This document shows, piece after piece, positions 1 to 64,000 of a stretch of DNA of 64,000 nucleotides. Under the pieces are notes generated by a model, which was not told where the DNA came from, searched no databases, and saw only the letters and a program-made list of their open reading frames with translations. Every line of letters starts with the position of its first letter. Within the stretch, counting starts at the first letter, position 1. Position numbers and translations under genes: made by a program. Source of the DNA: Schizophyllum amplum (Eukaryota; Basidiomycota; Agaricomycetes; Agaricales; Schizophyllaceae); contig VDMD01000054.1 of assembly GCA_007026445.1 (NCBI GenBank), forward strand, positions 1 to 64,000, given 5' to 3'.

Positions 1-543
1 GGGTGACGGCGCGTAAGCGGGGGGCGGCGTGGAGGAGGGCGTCGAGGGTGGCGGGGAGAGAACGCCTTTGTGCGGGTCCACAAGCGTGAGGCGGACGAGC
101 GCGGGGAGCGCAGCGGGCGGAAGGTGGGGCGAGGATGAGATCGAGGAGATGGGGCGGGGCACTGAGTTCTGCCCAGCGGGGCGGGCGGCAGCAACGCATC
201 CCAGGCGGGTGCGGGCGCTGACCGTGGTGTGACGGGGGGCGGATAAGAGAGCCGGGAGCCGGAGAGATGGCGGAGAGGCCGCTGGCCGGACCGGGAGACG
301 GCGAGGTGGGCGAGGGCGTCGGCGCGCTCGCGGCGGTCGGGGGCGCCGAGGACGGCTGCGGCCCACAACGCTTTGCTCTGCGAGCGCCAGTCTCTCTCCA
401 GCGCCGACATACGGCGGTCAGCGGGGTGATGGCGACCAGGGGATTGGCGCCGTCGCCTCCATAACAGCCTGGAAGAAGAGAAAGATCTCGCCGAGCAGCT
501 CGGGTGGTATGTGCATGATCGACGGGGCAAAGGGGTTTTCCAT
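1..543 (-). pseudogene. F-box protein copy A, partial (cut by window start) and frameshifted
   Basis: Reading leftward from the start at 543, the protein begins with the same MENPFAPSIMHIPPELLGEI segment as the other copies. This is an F-box start, the motif that docks substrate receptors to Skp1 in SCF ubiquitin ligases. Compared with the third copy, the reading frame shifts just after the F-box helix (the codons for the residues after QAVMEA differ by a base), and further small indels follow toward position 1. The C-terminal two thirds lie beyond the window. Its upstream neighbour block (700-3300) is more diverged than in the other units. Confidence 0.75.
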
Positions 544-689
544 GTCGGAGGGGGCGATGGTGGCAATGAGCTCGACGGTGAGCTCGACGTGTGAGGAGGA
601 TGGGGCGAGCGGCGACGACGACGACGGACGAGACGACGATGGGAGGTGACAACAGGGGGAGACTGACAGTGACGGAGCAGTGCTGGCCG

Positions 690-3300
690 CCATGACGCTT
701 GCACGTGTCTACCCGCTTAGACCCAGTCTCGACTGTCTCGTGCGCTCATTGTTCTCCCCAAGTCGAACCGTTGCCGATCGACACCACTCTGACTCTCATG
801 GTATGACTCACACTCTACGCTGGCGGCTTGACTGCGCGCGTCGACTCCAGTACGGAGAGGACGCCCCTGCCGCGCTCGGAGCCCGTCTTTGCCACGGCAT
901 CCCTCATCTCACGCCGGGCCAAATGCACAGCAGCAGCCAAGGGGAGAGGCGCAGGATGGGTGCAATTGAGACTCACGCCGCACCCCTGCAGACGGAATCC
1001 GCGAACGCATGGGCGAAGGGAGAAGCGACGACGCGATGAAGGTAACGTATCCAATATCAAGTACCCTGTATACTCTAGTACACTGCCATGCAATGAATCT
1101 CCGTCAACGCAAATGCCTCACCGAGTCCCTTCGCAGTCAGCAAGTCCACTCCCTCCTCTCCTCCCTCCTCCCTCATCCCCTTCGCACGAGCAGTAAACGA
1201 GTAACCCAGATATATTGAGCAATACATAAAGTACATCTAGGCCTTCCTCCATCTCGCAAATGCCTCCTCCCCTCCTCCCCTTCGCAAACGCCCCCCTCCC
1301 GCGCCCATTCCACTTCACAAAAGGGCCCCCCGCCACCTTCGCCGTCCCTTTCATGACCCCCCTCCACCTCCACCTCCACCTCCACCTCAATATACCCCCT
1401 TCCTCCAAATATATCGCTCCTCTCGCAAAAAAAAAAAAAAAAAAACAAGTCCAGACATCGCCTCACCTTCACAGACCCCCCTTACCCTTTACGTTGATGA
1501 AAATACACCCCTCCCCCACCCGCGTAGATCCCCCCCCCTGGCCCCAACTCGCCTGATCAATTCCCGCCGTCCTCGCCAACCGCGCCCGCATCCTCGATAT
1601 CACATCCACCTTGGTTGCCCCCCCCCTCCCCCCACCCCCTCGCACAAAACGATGCTCCTCCCCTTCCCCCTCCACCCTCGCGCAAGCCCTCCCGCCGTCC
1701 CGCCGTCACGTCACCTCGTCCTCCCGCAACCTCGCCGTCACGCCATCTCATCCTCTCCCTCCCCCACGCTCCCTCGTCCTCCCACTCCCTCTTCACAGAT
1801 CAACTAGAACGATAATTCACAACGCATACGTCCAAAGCGACGATCTATCAGATACATAAGGCCATAACGACGATCTCCAACATCAATCAGCTACGAGTAG
1901 GGAAGGGAGATGAACACACACCTGGCATTTTCGGAGGGACGGCAAGGCGCGAGGGTCCGACGGGGCGAGAGACGGAGAGGGCGGAGGGGGGGCGAGGGCC
2001 ACGGGGGGGGGCGAGGGCGAGGGTCCACGCTCGGGGACGGAAATGACGAGGGGGCGACGGCAACTTCAATACCTGCAAGAAGACATCAACATGCGCCGCG
2101 CGACCAAGGGCAATAAAGACGTACGACCGACATACCTAAGGGGGCGTCCCCGTTCGCCGAGCGTCGTCTCCCGGTGTCGCCAATACCACGTCGGCGTCGT
2201 CATCAATACCACCGTCGACAGCGTCGTCAATACCACGACGACAGCGTCTGCAATACCACGACGACAGCGTCTGCAATACCACGTCGACAGCGTCATCAAC
2301 AACACCTCGCCCCAAATCTACTGTACTATCCAACATGTTCAGTAGGTACACAGTGACCCACGCTGAAGGACACACTCACTAGGGCGAGCTAATCGCGACT
2401 AGGGCGAGCTAATCGCGGACTCCCACAAGATAACCCAGTGCGCAATGCGTCGCTGAACCTCGCGGCAAAGGTACGTACTCTGGGAAACAGGGCAGTCAGT
2501 AAAATAGTCCAGCGAAAATGCAGAGTACAAACAGACACGACGTACCAACACCGATCAGCCTAGTGAATCAAGTCATCCGTCGCTTGAGGATGGCGGGGAT
2601 GCTTGAAGGTGGCGGGGTTGCTTGAGGGTGGCGTGGGCGACGCTGACCGGGCGTGGGTGAAGGTGGACGTTGACGTGCCGTGAGGGTGGATGGGACGGAC
2701 AAAGGTAGCCTATAGAGTAAAAAGTCAGAACAGTGGGAGTGAGCGGTATGCAAGGCACTCACTAAGTATTAAGTAACCGCGTCGACGAGGACGACGTTCG
2801 CGGCGACGAGCTGTCGCGAAGGCGAAGCAATCCTGGCATAAGCGATCAGAAAACCATAGTCAATGTAGGCGGGTCCTTACGCACCGTAATAGCTCCCAGA
2901 CGACGTCGATCTCCTCACCGGCTCGCAGGCGCCTCAGCCAGCGTAGTCGAACGTGACGCGTAGGCGAATGGCGACCGTCCTGCGATAAAACAGTTAGTGA
3001 CCAGATTACAAAACCAACAGCAAACTAACTCACTGATTGAGGTCAACGAGCGACCGAGGGCGAGGGCGAAGGCGAGGAGAAGTCGGGCGACGGGGGCGAG
3101 CAGAGCGACCGCGGCAGGTCGTTCGACAAGGGGAAGTCGTCCAGCAAGGGGAAGTCGTCCAGCAAGGGGACGTCGTCCAGCAAGGTCAAGTCGAGCAGTG
3201 AGCGAGGGCATGTCGAGCAGCGAAGGCACCAAGGGGACGAGGGGGGAAAGCAAGAGCCGCTGCCCTAATCACCCCACGTCCCCCAGCCCTTATACTCCCA
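690..3300. repeat. Divergent intergenic block of unit A with low-complexity tracts
   Basis: This block sits where units B and C have 11,990-14,230 and 23,150-25,340 but is only loosely similar to them. It contains CT-rich sequence with CCACCT hexamer repeats (about 1365-1387), a 19-base A run (1427-1445), a G-rich/C-rich stretch to about 2040, a ~23-bp degenerate repeat (CAATACCACGACGACAGCG core, about 2180-2300), a perfect 20-bp direct repeat (2379-2398 and 2399-2418) and an 18-bp repeat encoding Gly-Ser-Arg-Pro-Ala-Arg in one frame (about 3120-3200). The open frames here are low-complexity shadows and no gene was recognised. Confidence 0.6.
2379..2418. repeat. Perfect 20-bp direct repeat, two units
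   Basis: The 20-base word CTAGGGCGAGCTAATCGCGA occurs twice head to tail, except for the last base of the second copy. It is absent from the matching part of units B and C. Confidence 0.85.
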
Positions 3301-6300
3301 AAAACAAGCTTTCCAACCTTCTTGAAACACCCGTCAGCCGGTTACCGAGCAGTCGCCCGTCAACGTCTACCGAGCAGTCCCCGAAAATCGGGGGCCAAGA
3401 TCTACTTACGAAAGCGCGGATGATTCGGTGGCGCACCTGCGTTCAGGAGGTTGGTTTTCGAACATTGAACACGCATCTGTTTCCCCGGGTCGCGCGCTGT
3501 CGTCGATGCATGTCCGCCGAGTACGGGTGGTCGTACAAGTCCGCGGGGAAGGGATGGCAGCATGGCAGGCTGAACTTTGCGTTCAAATGGTTTGGCGATG
3601 TTCTAGATGAGCACAACGTTCAGTGAACCTTCGCCGGGCAACAATCATACGTACCCTACTTCCTACTTGACGCGTTCCGCGGCCGAGAATCCCGCGACCG
3701 CAACCCACGAAAATCGAGGTGAACGTTGAAGACAACAACGTAAGGCCCTTTCCCCATCGGGATATCCTTGTTGTTGAACAAGGCGATGCCAGCGAACGCG
3801 CCTCTGGCGCGTCGTCCCCGCCGCTCTCCTGCTCGGCTCAGGTACGAGACTTCTAGGAGACCTCGGACACGCGTATCCCCGCCGTGTGCATGCAGAATAT
3901 GCGTTCCCTGCGCTCTGTAAGTCGCTGTGAATGAGCAGGTAAATGAAAACGAACATGTTGAGGATGCGAGGGCAGCGCGGAGCCTGTCGCTTCGTGTCGG
4001 CGATACGGGGACCCGAGTAGGCTAGCGCTAGACTATCCGAGGGGTCGGCGAGCGCGGAAATGGACGAGAGGAAGGTGGAAGATTCGGGGCTCGACAGCTT
4101 GTATGCGCGATGGCATGGGCGTGCGGCCGTCGGCGGTCGGCGACGGATCGCCAGAATATTCGAACCTCCTGAATGAGTCATCAGTGTTTCAGGAGTGAGC
4201 GCAACAGAATCACTGCAGGAGGTATGAGGTAGGGAATGAGGAGGAAAGGGTGGTGCATAGCGAGGCTTGCAGGCGTCGGGGGCGCTCCAGAATTCACAGA
4301 GAGTGTTGTATATACTCACGTGACATAGCCTGGTATGTTTCACCGGCGAAGAGAAGAAAGCAAGCGTTTTACGGGCGAGACGAAAACGACGCCACATAAT
4401 GAAATCGCCCTTCCGCGCGCCATAGCACTCGCTGCAAGCTGCGGAGGAACGTGGCGCATAGTGATCCTCGCTCAGTTCATCCTGTACAGTCGATTTTGCG
4501 TGGGGAATATTTTAGGAAGGGATGTCAACTTATGACCTTGAAGACGTCGAGTTCCGCATACAAACATCCTCGACCTTCCAGAACGATAAGACAAAAGCTT
4601 GATCTCGCCCATCGGCGTTACGTACGCGAGTTCTAAAGCGAGATGACGTTGACGAGATACTCGCACGGCCCATCGCGGCACTTGGCGAGGACGCGGTCGC
4701 GCTCCGGAGGGTAGAGACCCGTTTTTGGCGTGCGGCGGGAATGTTCTACGAGTTGCAAAGCATCCAGGATGGTGGCGGCGTTCTAGAGCGGTAGATATGT
4801 ATCGGAGAATGAGGGGAGCCGAAAAGCGTTTTGTCCGAGGCGGCGGAGGCGCGCGATGGGTGAGGAGGACATGGATGATGGGAGCAAGTTGAACTTCGGC
4901 GTGTCGGACCGACTGCGACGATCATTAAACATGTTGTCCCCGACCGCCATCATCGCCCACGGAACGATATCTGCGTCGAGGTCGTCATTTCTATCTTGCA
5001 GAGGGCCCACTTTCTGCTGATTCCCTGCTTGTTTGAGTGCTTCCGCTGCTCGAACGACTTTACCAGCCTCGAAATTGGCGAGCAAGTCCTCAGCTCACCC
5101 GAACACCGCTTCATGTCCGACGACCGTCCTGATCGGCAACGTACAGCGAGGCTATCTAGGTTACCTTGCCGCCGGGCCCTGATCTACGCGCTGAGGACGT
5201 CATCTGGCTGAATTAGGTAGGCCTTGTTGAACCAGCCGCGGTGGCGCGCACAGCGCCGGGAGCGACCGTGCTTTCGCATGCCGTGTATGCAGCAGCGGCG
5301 CGTCTTCCGCCACCACTTGACAATACTTTGATGTTGCTCGTGGTTTGCGCGCGGGCTGGCGGGGTACGAGTGAGTGCAATCATCAAAGTTCGATGTTAAA
5401 CGGCGGAGAGGCGAGCGTTCACCACACGACCTCTTGCGTCCGATCTATCAGCGACGTCAGCGTACTCGGTTCGCGAGATGAAGAGATGACGGAAGGAACG
5501 TACGAGGAAGATTCGGAAGAACGGTAGAGTCAGGAGGTTGGAAACGCGAGTGTGAGTGTGCATGTTGACCTTACCTTTGTGAGCAGATTTCAGCCGCACG
5601 GCTGCGCCGCCGTCGACTGATGGTGGCGCGGAATGATGTGGGACGTAGTGCGAGGATGTACGTCAGACTGCGCGTGCGCTTGAAGGAGGCACGGAGACGG
5701 AAGATTCGGGGTGACAGGTGAGCGGGAAGGCGGGGAAGGGTGTGGCGCGTAAGTTGCGCGAGAGAGTCCGTGGCGGAATACTCGTTCTCGTGCTCTTGTC
5801 GCACGTAGGCCGTGACGAGCAGAGCTCTCAAATATTCATACTTCAGGACGGGGATAGCACAAGGTCCAGCTCGTACTGCAGGACTTGGTGATTTCACTTG
5901 AATATGTCCTGGGCTTTCGCATCGAGACGTGGGCTGATAGCGCCCGTCCGCGCATCGCTTCCGAGTAGGTACGCATCTTCCGTGCGTCAAACTCCCGGAG
6001 AACTGCTCAGGAGGTCGGAAAGCGTGTGTACACATTGCAGAGGGTGAGAACTTTTGCTCGCGCTAGTTGCGCCCCGCGAGCGATGTTATGCAAAGTTCAG
6101 CGGATCCAGAGCTGCGGCCGCGCTCTAAATTTTATGAAGTGTCAGAGTACTGCGAGGAGCCGAATAGTATTTTCTGAGGGTGAGGAGAGTGTACGGTGAG
6201 CATGAGGGAGGCGGAAGGTCGCCATCAAGTTGAACTTCGGTGCCCGGACCGACTGCCGCATCCATTGTTCTCCTTGCTCCCGACCATCACGAGCGTTCGC

Positions 6301-6480
6301 GCGACTTTGCGTATGGTCGTTTCTTGGTCTTAATATCCTGAGCACTGATCTCTACGCCATCTATGGCGGCGCGCAATACGGAAATAGCCAAAGATTTGAA
6401 CCTCTCCGCCAACTATGGCGCGGTAGTCCGCGGCCGAATAGCTGATAACCTCAACACCCTTGTTGACGATCGGGCGCGGT
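3300..6480. repeat. Conserved block of unit A with minus-strand open frames of unknown status
   Basis: This block matches 14,230-17,440 and 25,340-28,500. On the minus strand the three copies keep several similar frames: one starting MWRRFRLA (4397 here), one starting MLANFEAGKVVRAAEALKQA (5085 here) and one ending SRRRRSRAAEICSQR (5571 here). The first is followed by a GTGAGT donor after about 26 residues, and the last runs into GTAAGG at its end, so minus-strand splicing is possible. I could not join these frames into a recognisable protein. They may be exons of a degenerate multi-exon gene or may simply be conserved because the duplication is recent. Confidence 0.45.
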
Positions 6481-6670
6481 AGATCTGCCACGTACAAGGG
6501 TAAGTATCTTATTCGGCTCCCTCTAGCTCCGACGCTGTTCGTACATATACCATCCCGAAACGTACTTTGGTCTCTTTCAACCATCATGCCCCCTTCCTCC
6601 CCGACGCGCCCGCCGTATATCTCGTCGTCCCGTCGCCATCGACCACGATGACAACCTCGTAGGCTCACAG

Positions 6671-7876
6671 GTGAGTAGATTCTGACACGTTCCCTTCACG
6701 TCGACTGATACTTTGTCAGCCTGTGCTCAAGACCGTAGTCGGTAGCGACGTGTCGCGTTGCCGCCGTGATGGTCGAGCTCATCGTATGTCCCCACACACG
6801 CGTCCTGTACCCCGCTGACCTCGTCGCAGTCGTGCTTGTCGTTGCCATCTTGTCGAGGACGCCGTCGACGCGCTGACTACCTCTGTGGCGTCGCCGGCGT
6901 TGCGCGAGGACGACTGTGGGACGGGAGGCGCCGAGCGCCGCCATCACTGCGAGTCTTGTCGTTGATGTGGACGCCGTGTTTGCTACCCTTGGTGTTGCCC
7001 TTCGGTGAGTTTCACTGTGCCTTTGTTTTGTTCTCGTATTGACGCCGGACACAGAAGTCTCGCTCGCCTGCTGATTGGCGATCATGGGGCGCATTTTGGT
7101 GAGTCTTTCATTGTTCGCGGCGCTGACTTTTCATTGACGTTTTTGGCCAGGATTCGGTGGCGGGTGCGGGCGACTGGGCGAGACATCGCGACTCTGTGGG
7201 ATGAGGGAGACGACTGCGCGGCCGGAGGCCGCGCATGGGGGCGGCGCGCAGCGGCGCCATTCTTTCGGTGAGTATCCCTTCGATTCGGCCTCGATTTCTC
7301 ACTGACGTTATGCCTAGGACTCGGGTGGTGTGGTCTCGCTGCCGCCATTGCGCCCTGGCGATGCGAAGGAGACGCGCGGGCGGCCGGAGGCCGCGCATAG
7401 GCGGCGGCAGCGCCGCCACTCTCCCCGGTGAGTGTCCCTCCGATCGCGGCAAAGCTTTTCATTATGTCTTGTCTAGGATTCGGGTGGACAATGCTAGCGA
7501 CGGGGCAGGAGATCGAGGGAGACGCGCGCACCCGGGCGGCGCGCAGCACCGCTATTTTCTCTGGTGAGTTTCCTTTCGTTCGTGGCCCCGATCTTTCATT
7601 GACGTCTTGGGTAGGCTTCAGGGGGGACAGGCCTCGGCGACGATGCAGGAAGTGCGACGCCGCCACACGCGGGGCGAGGGAGACGCGCGCGCGGCCGGAG
7701 GCCGCGCTTTGGGGGCGGCGCGCAGCGCCGCCATTCTCCTCGTGAGTGTCTCTTCTATCGCGGCCCTCATCTTTTACTGACGTTATGGTTAGGACTCGGG
7801 TGGAGGGGTCTCAGCGTGGCGCGGGAGGTTGCTGTGCCGCACACGAGGGGGCGACCGCGCGGGGGGCGGCGCGTAG
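6671..7876 (+). pseudogene. Multi-intron locus of unknown function, copy A (frame broken)
   Basis: A run of consensus short introns is visible: 6671-6719, 6784-6829, 7005-7054, 7099-7150, 7268-7317, 7428-7476, 7564-7614 and 7742-7792. Each has a GTGAGT or GTATGT donor, and several have a CTGAC or CTGAT branch point. The exons correspond to those of the intact third copy (28,906-29,935). Here the exon at 7055-7098 lacks 22 bases found in the other two copies, which breaks the frame. A second exon (7318-7427) is also altered. Exons carry the palindromes GCGCGGCCGGAGGCCGCGC and GGCGGCGCGCAGCGCCGCC or variants. No homology to a known protein was recognised. Confidence 0.4.
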
Positions 7877-7988
7877 CGCCGCCTTTCAACTAGCGTTCTG
7901 ATGTGAGTGATTGCTATCGATTATGTCAGTTATATTGCTCAATCTAACCCCAGTGTCGCGGACCGATGCTGTCGTGGGGCTTGCAGGC

Positions 7989-8693
7989 GATAAGTATATG
8001 TATCGCCGTCCGGCGAGCGAGGTGCGTGACTGACCTGGCTGTATAAGACGTTGCTGACTGCTCTCTAGGTGATGAGTATATGTATTTGCGTCCCGCGAGC
8101 AACGTGATCGGCCCCCACGCTGCTCCAGCGCGCTTCGAGACGTCCTCAATGTCGCCTACATGTTCCCCCAAGACCCCTCAAGACGGACTTCTTCCACCTG
8201 CGCGTCGCGCCTCGCTATCGTCGGGCGTTTTATATCGCCGTCTCCTCATCAGGGCGTTCAAGCGATGCCTTCCGGCGAGCAAGGTGAGTCAAATCTGTCC
8301 ATGTTCTTTATGTTGCTAACTTCGTACCAATATACCCTCCTCGCCCTCAGTACTCACTCGCTCAGTCGATGAGTATGTGAATCGCCGTCCGGCGAGCGAC
8401 GTGCCCTCGCCTTTAGGACGCGCCGACGTTATCACGACGCACCTACCGTTTCCGCGACGCCCTTCTCTTGCTGCGACGGCTTAGGCGACGAGTATATAGA
8501 TCGCCGTCCGCCGAGCGACTCTTGGTGAGTGTTAGTCGTTAGTAAAGCTCGAGCTGACGAGCCTTGTAGATCTCTCGCCTTCGTCGTAAGCGATCCGCGC
8601 TTGGGAACGCCTCCAACACGCACTACACCCTCCATCTCCGCCCCCGGGCCCCGCCAAGCGACGAAGCAACGTATCGCCTTCCGGCGAGCAGGC
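7989..8693 (+). repeat. Degenerate 32-bp repeat array, unit A
   Basis: Copies of a 32-base word close to GATGAGTATATGTATCGCCG followed by TCCGGCGAGCGA lie at 7989-8020, 8071-8102, 8368-8399 and 8487-8518, with a shorter relative at 8669-8693. In one frame the word reads Asp-Glu-Tyr-Met-Tyr-Arg-Arg-Pro-Ala-Ser-Asp. Consensus short introns separate the copies (8022-8068, 8284-8350, 8525-8569 and 8715-8761), with CTGAC or CTAAC branch points. Joining at these sites does not keep the repeat in one frame, so it is uncertain whether this is coding. It may belong to the same transcript as the preceding intron series. Confidence 0.6.
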
Positions 8694-9439
8694 TTGCGCT
8701 CGAGCTTGTATCTTGTGAGTACAATGTCGCCCTTCCTTTGTATTCCGCTAACGGTTTCAAGGAACTCGCGACATCGCTGTCGTCGTCTGGATCCTGCTAC
8801 TCTCGGGGACACGTTCGGAGTCGGGGTGGATTCCAGGGGTTTTCTCGTCGTGCCCCGAGCTCGGCGGGAGCGAGAGAGGAGGGGCGTATTCGGGGACTTG
8901 TAGCATGTTCAGGTAGGTTTAGGCACGGTAGCATTGTAGTCTGAGTAGGACACACTGTATCATCGAGTAACTGAAATGATTTGAAGGCTTTACAATGACT
9001 TGAGGCAAATACATGACAGATACAATGAAGTTGAAGTTGAATGGAATTTGCGTGACTGTGAGCTTGGTGCGGGGTTGAGGGGCGCGGGGACTCGGGCATG
9101 AAAGGCACAAACACAATTCTATTCAACTACCTACGACTACCTACACGAGCTAACTGCGCCACCAGGTTCCTTGACCTCCATAAATCCCAGCGAGTGTCCT
9201 CCCTCTCGCACAGAACGACTGCCCTGCTGCGACAAAGTGCGCCCCCGCTTCCCCGCCGTCGAGAGCTGAAGAAATGAGGTGAGTGCAGTCGCGACAAAGG
9301 CCACGTACCCCGCTCCCCCTCCGCCCATACTCGGCCGCGCATCGCACAAGCTCGCGCTATCCCTTGAGACGCGAGGACCCTCGCAGTCCCGGACTCGTCG
9401 CGACCGAGTACGAGGCGCCGCGGGCCTTGGCGGAGGGAG

Positions 9440-9446
9440 TATAAAA
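9440..9446 (+). promoter_or_regulatory. Candidate TATA box, unit A
   Basis: TATAAAA lies in a conserved setting, about 30 bases before a CT-rich tract (CTTCCCTCCACCATCCCTCC) that resembles a fungal transcription start region. The equivalent sites in units B and C read TATATAA. Reading frames downstream are not conserved between units, so the product, if any, may be non-coding. Confidence 0.45.
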
Positions 9447-9689
9447 CCCTCCCATCTCGTCCTTCCCTCCACCATCCCTCCCCCCTCGCCTTGTCGCTGG
9501 TCGTGCCCGCTGCCGTCAGTCGTGCCGCCGTCCTGCTCGCCGTCACGCTGGACCTATGTTGGGGGAGATCATGCCGGTCGGGGGTATGCTGGTTGGAATT
9601 CTGCGGAAGGGGGTCATGCTGCTTGTGTGCCGGGGAGGCCAAGTCCGTACCTACACTCGTCCCATACCTACCTGTATTTGTCGTGGCAC

Positions 9690-9734
9690 GCCCCCGGACA
9701 TGGGCCCCTGTAGGGGGAACCCATGTTCGGGGGC
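9690..9734. repeat. Large GC-rich hairpin, unit A
   Basis: GCCCCCGGACATGGG is followed after a short GGGG-pairing loop by CCCATGTTCGGGGGC, giving a 15-bp stem with one mismatch and an inner CCCC/GGGG stem. It lies just beyond the stop codon of F-box copy B and downstream of the candidate TATA box, and is repeated at the same place in units B and C. Confidence 0.85.
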
Positions 9735-9783
9735 CCACAAAAGGAGGGATGGGCGCTAGACACCTATCAAAATCCATGCCGCT

Positions 9784-11798
9784 TCACCGCGCTATGACAT
9801 CACGTGAGCAGTGCATCCCAGCCAACAAAAAGGCACGCACGCGAGGAGGACGAGGGTGGCGATGCCCCCGCGACACAGACGTTGTCTGCCGGGACATGCT
9901 CGGCGTTTGCCGGGACACGCTCGTCGTCTGTCGCGGCAGCGTACGCGGCGGGGGCACATACGTGGTACGGGAGGGCGACTCGGCATCCTCGTCGGATTCG
10001 GCTCCTGTGGCAGAGGAGTCATCCCTCGCCGTCGACGAGTCATCCCTCATCGCAGACGAGTCATCCCTCGCCGTCGACGAGTCATCCCTCGCCGTCGACG
10101 AGTCATCCCTCGCCGTCGACGTGCTAGCTGCAGCAGCCGCTATCAGCACGCTGCTCGTCGGCCCCAGCGAGTTCCGCGAGGGCATCGGCGTACTCGGCTG
10201 CGTGACCGGCATCGGCGTGCGTCGGATGCGGTCACCGGCACTGGTGAACGCGCGACCCGCGGTGAACACGCCACTCGCAGGTGCAGGCGTCGTAGGTGAT
10301 GAAGGCGGCGGCGTTGCAGGAGAGGCCGGCGGCGAGGAGGATGAAGACGAGGCTACCGGTGGCGGCGTAGGCGAGCCAACAGATGGCGAAGGCGTAGGCG
10401 AGCCACAGATGGCGAAGGCGAAGGTGACGGCGGAGGAGGCGTCGATGGTGAGGCGGGCAGCGGCGAGCCTGCTATGACCGGCCTCGGGGCGGGGGTGTGT
10501 ACACGAGCGCCTCCTACTTGGCTGCTGCGCCTGTCGACTCGACTGCTGCTGCGCCTCCCTACTCGACTGCTGCGCCTCCCTACTCGACTGCTGCGCCTCC
10601 CTACTCGGCTGCTGCTGCGCCCACCGTGGCGGCGGCGGCCTCGCCCACCGCACGTTCACAATATCCACCACATCCGCCACAAACCGCGCAAGACTGTTCT
10701 GCAACGCGAACGTGTACGTCAGATTCTCCAACTTGGGCAGCAGCTCCGGCCGGCGAGCAGCCCGCGCGCATCCGCCGCCGTCCAGCCGTGCACCTCGTCA
10801 ATGCAAGCGCGCGCAGCTCGGGGAGTGCGCGGAGGACGGCGGTCAGGACGTGCAGGTAGAGGCCGACGCCGGCGAGGGCGAGGGAGCGCAGACCCGGGCC
10901 ATGACGCTCGAAGAAGGCACGCACGCGGCGCTGCGCGGGGTCCGGAATGCACGTCGGCGCCCCTGTGTCGACGGGCCGCAGGGCTAGCGTGCGCAGCGCG
11001 GGGAGATCAGGCGGGCAAGCACGGCCGCGAGCTGCGCGACGTCCGCCGCGGCGAGATCGAGCGCGCGCAGACTGGTGTGCGTGCACCGCGGACCGTGCAT
11101 GGGGGCCTTGTGGGCCATGACGGAGAGCCGCTCGAGCGCGGGGCAGAGGTTGAGGAGGCGGAAGAGGCCGTCGTACGCCAGATAGTCGCCCGTAAACTCC
11201 GTGAGCTGGGCCCAGGGGAGGGGGGCGTGCAGCGTGTTGGCGACGCCCTTGAGGTGACGGCGCGTAGGCGGGGGGCGGCGTGGAGGAGGGCGTCGAGGGT
11301 GGCGGGGAAGAGGAACGCCTTGTGCGGGTCGACGAGCGTGAGGCGGACGAGGGCGGGGAGCGCAGCGGCGGAGGGCGGGGCGAGGATGAGATCGAGGAGA
11401 TGGGGCGGGGCGCAGAGTTCTGCCCAGCGCGGGCGGGCGGCGAGCAACGCATCCCAGGCGGGTGCGGGCGCTGACCGTGGTGTGACGGGGGGCGGATAAG
11501 AGAGCCGGGAGCCGGAGAGATGGACGCGGAGAGGCCGCTGGCCGGACCGGGAGACGGCGAGGTGGGCGAGGGCATCGGCGCGCTCGCGGCGGTCGGGGGC
11601 GCCGAGGACGGCTGCGGCCCACAACGCTTGCTCGGCGAGCGCCGTCTCTCTCCAGCGCCGACATACGGCAGTCAGCGGGGTGATGGCGACCAGCGGATTG
11701 GCGCCGTCGGCCTCCATAACAGCCTGGAAGAAGAGAAAGATCTCGCCGAGCAGCTCGGGTGGTATGTGCATGATCGACGGGGCAAAGGGGTTTTCCAT
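9784..11798 (-). pseudogene. F-box/leucine-rich protein copy B, frameshifted
   Basis: The first part (from 11798) encodes the F-box (HIPPELLGEIFLFFQ ... CRRW) and a stretch rich in leucine repeats, up to the segment PRLRAVT. There a base missing from a G run (near 11,250; GAGGTGAC where copy C has GAGGGTGAC) shifts the frame. At least three more one-base differences occur at about 11,010, 10,800 and 10,750. The C-terminal part is open again from about 10,731 and carries a Pro/Ser/Thr-rich tail with five RDDSSTA-type heptads (about 10,015-10,115). F-box proteins recruit targets to SCF ubiquitin ligases through Skp1. The indels fall in homopolymers, so real decay and consensus error cannot be told apart here. 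Confidence 0.75.
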
Positions 11799-13440
11799 GT
11801 CGGAGGGGGCGATGGTGGCAATGAGCTCGACGGTGAGCTCGACGATGTCAATGAGGAGGATGGGGCGAGCGGCGACGGCGACGACGGTGACGAGACGACG
11901 ATGGGAGGTGACAACAGGGGAAGACCAATGCTGGCCGCCATGACGCTTGCACGTGTCTACCCGCTTGGACCCAGTCTCGACTGTCTCGTGCGCTCATTGT
12001 TCTCCCAAGTCGAACCGTTGCCGATCACCACTCTGACTCTCATGGTATGACGCGGCTTCGCTGACGGTCGCCGCCTCTCCGGCTCGCACCGCAGACAGGC
12101 CCCGGCCGTCCGGCGATCAACGTCCAGGGGTGCGACCGGCCCCGCCGCCTCTCCTGTCCTCTCATCCATCTTGTATTCCCCGTCCTCCAGGCATTCCCTC
12201 TCACCCCAACCTTCGAAAGCTTTACAAGAGACGAGAGGGTGGGCGGCGAAGGGGGAAGGCGCCGCTTAATTTAGGGCCTCGTGACGGGAACGATACTCAA
12301 ACGGGAGGGGTCGAAGGGGAGAGTTGCCGCGAAGCGCAAGTCAAAGGGAGCAGGGCGGGGAGGGGAAGGCTCCGTGAACGGACAAGGTTCCGTGAAGGCG
12401 AGACAGGCACGACTCGTACACAATAACGTAGGTAGAACATGTAAGTAAGTAGAAGCATGCAATACATGCCATTAGCAACTGTCCCCCCCCTCTCCCTCTC
12501 CCCTTCGCCCCTCCACTCCCCTTCGCCCCTCCCCTCCTCCCTCGCGCCCTCCACTCCCCCCTTGCCCCTCGCCCTCAACACCCCCTCCCTCCTCCCGCCT
12601 CCCACCGCAAACTCGTTAACGTACTTGAAAAGAACTTCGATTGCATCAAGTCTACCTACGTTGTACCTACCCTGACCTATTTCGTGCAAGACTTTCGTCT
12701 TCCGCCCACCCCACCTGTCTCGATCACCCACTCCGTCTACCACCCCCCCCCCCTTCCGCTCCTCTCTCTACCTTCCTGTCTCCCCCCCCTCGCCTTCATA
12801 AATCCTGCTCCCTCCCGCACAAGACCTCCCCCTTCTCGCACAACGCCCCCCCTCCCGCACGCTCTAACTGCCCCCGTACCTCGCCCCGTGAAAGTAAAAT
12901 CTTCGTAAGTAAAATCGACCGCTCCAGCATAAATAAATCAACCCGCCCTCCCTCGTAAGAGAAAATCCACCGCCCTCGCAAAAACAACAAGAAGATAAAT
13001 CTAGAAAGGCAGGCCGGAGGTCCAGTAAAAAACGGTCGCCGGGAAGAATATAATGTGACCGACTTACGAGTGGTCAACTCGCGGGTTGACGAACGGTGTA
13101 TTGGGAGCGACAGGGGACGGGAGAGGGCGACGGACTTATCCCAGAATATCCGAGTCGAACACCGGCTCCATTAATGCGAAGGTAACCTAGAAAGGAATAG
13201 AGTCAGCACGACTGTCGGAAAAATAAACTCAATACGATTTACTTACCGATAGTAGGAGCTCGCGCGTCGAGGAACCGCGTATTGGCAGCGACGAGGGAGG
13301 GGCGACGGGGAGCAGTCAGCACGACGATCACGATAAGCGCGACATGACGCCTCACCGAAAGCACAGCGTGGCGCCTCACGACGAGCGCAGCTTAACGCCT
13401 CACCGAAAGCCTTGACGAATAAGGACAGGTGGGTGTTTGC

Positions 13441-13504
13441 AAAGTTGATGTGCGGTGAAGTTGATGTGCGGCGAAGTTGATGTGCGGCAAAATCGATGTG
13501 CGGT
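13441..13504. repeat. 16-bp minisatellite, four units
   Basis: Units of GAAGTTGATGTGCGGC and close variants lie end to end at 13441, 13457, 13473 and 13489. The equivalent site in unit C (24,600-24,647) has three units, so the array has changed in number since the duplication. Confidence 0.9.
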
Positions 13505-13576
13505 CGTGACACCGAGGGACCGCAATGCATGGACACTAGGCAGGGTGGACGAGTGGAGGCGAAGATGACACGCTCA

Positions 13577-13765
13577 GCAACGGCGGGGCGCGCCTTCAAG
13601 AACGGCGGGGCACGCCTTTAACTGCGGCGGGGCACGCCATTAACTGCGGCGGGAAACGCCTTCAACAACGACGGGGCGCGCCTTCGTCAACGGCGAGTAG
13701 AACGCCTTCGTCAACGGCGGGACGCGCCTTCTACACGACGGGCACGCTTTCAACAACGGCAGGGC
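13577..13765. repeat. ~22-bp GC-rich minisatellite, unit B
   Basis: About nine imperfect units built on AACGGCGGGGCGCGCCTTCA follow one another. The unit C array (about 24,714-24,875) lacks at least one unit. Confidence 0.8.
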
Positions 13766-14229
13766 CCTAGACAAGGCTGAAATAAACAATCAGGAACACG
13801 AAGAACAAGGATAAAAGACCCGCGACGCACCGTGTTGGATCCCAGCAAGAATACTCCAACGAACCGGGCGAGGAGCGCGATGTCGTGGAGGACTCTCCGG
13901 CGCGGCGCATGAGCGAGCTTGACAACCCCTGCAATATAGAGATCAGCAACTATCAGACGAGCAAGGTAGCAGTTAGACTCACGGTGCCACGGCGAGCTCG
14001 ACGTCCAAGTCGACGAGGAAGACGTCCTAGTCATCCAGCGGAGGTCCGCGTCGGGCTCGACGATGTCCAGAACGGTGTGCAAAAGTCCGAGTGAGAGTCG
14101 AAGGCGAGGCGGCGGCGGCGGAGAACAGGACAACGGCGGCGAGAGAATGGCCGCGAGAGAAGGGCGGCGGGAGGAAGTCGACGAGGGGGAAAACGCAGGA
14201 GCGCTGGCTCTCAACCACCCCATCCCCCC

Positions 14230-17200
14230 GACCCTTATACCCCACGCGAACAACCTTTCCAACCTCCTTGAAACGCACACGTCAGTGGCCCATCTAGTCA
14301 CCGGCTACCGAACAGCGCGCACCGCAAATCGGGGGTCGAGATCGACTTACGAAAGGGCGGAAGATTCGGTGGCGCGGCTGCGTTCAGGGGGTTGGTTTTC
14401 GAACATTGAGCGCGCGGCTGCAGCTCTGGTCCGTCGAGCGCGTGCATATCGTACCGCGAGTCCGCGGGGGAGGGCTGGCGACCTGGCAGGCCGAGCACGG
14501 CACCCTATCGTGTTCGAGTCGTTTTGCGATGTCCTACTAGGGCGAGCGACGCGTTCAGTAAAGCTTCGCAAAAGAGTTCAAACACGCACCTCGAAGCATA
14601 TTTGACGCATCCCGCAGCAAAGAGTCCTGCGGAAAGGACACGGGAAAGTCGAGCTGAACGTTGAAGTCAACAACGTAAGGCTCTTCCCCATCGGGCAACC
14701 GTTGTTGTTAAACAAGGCGGCGCCACGGTCGAACGCGCTGGAGGCGCATCCTCCCTCGCCGCGCTCGCGCTCGCGCTCGGCGAGTTAGGTACAGCCTTCT
14801 CTGAGACTTCGGGGACACGCATCTCCGCCGTGTGCATGCAGAATAAGCGTTTCCTGCGGTCTGTAAGTCGCTGTGAATGAGCAGGTAAATGAAAACGAAC
14901 ATGTTGAGGATGCGAGGCAGCGCAGAGCCTGTCGCTTCGTGTCGGCGATACGGGGACCCGAGTAGGCTAGCGCTAGACTATCCGAGGGGCCGGCGAGCGC
15001 GGGAATGGACGAGAGGAAGGTGGAAGATTCGGGGCTCGACAGCTTGTATGCGCGATGGCATGGGCGTGCGGCCGTCGGCGGTCGGCGAAGGATCGCCAGA
15101 ATATTCGAACCTCCTGAATGAGTCATCAGTGTTTCAGGAGTGAGCGCAACAGGATCACTGCAGGAGGTATGAGGTAGGGCATGAGGAGGAAAGGGTGGTG
15201 CATAGCGAGGCTTGCAGGCGTCGGGGGCGCCCCAGAATTCACAGAGAGTGTCGTATATACTCGCGTGACATAGCCGGGTATGTTTCACCGGCGAAAAGAA
15301 GAAAGCAAGCGTGTTACGGGCGAGACGAAAACGACGCCACATAATGAAATCGCCCTTCCGCGCGCCATAGCACTCGCTGCAAGCTGCGGAGGAACGTGGC
15401 GCATAGTTATCCTCGCTCAGTTCATCCTGTATAATCGATTTTGAGTGGGGAATATTTTAGCAAGGGATGTCAACTTATGACCTTGAAGACGTCGAGTTCC
15501 GCATACAAACATCCTCGACCTTCCAGAACGATAAGACAAAAGCTTGATCTCGCCCATCGGCGTTACGTACGCGAGTTCTGAAGCGAGATGACGTTGACGA
15601 GATACTCGCACGGCCCATCGCGGCACTTGGCCAGGACGCGGTCGCGCTCCGGAGGGTAGAGACCCGTTTTTGGCGTGCGGCGGGAATGTTCTACGAGTTG
15701 CAAAGCATCCAGGATGGTGGCGGCGTTCTAGAGCGGTAGACATGTATCGGAGAATGAGGGGAGCCGAAAAGCGTTTTGTCCGAGGCGGCGGAGGCGCGCG
15801 ATGGGTGAGGAGGACATGGATGATGGGGACAAGTTGAACTTCGGCGTACCGGACCGACTGCGACGATCATCAAAGACTCAAACATGTTGTCCCCGACCGC
15901 CATCATCGCCCACGGAACGATATCTGCGTCGAGGTCTTCATTTCTATCTTGCAGAGGGCCCACTTTCTGTTGATTCCCTGCTTGTTTGAGTGCTTCCGCT
16001 GCTCGAACGACTTTACCAGCCTCGAAATTGGCGAGCAAGTCCTCAAGTGGCGCGCGCCCTCGTCAAGCTCACCCGAACACCGATTCATGTCCGACGACCG
16101 TCCTGATCGGCAACGTACAGCGAGGCTATCTAGGTTACCTTGCCGCCGGGCCCTGATCTACGCGCTGAGGACGTCATCTGGCTGAATTAGGTAGGCCTTG
16201 TTGAACCAGCCGCGGTGGCGCGCACAGCGCCGGGAGCGACTCGTGCTTTCGCATGCCGTGTATGCAGCAGCGGCGCGTCTTCCGCTACCACTTTGACAAT
16301 ACTTTGATGTTGCTCGTGGTTTGCGCGCAGGCTGGCGGGGTACGAGTGAGTGCAATCATTAATGTTCGATGTTAAACGGCGGAGAGGCGAGCGTTCACCA
16401 CACGACCTCTTGCGTCCGATCTATCAGCGACGTCAGCGTACTCGGTTCGCGAGATGAAGAGATGACGGAAGGAACGTACGAGGAAGATTCGGAAGAACGG
16501 TAGAGTCAGGAGGTTGGAAACGCGAGTGTGAGTGTGCATGTTGACCTTACCTTTGTGAGCAGATTTCAGCCGCACGGCTGCGCCGCCGTCGACTGATGGT
16601 GGCGCGGAATGATGTGGGACGTAGTGCGAGGATGTACGTCAGACTGCGCGCGCGCTTGAAGGAGGCACGGAGACGGAAGATTCGGGGTGACAGGCGAGCG
16701 GGAAGGCGGGGAAGGGTGTGGCGCGTAAGTTGCGCGAGAGAGTCCGTGGCGGAATGCTCGTTCTCGTGCTCTTGTCGCACGTAGGCCGTGGCGAGCAGAG
16801 CTCTCAAATATTCATACTTCAGGACGGGGATAGCACAAGGTCCAGCTCGTACTGCAGGACTTGGTGATTTCACTTGAATATGTCCTGGGCTTTCGCATCG
16901 AGACGTGGGCTGATAGCGCCCGTCCGCGCATCGCTTCCGAGTAGGTACGCATCTTCCGTGCGTCAAACTCCAGGAGAACTGCTCAGGAGGTCGGAAAGCG
17001 TGTGTACACACCGCAGAGGGTGAGAACATTTGCTCGCGCTAGTTGCGCCCCGCCAGCGATGTTATGCAAAGTTCAGCGGTTCCAGTGCCGCGGCCGCGCT
17101 CTAGATTTTAATGAAGTGTCAAAAGAATGGCTGAGCCGAATAGTTGTTTTCTGGGGGTGAAGGGAGTGTACGGTGAGCATGAGGGAGGCGGAAGGTCGCC

Positions 17201-17440
17201 ATCAAGTTGAACTTCGGTGCCCGGACCGACCGCCGACATCCATTGTTCTCTTTGCTCCCGACCATCACGAGTGTCTGCGCAACTTCGCCAATAATTGATA
17301 TTTGTGTTATTCTTCTCAAAGCTGATTTTGAGGCCCTCTGTGGCTCTCATCCCGCTGGAGGCGATACGGGAACAGGTAAGAATCTGAACATCTCCGAGGC
17401 TGCGCCTCATCCGCGGCCGAATAACGACACCATTGTTGAA
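14230..17440. repeat. Conserved block of unit B with minus-strand open frames of unknown status
   Basis: This block is equivalent to 3300-6480 and 25,340-28,500. From about 14,420 to 14,880 it differs strongly from the other two units, which match each other there. The minus-strand frames starting MWRRFRLA (15342) and MLANFEAGKVVRAA (16038), and the frame ending AAEICSQR (16547), are again present. No product was recognised. Confidence 0.45.
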
Positions 17441-17643
17441 GATCGGCCGTGGTAGATCTGCCACGTACAAGGGTAAGTATCTTATTCGGCTCCCTCTAGC
17501 TCCGACGCTGTTCGTATATATACCATCCCGAAACGTACTTTGGTCTCTTTCAACCATCATGCCCCCTTCCTCCCCGACGCGCCCGCCGTATATCTCGTCG
17601 TCCCGTCGCCATCGACCACGATGACAACCTCGTAGGCTCACAG

Positions 17644-18869
17644 GTGAGTAGATTCTGACACGTTCCCTTCACGTCGACTGATACTTTGTCAGCCTGTGCT
17701 CAAGACCGTAGTCGGTAGCGACGTGTCCCGTTGCCGCCGTGATGGTCGAGCTCATCGTATGTCCCCCACACGCGTCCTGTACCCCGCTGACCTCGTCGCA
17801 GTCGTGCTTGTCGTTGCCATCTTGTCGAGGACGCCGTCGACGCGCTGACTACCTCTGTGGCGTCGCCGGCGTTGCGCGAGGACGACTGTGGGACGGGAGG
17901 CGCCGAGCGCCGCCATCACTGCGAGTCTTGTCGTTGATGTGGACACCGTGTTTGCTACCCTTGGTGTTGCCCTTCGGTGAGTTTCACTGTGCCTTTGTTT
18001 TGTTCTCGTATTGACGCCGGACACAGAAGTCTCGCTCGCCTGCTGATTGGCATAGACATTGTGGCACAGAGGAGATCATGGGGCGCATTTTGGTGAGTCT
18101 TTCATTGTTCGCGGCCTGACTTTTCATTGACGTTTTTGGCCAGGATTCGGTGGCGGGTGCGGGCGACTGGGCGAGACATCGCGACTCTGTGGGATGAGGG
18201 AGACGACTGCGCGGCCGGAGGCCGCGCATGGGGGCGGCGCGCAGCGGCGCCATTCTTTCGGTGAGTATCCCTTCGATTCGGCCTCGATTTCTCACTGACG
18301 TTATGCCTAGGACTCGGGTGGTGTGGTCTCGCTGCCGCCATTGCGCCCCTGGCGAGGCGAAGGAGACGCGCGCGCGGCCGGAGGCCGCGCATAGGGGCGG
18401 CGCGCAGCGCCGCCACTCTCCCCGGTGAGTGTCCCTCCGATCGCGGCAAAGCTTTTCATTAATGTCTTGTCTAGGATTCGGGTGGACAATGCTAGCGACG
18501 GGGCAGGAGATCGAGGGAGACGCGCGCACCCGGGCGGCGCGCAGCACCGCTATTTTCTCTGGTGATTTTCCTTTCGTTCGTGGCCCCGATCTTTCATTGA
18601 CGTCTCTTCAGGGGGGACAGGCCTCGGCGACGATGCAGGAAGTCGCGACGCCGCCACACGCGGGGCGAGGGAGACGCGCGCGCGGCCGGAGGCCGCGCTT
18701 TGGGGGCGGCGCGCAGCGCCGCCATTCTCCTCGTGAGTGTCTCTTCTATCGCGGCCCTCATCTTTTACTGACGTTATGGTTAGGACTCGGGTGGAGGGGT
18801 CTCAGCGGTGGCGCGGGAGGTTGCTGTGCCGCGACACGAGGGGGCGACCGCGCGGGGGGCGGCGCGTAG
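17644..18869 (+). pseudogene. Multi-intron locus of unknown function, copy B
   Basis: The introns match the other copies: 17644-17692, 17757-17801, 17977-18026, 18093-18143, 18261-18310, 18425-18474 and 18733-18783. The exons 18144-18260 (117 nt) and 18311-18424 (114 nt) keep the symmetric lengths of copy C. The fifth intron (from 18562) is damaged: its donor reads GTGATT instead of GTGAGT, and the bases holding the normal acceptor are deleted. The nearest AG is at 18610-18611. The palindromic exon sequences are retained. Confidence 0.45.
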
Positions 18870-18981
18870 CGCCGCCTTTCAACTAGCGTTCTGATGTGAG
18901 TGATTGCTATCGATTATGTCAGTTATATTGCTCAATCTAACCCCAGTGTCGCGGACCGATGCTGTCGTGGGGCTTGCAGGC

Positions 18982-19520
18982 GATAAGTATATGTATCGCC
19001 GTCCGGCGAGCGAGGTGCGTGACTGACCTGGCTGTATAAGACGTTGCTAACTGCTCTCTAGGTGATGAGTATATGTATTTGCGTCCCGCGAGCAACGTGA
19101 TCGGCGCCCCACGCTGTTCCAGCGCGCTTCGAGATGTCCTCAATGTCGCCTACATGTTCCCCCCAAGACGCCCTCAAGGCGGACTTCTTCCACCTGCGCG
19201 TCGCGCTCGCTATCGTCGGGCGTTTTATATCGCCGTCTCCTCATCAGGGCGTTCAAGCGATGGTATGTTCGCTTCCGGCGAGCAAGGTGAGTCAAATCTG
19301 TCCATGTTCTTATGTTGCTAACTTCGTACCAATTTACCCTCCTCGCCCTCAGTACTCACTCGCTTAGTCGATGAGTATGTGAATCGCCGTCCGGCGAGCG
19401 ACGTGCCCTCGCCTTTAGGACGCGCCGACGTTATCACGACGCACCTACCGTTTCCGCGACGCCCTTCTCTTGCTGCGACGGCTTAGGCGATGAGTATATA
19501 GATCGCCGTCCGGCGAGCGA
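18982..19520 (+). repeat. Degenerate 32-bp repeat array, unit B
   Basis: Four copies lie at 18982-19013, 19064-19095, 19380-19411 and 19489-19520, in the same spacing and surrounded by the same short introns as in unit A. Confidence 0.65.
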
Positions 19521-20666
19521 CTCTGGGTGAGTGTTCAGTCGTTAGTAAAGCTCGAGCTGACGAGCCTTGTAGATCTCTCGCCTTCGTCGTAAGCGATCCG
19601 CGCTTGGGAACGCCTCCAACACGCACTACACCCTCCATCTCCGCCCCCGGGCACCCGCCAAGCGACGAAGCAACGTATCGCCTTCCGGCGAGCAGGCCTT
19701 GTGACGCGTATGCCCATCTTGTGAGTACAGTGTGTCCTTATTTTGTATTTTGCTGACGTTCTTGATTAGATCGTGATTTCGCGCTGCTGACTACGTCGCC
19801 CTGCGTCGTCGGGATCCTCGCCACTCTCGGGGACATGTTCACGACCCTGGGCTCGACTCCAGGGACACCCTCGACGTGTTGAACGCCTTTCGCGACCTTG
19901 GCGACAGTGAGATAGACATACGGGACTCTATGCGGGGGCGTCGTGGACGGCCGAGGACTTTATATCACTTCTCTCTTCTAGAGCACGGTAGCACTGTAGT
20001 CGAGGAATGAAATGATTTGAAGGCTTTACAATGACTTGAAGGACTTGAATAAATCCAATGAGAGAATACTATGGCTCGAACGAATGAAATGAGGATGAAC
20101 TTGTTGAACTTGCGTGACTGTGGAAGGCTTGGCGCGGCGTTGAGAGGGCGCGGGGACTCGGGCATGAAAGGCACAGCGGCGTCGTATTCGGCACAAGCGA
20201 TTCAACCTGCGGGACGACCTCCCTCTCGCACAGAAGGGCCCCCCTCTCACACAGAGCGACTGGCACTCGTCGTCCGAGTGCGTGCGCGCTTTCCCGAAGT
20301 CGTTAGCTGAAGGAACCAGGTGAGGACAGACGGCGCGTCCTTCGCAGTCCTCGGACATGAAAGGCACCAGACGGTGTATCGGTACCTACGACTACCTACG
20401 CGACACCGCGTTCCTGGTCCCAAGAAATCCAGAGACAACCTCCCCTCCTCACAACACGACTGCCCCCGCCGCCCAAGTGCGCGCGCGCTTTCGCGGCGTC
20501 GAGAGCTGAAGAAACAAGGTCAGTGCAGCAAGGACGGCGCCTACCCTCAGCGGCAATCGGCCGCGCATCGCACAAGCTCGCGCTATCCCTTGAGACGCGA
20601 GGACCCTCGCAGTCCCGGGCTCGTCGCGACCGAGTACGAGGCGCCGCGGACCTTGGCGCGAGGGCG

Positions 20667-20673
20667 TATATAA
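20667..20673 (+). promoter_or_regulatory. Candidate TATA box, unit B
   Basis: TATATAA is followed by the same CT-rich tract as in units A and C. It faces the 3' end of F-box copy C. Confidence 0.45.
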
Positions 20674-20905
20674 GGCCTCCCATCTCGTCCTTCCCTCCAC
20701 CATCCCTCCCCCCTCGCCTTGTCGCTGGTCGTGCCCGCTGCCGTCAGTCGTGCCGCCGTCCTGCTCGCCGTCACGCTGGACCTATGTTGGGGGAGATCAT
20801 GCCGGTCGGGGTAGCGGTGGATCTGGGGGTCATGCTGCTTGTGTGCCGGGGAGGCTAAGTCCGTACCTACACTCGTCCCATACCTACCTGTATTTGTCGT
20901 GGCAC

Positions 20906-20950
20906 GCCCCCGGACATGGGCCCCTGTAGGGGGAACCCATGTTCGGGGGC
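20906..20950. repeat. Large GC-rich hairpin, unit B
   Basis: The 15-bp stem and the inner stem are the same as at 9690-9734, placed beyond the 3' end of F-box copy C. Confidence 0.85.
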
Positions 20951-21655
20951 CCACAAAAGGAGGGATGGGCGCTAGACACCTATCAAAATCCATGCCGCTT
21001 CACCGCGCTATGACATCACGTGAGCAGTGGATCCCAGCCAACAAAGTTGAAAAGGTCAGCCGCACCAGAGGCGGGGCACATTCGGCGTCCGGGAGCGCGT
21101 CTTCGGGCAGCGTCGCGGCGGTCCATGTGGCAGAGGGATCGCATCCCTCCCGTCGACGAGTCATCCTCGCCGTCGACGAGTCATCCCTCGCCGTCGACGA
21201 GTCATCCCTCGCCGTCGACGTGCTAGCTGCAGCAGCCGCTATCAACACGCTGCTCGTCGGCCCCAGCGAGTTCCGCGAGGGCATCGGCGTGCTCGGATGC
21301 GTCACCGGCATCGGCGTACTCCGGCCTGCGTGACCGGCACTGTGAACGCGCGACCCGCGGTGAACACGCCACTCGCAGGTGCAGGCGTCGTAGGTGATGA
21401 AGGCGGCGGCGTGAGGTGATGAAGGCGGCGGCGTTGCAGGAGAGGCCGGCGGCGAGGATGAAGACGAGGCTACCGGTGGCGGCGTAGACGAGGCTACCGG
21501 TGGCGGCGTAGGCGAGCCGACAGATGGCGAAGGCGTAGGCGAGCCGACAGATGGCGAAGGCGAAGGTGACGGCGGAGGAGGCGTCGATGGTGAGGCGGGC
21601 AGCGGCGACCTGCTATGACCGGCCTCGGGGCGGGGGTCGTGTACACGAGCGCCTC

Positions 21656-22942
21656 CTACTTGGCTGCTGCCCTCACTCGACTGCTGCTGCCCTCCCTACT
21701 CGACTGCTGCGCCTCCCTACTCGACTGCTGCTGCGCCTCCCTACTCGGCTGCTGCTGCGCCCACCGTGGCGGCGGCGGCCTCGCCCACCGCACGTTCACA
21801 ATATCCACCACATCCGCCACAAACCGCGCAAGACTGTTTTGCAACGCGAACGTGTACGTCAGATTCTCCAACTTGGGCAGCAGCTCCGGCCGCGCCAGCA
21901 GCCCGCGCGCATCCGCCGCCGTCCAGCCGTGCACCTCGTCCAATGCAAGCGCGCGCAGCTCGGGGAGTGCGCGGAGGACGGCGGTCAGGACGTGCAGGTA
22001 GAGGCCGACGCCGGCGAGGGCGAGGGAGCGCAGACCCGGGCCATGACGCTCGAAGAAGGCACGCACGCGGCGCTGCGCGGGGTCCGGAATGCACGTCGGC
22101 GCCCCTGTGTCGACGGGCCGCAGGGCTAGCGTGCGCAGCGCGGGGAGATCCAGGCGGGCAAGCACGGCAGCGAGCTGCGCGACGTCCGCCGCGGCGAGAT
22201 CTAGCGCGCGCAGACTGGTGTGCGTGCACCGCGGACCGTGCATGGGGGCCTTGTGGGCCATGACGGAGAGCCGCTCGAGCGCGGGGCAGAGGTTGAGGAG
22301 GCGGAAGAGGCCATCGTACGCCAGATAGTCGCCCGTAAACTCGGTGAGCTGGGCCCAGGGGAGGGGGGCGTGCAAAGTATTGGCGACGCCCTTGAGGGTG
22401 ACGGCGCGCAGGCGGGGGGCGGCGTGGAGGAGGGCGTCGAGGGTGGCGGGGAAGAGAAACGCCTTGTGCGGGTCCACAAGCGTGAGGCGGACGAGGGCGG
22501 GGAGCGCAGCGGCGGAAGGTGGGGCGAGGATGAGATCGAGGAGATGGGGCGGGGCACTGAGTTCTGCCCAGCGCGGGCGGGCGGCGAGCAACGCATCCCA
22601 GGCGGGTGCGGGCGCTGACCGTGGTGTGACGGGGGGCGGATAAGAGAGCCGGGAGCCGGAGAGATGAACGCGGAGAGGCCGCTGGCCGGACCGGGAGACG
22701 GCGAGGTGGGCGAGGGCGTCGGCGCGCTCGCGGCGGTCGGGGGCGCCGAGGACGGCTGCGGCCCACAACGCTTGCTCGGCGAGCGCCGTCTCTCTCCAGC
22801 GCCGACATACGGCAGTCAGCGGGGTGATGGCGACCAGCGGATTGGCGCCGTCGGCCTCCATAACAGCCTGGAAGAAGAGAAAGATCTCGCCGAGCAGCTC
22901 GGGTGGTATGTGCATGATCGACGGGGCAAAGGGGTTTTCCAT
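21656..22942 (-). CDS. F-box/leucine-rich protein copy C (least damaged copy)
   Basis: From the start at 22942 this copy reads 428 residues without interruption. Residues ~8-55 form an F-box (HIPPELLGEIFLFFQ, then an Ala-rich helix with CRRW). The rest is a series of leucine-rich stretches (LVRLTL, LRAVTLKG, LERLSV, LRALDL, LRTLAL, LRSLAL and LRALAL), the usual layout of fungal F-box/LRR substrate receptors that hand proteins to SCF ubiquitin ligase. The frame can be extended upstream to 23140, but the MENPF start is preferred because all four units share it just before the F-box. The Pro/Ser/Thr tail found in copies B and D is lost by a frameshift near 21,670. The target is unknown. Confidence 0.75.
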   Translation of the reverse strand: MENPFAPSIMHIPPELLGEIFLFFQAVMEADGANPLVAITPLTAVCRRWRETALAEQALWAAAVLGAPDRRERADALAHLAVSRSGQRPLRVHLSGSRLSYPPPVTPRSAPAPAWDALLAARPRWAELSAPPHLLDLILAPPSAAALPALVRLTLVDPHKAFLFPATLDALLHAAPRLRAVTLKGVANTLHAPLPWAQLTEFTGDYLAYDGLFRLLNLCPALERLSVMAHKAPMHGPRCTHTSLRALDLAAADVAQLAAVLARLDLPALRTLALRPVDTGAPTCIPDPAQRRVRAFFERHGPGLRSLALAGVGLYLHVLTAVLRALPELRALALDEVHGWTAADARGLLARPELLPKLENLTYTFALQNSLARFVADVVDIVNVRWARPPPPRWAQQQPSREAQQQSSREAQQSSREGSSSRVRAAAK

Positions 22943-23149
22943 GTCGGAGGGGGCGATGGTGGCAATGAGCTCGACGGTGAGCTCGACGATGTCAATGAGG
23001 AGGATGGGGCGAGCGGCGACGACGACGACGGTGACGAGACGACGATGGGAGGTGACAACAGGGGAAGACAATGCTGGCCGCCATGACGCTTGCACGTGTC
23101 TACCCGCTTGGACCCAGTCTCGACTGTCTCGTGCGCTCATTGTTCTCCC

Positions 23150-25340
23150 AAGTCGAACCGTTGCCGATCGACACCACTCTGACTCTCATGGTATGACGCG
23201 GCTTCGCTGACGGTCGCCGCCGACAGCGCCCTGGCCGTCCGGTGATCAACGTCCAGGGGGCCATCGCCCTCGCCGCCTCTCCTGTCCTCTCATCCATCTT
23301 GTATTCCCCGTCCTCCACGCATTCCCTCTCACCCCAACCTTCGAAAGCTTTACAAGAGACGAGAGGGTGGGCGGCAAAGGGGGAAGGCGCCGCTTAATTT
23401 AGGGCCTCGTGACGGGAACGATACTCAAACGTGAGGGGTCGAAGGCGAGAGTTGCCGCGAAGCGCAAGTCAAAGGGAGGAGGGCGGGGAGGGGGAAGGCT
23501 CCGTGAACGGACAAGGTTCCGTGAAGGCGAGACAGGCACGACTCGTACACAATAACGTAGGTAGAACATGTAAGTAAGTAGAAGCATGCAATACATGCCA
23601 TTAGCAACTGTCCCCCCCTCTCCCTCTCCCCTTCGCCCCTCCACTCCCATTCGCCCCTCCCCTCCTCCCTCGCGCCCTCCACTCCCCCCTTGCCCCTCGC
23701 CCTCAACACCCCCTCCCTCCTCCCGCCTCCCACCGCAAACTCGTTAACGTACTTGAAAAGAACTTCGATTGCATCAAGTCTACCTACGTTGTACCTACCC
23801 TGACCTATTTCGTGCAAGACTTTCGTCTTCCGCCCACCCCACCTGTCTCGATCACCCACTCCGTCTACCACCCCCCCCCCCTTCCGCTCCTCTCTCTACC
23901 TTCCTGTCTCCCCCCCTCGCCTTCATAAATCCTGCTCCCTCCCGCACAAGACCTCCCCCTTCTCGCACAACGCCCCCCCTCCCGCACGCTCTAACTGCCC
24001 CCGTACCTCGCCCCCGTGAAAGTAAAATCTTCGTAAGTAAAATCGACCGCTCCAGCATAAATAAATCAACCCGCCCTCCCTCGTAAGAGAAAATCCACCG
24101 CCCTCGCAAAAACAAGAAGATAATCTAGAAAGCAGGCGAGTCAGTAAAACGGTCGCCGGGAAGAATATAATGTGACCGACTTACGAGTGGTCAACTCGCG
24201 GGTTGACGAACGGTGTATTGGGAGCGACAGGGGACGGGAGAGGGCGACGGACTTATCCCAGAATATCCGAGTCGAACACCGGCTCCATTAATGCGAAGGT
24301 AACCTAGAAAGGAATAGAGTCAGCACGACTGTCGGAAAAATAAACTCAATACGATTTACTTACCGATAGTAGGAGCTCGCGCGTCGAGGAACCGCGTATT
24401 GGCAACGACGAGGGAGGGGCAACGGGAGCAGTCAACATGGACCCCGTCAGAGCAAAAGTAACCTTGAAAGACAGTCAGCACGACGATCACGATAAGCGCG
24501 ACATGACGCCTCACCGAAAGCACAGCGTAGCGCCTCACGACGAGCGCAGCTTAACGCCTCACCGAAAGCCTTGACGAATAAGGACAGGTGGGTGTTTGCA
24601 AAGTTGATGTGCGGTGAAGTTGATGTGCGGCGAAATCGATGTGCGGTCGTGACACCGAGGGACCGCGATGCATGGACACTAGGCAGGGGGAGGAGCGAAG
24701 ATGACACGCTCAGCAACGGCGGGGCGCGCCTTCAAGAACGGCGGGGCACACCTTTAACTGCGGCGGGGCACGCCATTAACTGCGGCGGGAAACGCCTTCA
24801 ACAACGACGGGGCGCGCCTTCGTCAACGGCGGGACGCGCCTTCTACGACGACGGGCACGCTTTCAACAACGGCAGGGCCCTAGACAAGGCTGAAATAAAC
24901 AATCAGGAACACGAAGAATAAGGATCAAAAGACCCGCGACGCACCGTGTTGGATCCCAGCAAGAATACTCCAACGAACCGGGCGAGGAGCGCGATGTCGT
25001 GGAGGACTCTCCGGCGCGGCGCATGAGCGAGCTTGACAACCCCTGCAATATAGAGATCAGCAACTATCAGACGAGCAAGGTAGCAGTTAGACTCACGGTG
25101 CCACGGCGAGCTCGACGTCCAAGCCGACGAGGAAGACGTCCTAGTCATCCAGCGGAGGTCCGCGTCGGGCTCGACGATGTCCAGAACGGTGTGCGAAAGT
25201 CCGAGTGAGAGTCGAAGGCGAGGCGGCGGCGGCGGAGAACAGGACAACGGCGGCGAGAGAATGGCCGCGAGAGAAGGGCGGCGGGAGGAAGTCGACGAGG
25301 GGGAAAACGCAGGAGCGCTGGCTCTCAACCACCCCATCCC
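23150..25340. repeat. Intergenic block of unit C with minisatellites
   Basis: This block is nearly identical to 11,990-14,230, including the CT-rich stretch, three 16-bp units (24,600-24,647) and the ~22-bp array (about 24,714-24,875). No gene was recognised. Confidence 0.6.
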
Positions 25341-28300
25341 CCCGACCCTTATACCCCACGCGAACAACCTTTCCAACCTCCTTGAAACGCACACGTCAGT
25401 GGCCCATCTAGTCACCGGCTACCGAACAGCGCGCACCGCAAATCGGGGGTCGAGATCGACTTACGAAAGGGCGGAAGATTCGGTGGCGCGGCTGCGTTCA
25501 GGGGGTTGGTTTTCGAACATTGAACACGCATCTGTTTCCCCGGGTCGCGCGCTGTCGTCGATGCATGTCCGCCGAGTACGGGTGGTCGTACAAGTCCGCG
25601 GGGAAGGGATGGCAGCATGGCAGGCTGAACTTTGCGTTCAAATGGTTTGGCGATGTTCTAGATGAGCACAACGTTCAGTGAACCTTCGCCGGGCAACAAT
25701 CATACGTACCCTACTTCCTACTTGACGCGTTCCGCGGCCGAGAATCCCGCGACCGCAACCCACGAAAATCGAGGTGAACGTTGAAGACAACAACGTAAGG
25801 CCCTTTCCCCATCGGGATATCCTTGTTGTTGAACAAGGCGATGCCAGCGAACGCGCCTCTGGCGCGTCGTCCCCGCCGCTCTCCTGCTCAGCTCAGGTAC
25901 GAGACTTCTAGGAAACCTCGGAGACGCGTATCCCCGGCGTGTTCAGGTAGAATTAGCGTTCCCTGCGCTGTGTAAGTCGCTGTGAATGAGCAGGTAAATG
26001 AAAACGAACATGTTGAGGATGCGAGGGCAGCGCGGAGCCTGTCGCTTCGTGTCGGCGATACGGGGACCCGAGTAGGCTAGCGCTAGACTATCCGAGGGGC
26101 CGGCGAGCGCGGAAATGGACGAGAGGAAGGTGGAAGATTCGGGGCTCGACAGCTTGTATGCGCGATGGCATGGGCGTGCGGCCGTCGGCGGTCGGCGACG
26201 GATCGCCAGAATATTCGAACCTCCTGAATGAGTCATCAGTGTTTCAGGAGTGAGCGCAACAGGATCACTGCAGGAGGTATGAGGTAGGGAGTGAGGAGGA
26301 AAGGGTGGTGCATAGCGAGGCTTGCAGGCGTCGGGGGCGCCCCAGAATTCACAGAGAGTGTCGCATATACTCACGTGACATAACCTGGTATGTTTCACCG
26401 GCGAAGAGAAGAAAGCAAACGTGTTACGGGCGAGACGAAAACGACGCCACATAATGAAATCGCCCTTCCGCGCGCCATAGCACTCGCTGCAAGCTGCGGA
26501 GGAACGTGGCGCATAGTGATCCTCGCTCAGTTCATCCTGTAAAGTCGATTTTGCGTGGGGAATATTTTAGGAAGGGATGTCAACTTATGACCTTGAAGAC
26601 GTCGAGTTCCGCATACAAACATCCTCGACCTTCCAGAACGATAAGACAAAAGCTTGATCTCGCCCATCGGCGTGACGTACGCGAGTTCTGAAGCGAGATG
26701 ACGTTGACGAGATACTCGCACGGCCCATCGCGGCACTTGGCGAGGACGCGGTCGCGCTCCGGAGGGTAGAGACCCGTTTTTGGCGTGCGGCGGGAATGTT
26801 CTACGAGTTGCAAAGCATCCAGGATGGTGGCGGCGTTCTAGAGCGGTAGATATGTATCGGAGGATGAGGGGAGCCGAAAAGCGTTTTGTCCGAGGCGGCG
26901 GAGGCGCGCGATGGGTGAGGAGGACATGGATGATGGGGACAAGTTGAACTTCGGCGTACCGGACCGACTGCGACGATCACCGCCATCATCGCCCACGGAA
27001 CGATATCTGCGTCGAGGTCTTCATTTCTATCTTGCAGAGGGCCCACTTTCTGTTGATTCCCTGCTTGTTTGAGTGCTTCCGCTCCTCGAACGACTTTACC
27101 AGCCTCGAAATTGGCGAGCAAGTCCTCAGCTCACCCGAACACCGCTTCATGTCCGACGACCGTCCTGATCGGCAACGTACAGCGAGGCTATCTAGGTTAC
27201 CTTGCCGCCGGGCCCTGATCTACGCGCTGAGGACGTCATCTGGCTGAATTAGGTAGGCCTTGTTGAACCAGCCGCGGTGGCGCGCACAGCGCCGGGAGCG
27301 ACTCGTGCTTTCGCATGCCGTGTATGCAGCAGCGGCGCGTCTTCCGCCACCACTTTGACAATACTTTGATGTTGCTCGTGGTTTGCGCGCAGGCTGGCGG
27401 GGTACGAGTGAGTGCAATCATCAAAGTTCGATGTTAAACGGCGGAGAGGCGAGCGTTCACCACACGACCTCTTGCGTCCGATCTATCAGCGACGTCAGCG
27501 TACTCGGTTCGCGAGATGAAGAGATGACGGAAGGAACGTACGAGGAAGATTCGGAAGAACGGTAGAGTCAGGAGGTTGGAAACGCGAGTGTGAGTGTGCA
27601 TGTTGACGAGCAGATTTCAGCCGCACGGCTGCGCCGCCGTCGACTGATGGTGGCGCGGAATGATGTGGGACGTAGTGCGAGGATGTACGTCAGACTGCGC
27701 GCGCGCTTGAAGGAGGCACGGAGACGGAAGATTCGGGGTGACAGGCGAGCGGGAAGGCGGGGAAGGGTGTGGCGCGTAAGTTGCGCGAGAGAGTCCGTGG
27801 CGGAATGCTCGTTCTCGTGCTCTTGTCGCACGTAGGCCATGACGAGCAGAGCTCTCAAATATTCATACTTCAGGACGGGGATAGCACAAGGTCCAGCTCG
27901 TACTGCAGGACTTGGTGATTTCACTTGAATACAGTGTCCTGGGCTTTCGCATCGAGACGTGGGCTGATAGCGCCCGTCCGCGCATCGCTTCCGAGTAGGT
28001 ACGCATCTTCCGTGCGTCAAACTCCCGGAGAACTGCTCAGGAGGTCGGAAAGCGTGTGTACACACCGCAGAGGGTGAGAACTTTTGCTCGCGCTAGTTGC
28101 GCCCCGCCAGCGATGTTATGCAAAGTTCAGCGGATCCAGTGCTGCGGCCGCGCTCTAAATTTTAATGAAGTGTCAATAAAATGGGCTGAGCCGAATAGGC
28201 GGTTTTTTGGGGTGAAAGGAGCGTACGGTGAGCGTGAAGGAGGCGGAAGATGGCCACGAAGTTGAACTTCGGTGCCCGGACCGACTGCCGACATCCATTG

Positions 28301-28500
28301 TTCTCTTTGCTCCCGACCATCACAAGTGTTTGCGCAACTTCGCCAATAATTGATATTTGGTGTTATTCTTCTCAAAGCTGATTTTGAGGCTCTCTGTGGC
28401 TCTCATCCCGCTGGAGGCGATACGAGAACAGGTAAGAATCTGAACATCTCCGAGGCTGCGCCTCATCCGCGGCCGAATAACGACACCATTGTTGAAGATC
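25340..28500. repeat. Conserved block of unit C with minus-strand open frames of unknown status
   Basis: This block is equivalent to 3300-6480 and 14,230-17,440. From about 25,520 to 25,900 it follows unit A closely rather than unit B. The minus-strand frames starting MWRRFRLA (26452) and MLANFEAGKVVR (27121) are present. No product was recognised. Confidence 0.45.
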
Positions 28501-28905
28501 GGCCAAGGTAGATCTGCCACGTACAAGGGTAAGTATCTTATTCGGCTCCCTCTAGCTCCGACGCTGTTCGTATATATACCATCCCGAAACGTACTTTGGT
28601 CTCTTTCAACCATCATGCCCCCTTCCTCCCCGACGCGCCCGCCGTATATCTCGTCGTCCCGTCGCCATCGACCACGATGACAACCTCGTAGGCTCACAGG
28701 TGAGTAGATTCTGACACGATCCCTTCACGTCGACTGATACTTTGTCAGCCTGTGCTCAAGACCGTAGTCGGTAGCGACGTGTCGCGTTGCCGCCGTGATG
28801 GTCGAGCTCATCGTATGTCCCCACACACGCGTCCTGTACCCCGCTGACCTCGTCGCAGTCGTGCTTGTCGTTGCCATCTTGTCGAGGACGCCGTCGACGC
28901 GCTGA

Positions 28906-29935
28906 CTACCTCTGTGGCGTCGCCGGCGTTGCGCGAGGACGACTGCGGGACGGGAGGCGCCGAGCGCCGCCATCACTGCGAGTCTTGTCGTTGATGTGGA
29001 CGCCGTGTTTGCTACCCTTGGTGTTGCCCTTCGGTGAGTTTCACTGTGCCTTTGTTTTGTTCTCGTATTGACGCCGGACACAGAAGTCTCGCTCGCCTGC
29101 TGATTGGCATAGACATTGTGGCACAGAGGAGATCATGGGGCGCATTTTGGTGAGTCTTTCATTGTTCGCGGCGCTGACTTTTCATTGACGTTTTTGGCCA
29201 GGATTCGGTGGCGGGTGCGGGCGACTGGGCGAGACATCGCGACTCTGTGGGATGAGGGAGACCACTGCGCGGCCGGAGGCCGCGCATGGGGGCGGCGCGC
29301 AGCGGCGCCATTCTTTCGGTGAGTATCCCTTCGATTCGGCCTCGATTTCTCGCTGACGTTATGCCTAGGACTCGGGTGGTGTGGTCTCGCTGCCGCCATT
29401 GCGCTCCTGGCGAGGCGAAGGAGACGCGCGCGCGGCCGGAGGCCGCGCATAGGGGCGGCGCGCAGCGCCGCCACTCTCCCTGGTGAGTGTCCCTCCGATC
29501 GCGGCAAAGCTTTTCATTAATGTCTTGTTTAGGATTCGGGTGGACAATGCTAGCGACGGGGCAGGAGATCGAGGGAGACGCGCGCACCCGGGCGGCGCGC
29601 AGCACCGCTATTTTCTCTGGTGAGTTTCCTTTCGTTCGTGGCCCCGATCTTTCATTGACGTCTTGGGTAGGCTTCAGGGGGGACAAGCCTCGGCGACGAT
29701 GCAGGAAGTCGCGACGCCGCCACACGCGGGGCGAGGGAGACGCGCGCGCGGCCGGAGGCCGCGCTTTGGGGGCGGCGCGCAGCGCCGCCATTCTCCTCGT
29801 GAGTGTCTCTTCTATCGCGGCCCTCATCTTTTACTGACGTTATGGTTAGGACTCGGGTGGAGGGGTCTCAGCGATGGCGCGGGAGGTTGCTGTGCCGCGA
29901 CACGAGGGGGCGACCGCGCGGGGGGCGGCGCGTAG
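28906..29935 (+). CDS. Unrecognised spliced gene with repeated palindrome-bearing exons, copy C (5' end not found)
   Basis: Seven exon segments (28906-29033, 29084-29149, 29202-29318, 29369-29482, 29533-29619, 29671-29798 and 29850-29935) join into a single open frame of 241 codons ending in TAG at 29933-29935. The joins use consensus introns of 50-52 nt with GTGAGT donors and TAG or CAG ends. Four internal exons are 66, 117, 114 and 87 nt, all multiples of three and all in the same phase, as expected if coding exons had been duplicated. Exons start alike (IR or TR plus V) and end alike (RRHSPR-type), and carry the palindromes at about 29430-29448 and 29454-29472. The product is Arg/Gly/Ala-rich. 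Upstream, the same frame meets a TGA at 28903-28905, and no start codon was identified, so the 5' exon is missing or the locus is degenerate. No known domain was recognised. Confidence 0.4.
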
Positions 29936-30047
29936 CGCCGCCTTTCAACTAGCGTTCTGATGTGAGTGATTGCTATCGATTATGTCAGCTATGTTGCTCA
30001 ATCTAACCCCAGTGTCGCGGACCGATGCTGTCGTGGGGCTTGCAGGC

Positions 30048-30568
30048 GATAAGTATATGTATCGCCGTCCGGCGAGCGAGGTGCGTGACTGACCTGGCTG
30101 TATAAGACGTTGCTGACTGCTCTCTAGGTGATGAGTATATGTATTTGCGTCCCGCGAGCAACGTGATCGGCGCCCCATGCTGTTCCAGCGCGCTTCGAGA
30201 TGTCCTCAATGTTCCCCCAAGACGCCCTCAAGACGGACTTCTTCCACCTGCGCGTCGCGCCTCGCTATCGTCGGGCGTTCTATATCGCCGTCTCCTCATC
30301 AGGGCGTTCAAGCGATGCCTTCCGGCGAGCAAGGTGAGTCAAATCTGTCCATGTTCTTTATGTTGCTAACTTCGTACCAATATACCCTCCTCGCCCTCAG
30401 TACTCACTCGCTTAGTCGATGAGTATGTGAATCGCCGTCCGGCGAGCGACGTGCCCTCGCCTTTAGGACGCGCCGACGTTATCACGACGCACCTACCGTT
30501 TCCGCGACGCCCTTCTCTTGCTGCGACGGCTTAGGCGATGAGTATATAGATCGCCGTCCGCCGAGCGA
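30048..30568 (+). repeat. Degenerate 32-bp repeat array, unit C
   Basis: Four copies lie at 30048-30079, 30130-30161, 30418-30449 and 30537-30568, with the same flanking short introns as in units A and B. Confidence 0.65.
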
Positions 30569-31582
30569 CTCTTGGTGAGTGTTCAGTCGTTAGTAAAGCT
30601 CGAGCTGACGAGCCTTGTAGATCTCTCGCCTTCGTCGTAAGCGATCCGCGCTTGGGAACGCCTCCAACACGCACTACACCCTCCATCTCCGCCCCCGGGC
30701 ACCCGCCAAGCGACGAAGCAACGTATCGCCTTCCGGCGAGCAGGCCTTGTGACGCGTATGCCCATCTTGTGAGTACAGTGTGTCCTTATTTTGTATTGAT
30801 CGTGATTTCGCGCTGCTGACTACGTCGCCCTGCGTCGTCGGGATCCTCGCCACTCTCGGGGACATGTTCACGACCCTGGGCTCGACTCCAGGAACACCCT
30901 CGATGTGTTGAACGCCTTTCGCGACCTTGGCGACAGTGAGATAGACATACGGGACTCTACGCGGGGGCGTCGTGGACGGTCGAGGACTTTATATCACTTC
31001 TAGCACTGTAGTCAGAGTAGGACACCACTGTATAGTCGAGGAATGAAATGATTTGAAGGCTTTACAATGACTTGAAGGACTTGAACAAATACGATGCGAG
31101 CATACAATGGCTTGAAATTAATGAAGTTGAACTTGTTGAATTTGCGTGACTGTGAGAGGCTTGGCGCGGCGTTGAGAGGGCGCGGGGACTCGGGCATGAA
31201 AGGCACCGCACAAAACAACCACATTCTCAATTCCAAGACTACCTACCGACTACCCTACGGCGAGCTAAACCGCTTGCGCCCACACCCATTCGGTTACCTA
31301 GACTACCTACGCGACACCGCGTTCCTGGTCCCAAGAAATCCCAGAGACAACCCTCCCTCTCCTCACAACACGACTGCCCCCGCCGCCCAAGTGCGCGCGC
31401 GCTTTCGCGGCGTCGAGAGCTGAAGAAACAAGGTCAGTGCAGCAAGGACGAGCGACCTACCCTCAGCGGCAATCGGCCGCGCATCGCACAAGCTCGCGCT
31501 ATCCCTTGAGACGCGAGGACCCTCGCAGTCCCGGGCTCGTCGCGACCGAGTACGAGGCGCCGCGGACCTTGGCGCGAGGGCG

Positions 31583-31589
31583 TATATAA
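31583..31589 (+). promoter_or_regulatory. Candidate TATA box, unit C
   Basis: TATATAA is followed by the conserved CT-rich tract, as in unit B. Confidence 0.45.
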
Positions 31590-31814
31590 GGCCTCCCATC
31601 TCGTCCTTCCCTCCACCATCCCTCCCCCCTCGCCTTGTCGCTGGTCGTGCCCGCTGCCGTCAGTCGTGCCGCCGTCCTGCTCGCCGTCACGCTGGACCTA
31701 TGTTGGGGGAGATCATGCCGGTCGGGGGTATCTGGGGGTCATGCTGCTTGTGTGCCGGGGAGGCTAAGTCCGTACCTACACTCGTCCCATACCTACCTGT
31801 ATTTGTCGTGGCAC

Positions 31815-31859
31815 GCCCCCGGACATGGGCCCCTGTAGGGGGAACCCATGTTCGGGGGC
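31815..31859. repeat. Large GC-rich hairpin, unit C
   Basis: The stem and loop are the same as at 9690-9734 and 20906-20950, beyond the 3' end of F-box copy D. Confidence 0.85.
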
Positions 31860-31964
31860 CCACAAAAGGAGGGATGGGCGCTAGACACCTATCAAAATCC
31901 ATGCCGCTTCACCGCGCTATCACATCACGTGAGCAGTGCATCCCAGCCAACAAAGTTGAAAAGG

Positions 31965-33846
31965 TCAGCACGCACGCGAGGAGGGCGGGGGCACATACGT
32001 GGTACGGGAGGGCGACTCGGCATCCTCGTCGGATTCGGCTCCTGTGGCAGAGGAGTCATCCCTCGCCGTCGACGAGTCATCCCTCATCGCAGAGGAGTCA
32101 TCCCTCATCGCCGACGTGTCATCCCTCGCCGTCGACGTGCTAGCTGCAGCAGCCGCTATCAACACACTGCTCGTCGGCCCCAGCGAGTTCCGCGTAGGCA
32201 TCGGCGTACTCGGATGCGTCACCGGCACAGTAAAGGCGCGACCTGCAAGCGAAGGCGTGGTGATTGTTGTGGTGGTGGTGAACACGCCACTCGCAGGTGC
32301 AGGCGTCGTAGGTGATGAAGGCGGCGGCGTTGCAGGAGAAGCCGGCGGCGAGGATGAAGACGAGGCTACCGGTGGCGGCGTAGACGAGCCAACAGATGGC
32401 GAAGGCGTAGGCGAGCCAACAGATGGCGAAGGCGAAGGCGAGCCGACAGATGGCGAAGGCGTAGGCGAGCCGACAGATGGCGAAGGCGAAGGCGACGGCG
32501 GAGGAGGCGTCGATGGTGACGCAGGTAGCGCCGAGCCTGCTATGACCGGCCTCGGGGCGGGGGTCGTGTAGACCAGAGCCTCCCTACTTGGCTGCTGCAC
32601 CTCCCTACTCGGCTGCTGCTGCGCCTGTCTACTCGACGGCTGCACCTCCCTATTCAGCTGCTGCTGCGCCCACCGTGGCGGCGGCGGCCTCGCCCACCGC
32701 ATGTTCACAATATCCACCACATCCGCCACAAATCGCGCAAGACTGTTCTGCAACGCGAACGTATACGTCAGATTTTCCAACTTGGGCAGCAGCTCCGGCC
32801 GCGCCAGCAACCCGCGCGCATCCGCCGCCGTCCAGCCGTGCACCTCGTCTAATGCAAGCGCGCGCAGCTCGGGGAGTGCGCGGAGGACGGCGGTCAGGAC
32901 GTGCAGGTAGAGGCCAACGCCGGCGAGGGCGAGGGAGCGCAGACCCGGACCGTGACGCTCGAAAAAGGCACGCACGCGGCGCTGCGCGGGGTCCGGGATA
33001 CACGTCGGCGCCCCTGTGTCGACGGGCCGCAGAGCTAGCGTGCGCAGCGCGGGGAGATCAAGGCGGGCGAGGACGGCAGCAAGCTGCGCGACGTCCGCCG
33101 CGGCGAGATCGAGCGCGCGCAGACTGGTGTGCGTGCACCGCGGGCCGTGCATGGGGGCCTTGTGGGCCATGACGGAGAGCCGCTCGAGCGCGGGGCAGAG
33201 GTTGAGGAGACGGAAGAGGCCATCGTACGCCAGATAGTCGCCCGTAAACTCCGTGAGCTGGGCCCAGGGGAGGGGGGCGTGCAAAGTATTGGCGACGCCC
33301 TTGAGGGTGACGGCGCGCAGGCGGGGGGCGGCGTGGAGGAGGGCGTCGAGGGTGGCGGGGAAGAGAAAGCCTTGTGCGGGTCGACGAGCGTGAGGCGGAC
33401 GAGGGCGGGGAGCGCGCGGCGGAAGGTGGGGCGAGGATGAGATCGAGGAGATGGGGCGGGCGCAGAGTTCTGCCCAGCGCGGGCGGGCGGCGAGCAACGC
33501 ATCCCAGGCGGGTGCGGGTGCTGACCGTGGTGTGACGGGGGGCGGATAGGAGAGCCGGGAGCCGGAGAGATGGACGCGGAGAGGCCGCTGGCCGGACCGG
33601 GAGACGGCGAGGTGGGCGAGGGCGTCGGCGCGCTCGCGGCGGTCGGGGGCGCCGAGGACGGCTGCGGCCCACAACGCTTGCTCGGCGAGCGCCGTCTCTC
33701 TCCACGCCGGCATACGGTTGTCAGCGGGGTGATGGCGACCAGGGATTGGCGCCGTCGGCCTCCATAACAGCCTGGAAGAAGAGAAAGATCTCGCCGAGCA
33801 GCTCGGGTGGTATGTGCATGATCGACGGGGCAAAGGGGTTTTCCAT
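31965..33846 (-). pseudogene. F-box/leucine-rich protein copy D with shifted N-terminal half
   Basis: The C-terminal two thirds match copy C in frame and extend further. The tail has four repeats of the type GSPTPSPSV, a Pro/Ser/Thr-rich stretch and four RDDSS-type heptads, and ends at 31965. In the N-terminal half, small indels throw the MENPF start (33846) and the F-box out of frame: one G is missing near 33,857, and further changes lie near 33,700, 33,460, 33,415 and 33,367. As read, no single frame joins the F-box to the leucine-rich part. This copy shows the full length that the family probably had. Confidence 0.7.
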
Positions 33847-34472
33847 GTCGGAGGGGCGATGGTGGCAATGAGCTCGACGGTGAGCTCGACGATGTCAATG
33901 AGGAGGATGGGGCGAGCGGCGACGGCGACGACGGTGACGAGACGACGATGGGAGGTGACAACAGGGGAAGACTGACAATGAAGTGCTGGCTGCCATGACG
34001 CTTGCACGTGTCTACCCGCTTGGACACCGTCGGTCGGTCTCGACTCTCGACTTGTCTCGTGCGCTCATTGTTCTCGCAAGTCCAACTGTTGCCGAGCTAT
34101 CCGCCTAACCAGCGCCACTCTCCATAGATCACTTTTTGTCAGTTTGTGGGTGGCTGCGCTCGCTGAGACCGGGACACGCCAGAAGGCTTATGTCCAGTAA
34201 TCAGGCTGAAGTCTCATTCGAGTCGCAGCTTACGAGATACTCAACTGTACTTTACACCTTCACATGCACAGTTGGGCCACAGAACACTGAACGCGAAACA
34301 CTTGTACCGGTAATACTAACTGTAAGAAACTCGAAAACTATGAATGAAACGCTTGTATAACATGGCAAAACAAACACGCCGGATCGGGCTATCGGCGGCT
34401 CTCAATCGCATCCTTGCTTCACCCATTCATTGTTCTTTCTGGGCAGGACCCATTCTTTCGCTGGCCGAATTC

Positions 34473-36989
34473 ATGTTTGCTATCTTATTATCCGTCGCTC
34501 TTGCTGCTGTCGACGTTGCGCTGGCCGCACCGATCCCAGATGCGCCCTTTGTGTTTGTTCCACCCACGCCGGTGGTCACCTCGTCCACGATCATTTCGTC
34601 CGCGCCCGCGTCCGTGGTCACGCTGCCCGCGCCAGTGATCACCGGCACCGGCCAGCCCTTGCTCGTTCAACCGCCAACGCCCACCTCCTGGGCCGCACCC
34701 GCACAGATGAGCGATCTCGCCGCCTTCAACATCTCGCACTTCGCCGCCGGCTCAGCCAACCTCCGCCTCGCCACCCTCGCGCCCGAAGCCCATCCCCCAC
34801 CCGCCGATCCCTTCACTCTCTTCTCCTCCGACTCCAACTCTACCAGCTCCTCCTCCAACTCCTCCTCCCGCACCGCCCTCCAACTCCTCTACCCCGCCGA
34901 CTCCATCAACCCCGGCGCGCCCGCCGCCGACCACCCCCTCGGCGGCGCCGAGTTCTACGCCACCCCGCTCGACCTCCGCACCGCGTCCTCCGTCACCCTC
35001 ACCTACGCCGTCTACTTCCCGCCCGCCTTCGACTGGGTCCTCGGCGGGAAGCTTCCGGGCCTCTACGGCGGGCGGCGCGGCTGCTCCGGCGGCGACGCGG
35101 CGGAGGACTGCTTCAGCACGCGGCTCATGTGGCGGAAGGGCGGGGTGGGCGAGCTGTATTTGTACGCGCCCAAGGCGGCGCAGCCGGCGTCGTTGTGTGG
35201 GGCTCCGGGCTCGGTGTGCGATGCTGCTTGGGGGCTGTCTATTGGTCGTGGGGCGTTTCGTTGGGTCGCGGGCGCGTGGACGACTGTTAGTCAGACCGTC
35301 AGGCTGAACACGCCGGGCAAAGCGGACGGAGGCTTCGCTCTGGACGTTGACGGCATACGTGTGGTGGAGAGGAGCGATGTATACTACAGGGGGTTGGGGA
35401 CAATTGTGGAGCCGACGCCGACCGACGCGACGCCCACGCCGACCGACGCGAAACCGACATCGACCAAGCACAAACACCACCACCCCAAACCTACGCCTAC
35501 TCCCGACCCGGGAGACGACGGGGACGATGATGACGATGATGGTGGACTGCTGGGCATCCTGGGCAGCCTGGCGGGTGCGTTGGACGATAACGGCGGCGAG
35601 GGCAAGGGCGTGTTGGACGATGACGGCGAGAGCGCCTTGGACGATGACGGCGAGGGCGACTCCCTGCCTGGTACTTCTGACGACGATGCTGCGCTAGCGA
35701 ACTTGGGGGCGACTGTTGCGATCCCGCTTACCAGCGCGACGATGTCTGCGGCTTCGTCAGCATCACCGACTTCCACTGCATCCCCGACTTCCTCAGTTTC
35801 GGATGACAAAGCCCCAGGCCTCGGCGACCAAGGACAAGCAGTCGGGGCCGCCGCGGCCGCGATGATGGCGGCTGAGAGCGCGATGATGGCGGCTGGCGAG
35901 AGCGCGATGGCGGCTGGCGGGACGGCGCAGGTGGCGTGGGGGATGCCGAGTGCTACTGCTGTTACTGCGAGTGCTACTGTTACTGCGAGTGCTTCTTCGA
36001 CGGCGACAAGCGCGGACTCGACGGTGACAAGCGCGTCTTCGACGGCGAATGAGGCTTCGTCAATGACCACTAGCGTTTCTTCGACGACCCCGACGTCTTC
36101 TTTTGCGACGACCACGATGACTGCTTCTGCGACGACTTCGACGACTGCTTCTGGGACGACTTCGACGACGGCTTCTTCGACGACCACGGCAACTGCTTCT
36201 GCGACGACAGTCGACGCCGCTTCGACGACAGTCGACGCTGCTTCTGCGACGACCTCGACGACTGCTCCTGATCCTAGTCTCCTCGGCATGCAAGCGGGCG
36301 GGGATGCCGATACGCAAGGCGACGGGGATGGCGATACGCAAAACGACGGCGGTTTGCTGGATCCTTCTGACGGCGGATTGCTGGATCCCTCGGACGGCGG
36401 GGTGCTGGGTCCCTCTGACGGCGGTCTGCTGAGTCCCTCTGATGGCGGGCTCCTGGGTCCCTCTGACGGTGGAGAACAAGACGGCGAACCACAAGAGCAA
36501 GACGGCGAACCACAAGACACACCGCCAGTACCGCATCCGGCCGGCTTCGAGGGCTTGTTCTTCAGGTGCGTAGGCTCTGCGATGATCAACGCGTGCTACG
36601 TATTGCTCGATGTTCTGCGCGACTGGGTGCTCTCGGCTCGTCTCGTTGCTCTGTGCTCTGCTCTGGTTGCCCCGCATATCCTGGTGCTTGCGTGCTTGCG
36701 TCTTTCGTGCGGTGTTCTGGCACCACCACACGAGCTTCTATGTTAACTTGGGCTCTCTTCTCTCCTTGTCGTGTCCCCTCTCTCCTCGTCATGCCGACCT
36801 TCTCGTCGTTCCGACCTTCTCGTCGTTCCAACTTTCTCCCCGTCAATCCAACTTCCTGTTCATGATCACCTGTCGCATAAACTAACAACCTCATACAGCA
36901 CTTTCTTCGGCGGGCACGAGGAAGCGTGGGCAACACCGGTCGAACAGCATGTGCTCTTCAAGGATTTTGCGATCGTGCGGAATGCGTGA
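34473..36989 (+). CDS. Secreted polysaccharide lyase, PL14-like, with a long low-complexity insert
   Basis: The coding sequence is exon 34473-36565, a 333-nt intron (GTGCGT donor, CTAAC branch, CAG end) and exon 36899-36989, giving 727 residues. The start was chosen because it opens a signal peptide (MFAILLSVALAAVDVALAA). The frame also extends to 34344 without a signal. The body has features I associate with fungal PL14 lyases: LQLLYPADSINPG, GGAEFYATPLDL, GGKLPGLYGGR, CFSTRLMWR, GELYLYAP, YGLSIGRG-like GLSIGRGAF and VRLNTPG. The last strand, STFFGGHEEAWATP to FKDFAIV, is supplied by exon 2. About 370 residues of Pro/Asp-rich and Ser/Thr/Ala-rich sequence, with five DGGLLDPS-type repeats near 36,350-36,470, separate this strand from the rest. 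It probably acts on uronic-acid polysaccharides outside the cell by beta-elimination, but the substrate cannot be read. Confidence 0.88.
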
Positions 36990-37657
36990 GCAGTGGAGAG
37001 GCAGATGGGCAGTGAGAAACAAGGCAGGCTATGGAGAGGTGGATAGATGGGCGAGATGTACACAGCTCTACGAGCTTTGGATAATGCAGAATACAATCTC
37101 GAATCTGGACGAACTTGCCTGTCGTCGAATCTGGACGAACTTGCCCGTCGTTGAAACTTGAGGACAAGCAGGTGGGCTGCAAGAGCGCGAGAACCCACAA
37201 GGTCAGATATATCCCCTCGTGTTTTCCACTCTAGGGTTAGGGTTACCCAAATGTCCCTAACGCAAAAGAGCCCGCCCAGCCAGAGTGGCCGGAGCGGGAC
37301 TGGGAAATATTGAGACGGTGCATGAGCCGAAGCCCATACAATGCGCAGGCTTTCCCTGAGGACAGGGTCGCCGTGCTATGGAGAACCCCCACGCACCACC
37401 TGCCCAGATACATGAAGGGGCAGATGCCATCAAGGTAAGTATGAGTTGCTCAGGTGAAGGAGGGTGGGCTTTATAATCGGGGAGGGACGCACGGACCAGG
37501 GGTCGTGTACACGTGCGGGCGGCCGACGTGGACCTACATCGTGTGTTAGCGTGTGTTGTTGTGGGAGAGGGAGAGTCTAGTAGGTTCGCGTAGCGCGAGA
37601 GGTGGATACTTGAGTACTGAGTTGATGCAAAAAAATGATACGGGGTATAAAATTTAT
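36990..37657. other. Intergenic region between convergent genes
   Basis: This region holds the 3' ends of the PL14 gene (plus) and the methyltransferase (minus). It contains a short telomere-like stretch (37232-37245) and a direct repeat of CGAATCTGGACGAACTTGCC (about 37,098-37,142). No gene was recognised. Confidence 0.6.
37232..37245. repeat. Interstitial telomere-like motif
   Basis: TAGGGTTAGGGTTA matches just over two turns of TTAGGG, the common fungal telomere repeat. Two units can occur by chance or act as a binding site for Myb-type telobox proteins. Confidence 0.4.
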
Positions 37658-40600
37658 TCAGTCAATGACGATGGCATCCTCCCGCTTTCTGATCCAGTCC
37701 TTCAACATCGCGTGTCTAAGCTCGCGCCCAAGAGCCACCGCCACTGGCCAAGCGAGCGCGTTCCCGATCTGCTTGTGCATCTATTCATATTCACCAGCAT
37801 CAGCATAGGCCACGGCATCAAGACGAATCCAAGACGCACCGTCTCCACGTCGTATTCACCCTTCACGGACTTGAAGACGAACGAGTCGGGGAAGCCCTGC
37901 GCGCGGGCGAGTTCGCGTACGGTAACTAGGCGCCGGCACTGTTTGCACAAACGCGTCAATAGTCGGACCGGGCGCTGCTGATGGGCGAACGTACCCATGG
38001 ATTCAAGCAGCGCGACTGCTTGGCCTTGGGGCCAATGTTGGTACTGACTGTCATGAATATCCCCTTCTCGTCTAGACGGCCGAAATATGCTGCGTGAGGG
38101 TTAGCAAGGTCCCTCGTTGGAGAACAGAGAAAATGCGAACCTTTGTTGTACCCGCCTTGCGCGTTGGCGGATATGGGATTGTGCAGCATGTACGTGTGAT
38201 AATTGCGGGATAGATCTGTAGGATAAAAGTCGTCAGTATCAACGAGAAAGATGATCTATGACAACGTACGCCGCGCGTCTGCATTCGGTAGCATAGGGAT
38301 ATTTACGACGCTGGGTAATGTCAGTAAATGCGAGCGGCGAATGAAAAGATACACAAACCATTTGGAATTCTCCGCCTCGTACACACGCGTGTAGTGCTGC
38401 ATATCGTGAACCTTGCCGTTCCGACGTGCAGCGGCCTGGAAGGCATTCCGAGGCTCCCACTCGTATGCACGGGCAACATCGGTGTATCCAATGATGCGCT
38501 TCTGCGCGTCCACTTTCACCTTTGGAATATTGTCATGAGGATCCTTGTCCGGTGCGATGTCCCTAGCATAATGCTCAGTCGTTGCCACACGCATCGTGCG
38601 AGCAGGGCGCGTACCAGTGGAAACGTTTGAGATCTCCTATCGCATCCCCGATGGTCACCGCGTAGTGAGGGGCGCATCCCTTACTGACATCGGTACTTCG
38701 CAGCTTTATCGAACGCTCTGCGAGACGGAAATTCCAGGTGGTTTTTTGACACGTAACTGGTAACCCCGCGATGTCATGCGTCGGCTGCGGCAGCGCGGGC
38801 AGCGTATGTCCTCTTCTTGCTGCGACTAGAAAGAAACGAACGCGGTCTTGAGGCGTGCCGTAATGCGCCGCTTGCAGGAGCCCGAAGCGCACCTGATAGC
38901 TTAAAGTCTCTGTCAGCACCAGGAGATAACTAAAATTTGAACAACTTGAAGGACGAACCCTAGCTCTGTAAGCCCCCGCACGCAAAGCTTGAGCGACCCG
39001 CTAGCTATCAGACCGCCGGATCCGTCGAGGACCTTGTGGTCCACAAACCCGCGGACGTTCTCCAGGTAGACGTACGTCGGCTTGAGATATTCCACCCAAG
39101 AAAGCACATTGAGGAAGATATTGCTCCGCGCGTCGTCCTGCGCTTTATGCTGGTTGAGGCTGGAGAAAGACTGACTGCAGGAGACGGTAAGTATGTATAA
39201 AAGCCTCCGAAGTCAACACACCTACCATGGAAACCCTGCAGTGATGACCTGAACGTCTCCCGGAAGAGGTGGCGACGGCACGGGTGTCTTATGGTCCCAA
39301 AGCTGCACCGGCGCTCCCGAGTCCTTACCGCCATGCACATGTACCGCGTATCGCAGCATTGTATTAACGCATTGATTATACACCTTTACGTCGGAATCAT
39401 GATTGGCTCTGTCCAAAGAATGAGTCAAGCACGTGGGCGATAGGGAAGGCGATGGTCCACGTACTCGATGGTTTTCGCCGCCGAGGGCGAGAGCTCGATG
39501 GCGTGCGTTAGTTTGAGCGCGCCACCACTCCCCTCTGCAAGTGCAGAGCCGAACGCGCCAACACCTGCGCAAAGGTCGAGAACAGCGAGGGGGCGAGTTT
39601 TTGAAAACCCCTTCTGTTGCTCGATCTCTTCTGTCCACTGGCGCTTCTTGCCAGTCGAGTACTCTGAGACCTTTGCGGCGCCGGACTTTCTGCCGATGTC
39701 GACAAAGGTATATGGTGACGCGCGGAGGGATGGCGGGAGTTTCTTGTACTCGTCTGCAGATACGACGTGGCATCGTCGGATGATGTCGCCGAGCAAGATC
39801 GTCGTGGGTGGCGCTTTGGGGACATGGACATCGTACTGATGTAAGGCATAAGCGAGCAACGGAATGGTAGGCGTGTTTCAGGTGTACCTCGTTTATGCAC
39901 GCATCGCGGGTCGTGGTCGGAAGATCGCGCGCTCGATGTACGCGCCGGACCTTCGCTGTCTCAGATTGTATACTGTTGATTTGACCGATGTGTGCTGGCC
40001 CAGACTCCGCTCTGTATAGGATGTAGTCGCCGCTGTGATATGTCTCCGGCGATCTCTTCCGGTCGACATGAGCACGCAGCTTACAGCACGATCCTACGTC
40101 TTTGCCTTTCGGCTGGCCACAAAAGTTTTCCGGTCCAACATCTGTGAAAGCGCCAGATTTTTGACAATACGCGTACCTGTAATGATCCAATGAGCGAGTA
40201 AATTCATCGGCACAGGTCGTAGTGAAGCCACATACCTCAACCGGCGTTCACCTGGCTTCGCATCACGTCCATCAGCGACAATGGGTAGCGAGCCACATAT
40301 GTCTCGAGTGCGCACCGATGCACACTCGTCCGTCAACATGACCTCGCGCGGCCCTGCAAGCTCGTCGAGCACCGTCTCCCGAGCGGCGACGTATAGGCGT
40401 ACGTGGGCTCGGCCTTTGCCCGCGTCGAAGAACAATATTTGCGCGAGGTGGAAGCAATCCTCGGGTACAATGAGTTGAACGCCTAGACTAGCCCTGGTTG
40501 GCATGTCCTTGCCTTCTGCGCGAGGCAGTAGAACAGTGTCGCCAATCTACATGAGGAAATTACTCGTCAAAATCCTCCTGGTGTACCGATGATGAAAACG

Positions 40601-42335
40601 CACTGAATAGGTTTTGTCGTGGATGCGGACAGTACGTGCGTCGATCTCGGTGGAGGCCTTCGTACTGCGCCTGTCATGAAAGCGTTCCAAAGCACGGATG
40701 ACGATTCCGTGTTCTTTCCTTGCCGCGAAGACCGGGCACGCCGCGTCGTTGCATGTGTGGGTTTGATCTTCGACGCCTAATGTGCACACGCGCGAGGCGT
40801 CATCGGCAGACCCGGGCGTCCCTAGGATGGTAAGACTCCCTACGACGTGCCGACGCGCTAAACGAGCAACGCGTGGGAGGACCTGGGAAGTGCTCTGGGC
40901 ATCGCGGGCGCGCGTCTCCAGGTTGGCGCCGCCACTGCGCTTGCGCTGTTGGGGCGGTTGGGCACGGGACGCACGACGGGCACGAGGACCGCGAGGTGTC
41001 CGGGATTTACTGCGTGAAGGTCTCCTCCCGACGAGTTCGGCAACCAGGGGCGTAGACAGCAGGCCCGCGTCGATTTCCGGTGCTTCTTCTTTTATAAGCG
41101 GCACCTGAGGAAACGACAGGTGAGTCGAACGAATCGATGGTTGAAATTGGTTTACTGACTGCTGCTGCAAGATCTGCTTCAGAAAAGCAATGCCCATATT
41201 CCTTTGCTTTGGTGAGATACTCCTCCGTGAAAACTTCGCGAGAGAGCCCCGTATGCGCGAGCACCAGTTGCGTGATGCGCCGCGGAATCAAGAAGGACAG
41301 GTACATGGACGTATACTCGAGTGAGGGCGCCCGAAGTATATACCATGCGAACGATGTCTGTATCCAAATTCGGCTGCGGAGTGTATTAGAGTGATGCTGT
41401 ATAAGCAATTACAGAGACATCTTCGGAGAGAGGCAACGTCGAACGCCGCCTTGCGCGCCAGCCGCGCCGTCTAGATAATCACGCCGCAGGATCAGCCCTT
41501 GAGACTGAGAAGATACAAGAGGACTTGCGAGCTGCGCGTGCTCGAGATGAAGATGGCGCCGGGAATTCAGGAGCGGGTACTGGCATTCAGATTGAGGCAA
41601 CTGGTTTGCTTACCTGTCGCCGTCGGGCCCGGGTTGCGGATGAAACCACACTGTCATAATTGCAGATAGGTGCACGTAGGGGCGAGCAGGCATCATGCCC
41701 TCGCCCGGCTGTGACGCGCTCGGCCCATTGTCGTTGTCCGTGTCAGCTCCGCTGTCCTCTTCCTGCTCGTCGTCGTCGTCATCCTCCTCCTCATCATCAT
41801 CGTCATCATCAACCACAACCGGCCAGGTGTACCCCGCCGCCTCAAACTGGTAGGCGTTTTCTTTCTCGACCTCACTGAGGTCTAGAAGCTCGCCGGTGCG
41901 GGGGTCAAACACAGCAAAGGCGTCCAAATATCGAACTGGGACAGTTTCAGTGCCTGTGGGGTCGCTAATGGTCGTGTCAAGCTCTCCGGGGAGGACCAGG
42001 TCGGCGGTCTCGCGGACCATGCCTGACCGGCGAGCACAGGCTGGCACTACGCCGTAGTCCTCTTCCGTGGAGGCATGGCGCGGGCGTTTATTAGACTAGT
42101 AGAATCTCGGTATCAGGTAGTAAGCATGAAGCTATCTCCGTACCTGTGAGTTTTGAAGGGGTTGCACGCCAGGTCGCTTGCGCGAAACGACTCCAGCGCT
42201 CGGCGTTGGTGCTACGAGTGTGCTCTGAGACGACTGTGTACTCGTCTGAGAGCTCTGCGAGGTTGCTCCAACCAGGGTTTCCGCTGCAGAAGGCGGTGGA
42301 GCCAGCTCTGGCTTTCGAGATGGCTTGCGTGGCAT
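37658..42335 (-). CDS. DNA (cytosine-5) methyltransferase, DNMT1-type
   Basis: The enzyme transfers a methyl group from S-adenosylmethionine to C5 of cytosine in DNA. From the start at 42335 come a basic Ser-rich N-terminus, an RFTS-like domain (about 42,047-41,150; VPVRYLDAFAVFDP, an acidic insert, then RRITQLVLAH), two BAH domains (IGDTVLLPRAEGKD to about 40,270; then GDYILYRAESGPAHIGQI) and the catalytic domain. The latter shows motif I (VLDLCAGVGAFGSAL, ~39,590), motif IV, motif VI (YVYLENVRGF, ~39,060), motif VIII (QDRVRFFLVAARRG), the VRELARAQGFPD segment and motif X (QIGNALAWPVAVALG). The catalytic Pro-Cys-Gln is created by splicing: TG at 39226 joins T at 39174 across a 51-nt intron (39175-39225). 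The last intron is 37781-37839. The order RFTS-BAH-BAH-MTase fits a maintenance-type enzyme of basidiomycetes. Confidence 0.92.
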
Positions 42336-42751
42336 TGATACGCGGGGCGTATGCTGAGCACGGTAGTAGGGCCTGAGCCCCGAGGGTGCCTTTGCGTCAA
42401 TCTCGACCGGATCGAGTCACAGAAGTCAGTTGGATGGTCCTGCACACAACAGGGTAATAGAGAAAGACAGTCGCCAGATGATATGGCGAAGAAATCTGGA
42501 AGAAACCGGACAAGTTGGAACTTGGAGTTCGGAAAAGAAGTCCGGAGCGTCGGTCCGACAATTTCCCACGATTTGGGTACGAGCCCCCTCAACGCCCTCT
42601 TGCCAGTGACGCTCTCCGTGCGACGTGGCGGACTCGTCAGTGTTGCGCGCGAAGGTTCACAGTCTCCCGGTGCTTCATTCTGTCACACGTCGTATCGGCC
42701 TTGGTTTTGGCGCACAAAGTTCAGACGAGAAAAATTGTGCATCGTCCATTA
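42336..42751. other. Intergenic, promoter side of the methyltransferase
   Basis: This lies between the methyltransferase start and the 3' end of a broken F-box family copy. Open frames occur on both strands but none resembles a protein family I recognise. Confidence 0.5.
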
Positions 42752-43640
42752 TCAGTCACTCGGCGACGGTAGGTACTCGTAGACGAGCAAACGCGTGCCT
42801 TGTAACTCGCACAACCGACCAGACAAGGGACAGAAGTCCAGGACGCCCGAGCGACGGTCTGCCCATTCGGGATCGTGGCGATCTAGCAGCTTGACGAGGG
42901 ATGCACCTCCTGTTCTTTCCTGGGAACTAGTCCCGTCCTCCTGGATATCATCTTCCGGTTCCTCAGGCCTGCGTGCGACATGGATGGTGACACGGGCCAA
43001 GTCGCGGATGTAGGGGATGTCGTCATGGCCCGGGTCGTAGATCGCGGCGAGGATGGTGTCTTCGCAGGGACGGAGAGGCAGCGCTGGTTCCCACCCGAGT
43101 CCTGTTCTAGCCAGAGGTGTGAGGATTCAAGGAGAGCATCGCGGGTTGGTCTTCTAGAGACACGTCCGTTGAGGGCAGCGTGAATCGCGCGAGTTTCCCG
43201 TGCGTCTCACTGATATGAAGGACGTCAAAAAGAAAGACGCCATCCGGTGTAGGGCATATGCTATAAATTAGATATGGATAGTTGATGGTGGGAACGACAG
43301 GAATGGGTTTCACGCGAAAGACCAGAGGTATCCTTGACGTGACTGGGGAGAATGGCGGTATGTCGTATACTAGGAGACCCGATTCTTTGTTGTGAATGAT
43401 GAGGCTATTACAGTGCGTTAAAATTTGTAACACACTGTCTTGGAATTAGGATGGAGGTCAACTGAAATCTGTTCGAGAGTCGCTCACCGAGTCTGCTACC
43501 AAAGGCGGAGCCCCGAGGCAGAACCAGGATGTTATAGTGTTGTTTCCGTAATCCCACTCCCAGACCCCGATCACATTCGGTTCCACGGCAAAAGCAAGGC
43601 GTTGTCCTCTACCACTCTACCACATCTCGACACTTCATCG
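42752..43640 (-). pseudogene. 5'-truncated, frameshifted copy of the second F-box family
   Basis: The sequence matches the C-terminal halves of the genes at 45909 and 49181. Segments line up in order: FAVEPNVIGVW (about 43,600), an intron starting GTGAGC, SGLLVYDIPP (about 43,375), WLEQDSGGN (about 43,110), then after a frameshift LPLRPCEDT, and finally SLVKLLDRHDPEWADRR through GTRLLVYEYLPSPSD ending at 42752. The frame shifts at least twice around 43,080-43,140. Everything upstream of the FAVEP segment, including the F-box, is missing; the sequence turns into the 3' flank of GWT1. It is a dead partial duplicate. Confidence 0.82.
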
Positions 43641-43705
43641 GCACCAGGGCTTTACTCAGACTGCACCAGGGCTTGAATGAGGTTCGAACATGCCACAGCC
43701 CTGTA

Positions 43706-45821
43706 CTAGAGTTGTACCAACCTCCTACGCCTAAACGTCCACGCCACCCAGCACACCACCGCAGCGTACCCACTCAGGATCGCCATCGCCTTCGCGTCGG
43801 ACGCGTACATCGTCTTGACGGCAAAGTTGATGCAGCCGGTGAGCACGTTCGCCTGCGGGGTGTTCGTTTAGCTGGAAGGAATCGGGATAGACGGGGTGCG
43901 ACGACGCCTTCTGAAGCGCGGCGGGGCATTGCTAAACGAGGCGGCGCATCCGGAAGTGCGACGACGCTCTCGGAATCGCGACGACGCCCTCGGACTCGCG
44001 ACGACGCCCTCGGACTCGCGACGGCACCCTCGGAGGTGCGACGGCACCCTCGGACTCGCGACGCCGCCTTCGGAATCGTAACGGCACACCCAAATAAAAA
44101 CATTTCAGCGCACCAACAAGAACAAAGTCAGCCCATTCTTATTCACCGCCTCCAACAGCGGCGGCGCCTCCCGCACCGCACGCGCCGGCGTCCGCTTCAG
44201 CTTCGACGTCGGCGAATAGCGCGCAGGGCACGGGAAGAACACCAGATCGAGCACAAAGTACCCGAGCAGGGCCGTCGTGTTGTACGCGGCGACCCAGAAG
44301 ACGTAGGACAGGTTGACCTGCGAAGAGTACCATGAGTTAACTCGACAATTCAGCTGCAGTCGATAGTCCAACTGCATTTAACGTCAGGCAGTAGAACATA
44401 CCATCCGCCTGGACGCGTCCTCGCCGCCGAGCTTGAAGTAGCGGGAGATGTAGAATGACGCCCACCATAAGAGCGTGTAGCCGAACAGCTCCGTCGCCGT
44501 CTTGTCGTCCTCGCGCGGTTGGGCGAGGCGAGGCACGGTCTTGTCCTTCTCATCTACCGTTGCCTGGATAGCGATGGTGCCCTTCTCGCGTTGCGTGCGG
44601 CGGAAGTACGAGGGCGAGGGCGGCAGGATGAGCGTGCCTGTCGCGAGCCCCAGCAGGTGGATGGAGAGGTAGCCTGCGCCAATAGTCAGCGGGCCTTGGT
44701 AGGATGAATTAAGAAGCTCACCCAACAAAGACATGACACCCTCTTTGTTCTGGCTGATGAGGCCCGTCCGAGGGGCGTGCAGCACGTATTGTTCCAAACC
44801 CCCGACGGTAAGCAGGGCTTGCTGTACTACATTCTGTAGTGAGCGTAGAGCCTAGTTTCACTGCGACGCGACTCACTCATGGCTACTAGTACGCCCAACC
44901 ACGATAGCGACACCCTAGCGATCAGGGGATGCAGGAACACTTGTAGCACAGGCAGCGCGGCGAGCGTGATGAAGAAGTTCCAATGTACGCCGTATTCCGT
45001 TACATGTTCCTGCGCACTAGTCAGCGCGCGCGCAGCCGAGTAAGGGGACATTATACGACACTGGGTACTCGGTGCCCTTGACAAGCGCAACGCGTACGAC
45101 CCCGAGGACGATGATCGGGAGTGTCTTGCGCGCGACGGAGATGATCTTGGGGAGCGCGGGTGCGGAGAGGTAGCCTGGGTCCTTGAGTATGGGCAAAGCG
45201 GAGACGATGCCCTGGGCGAAGACGAAGGCGCCCACGCCAACATCCATCTGCGCAAGCGGTTAGCGTACATGTAGTCAGCTTGACAGTGATTGGTACGCAC
45301 CAGCGACACGCCGAACGTCTCGCACTTTGCGAGCTCGCGCGGGAAGATGGGAAAGTCGACAGCCAGGATCGCGAGGATGGTCATGAGCAGCATGTGCGCG
45401 CGGAATGTGGTCAAGGCGGGGAGCGGCGAAACGCGGGTACTCGCAGGTGAGGGAGCCGGGGAGCGGGACGGTAAAGGAGAGTCCGTGTCTCTAGGTTTCT
45501 TGAGGTAGAGCGCGATGGCCGGCACTAGGAGAGCAAGGACGAGGAGGCTGGGGTTGTTCGCGAAGACCGTCATGCCGAGAAGAAGCGGACCAACGAGGAT
45601 GCCCCATGCCAACAAGGGCGGGACGCGGGGCGTCAGACGCGACTGAACGCCTGCGTGAACTGCAACGGAGAGCTGGGGGGTCAGTTCAGCTTGCTGGTAC
45701 TGGGGAACATGAGGACACGTACGAACGCGACGAGGAGGGATATGGCGTTGATGTGCCCGACGCTGCTCCCCGACAAGCCAGACACGAACGCCTCTTTGTC
45801 GGCCTTGTACGCGCCATTCAT
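43706..45821 (-). CDS. GWT1: GPI-anchored wall transfer protein 1 (inositol acyltransferase)
   Basis: GWT1 (PIG-W in animals) is a multi-pass ER membrane enzyme that acylates inositol in GlcN-PI during GPI anchor synthesis. From the start at 45821 the protein reads MNGAYKADKEAFVSGLSGSS, a typical GWT1 N-terminus, then crosses an intron into hydrophobic helices (LLAWGILVGPLLLGMTVF). Family segments follow: FPRELAKCETFG, MDVGVGAFVFAQGIVSALP, EYGVHWNFFITLAALP, GYLSIHLLGLATG, a Lys/Glu-rich loop, LFGYTLLWWASFYISRYF, SYVFWVAAYNTTALLGYF and the last helices ANVLTGCINF and AAVVCWVAWTF, ending in RRRRLVQL and TAG at 43706-43708. The last intron is 43853-44113 and contains a minisatellite. The start is only 87 bp from the divergent start at 45909. 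Confidence 0.92.
43901..44080. repeat. 20-bp minisatellite inside the last GWT1 intron
   Basis: Nine units of exactly 20 bp follow one another. The core is ACGACGCCCTCGGACTCGCG (perfect at 43981 and 44001), with diverged units on both sides. The intron is 261 nt, against roughly 50-60 nt for its neighbours, and most of the extra length is this array. Confidence 0.92.
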
Positions 45822-45908
45822 CGCGCGTAGAGTGAATCTGATGGAAATTTGGCGGGAGTCAGGATGATCACCTTCTGAATCCGGTCCAGGTCTTTGTTCT
45901 GATCCGTC
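45822..45908. promoter_or_regulatory. Short divergent promoter between GWT1 and an F-box gene
   Basis: Only 87 bp separate the two predicted start codons, so the genes must share or overlap their control sequences. No clear TATA box is visible. Confidence 0.5.
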
Positions 45909-47565
45909 ATGTCGTCCGACGACGAGCCTGCCGCGGGGTTGCTATCTCTCCCAGCAGAACTCTTGCTTGGAATCCAGTCTCTACTTGAACCTTTGGATGT
46001 CGCAGCTCTGCAATCGGCAAGTTTCCAGCTACAGACATCGGCGCAACTGACAAATTAGAACAGACATGCACGACACTCCAAGGCCCCTCGATCTGTCGTG
46101 CGGTCTGGTTGAACACGCTGCGACAGGTCATGGACCGGAACGATGTGTTCACACCGACCTTCCCTCTGGACGAAATGACGATCTCCGAGCTACGCTATGC
46201 TGCCATCCGACCGCAGGTCTTCCTACGCCGTCTCAAGCGATGCGCCTCGGAAGCGGTCGATGCAATTGGCTACCTGAAATACTCCGCCCTGCGTGCAATC
46301 GATCTCTACTGGCCTACGCATCCAGAACACGTCGAAGAACATATTTGGAGCGTCATTCTGCTCCCTGGAGGGCGATACCTGCTTGTAGTGACGCATCTTA
46401 ATCTCTACGTGCACGATCTGGGACAATGCACCGGCTCACTCAAGCAAGAACCCATCTTTGTTCTTCCAAAAGCAGATCTACAGCCTGTCGCTCAAGGGAT
46501 TGGCTGGGCGCTCGACTTTCACGTCGTCGACGGCAATGATATCCTTCTGTTCTTTTCCGCGCCTTTGCCATTTGACATCGCGTGCGTGTGGTCGTTTGCA
46601 ACTTGTCAGCCTCTGCACTGTCGCTGAGCAGTTTGCAGGAGCCATAGTCCAACATCGATCATTGTGTACAAGATTTACGACGTACCTCTAGCACCGAAGG
46701 GCGAACAAATTGCATGTCTTACTCTGCCGGACTCGAATATTGTCAGGCTGAACTCGTCCTACCTTCCAACTCGACGCGTTGCCTTCACCATCGAACCGAA
46801 TATCATTGGCGTGTGGGATTATGAGAATAACAATATAGCATTATGGAACTGCCCCGATAATTGGTGCTTGGCAGGCGAATTGGTACGTGAGTTTCTGTCT
46901 ATTGTGCTCCTCCGCTGACTCGGACACAGTGCGTCATGACGCCGAACAGAATTATCCTACGCAACCACAAGTCAGGCCTGCTAGTATATGACATCCCGCC
47001 CCTCCTGCCAGTCTCGTCTGCGCTCGCTCCGAGATACAGGGCGCCTATCCGCACCCTGGATGACCCGGGTCGCAATCTTCGTATTCATACTCTCTACCAC
47101 CGGAGCAGCGGCGCATTTATCTTCGATTTCTACCTGGTCAACCTCCTAGGCGGAAAGCTCGTGCGATATCGCATTGCAGAGATTCAGGACGACTCCGGTA
47201 GCTACATGGGACCAATCCGGCATGCATGCTTCCCCTGGTTAGAGGATCAATTTGGAGACGACAATCCGCTGCCTCTTCGCGCACTCGAAGGCACCACAGT
47301 GGCCACGGTGTATGACGGCGGTCACGAAGACCTCTCGTTTGACGAAGACACAGTCCACTCCACGATCCACATCGAGGACAGGGACCCGCATTCCGAAGAC
47401 GAAGGGGAAGGAAATGCGTGTCTGGTCAAGCTGCTAGATCGACGCGATCCGGTCTGGGCGAACCGGAAGTTGGGCAAGGTCGACTTCTGTCCCGCGTCGG
47501 GTCGCCTGTGCGAACTGGACGGCACGCGCTTGCTCGTCTTTGATTATCTCCCACCTCCGAGTTAG
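45909..47565 (+). CDS. F-box protein of a second family, copy 2
   Basis: Exons 45909-46016, 46064-46581, 46648-46882 and 46930-47565 give 498 residues. The N-terminus has an F-box (LLSLPAELLLGIQSLLEPLDVAAL ... TCTTLQGPSICRAVW). The rest, with segments such as VILLPGGRYLLVVTHLNLYV, FHVVDGNDILLFF, IEPNIIGVWDYENNNIALW and SGLLVYDIPP, looks like the beta-rich half of fungal F-box proteins, possibly a propeller. It is probably an SCF substrate receptor with unknown target. The first intron appears to begin with GC (TCG then GCAAGT) where copy 3 has GTAAGT. It has a close relative in opposite orientation at 49181-50851. Confidence 0.85.
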
Positions 47566-47921
47566 GCATAGCCAGGATGTCACATTCATATCAAGCAATG
47601 TCTTGACACCGTCCCAGGCCTTGAAAGTAAAGGTCCTAACCACCGAGCTTGCTCAAATTGGAACAAGGGTTTCTTGTTTTGGACACAATTCAAGAGCTGG
47701 ACGTACTTACTGCAGGCTCTTTGCCAGTCCGATCCATTGTAGGAGCTGAGCACGACATGCTTGCTCGTCCTCCCATCTTGAACATACAGTACTGATTTTG
47801 CCGATTCTGCCTGAATCCGTCCGACGCGGTTGTCGTAGGCGGACGGACGTCACCAAGTTGCACGCACGAACAATCCTTCCAGAGTCCAGCCATATCAACA
47901 AGGTGAATCTACAGTGCACAA
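47566..47921. other. Intergenic, convergent 3' ends
   Basis: No gene was seen. A stretch at about 47,655-47,700 (AAGGGTTTCTTGTTTTGGAC) is similar in inverted orientation to 49,036-49,070, so the inverted F-box duplication includes some 3' flank. Confidence 0.5.
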
Positions 47922-48967
47922 TCATTCTAGGTTGGCAACGTTCATCGTGGCATCCTGAGTTTGGGCCTCCATCTTGCTCTGCTCGGCGTTTGCGACGCTG
48001 AGATACGTGTCTACACGAAGCATCATTAGCATCGCGCATACATTGTCTGAATACGATTGATACGCACTCCAGAACAAGCTGACAACGCCGACGTAGGCGA
48101 AGCGCAATTGCGGCGGCACGAGAGAGAAGTTGATGATCTGTGCGGGTATGAAGACGCCCCTGTGGGTACGTTAGTAGACGACCGATGAGCGAACGTGATG
48201 AACTATATGCTGACCAGTTGCGGATGATCGTGGGGACGTATGCCTTTGCGAGGAAAGATCAGTAAGTAGGTGTAAGGAGGACTCAAAGGACGGTGGTACT
48301 CACCGACTTGATGCGGTCGGGTGCTTCGTAGGGTTTCCCCTCGAGCAGGCTCATCATGCCGAAGAAGTAGACGACGGCGACTAGGGACTGCGGGTCAGAC
48401 ATGCGGATCTAAGATAGAGGGAGACGTCTAACGACGCACCTGGAGTTAAGAACGCTTGGTCGAGCCACACCTGCATAGCCCTTCAGCAATAGCGCGAGGA
48501 GGCCTATAGAGGGCGACAGGACACACCCGGTAGATAACGGCGCGCTTGGCCGACGCGAACTTGATTCTGTTCAGGAACTGGTACCACAGTGTCATCGGGG
48601 GACCGAAGCAGGCGCCTGGTCTCCTTTCAAGTCAGCACCACCGCGCGCGCTCGGGATGTCCTGCACGCACCTCCGTAGAACGCCAGTCGCGCCGTCCTTG
48701 TGTACTTCGCGAGACGAGGGTAAGCGCGTATCAGTAGCTCACCATGATGATCATAGATGAACACGCACGTCGTGTTCCGCGCCTCGGCTTTCGATGAGCT
48801 GTTGCGCGATCACGTCCCCGCCGCCGAACAACACCGCGGCGGTGAGGGACTGGGTGAGCATGGGCCGTCGGATGAGCGCCGCACTGCGTTGTTTTTACAG
48901 GTAAGGCGCTGGGTTCGCGTGAAAAGCCATAGGCGGCTTACTTGTACGCCTTGAAGAGAGATGCCAT
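47922..48967 (-). CDS. Mpv17/PMP22 family membrane protein
   Basis: From the start at 48967 the exons read [29 protein letters not shown] plus [71 protein letters not shown], and [30 protein letters not shown] final intron (GTGCGT ... TAG) leads to [10 protein letters not shown] and the stop at 47922-47924. The motif order (PMLTQ, GDVIAQQ, R..FYG, W..L, then the W...P.Q..NF..VP...R block) is that of Mpv17/PMP22 proteins. These are four-helix proteins of the mitochondrial inner membrane or peroxisome, thought to form channels or affect metabolite balance. At least seven short introns interrupt it. The gene lies between the two inverted F-box copies. Confidence 0.9.
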
Positions 48968-49180
48968 GATGGTGGAACGCGTGAAGGAACGCGTCAAGCT
49001 AGCGTATGGACAGGCGGCCCGAATGGGCCGGGCGGAATTATGTCCAAAACAGGCAACTCTTGTTCTACTCGACAATTTCCCATGCTTGTTTGCGCAAGCT
49101 CTGTGACTCTGACCTTTACTTTGGAGGCCTGGTACGGCGTCAAAAGACTGTTTCATATGGATGGTGCATCCTGATTCTGT

Positions 49181-50851
49181 CTAACTCGGAGGCGAGAGAT
49201 AATCAAAAACGAGCAAACGCGTGCCGTCCAGCTCGCACAAGCGACCCGACACAGGACAGAAGTCAACCTTGCCCAACATCCGGTTCGCCCAAACAGGATC
49301 GCGGCGGTCAAGCAGCTTGACTAGATACGCGGCTCCTTCCCCTTCGTCCTCGGAATGCGGGTCCCTGTCCTCGACGTGGACCGTAAAGTGGACCGTGTCT
49401 TCGTCAAACGAGAGGGCTTCATGACCGCTGTCATACACAGTGGCCACGGTGGTGCCTTCAAGTGCGCGGAGAGGCAGCGGATTGTCGTCTCCGAATTGAT
49501 CCTCCAGCCAGGAGAAGCCCGCATGCCAGATCGGTGTTATGGGGCTACCCAACTCGTCCGGAGTCTCTGCAGTCTCTGCGACGCGATATCGCACGAGCTT
49601 GCCACCCAGCAGGTTGATGTTGTAAAAGTCGAAGATCGATGCTCCGCTGCTCCGGTGGTAGAGAGCGTTGCTGCGGAGACTGATATCTGGCCCGTCCAAG
49701 GTGCCGACGGGCTTTCTGTATCTCGGATCGAGCGTCGATGAGGCTGGCACGAGAGGCGGGATGTCGTATATCAGCAGGCCTGGATATTGATTGCGCAGGA
49801 TAACACTGTTCGGCGTCATAACGCACTGTGCCCGGTCAGCGGAGGAGCATAGCTATCATAGCCATTGTCCCACATACCAATTCGTTTGTCAAATCCCAAT
49901 TATTGGGGCAACTCCAAGACGCTATGTTGTTCTTCTCATAATCCCACACGCCAATCGTATTCGGTTCGCTCGCAAAAGCAACACGTCGAGTTCGAATGCA
50001 GGGCGACTTCAGCTTGACATTATGCAGGTCCCTGAGAGTAAGACATGCAATTTGTTGGCCCTTCGGTGCAAGATGTAGGTCGCAGATTCTGTACACAGTC
50101 ATCGATATTCGACCTCTGTTTCTATAGGACCATTAGCCACGATGCAAAGCCTGTCAAGATGCACGTAACGGCACGTACTCTTCGTCAAATCGCATACGCG
50201 TGGAAAAGAACAGAACCACATCATTGCCATCGACGACGTGGAAATCGAGCACCCAGCCCATCCTTCCAGCTACGGGCCTCAGATCTGCCTTTGGGAGAAC
50301 GAAGATGGGCTCTTGATTAATCGAGTCGGCGTGATATCCCAGATCGTGCACGTAGAGCGTGAGGTGCGTCACCACGAGCAAGTATCGCCCTCCGGGAAGC
50401 AGAATGACGTCCCAAATCTCTTCTTCGGGATGTTCCAGATACGTAGACCAGCGAAGGTCAATTTCGCGCAGAGAGGAATACTTCAGGTATCCGATCGTGT
50501 CGACCGCTTCCGATGCGCGTCGCTTGAGACGACGTAGGAAAACCTGCGGTCGAATGGCCGCATAGCGTAATTCGGAGGTGGGCATTTCGTCTAGAGAGAA
50601 GGTCGGCGTGAACACATCGTTCCGGTCCATGACCTGTCGCAGCGTGTTCAGCCAGACCGCACGACAGATCGAGGGGTCTTGAAAAGTCGTGCATGTCTTT
50701 TCTAATTCGTCAGTCGGGCCGATGTCTGCAGCTGGAAACTTACCGATTGCAGGGCTGTGACATCCAAAGGCTCAAGTAAAGCCTGAATTTCAAGCAAGAG
50801 CTCTGTTGGAAGATGTAGCAACCCTGCGGCTGGCTCCTCGTTGGACGACAT
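49181..50851 (-). CDS. F-box protein of a second family, copy 3 (inverted relative of copy 2)
   Basis: The start at 50851 opens MSSNEEPAAGLLHLPTELLL, an F-box, followed by a GTAAGT intron with an AAAAG acceptor and then TCTTFQDPSICRAVW. Later segments mirror copy 2: VILLPGGRYLLVVTHLTLYV, FHVVDGNDVVLFFS, EPNTIGVWDYEKNNIASW, SGLLIYDIPPLVP-like LLIYDIPPLVP, WLEDQFGDDNPLPLRALEGT and GTRLLVFDYLSPPS, ending at 49181. It appears intact. Like copy 2 it is probably an SCF receptor with unknown target. A foldback element begins 27 bp upstream of its start codon, so the promoter may be supplied or altered by that element. Confidence 0.85.
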
Positions 50852-50877
50852 GACGGATCGAAGCAAAGACCGGAATA

Positions 50878-52219
50878 CACGACAGACGTTGCCGAATTCG
50901 ACGGCGGGGATAATCGTAGCGTTATGGGTTGATTTATGCTACATATTCCGAGAGCATATACATAACAAATCACCGCCGATGAAGACATGGGGAAATGAGT
51001 TGTATTTCGGTAGCTGTTTGCTATGTATATCCAGTAAAAAACAAAAAGGCCCATATCTGGCCGAACACGGGACGGATCCGGGACAAACCTGGGACAAACG
51101 CTGGCCGGACGCGTGACGGACGATGCCCGGCCGTGTGACGAACGAAGGGCGACCATGTAACGGATGGTGGCCGAACGTGTAACGAATGCAGGTCGGACAA
51201 AGGCCAATCTTGGGAGCCGGACGCAGGCCCATGACGTGACATTAAACGGCACCACGTTCTCTGGCGACTAAGCCCTACACAGCGCGTGAACAAGCAATAT
51301 TCTGCAAGGCAAACATTCAAGGCCGTCAAACTATACAGTGCATGCGAAAAAGAACTTACCTGCCTTTTACGGCAGGTTCTTCCCACCGTCCACAGCGCGG
51401 CCCGTGGCACGTCGACGACGGTGCATATGGGCTACAACCAGTGGCGGAGAATACTTACTGGACATGTGCATACTACTAGGTGAAAGAACTACGTTGAAAA
51501 ATGTAAATTTGGCTGCGCAGAAGCCGCACGTCTGTTCCCCCCTCAGCTCGCGCAGTCACGTGACTGTGTAGCGCGGCGAGATTGCGAAGGCCTAAGTTGG
51601 ACATGTGTGGGCCGTTTTTCATTGTTCTCCCTGCGTTAATGTGCTTAGATTTATCATAGGATACACTGAGGGCCTGTACGGCACCAATATGCACCATCGT
51701 CGACGTGCCATGGGCCGCGCTGTGGGCGGTGGGAAGAACCTGCCGTAAAAGGCAGGTAAGTTCTTTTTCGCATGCACTGTACATACCGTTGAAGATTAGT
51801 TGTGTTTGGTGCACTGTATGGTGTACAACTCGCCAGAGAACGTGGTGCCGTTTAATGTCACGTCATGGGCCTGCGTCCGGCTCCCAAGATTGGCCTTTGT
51901 CCGACCTGCATTCGTTACACGTTCGGCCACCATCCGTTACATGGTCGCCCTTCGTTCGTCACACGGCCGGGCATCGTCCGTCACGCGTCCGGCCAGCGTT
52001 TGTCCCAGGTTTGTCCCGGATCCGTCCCGTGTTCGGCCAGATATGGGCCTTTTTGTTTTTTACTGGATATACATAGCAAACAGCTACCGAAATACAACTC
52101 ATTTCCCCATGTCTTCATCGGCGGTGATTTGTTATGTATATGCTCTCGGAATATGTAGCATAAATCAACCCATAACGCTACGATTATCCCCGCCGTCGAA
52201 TTCGGCAACGTCTGTCGTG
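50878..52219. mobile_element. Foldback element with long inverted arms
   Basis: The sequence from about 50878 to 51428 reappears as its reverse complement from about 51687 to 52219. Both ends read CACGACAGACGTTGCCGAAT in opposite orientation. Similarity is near perfect for the outer ~360 bp and the innermost ~100 bp of each arm; between these, one stretch of ~90 bp differs. Each arm holds several degenerate ~25-bp subterminal repeats (GTGACGGACGATG-type, about 51,105-51,200) and a small hairpin (ACCTGCC TTTTA GGCAGGT). The 258-bp centre is unique. No transposase is encoded, so it resembles a non-autonomous foldback or MITE-like element. A clean target-site duplication could not be picked out. 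Confidence 0.75.
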
Positions 52220-52475
52220 ATACCGGCCCGCAGTCGGGCGCTTGTTTTCATAATGTCATGATTCACCGTCCGCGTCATGCGTGGCACGACTAATGCGAAT
52301 CGCCCTCTAATTACGCTGCCGTCTGGCTGCCGCCTCTGCCGTTGGGTCGGCGCGCTCCTCACTGACTGCGCTGTTTATGCATTCTCTGGAACGCGACATA
52401 AAACAGCGAGAGCGGGACATCCCCTAGCATCCTCCGACCACTCGACGCGCTGTATCAGACAACACAATCACCAAT

Positions 52476-53836
52476 ATGTCCCTTCCTAAGAAGATGCCTT
52501 ACGGCACGCAGCAGTCTCTATGCGCGATTCGCTACATTAGCTGAGTTCAACGCCAGTGCGCCTGGGCAACTCAGGTCTGAAGGTATCCAAGATCATCCTG
52601 GGGTGCATGTCGTACGGAAATCCTGGTGCGTTTCTCAACGTCTCGCGTCAGGAAATGACTGACGATCTCTTCATGTATATCCCTGGTGACTTTTGATTCT
52701 GCTGCTTCGACTCTTAGGCTGGCAAGCGTGGCTCCTTCCCGAGGAGGAAGGGATCAAGCACATCAAGGCCGCGTACGATTTCGGAATCAATGCCTTCGAT
52801 ACAGCTAACGTACGCCTCCTGCCCCGCTCCTCCCGCAATTATCCTCACTCTACCGAATCACGTTATTCTGACCTACCCGCTCAGGTCTACAGCAATGGCT
52901 TGTCGGAAATCATACTCGGCAAGGTCATTAAGCAACACAATCTCCCGCGCGATGAGATCGTCGTGATGACGAAGGTATGGGCAGTGTTTCTTGCACGTTA
53001 ACCATTCGCTGACGCGCTCTTCGACTGGCAGGTCTTCTTCGAGGTGAAGCGCGACGTTAACGAAACCTTGAGCGTGTACACAGGCATCAATTCGGATGCC
53101 ATGGGTTATGTGAATCAGCACGATCTCAGCCGCAAGGTGCGAACCAGGCTTGAGCTCTTTTCCGGTTCGCCTTCCGTGCTGATTTGATATGCAAGCATAT
53201 CTTCGATTCCGTGAAGCATAGCTTGGAGCGGTTGCATCTGCTGACATACACGCCCAGCCTTCGCCATCCAGAATAACCTTACGCCATTAATTTCGATGCA
53301 GAACCACTACAACCTTGCCTACTGTGAAGAGGAGCGCGAGATGATCCCGACGCTCCGGCAGTTTGGGGTTGGCGCAATCCCGTGATCGCCATTAGCGAAG
53401 GGTGTGTTCGCGCGGCCCATGTCGCAGCAGTCGACGACGCGCGGCGGATCGGACAAGAGGATACACGTATATAGCCAGGTGCAGCAGAGCACGGAGGCGA
53501 TTGTGGATAGGGTGGAGGAGCTCGCGAAGAAGAAGGGCTGCAGTATGGCGCAGCTGTCGTTGGCGTGGTTGATGGCGAAGTCGGGTGAGTGCGATGGTAA
53601 TTGGATGGTGTTGGCGTGAGTGCTGAAGGGGTGGTTGCTGCAGGCGTCTCTGCCCCAATTGTCGGGACAACGTCGCTGGAGAAGCTGCACGATCTAATTG
53701 GTATGTCGGGTCGCTGCGCGGACAAAGGTTCTTTGCTGATGATTGTGTAGGTGCCGTTGACGTCGAGCTGGAGGAGGAGGAGATGAAGTACTTGGAGGAG
53801 CCCTACGTCCCGCAGGCAGTCATCGGGCACTCTTAG
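52476..53836 (+). pseudogene. Aldo-keto reductase pseudogene
   Basis: The start (MSLPKKMPYG) and early exons match the intact gene at 54316: RLGNSGLKVSKIILGCMSYG, WLLPEEEGIKHIKAAYDFGI, VYSNGLSEIILGKVIKQHN and DAMGYVNQHDLSRK. The first donor reads GCACGC where the intact gene has GTACGT. After HSLERLHL the sequence jumps to AIQNN-type sequence, so the middle of the barrel (LDYIDVLQ, the EETMEALHD segment and the IGMSS strand) is deleted and the frame is shifted. The 3' exons (MAQLSLAWLMAKSG, VSAPIVGTTSLEKLHDLIG and the end QAVIGHS) survive. It cannot give an active enzyme. Confidence 0.85.
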
Positions 53837-54315
53837 ACTGCTGCTTGTGACTCATCGTTGGCAGCTACGCTCTTGTACGTGACTTCTCCGACTCAATGTA
53901 AATCACTCCATCATCTATGATGCCTACTTGCAGTGAGAATACGACGGCGCCAGCTTGGTCTCGGACCACATCTCTCCAAGCCGCTCAGATGCTCATATTC
54001 TCCCTCTTTTCGCCCGACTACTGTCATTGAGTGACGTCCCTCGGCAAGCATGACGTGTACGGCCGGCGGCGTTTGGGCGGCACTCTTGTTGACTGGCAAC
54101 TGCAGTGCTTCGACCTACGCTACGCAGCACGCTTGGCGTGAGCAAGCCGTTTGCGAATTCCGATTCGGAGTGGCTAACAAGGGACCGAATCGGACGATGA
54201 AAACCCTCGCAAACTCTGTTGAAGCTATATAGGCGCCGGTGCACGCCAGACGACAGTCGCCGCGCTACCAGCGATCTCTGTCTCTTGCAGCTGTATCTGC
54301 CTTCACACTTTTACC
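53837..54315. other. Intergenic between reductase copies
   Basis: No gene was seen. The last 80 bases before 54316 form the promoter side of the intact reductase. Confidence 0.5.
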
Positions 54316-55440
54316 ATGTCGTCCCCGAAGAAGATGCCTTACGGTACGTGGTCAGTGTTGGGTATGCCGTGGAAGCCTACTTATTCTAGCAGTCCGCCTA
54401 GGCAAGTCCGGTTTGAAGGTATCCAAGATCATTCTTGGATGCATGTCATACGGATCTCCTGGTGCGTCTCCGTGGCATGCTCTGCTCGCAGCAACCTGAT
54501 TCTGTAGAATGGGATGCGTGGGTCCTTCCCGAGGAGGAGGGCATCAAACACATCAAGGCTGCGTACGACGCTGGCATCAACACCTTCGACACGGCCGACG
54601 TACGTTCTTCTCATCCCCCTGATCCACCGTCGTCGGATGACCCTTGTTTGACACCCTGCTTAGGTCTACAGCAATGGCCAGTCGGAGATCACACTTGGCA
54701 AGGCGATCAAGCAGCACAACCTTCCTCGCGACGAGATCGTCGTGATGACGAAGGTGGAGCGACTGCTGCTGCATCTAAGGTCGCTAGATCTCACCCAAAT
54801 TTACAGGTTTTCTTCCAAGTAGGTCCCAGCGTCGGCAGTAAAATCTCCCACGACACCAACCCGGATACTGTGGGCTATGTCAACCAGCATGGACTGAGTC
54901 GGAAGGTAGGGTCACGACCGCTCCTTACCGCCTACCACCAGCCTACATGACGTGCTGACGGTCTATCAGCACATATTCGATGCAGTGAAACACAGCTTGG
55001 AGCGGCTTCAGCTGGACTATATCGATGTTCTGCAGTGTGCGTCTGGATACTTTCGTGACCTACCACTTCATCATAACTCGCGACACCTTCAGGCCACCGT
55101 TTCGACAACAACACGCCAATTGAGGAGACGGTGAGACGCCTAGCGGCTCTTCACATTCGGAAGCTCACTCCTCTGCGCTCAGATGGAGGCCTTGCACGAT
55201 GTCGTGAAAGCCGGGTGGGTTCGCTACATCGGAATGTCGTCGTGCTGGGCGTATCAGTGTAAGCAAGGCACGCTCTTGTGTTTTTCATCGTCGCTGACGA
55301 GTCTTACACAGTCAGTGCGATGCAGAGTGCGTCCGAATGATTTCGAGTCTAACGCCAACTTTGCTGACAACGTGCTTAGACTACGCCATCCAAAACAAGC
55401 TCACGCCCTTCATATCGATGCAGAATCATTATAGCCTCGC

Positions 55441-55471
<31 letters not shown>

Positions 55472-56009
55472 ACGCTCGAGGTATGCAAGCCCGCCGTACC
55501 CAGACTCTGCTGGCTGACTTGCTCCTGCAGAGCTTCGGCGTAGGCGCCATCCCTTGGTCGCCTCTAGCACGCGGACTGCTCGCACGACCGCTGAACAAAG
55601 ACTCAGACCGCGCAAAAGTGGATCCTTACATGGGCATATACGACAAGGCGAAGGAGAACATGGAGACGATCCTGAACCGAGTGGAAGAGCTGTCGCAGAA
55701 GAAGCAGTGCAGCATGGCACAGATCTCTCTTGCTTGGCTGATGAACCGACCGGGTAAGTCTCTTCATTCGTGTACCCTGCTGGTCTCCGTACTGAGAGGT
55801 TGCGTAGGTGTTACGGCGCCAATCGTTGGTACAACGTCGCTCGAAAAGCTTCAAGACTTGATTGGTATGTGCTATATCTGACAAGATAATGCGTTGCTTG
55901 CTGACAGTGCGTTCGTGTACTAGGCGCCGTTGATGTCAAGCTATCGGAGGAGGATATGAAGTACCTGGAAGAATCATACATTCCTCAGGCGATCATCGGG
56001 CATATGTAA
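54316..56009 (+). CDS. Aldo-keto reductase (aryl-alcohol dehydrogenase-like), copy 2
   Basis: This is an NADPH-dependent reductase of the aldo-keto reductase superfamily, AKR9-like by its motifs. Exons run MSSPKKMPY, RLGKSGLKVSKIILGCMSYG, WVLPEEEGIKHIKAAYDAGI, NTFDTAD (catalytic Asp), VYSNGQSEITLGKAI (catalytic Tyr), RDEIVVMTKV (Lys), GYVNQHGLSRK, HSLERLQLDYIDVLQ, CHRFDNNTPIEET, MEALHDVVKAGWVRYIGMSS, AIQNKLTPFISMQNHYSLAYR, VGAIPWSPLARGLLARP, MAQISLAWLMNRPG, VTAPIVGTTSLEKLQDLIG and the end EESYIPQAIIGHM. At least ten short introns are inferred. All four barrel-end residues are visible. Related copies lie at 52476 (dead), 61664 and 63962. The substrate is unknown; relatives reduce aryl aldehydes and take part in detoxification. 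Confidence 0.9.
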
Positions 56010-56269
56010 TTGCTGTTAACTTTTGATACAAACGCTATTTTCTGTGTGTCGTGTTTCGCAATGTACCAGGTCGGGTTTCTTCTTCACTGTTACGTTCAGA
56101 GCCAAGTTCAACATGATCTACACGTGACCTGTGATTAGGCGGTCCGGTGTGCCGGTCCTGCAGATCGCTCCCAACGATCGTCTCTCACTTGAACCTGACT
56201 TGAACGTGTCCCCTTATTTAGCGGCTGCGCCCTTCTCTCGCATACTTACCCTCTTCGCTCACTGTCATC

Positions 56270-57047
56270 ATGGATCAATCTATGTCTCGGAAGTCAGAGA
56301 AACTCGAAGTCGAGGACGCAGAAGCCCGCCAACGGCGCCTACGTACGCACACCTGCATGTTCAGGAAGATCGTGCTGACGCTAGCAGGACCCAGAGTCTA
56401 CCCTGCAGCGTCTTGATGCTGCGCCTCCGTCCCAAGACCCCATTGCCATTCTACAGTCGCTGATGAATGGAGCCACTGTCGGACCGTCGACGGGACTACC
56501 GCAAATCGACCCTTCGAATAAGGAGACTTTCGCTGTCGAACCCCCGACTGAATGTACGTGAACGGCAGCTGGAACGCTGGACCCATGTTGAACGTACTGC
56601 AGTGATGGCCAGGGTGCAAGCATTTCTTCCGCAAATACAAGCGGAGAACGAACAGCTGCGGCAGCGCAGGGCTGAGGACCTGGACATCGAGCACCTCGAG
56701 GATGAAGATGGTCCTCATATAGAGATGGTGCGTCGTGCTATCGTGGTCGTCCCACCTTTATTGACTTCCCGCCCCAGGACCTTGGTCTCGGCGTATTCTC
56801 TGTGCGACGACCTGGCGAGGAATCCTCAGATTCAGATTCATCCTCCTCGGACGAGGACTCAGTGTCCTCCTCTTCCGTCAGCGACGACACCTCCGACACG
56901 GACTCGGATTCGGACACAGATTCCGACTCCGAGTCAGATCTGTCGTCGAGCGATACTGCACCTGCTGCGCCACGGATCATCAAGCCTCTACCACGCAGGA
57001 GGCCGCTGATTGAAGTCCTGGACGACACAAAAAATCCATCCGGTTGA
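56270..57047 (+). CDS. NOPCHAP1-like protein (box C/D snoRNP assembly chaperone family)
   Basis: The start at 56270 gives MDQSMSRKSEKLEVEDAEAR. The next exons read QDPESTLQRLDAAPPSQDPI, LQSLMNGATVGPSTGLPQID and VEPPTE, then after an intron ARVQAFLPQIQAENEQLRQR with DIEHLEDEDGPHIEM, and after another DLGLGVFSVRRPGEESSDSD, a long Asp/Ser acidic tract and a basic end. The FLPQ...AN/EN...IE...IEM core and the acidic tail match the small NOPCHAP1 (C12orf45) family, which helps load NOP58 onto the R2TP machinery in humans. The join between the first and second exon is unclear: the only good donor (after 56342) and the acceptor near 56384 do not keep frame. Confidence 0.7.
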
Positions 57048-58138
57048 CCGACCATTGCATTGTCATCCATCTATTCTTCTGTTCTGCTCGCACTAGCTTC
57101 AATGTACACGGATCATCCCTATAAAATCACTCTCGATATGTCTGGCCGCCCGCACGGCGTTCAAGGACGGGTTGGGCCTTGTCACCATTGCACCACGCGA
57201 CAGTCCCCAATCGAACTACCGTTATGTCGAAGTATATTGAATGCTTGCAGGCCACGCCGAGCGCCGCCCTCGGAACCTGCCGTGAGTCCCGTAGTTTTGC
57301 TATATCCTGCATCTCACAGCGAGCATACCAGTCACGCAATATCAGTGCTGTTGACCAGCGACGTATCTTCTGATGATTGCAGTCACCTTTGCCAGCGATT
57401 CGTTAGGACCTGGCAGCGGATGAACTGCAGATGGACTCCTACGGAGCGGGGCCTGTATCGATTCAGCGCACGACCTGCAATCTGAAGACATACGCGGCCA
57501 CCGACGCTCACCTCATGGGGCATTCTTACCGGTGGTGTAGGCACGACTCGCGTCGTAATGAACCGAGGAGGACGGTGACAGCGGGGCTGAGGCACGGCTA
57601 CGCATTCCAAGTGCACTATCTTGTCCCACAATACGACTGCGTGTTCTTCGAACCGACTGTACTGCTCCACTGAGAGATCTTCAATGCAGCCCCTTCAGTG
57701 TCGTCGGTGCTAGCGCCGGCTGTCAAGCTACGTCGCAAGGCATGTATTGCTCGGATGTTGAGCAGCATGGTGTTCCCAATGTCGCTTGCACACCCATTAT
57801 CATTATTGCGAGGGGAGGGCGTCGGCGACATCTCTTACCTTGTTCTGTCGCTGCATCTATCGAGAGGCCTCTTGCTCGCGTATACCTCAGAATATGTACA
57901 TGAAATACGGTCAACTTGTTGTGGGATGGCGGCAGTTGGGACTTCAAGACCCTCAGGGGCGTGGGAAGCTTTGCCGCCACAAACCAAATATGGTGCGCCT
58001 TGTTCTTTTGCAATCGGACCTCCATCATCGTCTGCGCGCTACCATGTTTCTCAGCCCACGAGCCTCGACGCCATAACAAGCAATACAAGCACAGCATATA
58101 TTGGATACAGGTCTGCGACTTAGGCCTCGCGCGAAATC
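57048..58138. other. Gene-poor stretch of ~1.1 kb
   Basis: Several short open frames occur on both strands. None has recognisable domains, and no convincing intron chain joins them. This could be two untranslated regions or a small unrecognised gene. Confidence 0.4.
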
Positions 58139-59322
58139 TCACGGCGTCGGGCTCGTCGACATACAATGAAGCACCAGCTGCATATACCCTTTCGCGCACG
58201 TCTCCAGGTCGGCCAGTGCGACATGTTCGTTGCTTGTGTGGGCAAGGAAGATGCTGCCAGGTCCATACAGATACTTGCGCACACCTGGGCCGTCATGGTA
58301 CTTGAGGAAGGGGATGTCTGTCCCGAACCCGACGTTGATGGTGTCGAAGCCGGGCACGGCGGACTGGATATTCGGTGGCGGATACTCGGCGACAATCTCA
58401 TAAGAGACCTCCGGATGCTGCGCGACCAGACCAAGTGTCGCCCGCTTGACGGCGTCGAACTCGCACGAGACGCGGATTGACACCGTCGCGGTGGCGGACG
58501 GCGAGAGGATGTTGGCTGCAAGTATGGCATCAGCCATATCAGCTAGGAGCAGGAGCAGAACGGCTACGCACGCGCTTCGCCACCGGAGATCGTGCCCAAG
58601 TTCACAGAAGAGGGACCCAAGAGCGGATCGGTGGGGAACTCGAGCTTCAGGATGTCGGAGAGCATGATGACCATCGTGTGGTTCGCGGAATGGCCGAGGT
58701 GCGGGTAGCCGCTGTGGCATGCGTGCCCCTTGGCCTGCAGCCGGAGGAGCAGAATTCCCTGATCATCTGTCAGCAACGATGCTAGATCGGCGGAGATGTG
58801 TGCACGCACCTTGTGCCCCAGCGCCAAACGGCTCTCGGTCGGCTCGCCGAACACGATATTCTCCCATCGCAGCCCCAGCTCGCTGGCCGCCTTCATGCCT
58901 GCCCCATCTACCTCCTCCCCGACCACGAACAGAAGCGCAAGGTCGCCCGCCTTCACTTGCTCCGCCGCGACCAGGCGCTCCGCCGCGCTGATCATAGCAA
59001 CTGCCGCCCCCTTCGCATCACACGTCCCACGACCGTACACCTTGCCCTCCGCGTCAGGCCCAGAGAATGGGATGAAAGGGGGTACCGTGTCGATGTGGGT
59101 GGTCAGGAGACACCTGGCCGGGCGCTTGTCTCCGAGATACGCATACACATTGGCGCGCGGAGACTCTGGAGCGATGGGGAGGAGCTCGACCGTGAAGCCG
59201 CGCGCACGGAGGACATCAGCGAGATGTGCTGCGACGCGCCCCTCATTGCCGGTGAGGGACTCGATGTTGACGAGGTCGTGGAGGAGGAGATCCATGGTTG
59301 AATGCCGGAGCGGACGGGCCAC
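58139..59322 (-). CDS. M20 family metallopeptidase (acetylornithine deacetylase-like)
   Basis: M20 enzymes are zinc-dependent amidohydrolases that split acyl-amino acids or small peptides. Segments in order are LVNIESLTGNEGRVAAHLAD, LLTTHIDTVPPFIPF (first zinc His and the catalytic-site Asp), YGRGTCDAKGAAVAMI (bridging Asp), LLFVVGEEVDGAGM (general base Glu and a ligand Glu), VFGEPTESRLALGHK, GILLLRLQAKGHACHSGYP with GHSANH, the dimerisation domain ending GTISGGEAPNILSP, and a C-terminal stretch with DTINVGFGTDIPF and FLAHTSNEHV (last zinc His). Two introns are placed: 58759-58809 and 58516-58571. Another in-frame Met at 59295 (MDLLLHDLV) may be the true start, since it sits directly before the conserved region. 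Confidence 0.88.
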
Positions 59323-59638
59323 AGGCGCCCGACCCTAAAGACTATAGCCTAAGGCCGAGCGCATTATAGCCTATCGAGGTGTCGCCGATCAGGCCACGTT
59401 CCCTTTTGCCGCCGTCCGTACCTCAGCCAGAGCACCCACCGCTGGCCCACCGTGTCCACCTCCCGCCCCGACATACCGCCGGCTAAATCTAGTGCCTGCA
59501 GCGGCCCCGCTGGCGCTCCTGTCCTTCACGCGATAAGAAGATAACGTGTCGCGCTATAATGCGCTCCGCACGCCAGTCGAGCGATAAACTCGCTCCCTGC
59601 TTGACTCGCCCGTCAGACGCGTCTTCCACTCGACCACC

Positions 59639-61400
59639 ATGGCAGCGGAGAAGAACGTCGAAGCTCAGAGGGAGGTTTTGGAGCCACCGAAGTGGCACCG
59701 TGTCGGACCCATCTCCCTCCCACCTTGTGCGCGCCCCATCTTCTGCAGCCCGTGCATCAAGCTAACCCCTGCGCAGACCGATCGACGCTCACGCAGACAT
59801 GTCTCATTGGCTTCATATGCTTCCTGGTTGTCGGTGCGTCGTGCGATGCATCTAGTACTCAACAAAATCTGACGCTCGTCCTAGGCATGTTCAACGTCTT
59901 GGGCTCGATCGGAGGTTCAGGTCAATTGGACGCGACGACCGCTGACAACTCGAACACGGTCCTCTACGCCCTATTCGCCGTCATCGCTCTCATCTCTGGT
60001 CCTATCTGCAACTACTTCGGCCCCAAGATCACGCTCGCGTCTGGTGGCATCGGCTACGCTCTGTACACCGCATCTTTCTGGGTACGCGCCTGGCATCGCG
60101 TGCATGGCCCTCTGCTCACTCTGCGCGATAGTGCTTCAACCACACCGCGAACGATGGTTTCGTCATGTTCGGTGGCGCAGCTTGCGGAATCGCCGCCGGT
60201 CTGTTCTGGACAGCCGAGGGCACCATTCTTATGTCCTACCCTATGGAGCACCAGAAGGGTGCGCATTGTCGCTCAGTATCAAGCCCCGTCTGACCCTTCG
60301 CAGGTAGTTACATCGCCATCTTCTGGGCGATATGGTCCATGGGCGCCGTCATCGGGTCCATCATTCCCACTGTCGACAACTGGAACCAAACAGAGAGTGG
60401 CACGGTCAAGGACGGCACATACATCGCCCTCTTCATCCTGATGTTGTGCGGTTCCTTCTTTGCGCTCTTCCTCGTCCGCCCGAGCAAAGTCGTCCGCGAT
60501 GATGGCAGCAAGGTCTTCCTCCACTCGTCGACTTCCATCATTCAGGAGATGAGGAACCTGCCGACTGCCCTCCGCCGCGAGCCCTACATCGTGCTGTTCT
60601 TCCCGTACGCCTTCTGCGGCCTCTGGTACATCCCGTACCAGAGCAACGACTACAACTCGTACTTCTTCAACGTGCGCAGCAGGGTGAGTGACATTATGTG
60701 CTCATCAGCATCATGAGCTCAAGTGCCGCGTAGGGCTTCAACAGCATCTGGTACAACCTTGCTAGCCTCATTGGTGCTGTCATTCCAGGCCTCTTGCTCG
60801 ACTTGAAGCGCTTCAACCGCCGCACACGCGCGATTGCCGTAAGTGACTACCTCCTTACATTTTCGTCGCACTGACATCGCACAGGGTTGGGCATTCATGT
60901 TCGTCTTGCTCAATGCTATCCTCATCGCCGGCGTCTTCCCCTTCCGCGAGTCGCACCGCGGTGTGGACTATGACGTGATGGACGCCCTCGACTCGCGCAG
61001 CAGCGGATACGTCTGCCTCTACTTCTTCTACGGCTTCCTCGACGGCGCGTGGCAATGCTACGCGTACTGGATCATGGGCTGCCTTTCCAACGACCCGCTC
61101 GTGCTCTCTATGTACGCGGCCTTCTACAAGGTCTTTGGCGCGGCGGGCGCGGCTATCGTCTTCTCCCTGGACGCGAACAAGAAGCCGTACGTGGACATGT
61201 TCGGGTCGTACTGGGGCCTCACCGCCGGCTCGCTCCTGTGCTTGCTTCCGCTTGTGCTGATGCGGGTGACGAACCACACGGACCCGGTCGAGGATGCCGA
61301 CTTCGTGGGAGCGGCGGGTATGCTGCCGGGCGCAGGCGCAGGGGAAGCCGTTGCGATGTCGGAGTTCGACAAGAAGGACCCCAGCGTGGTGCGCGAGTGA
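59639..61400 (+). CDS. UNC-93-like major facilitator transporter
   Basis: This is a multi-pass membrane protein of the UNC-93 (formerly DUF895) branch of the MFS, found widely in fungi with unknown cargo. The first exon ends at 59726 and joins 59777 to give LPPYRSTLTQTCLIGFICF. A second intron (59834-59884) leads to GMFNVLGSIGGSGQLD, ALFAVIALISGPICNYFGPK, FGGAACGIAAGLFWTAEGTI and MSYPMEHQKGSYIAIFWAIW. Then come ALFILMLCGSFFALFLV, a soluble loop, YIVLFFPYAFCGLWYIPYQS, SIWYNLASLIGAVIPGLLLD, WAFMFVLLNAILIAGVFPF, the GFLDGAWQCYAYWIMGCLSN segment typical of the family, and a last helix, ending in an acidic tail at 61400. At least five introns are inferred. Its neighbours do not suggest a substrate. 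Confidence 0.88.
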
Positions 61401-61663
61401 ATGATTAGATCTGCCTTGTTGTTTTGTCGTATATACGTTACTGGGTCCGTGTGGTATTTGTCTCTTGTGTATCAATCAACCTTGGATTACTTCGAGTTTA
61501 CTCATGATCAAGGACCGCTTTCGGGATGCGAGGCTCCATCAGCAAAGGTAGTCTCCAACGCAGTCGTTCAAGCAAAGGCAGCAGCAATATATTGAGTGAC
61601 TGAGTTATGATCTCTCAGACTTTATACAGTCGCATTGAAGGCATCGTCTTCACGCAGACAAGG

Positions 61664-63471
61664 TCACCAGTGACCGATAATGGCCTGCGGGAGGTATGTT
61701 TCCTCCAAGAACTTCATGTCTTCCTCTGATAATTTAATATCGATGGCACCTGCACATACGCGTGATCAACACCGACATCTAGTGACAAGCTGCACTATCC
61801 CACTCACCAACAAGGTCGTACAAGTTCTCCAGAGACGTCGTGCCAACGATGGGCGCAGATACACCTGTAACATCCTGATGAGAACAACAACGAATGCATT
61901 CAGGTCGTCAGAGAACGCACCCGGCCGCGCCATCACCCACGCCAGAGAGATCTGGGCCATAGTACATTCCTTCTTCTTCGCAAGCTCCTCGACACGCTTC
62001 ACGATCGCGTCCGTGTTCTCCTTCGCCTTGTCATACGTCCTCTGAGTTCTGTCAGACGCCGTGCGCTTCGTCTGCTGGTTCAGCGGACGTGCAAGAACAC
62101 CGCGCGCCAGCGGTGACCACGGGATCGAGCCAACCCCGAATTGCTGGAAATGGACGAGATGTTATATGGGGTGTATGCGAGTCGGGGGAGATGCGCACCT
62201 GAAGCGTAGGAAACATTTCGCGTTCCTCCTCACGGTATGCAAGGCTGTAGTGGTTCTGCATCGAGATGAAGGGCGTAAGTTTGTTCTGGATGGCGTAGGC
62301 TGTGCGGAGGGTCAAAGGGATGGTAGCAGCACTGTAGCAAATATATTCGCACTCTGCATGGCGTTGACTGAGAACGGGTGGTCAGAGTTAAATGTACACC
62401 ATGAAGAATTCCTAGCGTACACTGATACGCGTAGCACGACGACATGCCAATGTAACGGACCAAACCGGCCTGCACAACGTCATGCAGGGCCTGCATCTGT
62501 AGGTTGAGTGAACGTTGAGAGACAGTGCACTAAACTGCCGTCTGCCTTACCGTCTCCTCAATCGGCGTGTCTTTGTCAAAGCGATGACCTGGAAGTGAGT
62601 CGCTTGAGCACGGTTCAGTAGAAAATATCAAGACGCATACATTGTAAGACGTCAATGTAGTCGAGCTGCAACCGCTCCAGGCTATGCTTCACGGCGCCAA
62701 ATATATGCTGACGAAATGTAAGAACGAGCTGTAGATGAGAGAAGCAGCAGACGTTGAGCCGTACCTTACGGCTTAGACCATGCTGGTTGACGTATCCCGT
62801 GGTATCCGGGTCGATGTGAAGCGTCCAGCTTTCGCCAAAGTTGCGCTTCACCTCGGCGAAGAGCTGTAGCAGCGTATCTTGTCAACACACTACCCGAGGT
62901 CGTGATGCACTCTGCCCACCTTTGTCATGACCACAATCTCATCGCGCGGGAGGTTGTGCTGCTTGATTGCCTTCCCCAGAATAATTTCAGAGAGGCCGTT
63001 GCTGTAAATCTAAGCAACGTAGTAAGAAGCAGCTCATTCGACAAGGAGTCTGCGATGGGATGTGGGATACGTACATCGGCCGTGTCGAAGGTCTGAATTC
63101 CAAGGTCGTACGCAGCCTTGATATGCTTGATTCCCTCCTCCTCGGGGAGGACCCATGCCTGCCACTCTGTGCAGTTGTCCACGATGGAAGGTCATGCGTA
63201 CCGATAGCCATGCATGAAGTAGCAAGACACGTACGAGGCGCAGGAGGGTAGAAAAACGAACGCACACAGTAAGATGCCAAAATGATCGAGAAGATATTGA
63301 AGGCGCACCAGGGGATCCGTACGACATGCACCCAAGGATAATCTTGGACACCTTCAGGCCTGACTTGCCCAGTCGGACTACAATGGGTCAGCGCTAGTAG
63401 CAAGGGCACATATCCCGCACGATTTGGAATTGCATACCATAAGGCATCTTCTTCACTGGGCCGGTCGACAT
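61664..63471 (-). CDS. Aldo-keto reductase (aryl-alcohol dehydrogenase-like), copy 3
   Basis: The start at 63471 gives MSTGPVKKMPYG, then a GTATGC intron and RLGKSGLKVSKIILGCMSYG. Later exons read AWVLPEEEGIKHIKAAYDLG, QTFDTAD (Asp), YSNGLSEIILGKAIKQHN-type sequence (Tyr), MTKV (Lys), TGYVNQHGLSRK, HSLERLQLDYIDVLQ, MQALHDVVQAGLVRYIGMSS, AIQNKLTPFISMQNHYSLAYR, FGVGSIPWSPLARGVLARPL, MAQISLAWVMARPG and the end YLPQAIIGHW with TGA at 61664-61666. It is on the strand opposite to copy 2 and shares its intron pattern. It appears intact. Confidence 0.87.
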
Positions 63472-63961
63472 CTTGTAGAATTACCAGTGCGCTTGGGGAC
63501 AAGCACAACGTAGTGCACAGTCAAGCCCTAGGCCCAACGCCCTTCAAATCCATGCCTTTATGGACATCACTTCTCGGACGCGCGTCTCGGCGGCGGCGGT
63601 AGGCAGATCTGCGTCAGCAGCATTGATATTGAGTAGGGTCGAATACAGGTCGAGTATAGTCCGCCGCAGAACGAGATAGGCGCCACCTGGCACGACGGAA
63701 GTTAACCGTGAACATGTACTGACCTCGGAGTCCAAGTTGATCCAGAGGTGAACTTCGAGCTGTGACGTGTGACTTGACACGATTTGTCTAATCACGTGCT
63801 CTGAGGACGCGTAACGGGGTAACCCGGTGGTTGTCGATGTATGCTTGAAGCCATTGAAATAGTCCACGCACATTCCTATTGTTTGCTACAATTACATTGA
63901 CATACACATTCCGTTGAACACTGATACACAATTATCCGCCGTCCATCCTCTGGCAACAAGT
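63472..63961. other. Intergenic between two minus-strand reductases
   Basis: This holds the promoter side of copy 3 and the 3' flank of copy 4. No gene was seen. Confidence 0.5.
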
Positions 63962-64000
63962 CTACCAGTGGCCGATGACAGCCTGTGGAATGTAAGACTC
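63962..64000 (-). CDS. Aldo-keto reductase, copy 4, last codons only
   Basis: The minus strand reads ESYIPQAVIGHW and TAG (63962-63964), the same ending as the other reductases (YIPQAIIGHM, YLPQAIIGHW). The rest lies beyond the window. Confidence 0.8.
   Translation of the reverse strand, partial: ESYIPQAVIGHW

Follow-up and report, generated by a model that had tools for sequence, protein, structure and literature searches.

What does a GC-rich stretch of the Schizophyllum amplum genome produce, if the removal of introns turns it into one long open reading frame? The stretch occupies positions 28906–29935 of the window (the 64,000 nucleotides of contig VDMD01000054.1, here C260, in assembly GCA_007026445.1) and falls in the third unit of a tandem array of ~11 kb units that covers window positions 1–34095. 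The original prediction saw in it either a new spliced gene family, read as coding for protein, or the remains of one. To place it, 22 gene copies from 13 loci were compared (C260, C1, C112, C281, two on C236, C239, C223, C277, C179, C137, C106 and C256), and genome-wide searches covered 49.65 Mb in 309 contigs. A GWT1 gene had its best named matches, of 292 proteins found, in Schizophyllum commune at 51% identity, as would be expected of an agaric fungus. Copies inside one array were closely alike, and one of them, C112g, which is close to C112f, was omitted from the intron, frame, indel and hairpin counts.

The six proposed introns lie where they had been placed, are 50–52 nt long and all run from GTGAGT to AG. 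Their removal joins seven pieces (28906–29033, exons 4 to 8 as listed below, and 29850–29935; 128, 66, 117, 114, 87, 128 and 86 nt in order) into 726 nt, which is 241 codons plus a stop, and four internal pieces are indeed multiples of three (66, 117, 114 and 87 nt). When introns were called by a simple score covering donor, branch-site and acceptor signals, this third copy had 11 strong introns between 28700 and 30620 on the + strand and none on the opposite strand; two of them precede the stretch (28700 and 28813) and three follow it (29962, 30081 and 30575). The stretch thus appears to be the middle of a longer TATA-driven, multiply spliced gene from about 28600 to 31200, which we infer to be transcribed. 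Its start exon had been given as missing; a TATA box was found upstream and, beginning at ~28600, two further exons and the start of a third. The parts of the predicted gene and its two other copies in the window are as follows.

6570–8900, + strand: spliced RNA gene, first copy (predicted; extent by offset)
17516–20110, + strand: spliced RNA gene, second copy (predicted; extent by offset)
28567–28576, + strand: TATA box (gtatatatac) of the third copy; pairwise identity 0.84 among 13 representatives
28600–28699 (start approximate), + strand: exon 1, with the conserved start region TTTCAACCATCATGCCCCC
28700–28748, + strand: intron 1, GT..AG in 11 of 12 ungapped representatives
28749–28812, + strand: exon 2, by intron score
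28813–28858, + strand: intron 2, GT..AG in 9 of 10 ungapped representatives
28859–29033, + strand: exon 3, within which the predicted stretch begins
29034–29083, + strand: intron 3, GT..AG in 12 of 13 representatives
29084–29149, + strand: exon 4
29150–29201, + strand: intron 4, by intron score
29202–29318, + strand: exon 5, perfect hairpin at 29267–29285
29319–29368, + strand: intron 5, by intron score
29369–29482, + strand: exon 6, perfect hairpins at 29430–29448 and 29454–29472
29483–29532, + strand: intron 6, by intron score
29533–29619, + strand: exon 7, without a perfect hairpin
29620–29670, + strand: intron 7, by intron score
29671–29798, + strand: exon 8, perfect hairpins at 29746–29764 and 29771–29789
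29799–29849, + strand: intron 8, by intron score
29850–29961, + strand: exon 9, holding the stop of the open frame and, close to the 3' end of the exon, a single perfect hairpin
29962–30012, + strand: intron 9, by intron score
30013–30080, + strand: exon 10, with a second hairpin class (GGCGAT...ATCGCC)
30081–30127, + strand: intron 10, by intron score
30128–30574, + strand: exon or exons; a further intron, seen by eye and below score in this copy, is likely near 30334–30400
30575–30620, + strand: last strong intron of the third copy, by intron score
30621–31200 (end approximate), + strand: 3' part of the transcript; a block at 31078–31206 is conserved in several arrays

The same exon set recurs in the other two window units, altered in both as judged by the intron score. 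The first lacks an equivalent of the intron at 29483 and has a 44-nt exon instead of the 66-nt one; the second lacks an equivalent of the intron at 29620, and its intron 2 falls below score. Across the 22 copies, 173 introns were scored on the forward strand and 1 on the reverse, compared with 0.082 per shuffled copy in dinucleotide shuffles (220 shuffles of the 22 copies); the 173 are not independent, because the copies are related.

The product of this gene is very probably a noncoding RNA and not a protein. The 241 open codons lie within chance, since the spliced RNA, shuffled 50 times by mononucleotide, gave frames of 161 codons on average and of up to 306, and a frame of this length can arise by chance because the exons are GC-rich. 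Internal exons of other copies fall into all length classes modulo three, and in pairwise alignments of spliced RNAs below 90% identity, 4199 of the 4774 indels were not multiples of three, a count made at low gap costs in which related pairs are counted repeatedly and are thus not independent. By eye, the first ATG is missing in 5 of 21 copies. In translated comparison, the other two window units match the 241-residue frame well in part, other arrays match it in two or three frames and mostly at 30–40% identity, and no frame is kept across arrays. The protein-coding reading is therefore unsupported, because its frame is within chance and unkept across arrays and most indels are off-three. Despite the open codons, the four pieces in threes and the frame shared in part by the two other window units, a new protein-coding family built from symmetric, repeated exons is very improbable, given also that the repeated exons do not share one frame across their hairpin part.

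Minus-strand open frames of 207, 223 and 242 amino acids were considered and rejected: no minus-strand introns were scored in the three window copies, and the one such frame put to Pfam gave no match. Rfam returned no match over its gathering score in the whole window, and no matching family was found for the spliced gene. What appears to stand of the original prediction, as far as sequence can tell, is a spliced gene family that matches nothing found; its reading as protein is not supported.

Is this gene still maintained, or only persisting? Among 13 representatives, mean pairwise identity was 0.76 at donors, 0.69 at branch sites and 0.82 at acceptors, with 0.48 for the remainder of the introns and 0.48 for exons. 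Splice-site columns together averaged 0.746, a value reached by none of 20000 random column sets. A once-functional spliced gene in decay, its splice sites persisting through recent common descent only, would account for the introns or donors lost in some copies (U1, U2, C239a and C106) and for the close likeness of copies within an array. Between arrays, however, exons have diverged to ~0.48, while the splice sites (0.746) and the TATA box (0.84) are far more conserved, so that the idea of a mere remnant is not favoured and we consider decay quite unlikely. The conserved splice sites and promoter instead fit selection for the splicing of a noncoding RNA.

Comparison between arrays shows that the gene belongs to a noncoding element, here E, of ~8.5–10 kb with two divergent spliced units. 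In the third window unit, E extends from ~23.6 kb to 31933 and carries three conserved TATA boxes. Its other parts, and the cut gene copies on either side, are these.

21025–23170, − strand: internal cut F-box/LRR-like copy between two elements
23600–25340, − strand: second, divergent spliced unit of E (predicted); TATA at ~25353, introns starting at 25096, 24944, 24363 and 24184
25340–28566, no strand assigned: shared upstream region, with a conserved block at 25764–26979 that has no codon periodicity
31583–31590, + strand: third TATA box, present in 18 of 18 units read
31805–31933, + strand: right end of E, a long conserved hairpin with a sharp terminus, CATCACGTGAG, at 31923–31933
31968–34095, − strand: last F-box/LRR-like copy together with the region upstream of it, the gene being cut on the 3' side; the array ends at 34095

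The second spliced unit had its TATA box in all 12 units read and three to five scored introns in each, with none on the opposite strand; in the two C239 units, one scored intron lies upstream of the TATA box. A conserved protein elsewhere in E was also considered, as frames there looked alike by eye, and was rejected for the block tested: substitutions in 25764–26979 were about equal by position modulo three in four comparisons (for example, 65/53/54), against 29/5/3 in an F-box control.

The right-end block of ~130 bases is more conserved than the rest of E (91–99% identity across the aligned portion of 39 further scored copies), folds into its hairpin with a z of −3.8 and has no Rfam match. 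E terminates sharply at this point in all six arrays aligned, and its left end is ragged. A motif just before the terminus (up to two mismatches; reversed control, 0) located at least 56 right ends on 20 contigs, some of which are probably parts of one array, for example, C23 and C260. Many copies stand in tandem arrays with units of 10.5–12.5 kb, often near contig ends. On the four array-bearing contigs longer than 1 Mb that were counted, all seven arrays lay within 297 kb of an end, in a count that leaves out C255 and C299; simulation gave 1.5e-5 for the largest distance, with the 297 kb limit set by the data.

Between successive elements lie host genes, and the arrays that could be assigned carry different ones: F-box-like, DNA-ligase-like, SET, Lon, PLD, bestrophin and Ost-alpha. 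Matches over the Pfam curated cut-off were obtained for SET (C2), phospholipase D (C223), Lon (C277), Ost-alpha (C179) and bestrophin (C239), whereas the F-box/LRR-like gene of the window (22.7 bits against a cut-off of 24.3) and the DNA-ligase-like gene of C112 (20.2 against 26.2) came out under it. We call the C112 gene DNA-ligase-like mainly on sequence motifs, because its match is under the cut-off and C112 was not listed in the genome-wide search with the DNA ligase family. From sequence features, we presume a hydrolase on C1, a DHTKD1-like gene in the second C236 array (C236d) and a TCF25-like gene on C137. Pfam gave no family for the frames tested from C1, the first C236 array, C46 and C137, in a survey that left out C256 and the right C223 array. 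In all seven arrays with a Pfam match (two of them under the cut-off), the host gene runs antisense to the + strand gene of E.

The left end of the array holds a longer copy of the host gene in all six arrays examined (C1, C236d, C112, C23/C260, C239 and C277). These longer copies are apparently full, a judgement made by eye for all but Lon, for which Pfam domains were used: on C277, the proteolytic domain accompanies only one of the three substrate-binding domains on the contig. Other copies keep the 5' part of the gene and stop, where this could be measured, at or within ~160 nt of the right end of E; gene copies differ by about 2–10%. A second Lon gene with both domains, on C295, is 96.9% identical to that on C277 over 3.9 kb and also lies beside E sequence. 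C295 is perhaps the other haplotype of C277, and both haplotypes may be present in parts of the assembly. No empty site without E was found, the candidate, the Lon locus on C295, itself carrying E.

Some further observations concern the cut genes and the surroundings of the array. Two cut F-box-like copies in the window (21701–22950 and 32401–33900) differ by 37 changes, 29 of them at third codon positions, and by seven indels, none a multiple of three; the third-position bias looks like the outcome of selection, or of conversion of these copies by the longer one. The frame of the cut gene runs into the right end of E as SRDVIGR plus a stop in the last C112 copy and the right C236d copy. A window frame at 21003–21050 ends in SRDVIAR, which may not be the frame of the gene, and C1 differs. 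To the right of the array, a polysaccharide lyase 14 gene occupies window positions 34461–36743, and on C23 (L053:4595–4999), past the left end of the array, a sequence resembling its N-terminal part runs in the opposite direction, so that two inverted copies may flank the array. A separate 1.8 kb inverted repeat outside the array (45885–47657 and 49089–50874) is 81% identical between its arms.

How might an element come to alternate with one full and several cut copies of a gene? From the arrangement of the arrays we infer both mobility and a crossover route. A circle of E together with the 5' part of a gene would enter by a single crossover (insertion–duplication), leaving a full gene, E and a cut gene with the native upstream region; unequal crossing-over between the gene copies would then build tandem arrays of 10.5–12.5 kb units. 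Such a circle could be made by a Helitron-like route. An LTR retrotransposon was rejected, as the flanking direct repeats in the arrays read are different host genes and not the same terminal repeats.

E could itself be a non-autonomous rolling-circle (Helitron-like) element, in which read-through of an end captured the 5' part of the gene and the circle re-entered by homology. The genome encodes Helitron-type Rep domains (18 Helitron_like_N matches), a hairpin lies near the precise end of E, and for fungal Helitrons gene capture by end bypass, terminal hairpins, circular forms and tandem copies are described (PMC5148889). Yet none of the 18 Rep matches falls at the listed E positions, the nearest on a shared contig being ~63 kb away; no Rep, helicase or other protein signal was found in E. 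Its right end, CATCACGTGAG, is not CTRR, no asymmetric terminal repeat was found, and no inverted copy of the right end occurs near the left of E in the eight units scanned. We regard this identity as unlikely.

The exons of the spliced gene have a second unusual property. The perfect palindromes reported in the stretch, with 8-bp stems and 3-nt loops, are present, five in all (starting at 29267, 29430, 29454, 29746 and 29771), and such palindromes, short GC hairpins with which many exons end, sit shortly upstream of 5' splice sites. Across copies, a perfect hairpin of this form was found at 53 of 180 exon ends and in none of 180 introns, compared with 7 of 3600 shuffles. Genome-wide, 150 and 240 matches were counted for the two commonest palindromes and none for their reversed patterns; among the matches listed, many positions are spaced at 11–12 kb. 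In 63 double hairpins, 97.8% of 942 cells pair, although these hairpins were chosen with palindrome-like patterns, which favours intact stems; two-sided changes account for 12 cells, 11 of them at one base pair. Likeness to the majority in the double hairpins was 97% in stem columns, 83% in loops and 67% in flanks. The hairpins are kept, and may be so either as RNA or as DNA. Single stem changes do not favour the RNA strand (17 C>T and 11 G>A), and loops are sometimes inverted, with TGC for GCA in L010, L014, L023 and L025. Because there is no RNA-strand bias and loops are at times inverted, the palindromes may be kept at the DNA level. The inverted TGC loops look as if the loop of the hairpin had been flipped in place. 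Fold energies of five single exons were near those of shuffles (z of −0.6 to −1.4).

The absence of a strand bias and the inverted loops would suit a selfish noncoding repeat whose RNAs are incidental by-products and whose palindromes arise from, or serve, DNA processes such as replication, recombination or cruciform formation; the tandem arrays and the lack of a protein signal found in E also agree with it. Against this, the perfect hairpins concentrate at exon ends and are absent from the 180 introns, and the splice sites are conserved, which implies that the processed RNA matters. On balance an incidental RNA seems rather unlikely to us.

The account that we prefer, and think probable as a whole, is of a TATA-driven spliced noncoding RNA gene within E, lying beside host genes in arrays made by crossover, whose RNA is a hairpin scaffold. 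The splice structure, the lack of a coding signal, the hairpins, the right boundary and the gene–E–gene layout are read in the sequence itself. By analogy, and from the apparent selection for splicing, the most likely role of the RNA would be that of a modular scaffold that acts in cis, on the array it comes from, its repeated hairpins binding many copies of one protein. A more far-reaching form of this account, which we offer only tentatively, is that E is a new, protein-free type of genome resident that yields two spliced noncoding RNAs of its own. It would settle at host genes by bringing along, or producing, a copy of their 5' part, with one full gene always remaining, and the hairpin RNA would be the part of E that acts, by holding the array together or guarding it in cis.

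Nothing recognised as E turned up in the titles and abstract starts of the open-access papers listed. Macrosatellites such as D4Z4 consist of tandem units several kilobases long, lie near a chromosome end and may include a gene or a noncoding transcript. The E arrays resemble them in unit size, tandem layout and nearness to an end, but differ in that one noncoding module is common to many arrays with different host genes, and in that a single longer gene copy stands with several cut ones in the arrays examined. The noncoding transcripts predicted for E near contig ends also recall the subtelomeric lncRNAs reported for yeast Y' regions (PMC5932542). For the RNA itself, the nearest analogy, and no more than that, is repeat A of the Xist lncRNA, a row of short hairpin motifs in a noncoding RNA (PMC8786293). 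Unlike those of Xist, the hairpins of the predicted E gene are distributed across its exons, a short way ahead of 5' splice sites, and the gene is present in tens of copies.

If this account is correct, a fungal genome would contain a spliced noncoding RNA gene in dozens of copies, which a protein-based annotation would overlook and which shows how spliced RNA can mimic a gene for protein. A noncoding element would lodge at ordinary genes, some of them probably essential and including Lon, SET, PLD and bestrophin, with one copy left apparently whole. This would be a route to partial gene duplication without a transposase in the element, and E would offer a tractable system in which to follow the evolution of multicopy, modular hairpin RNAs.
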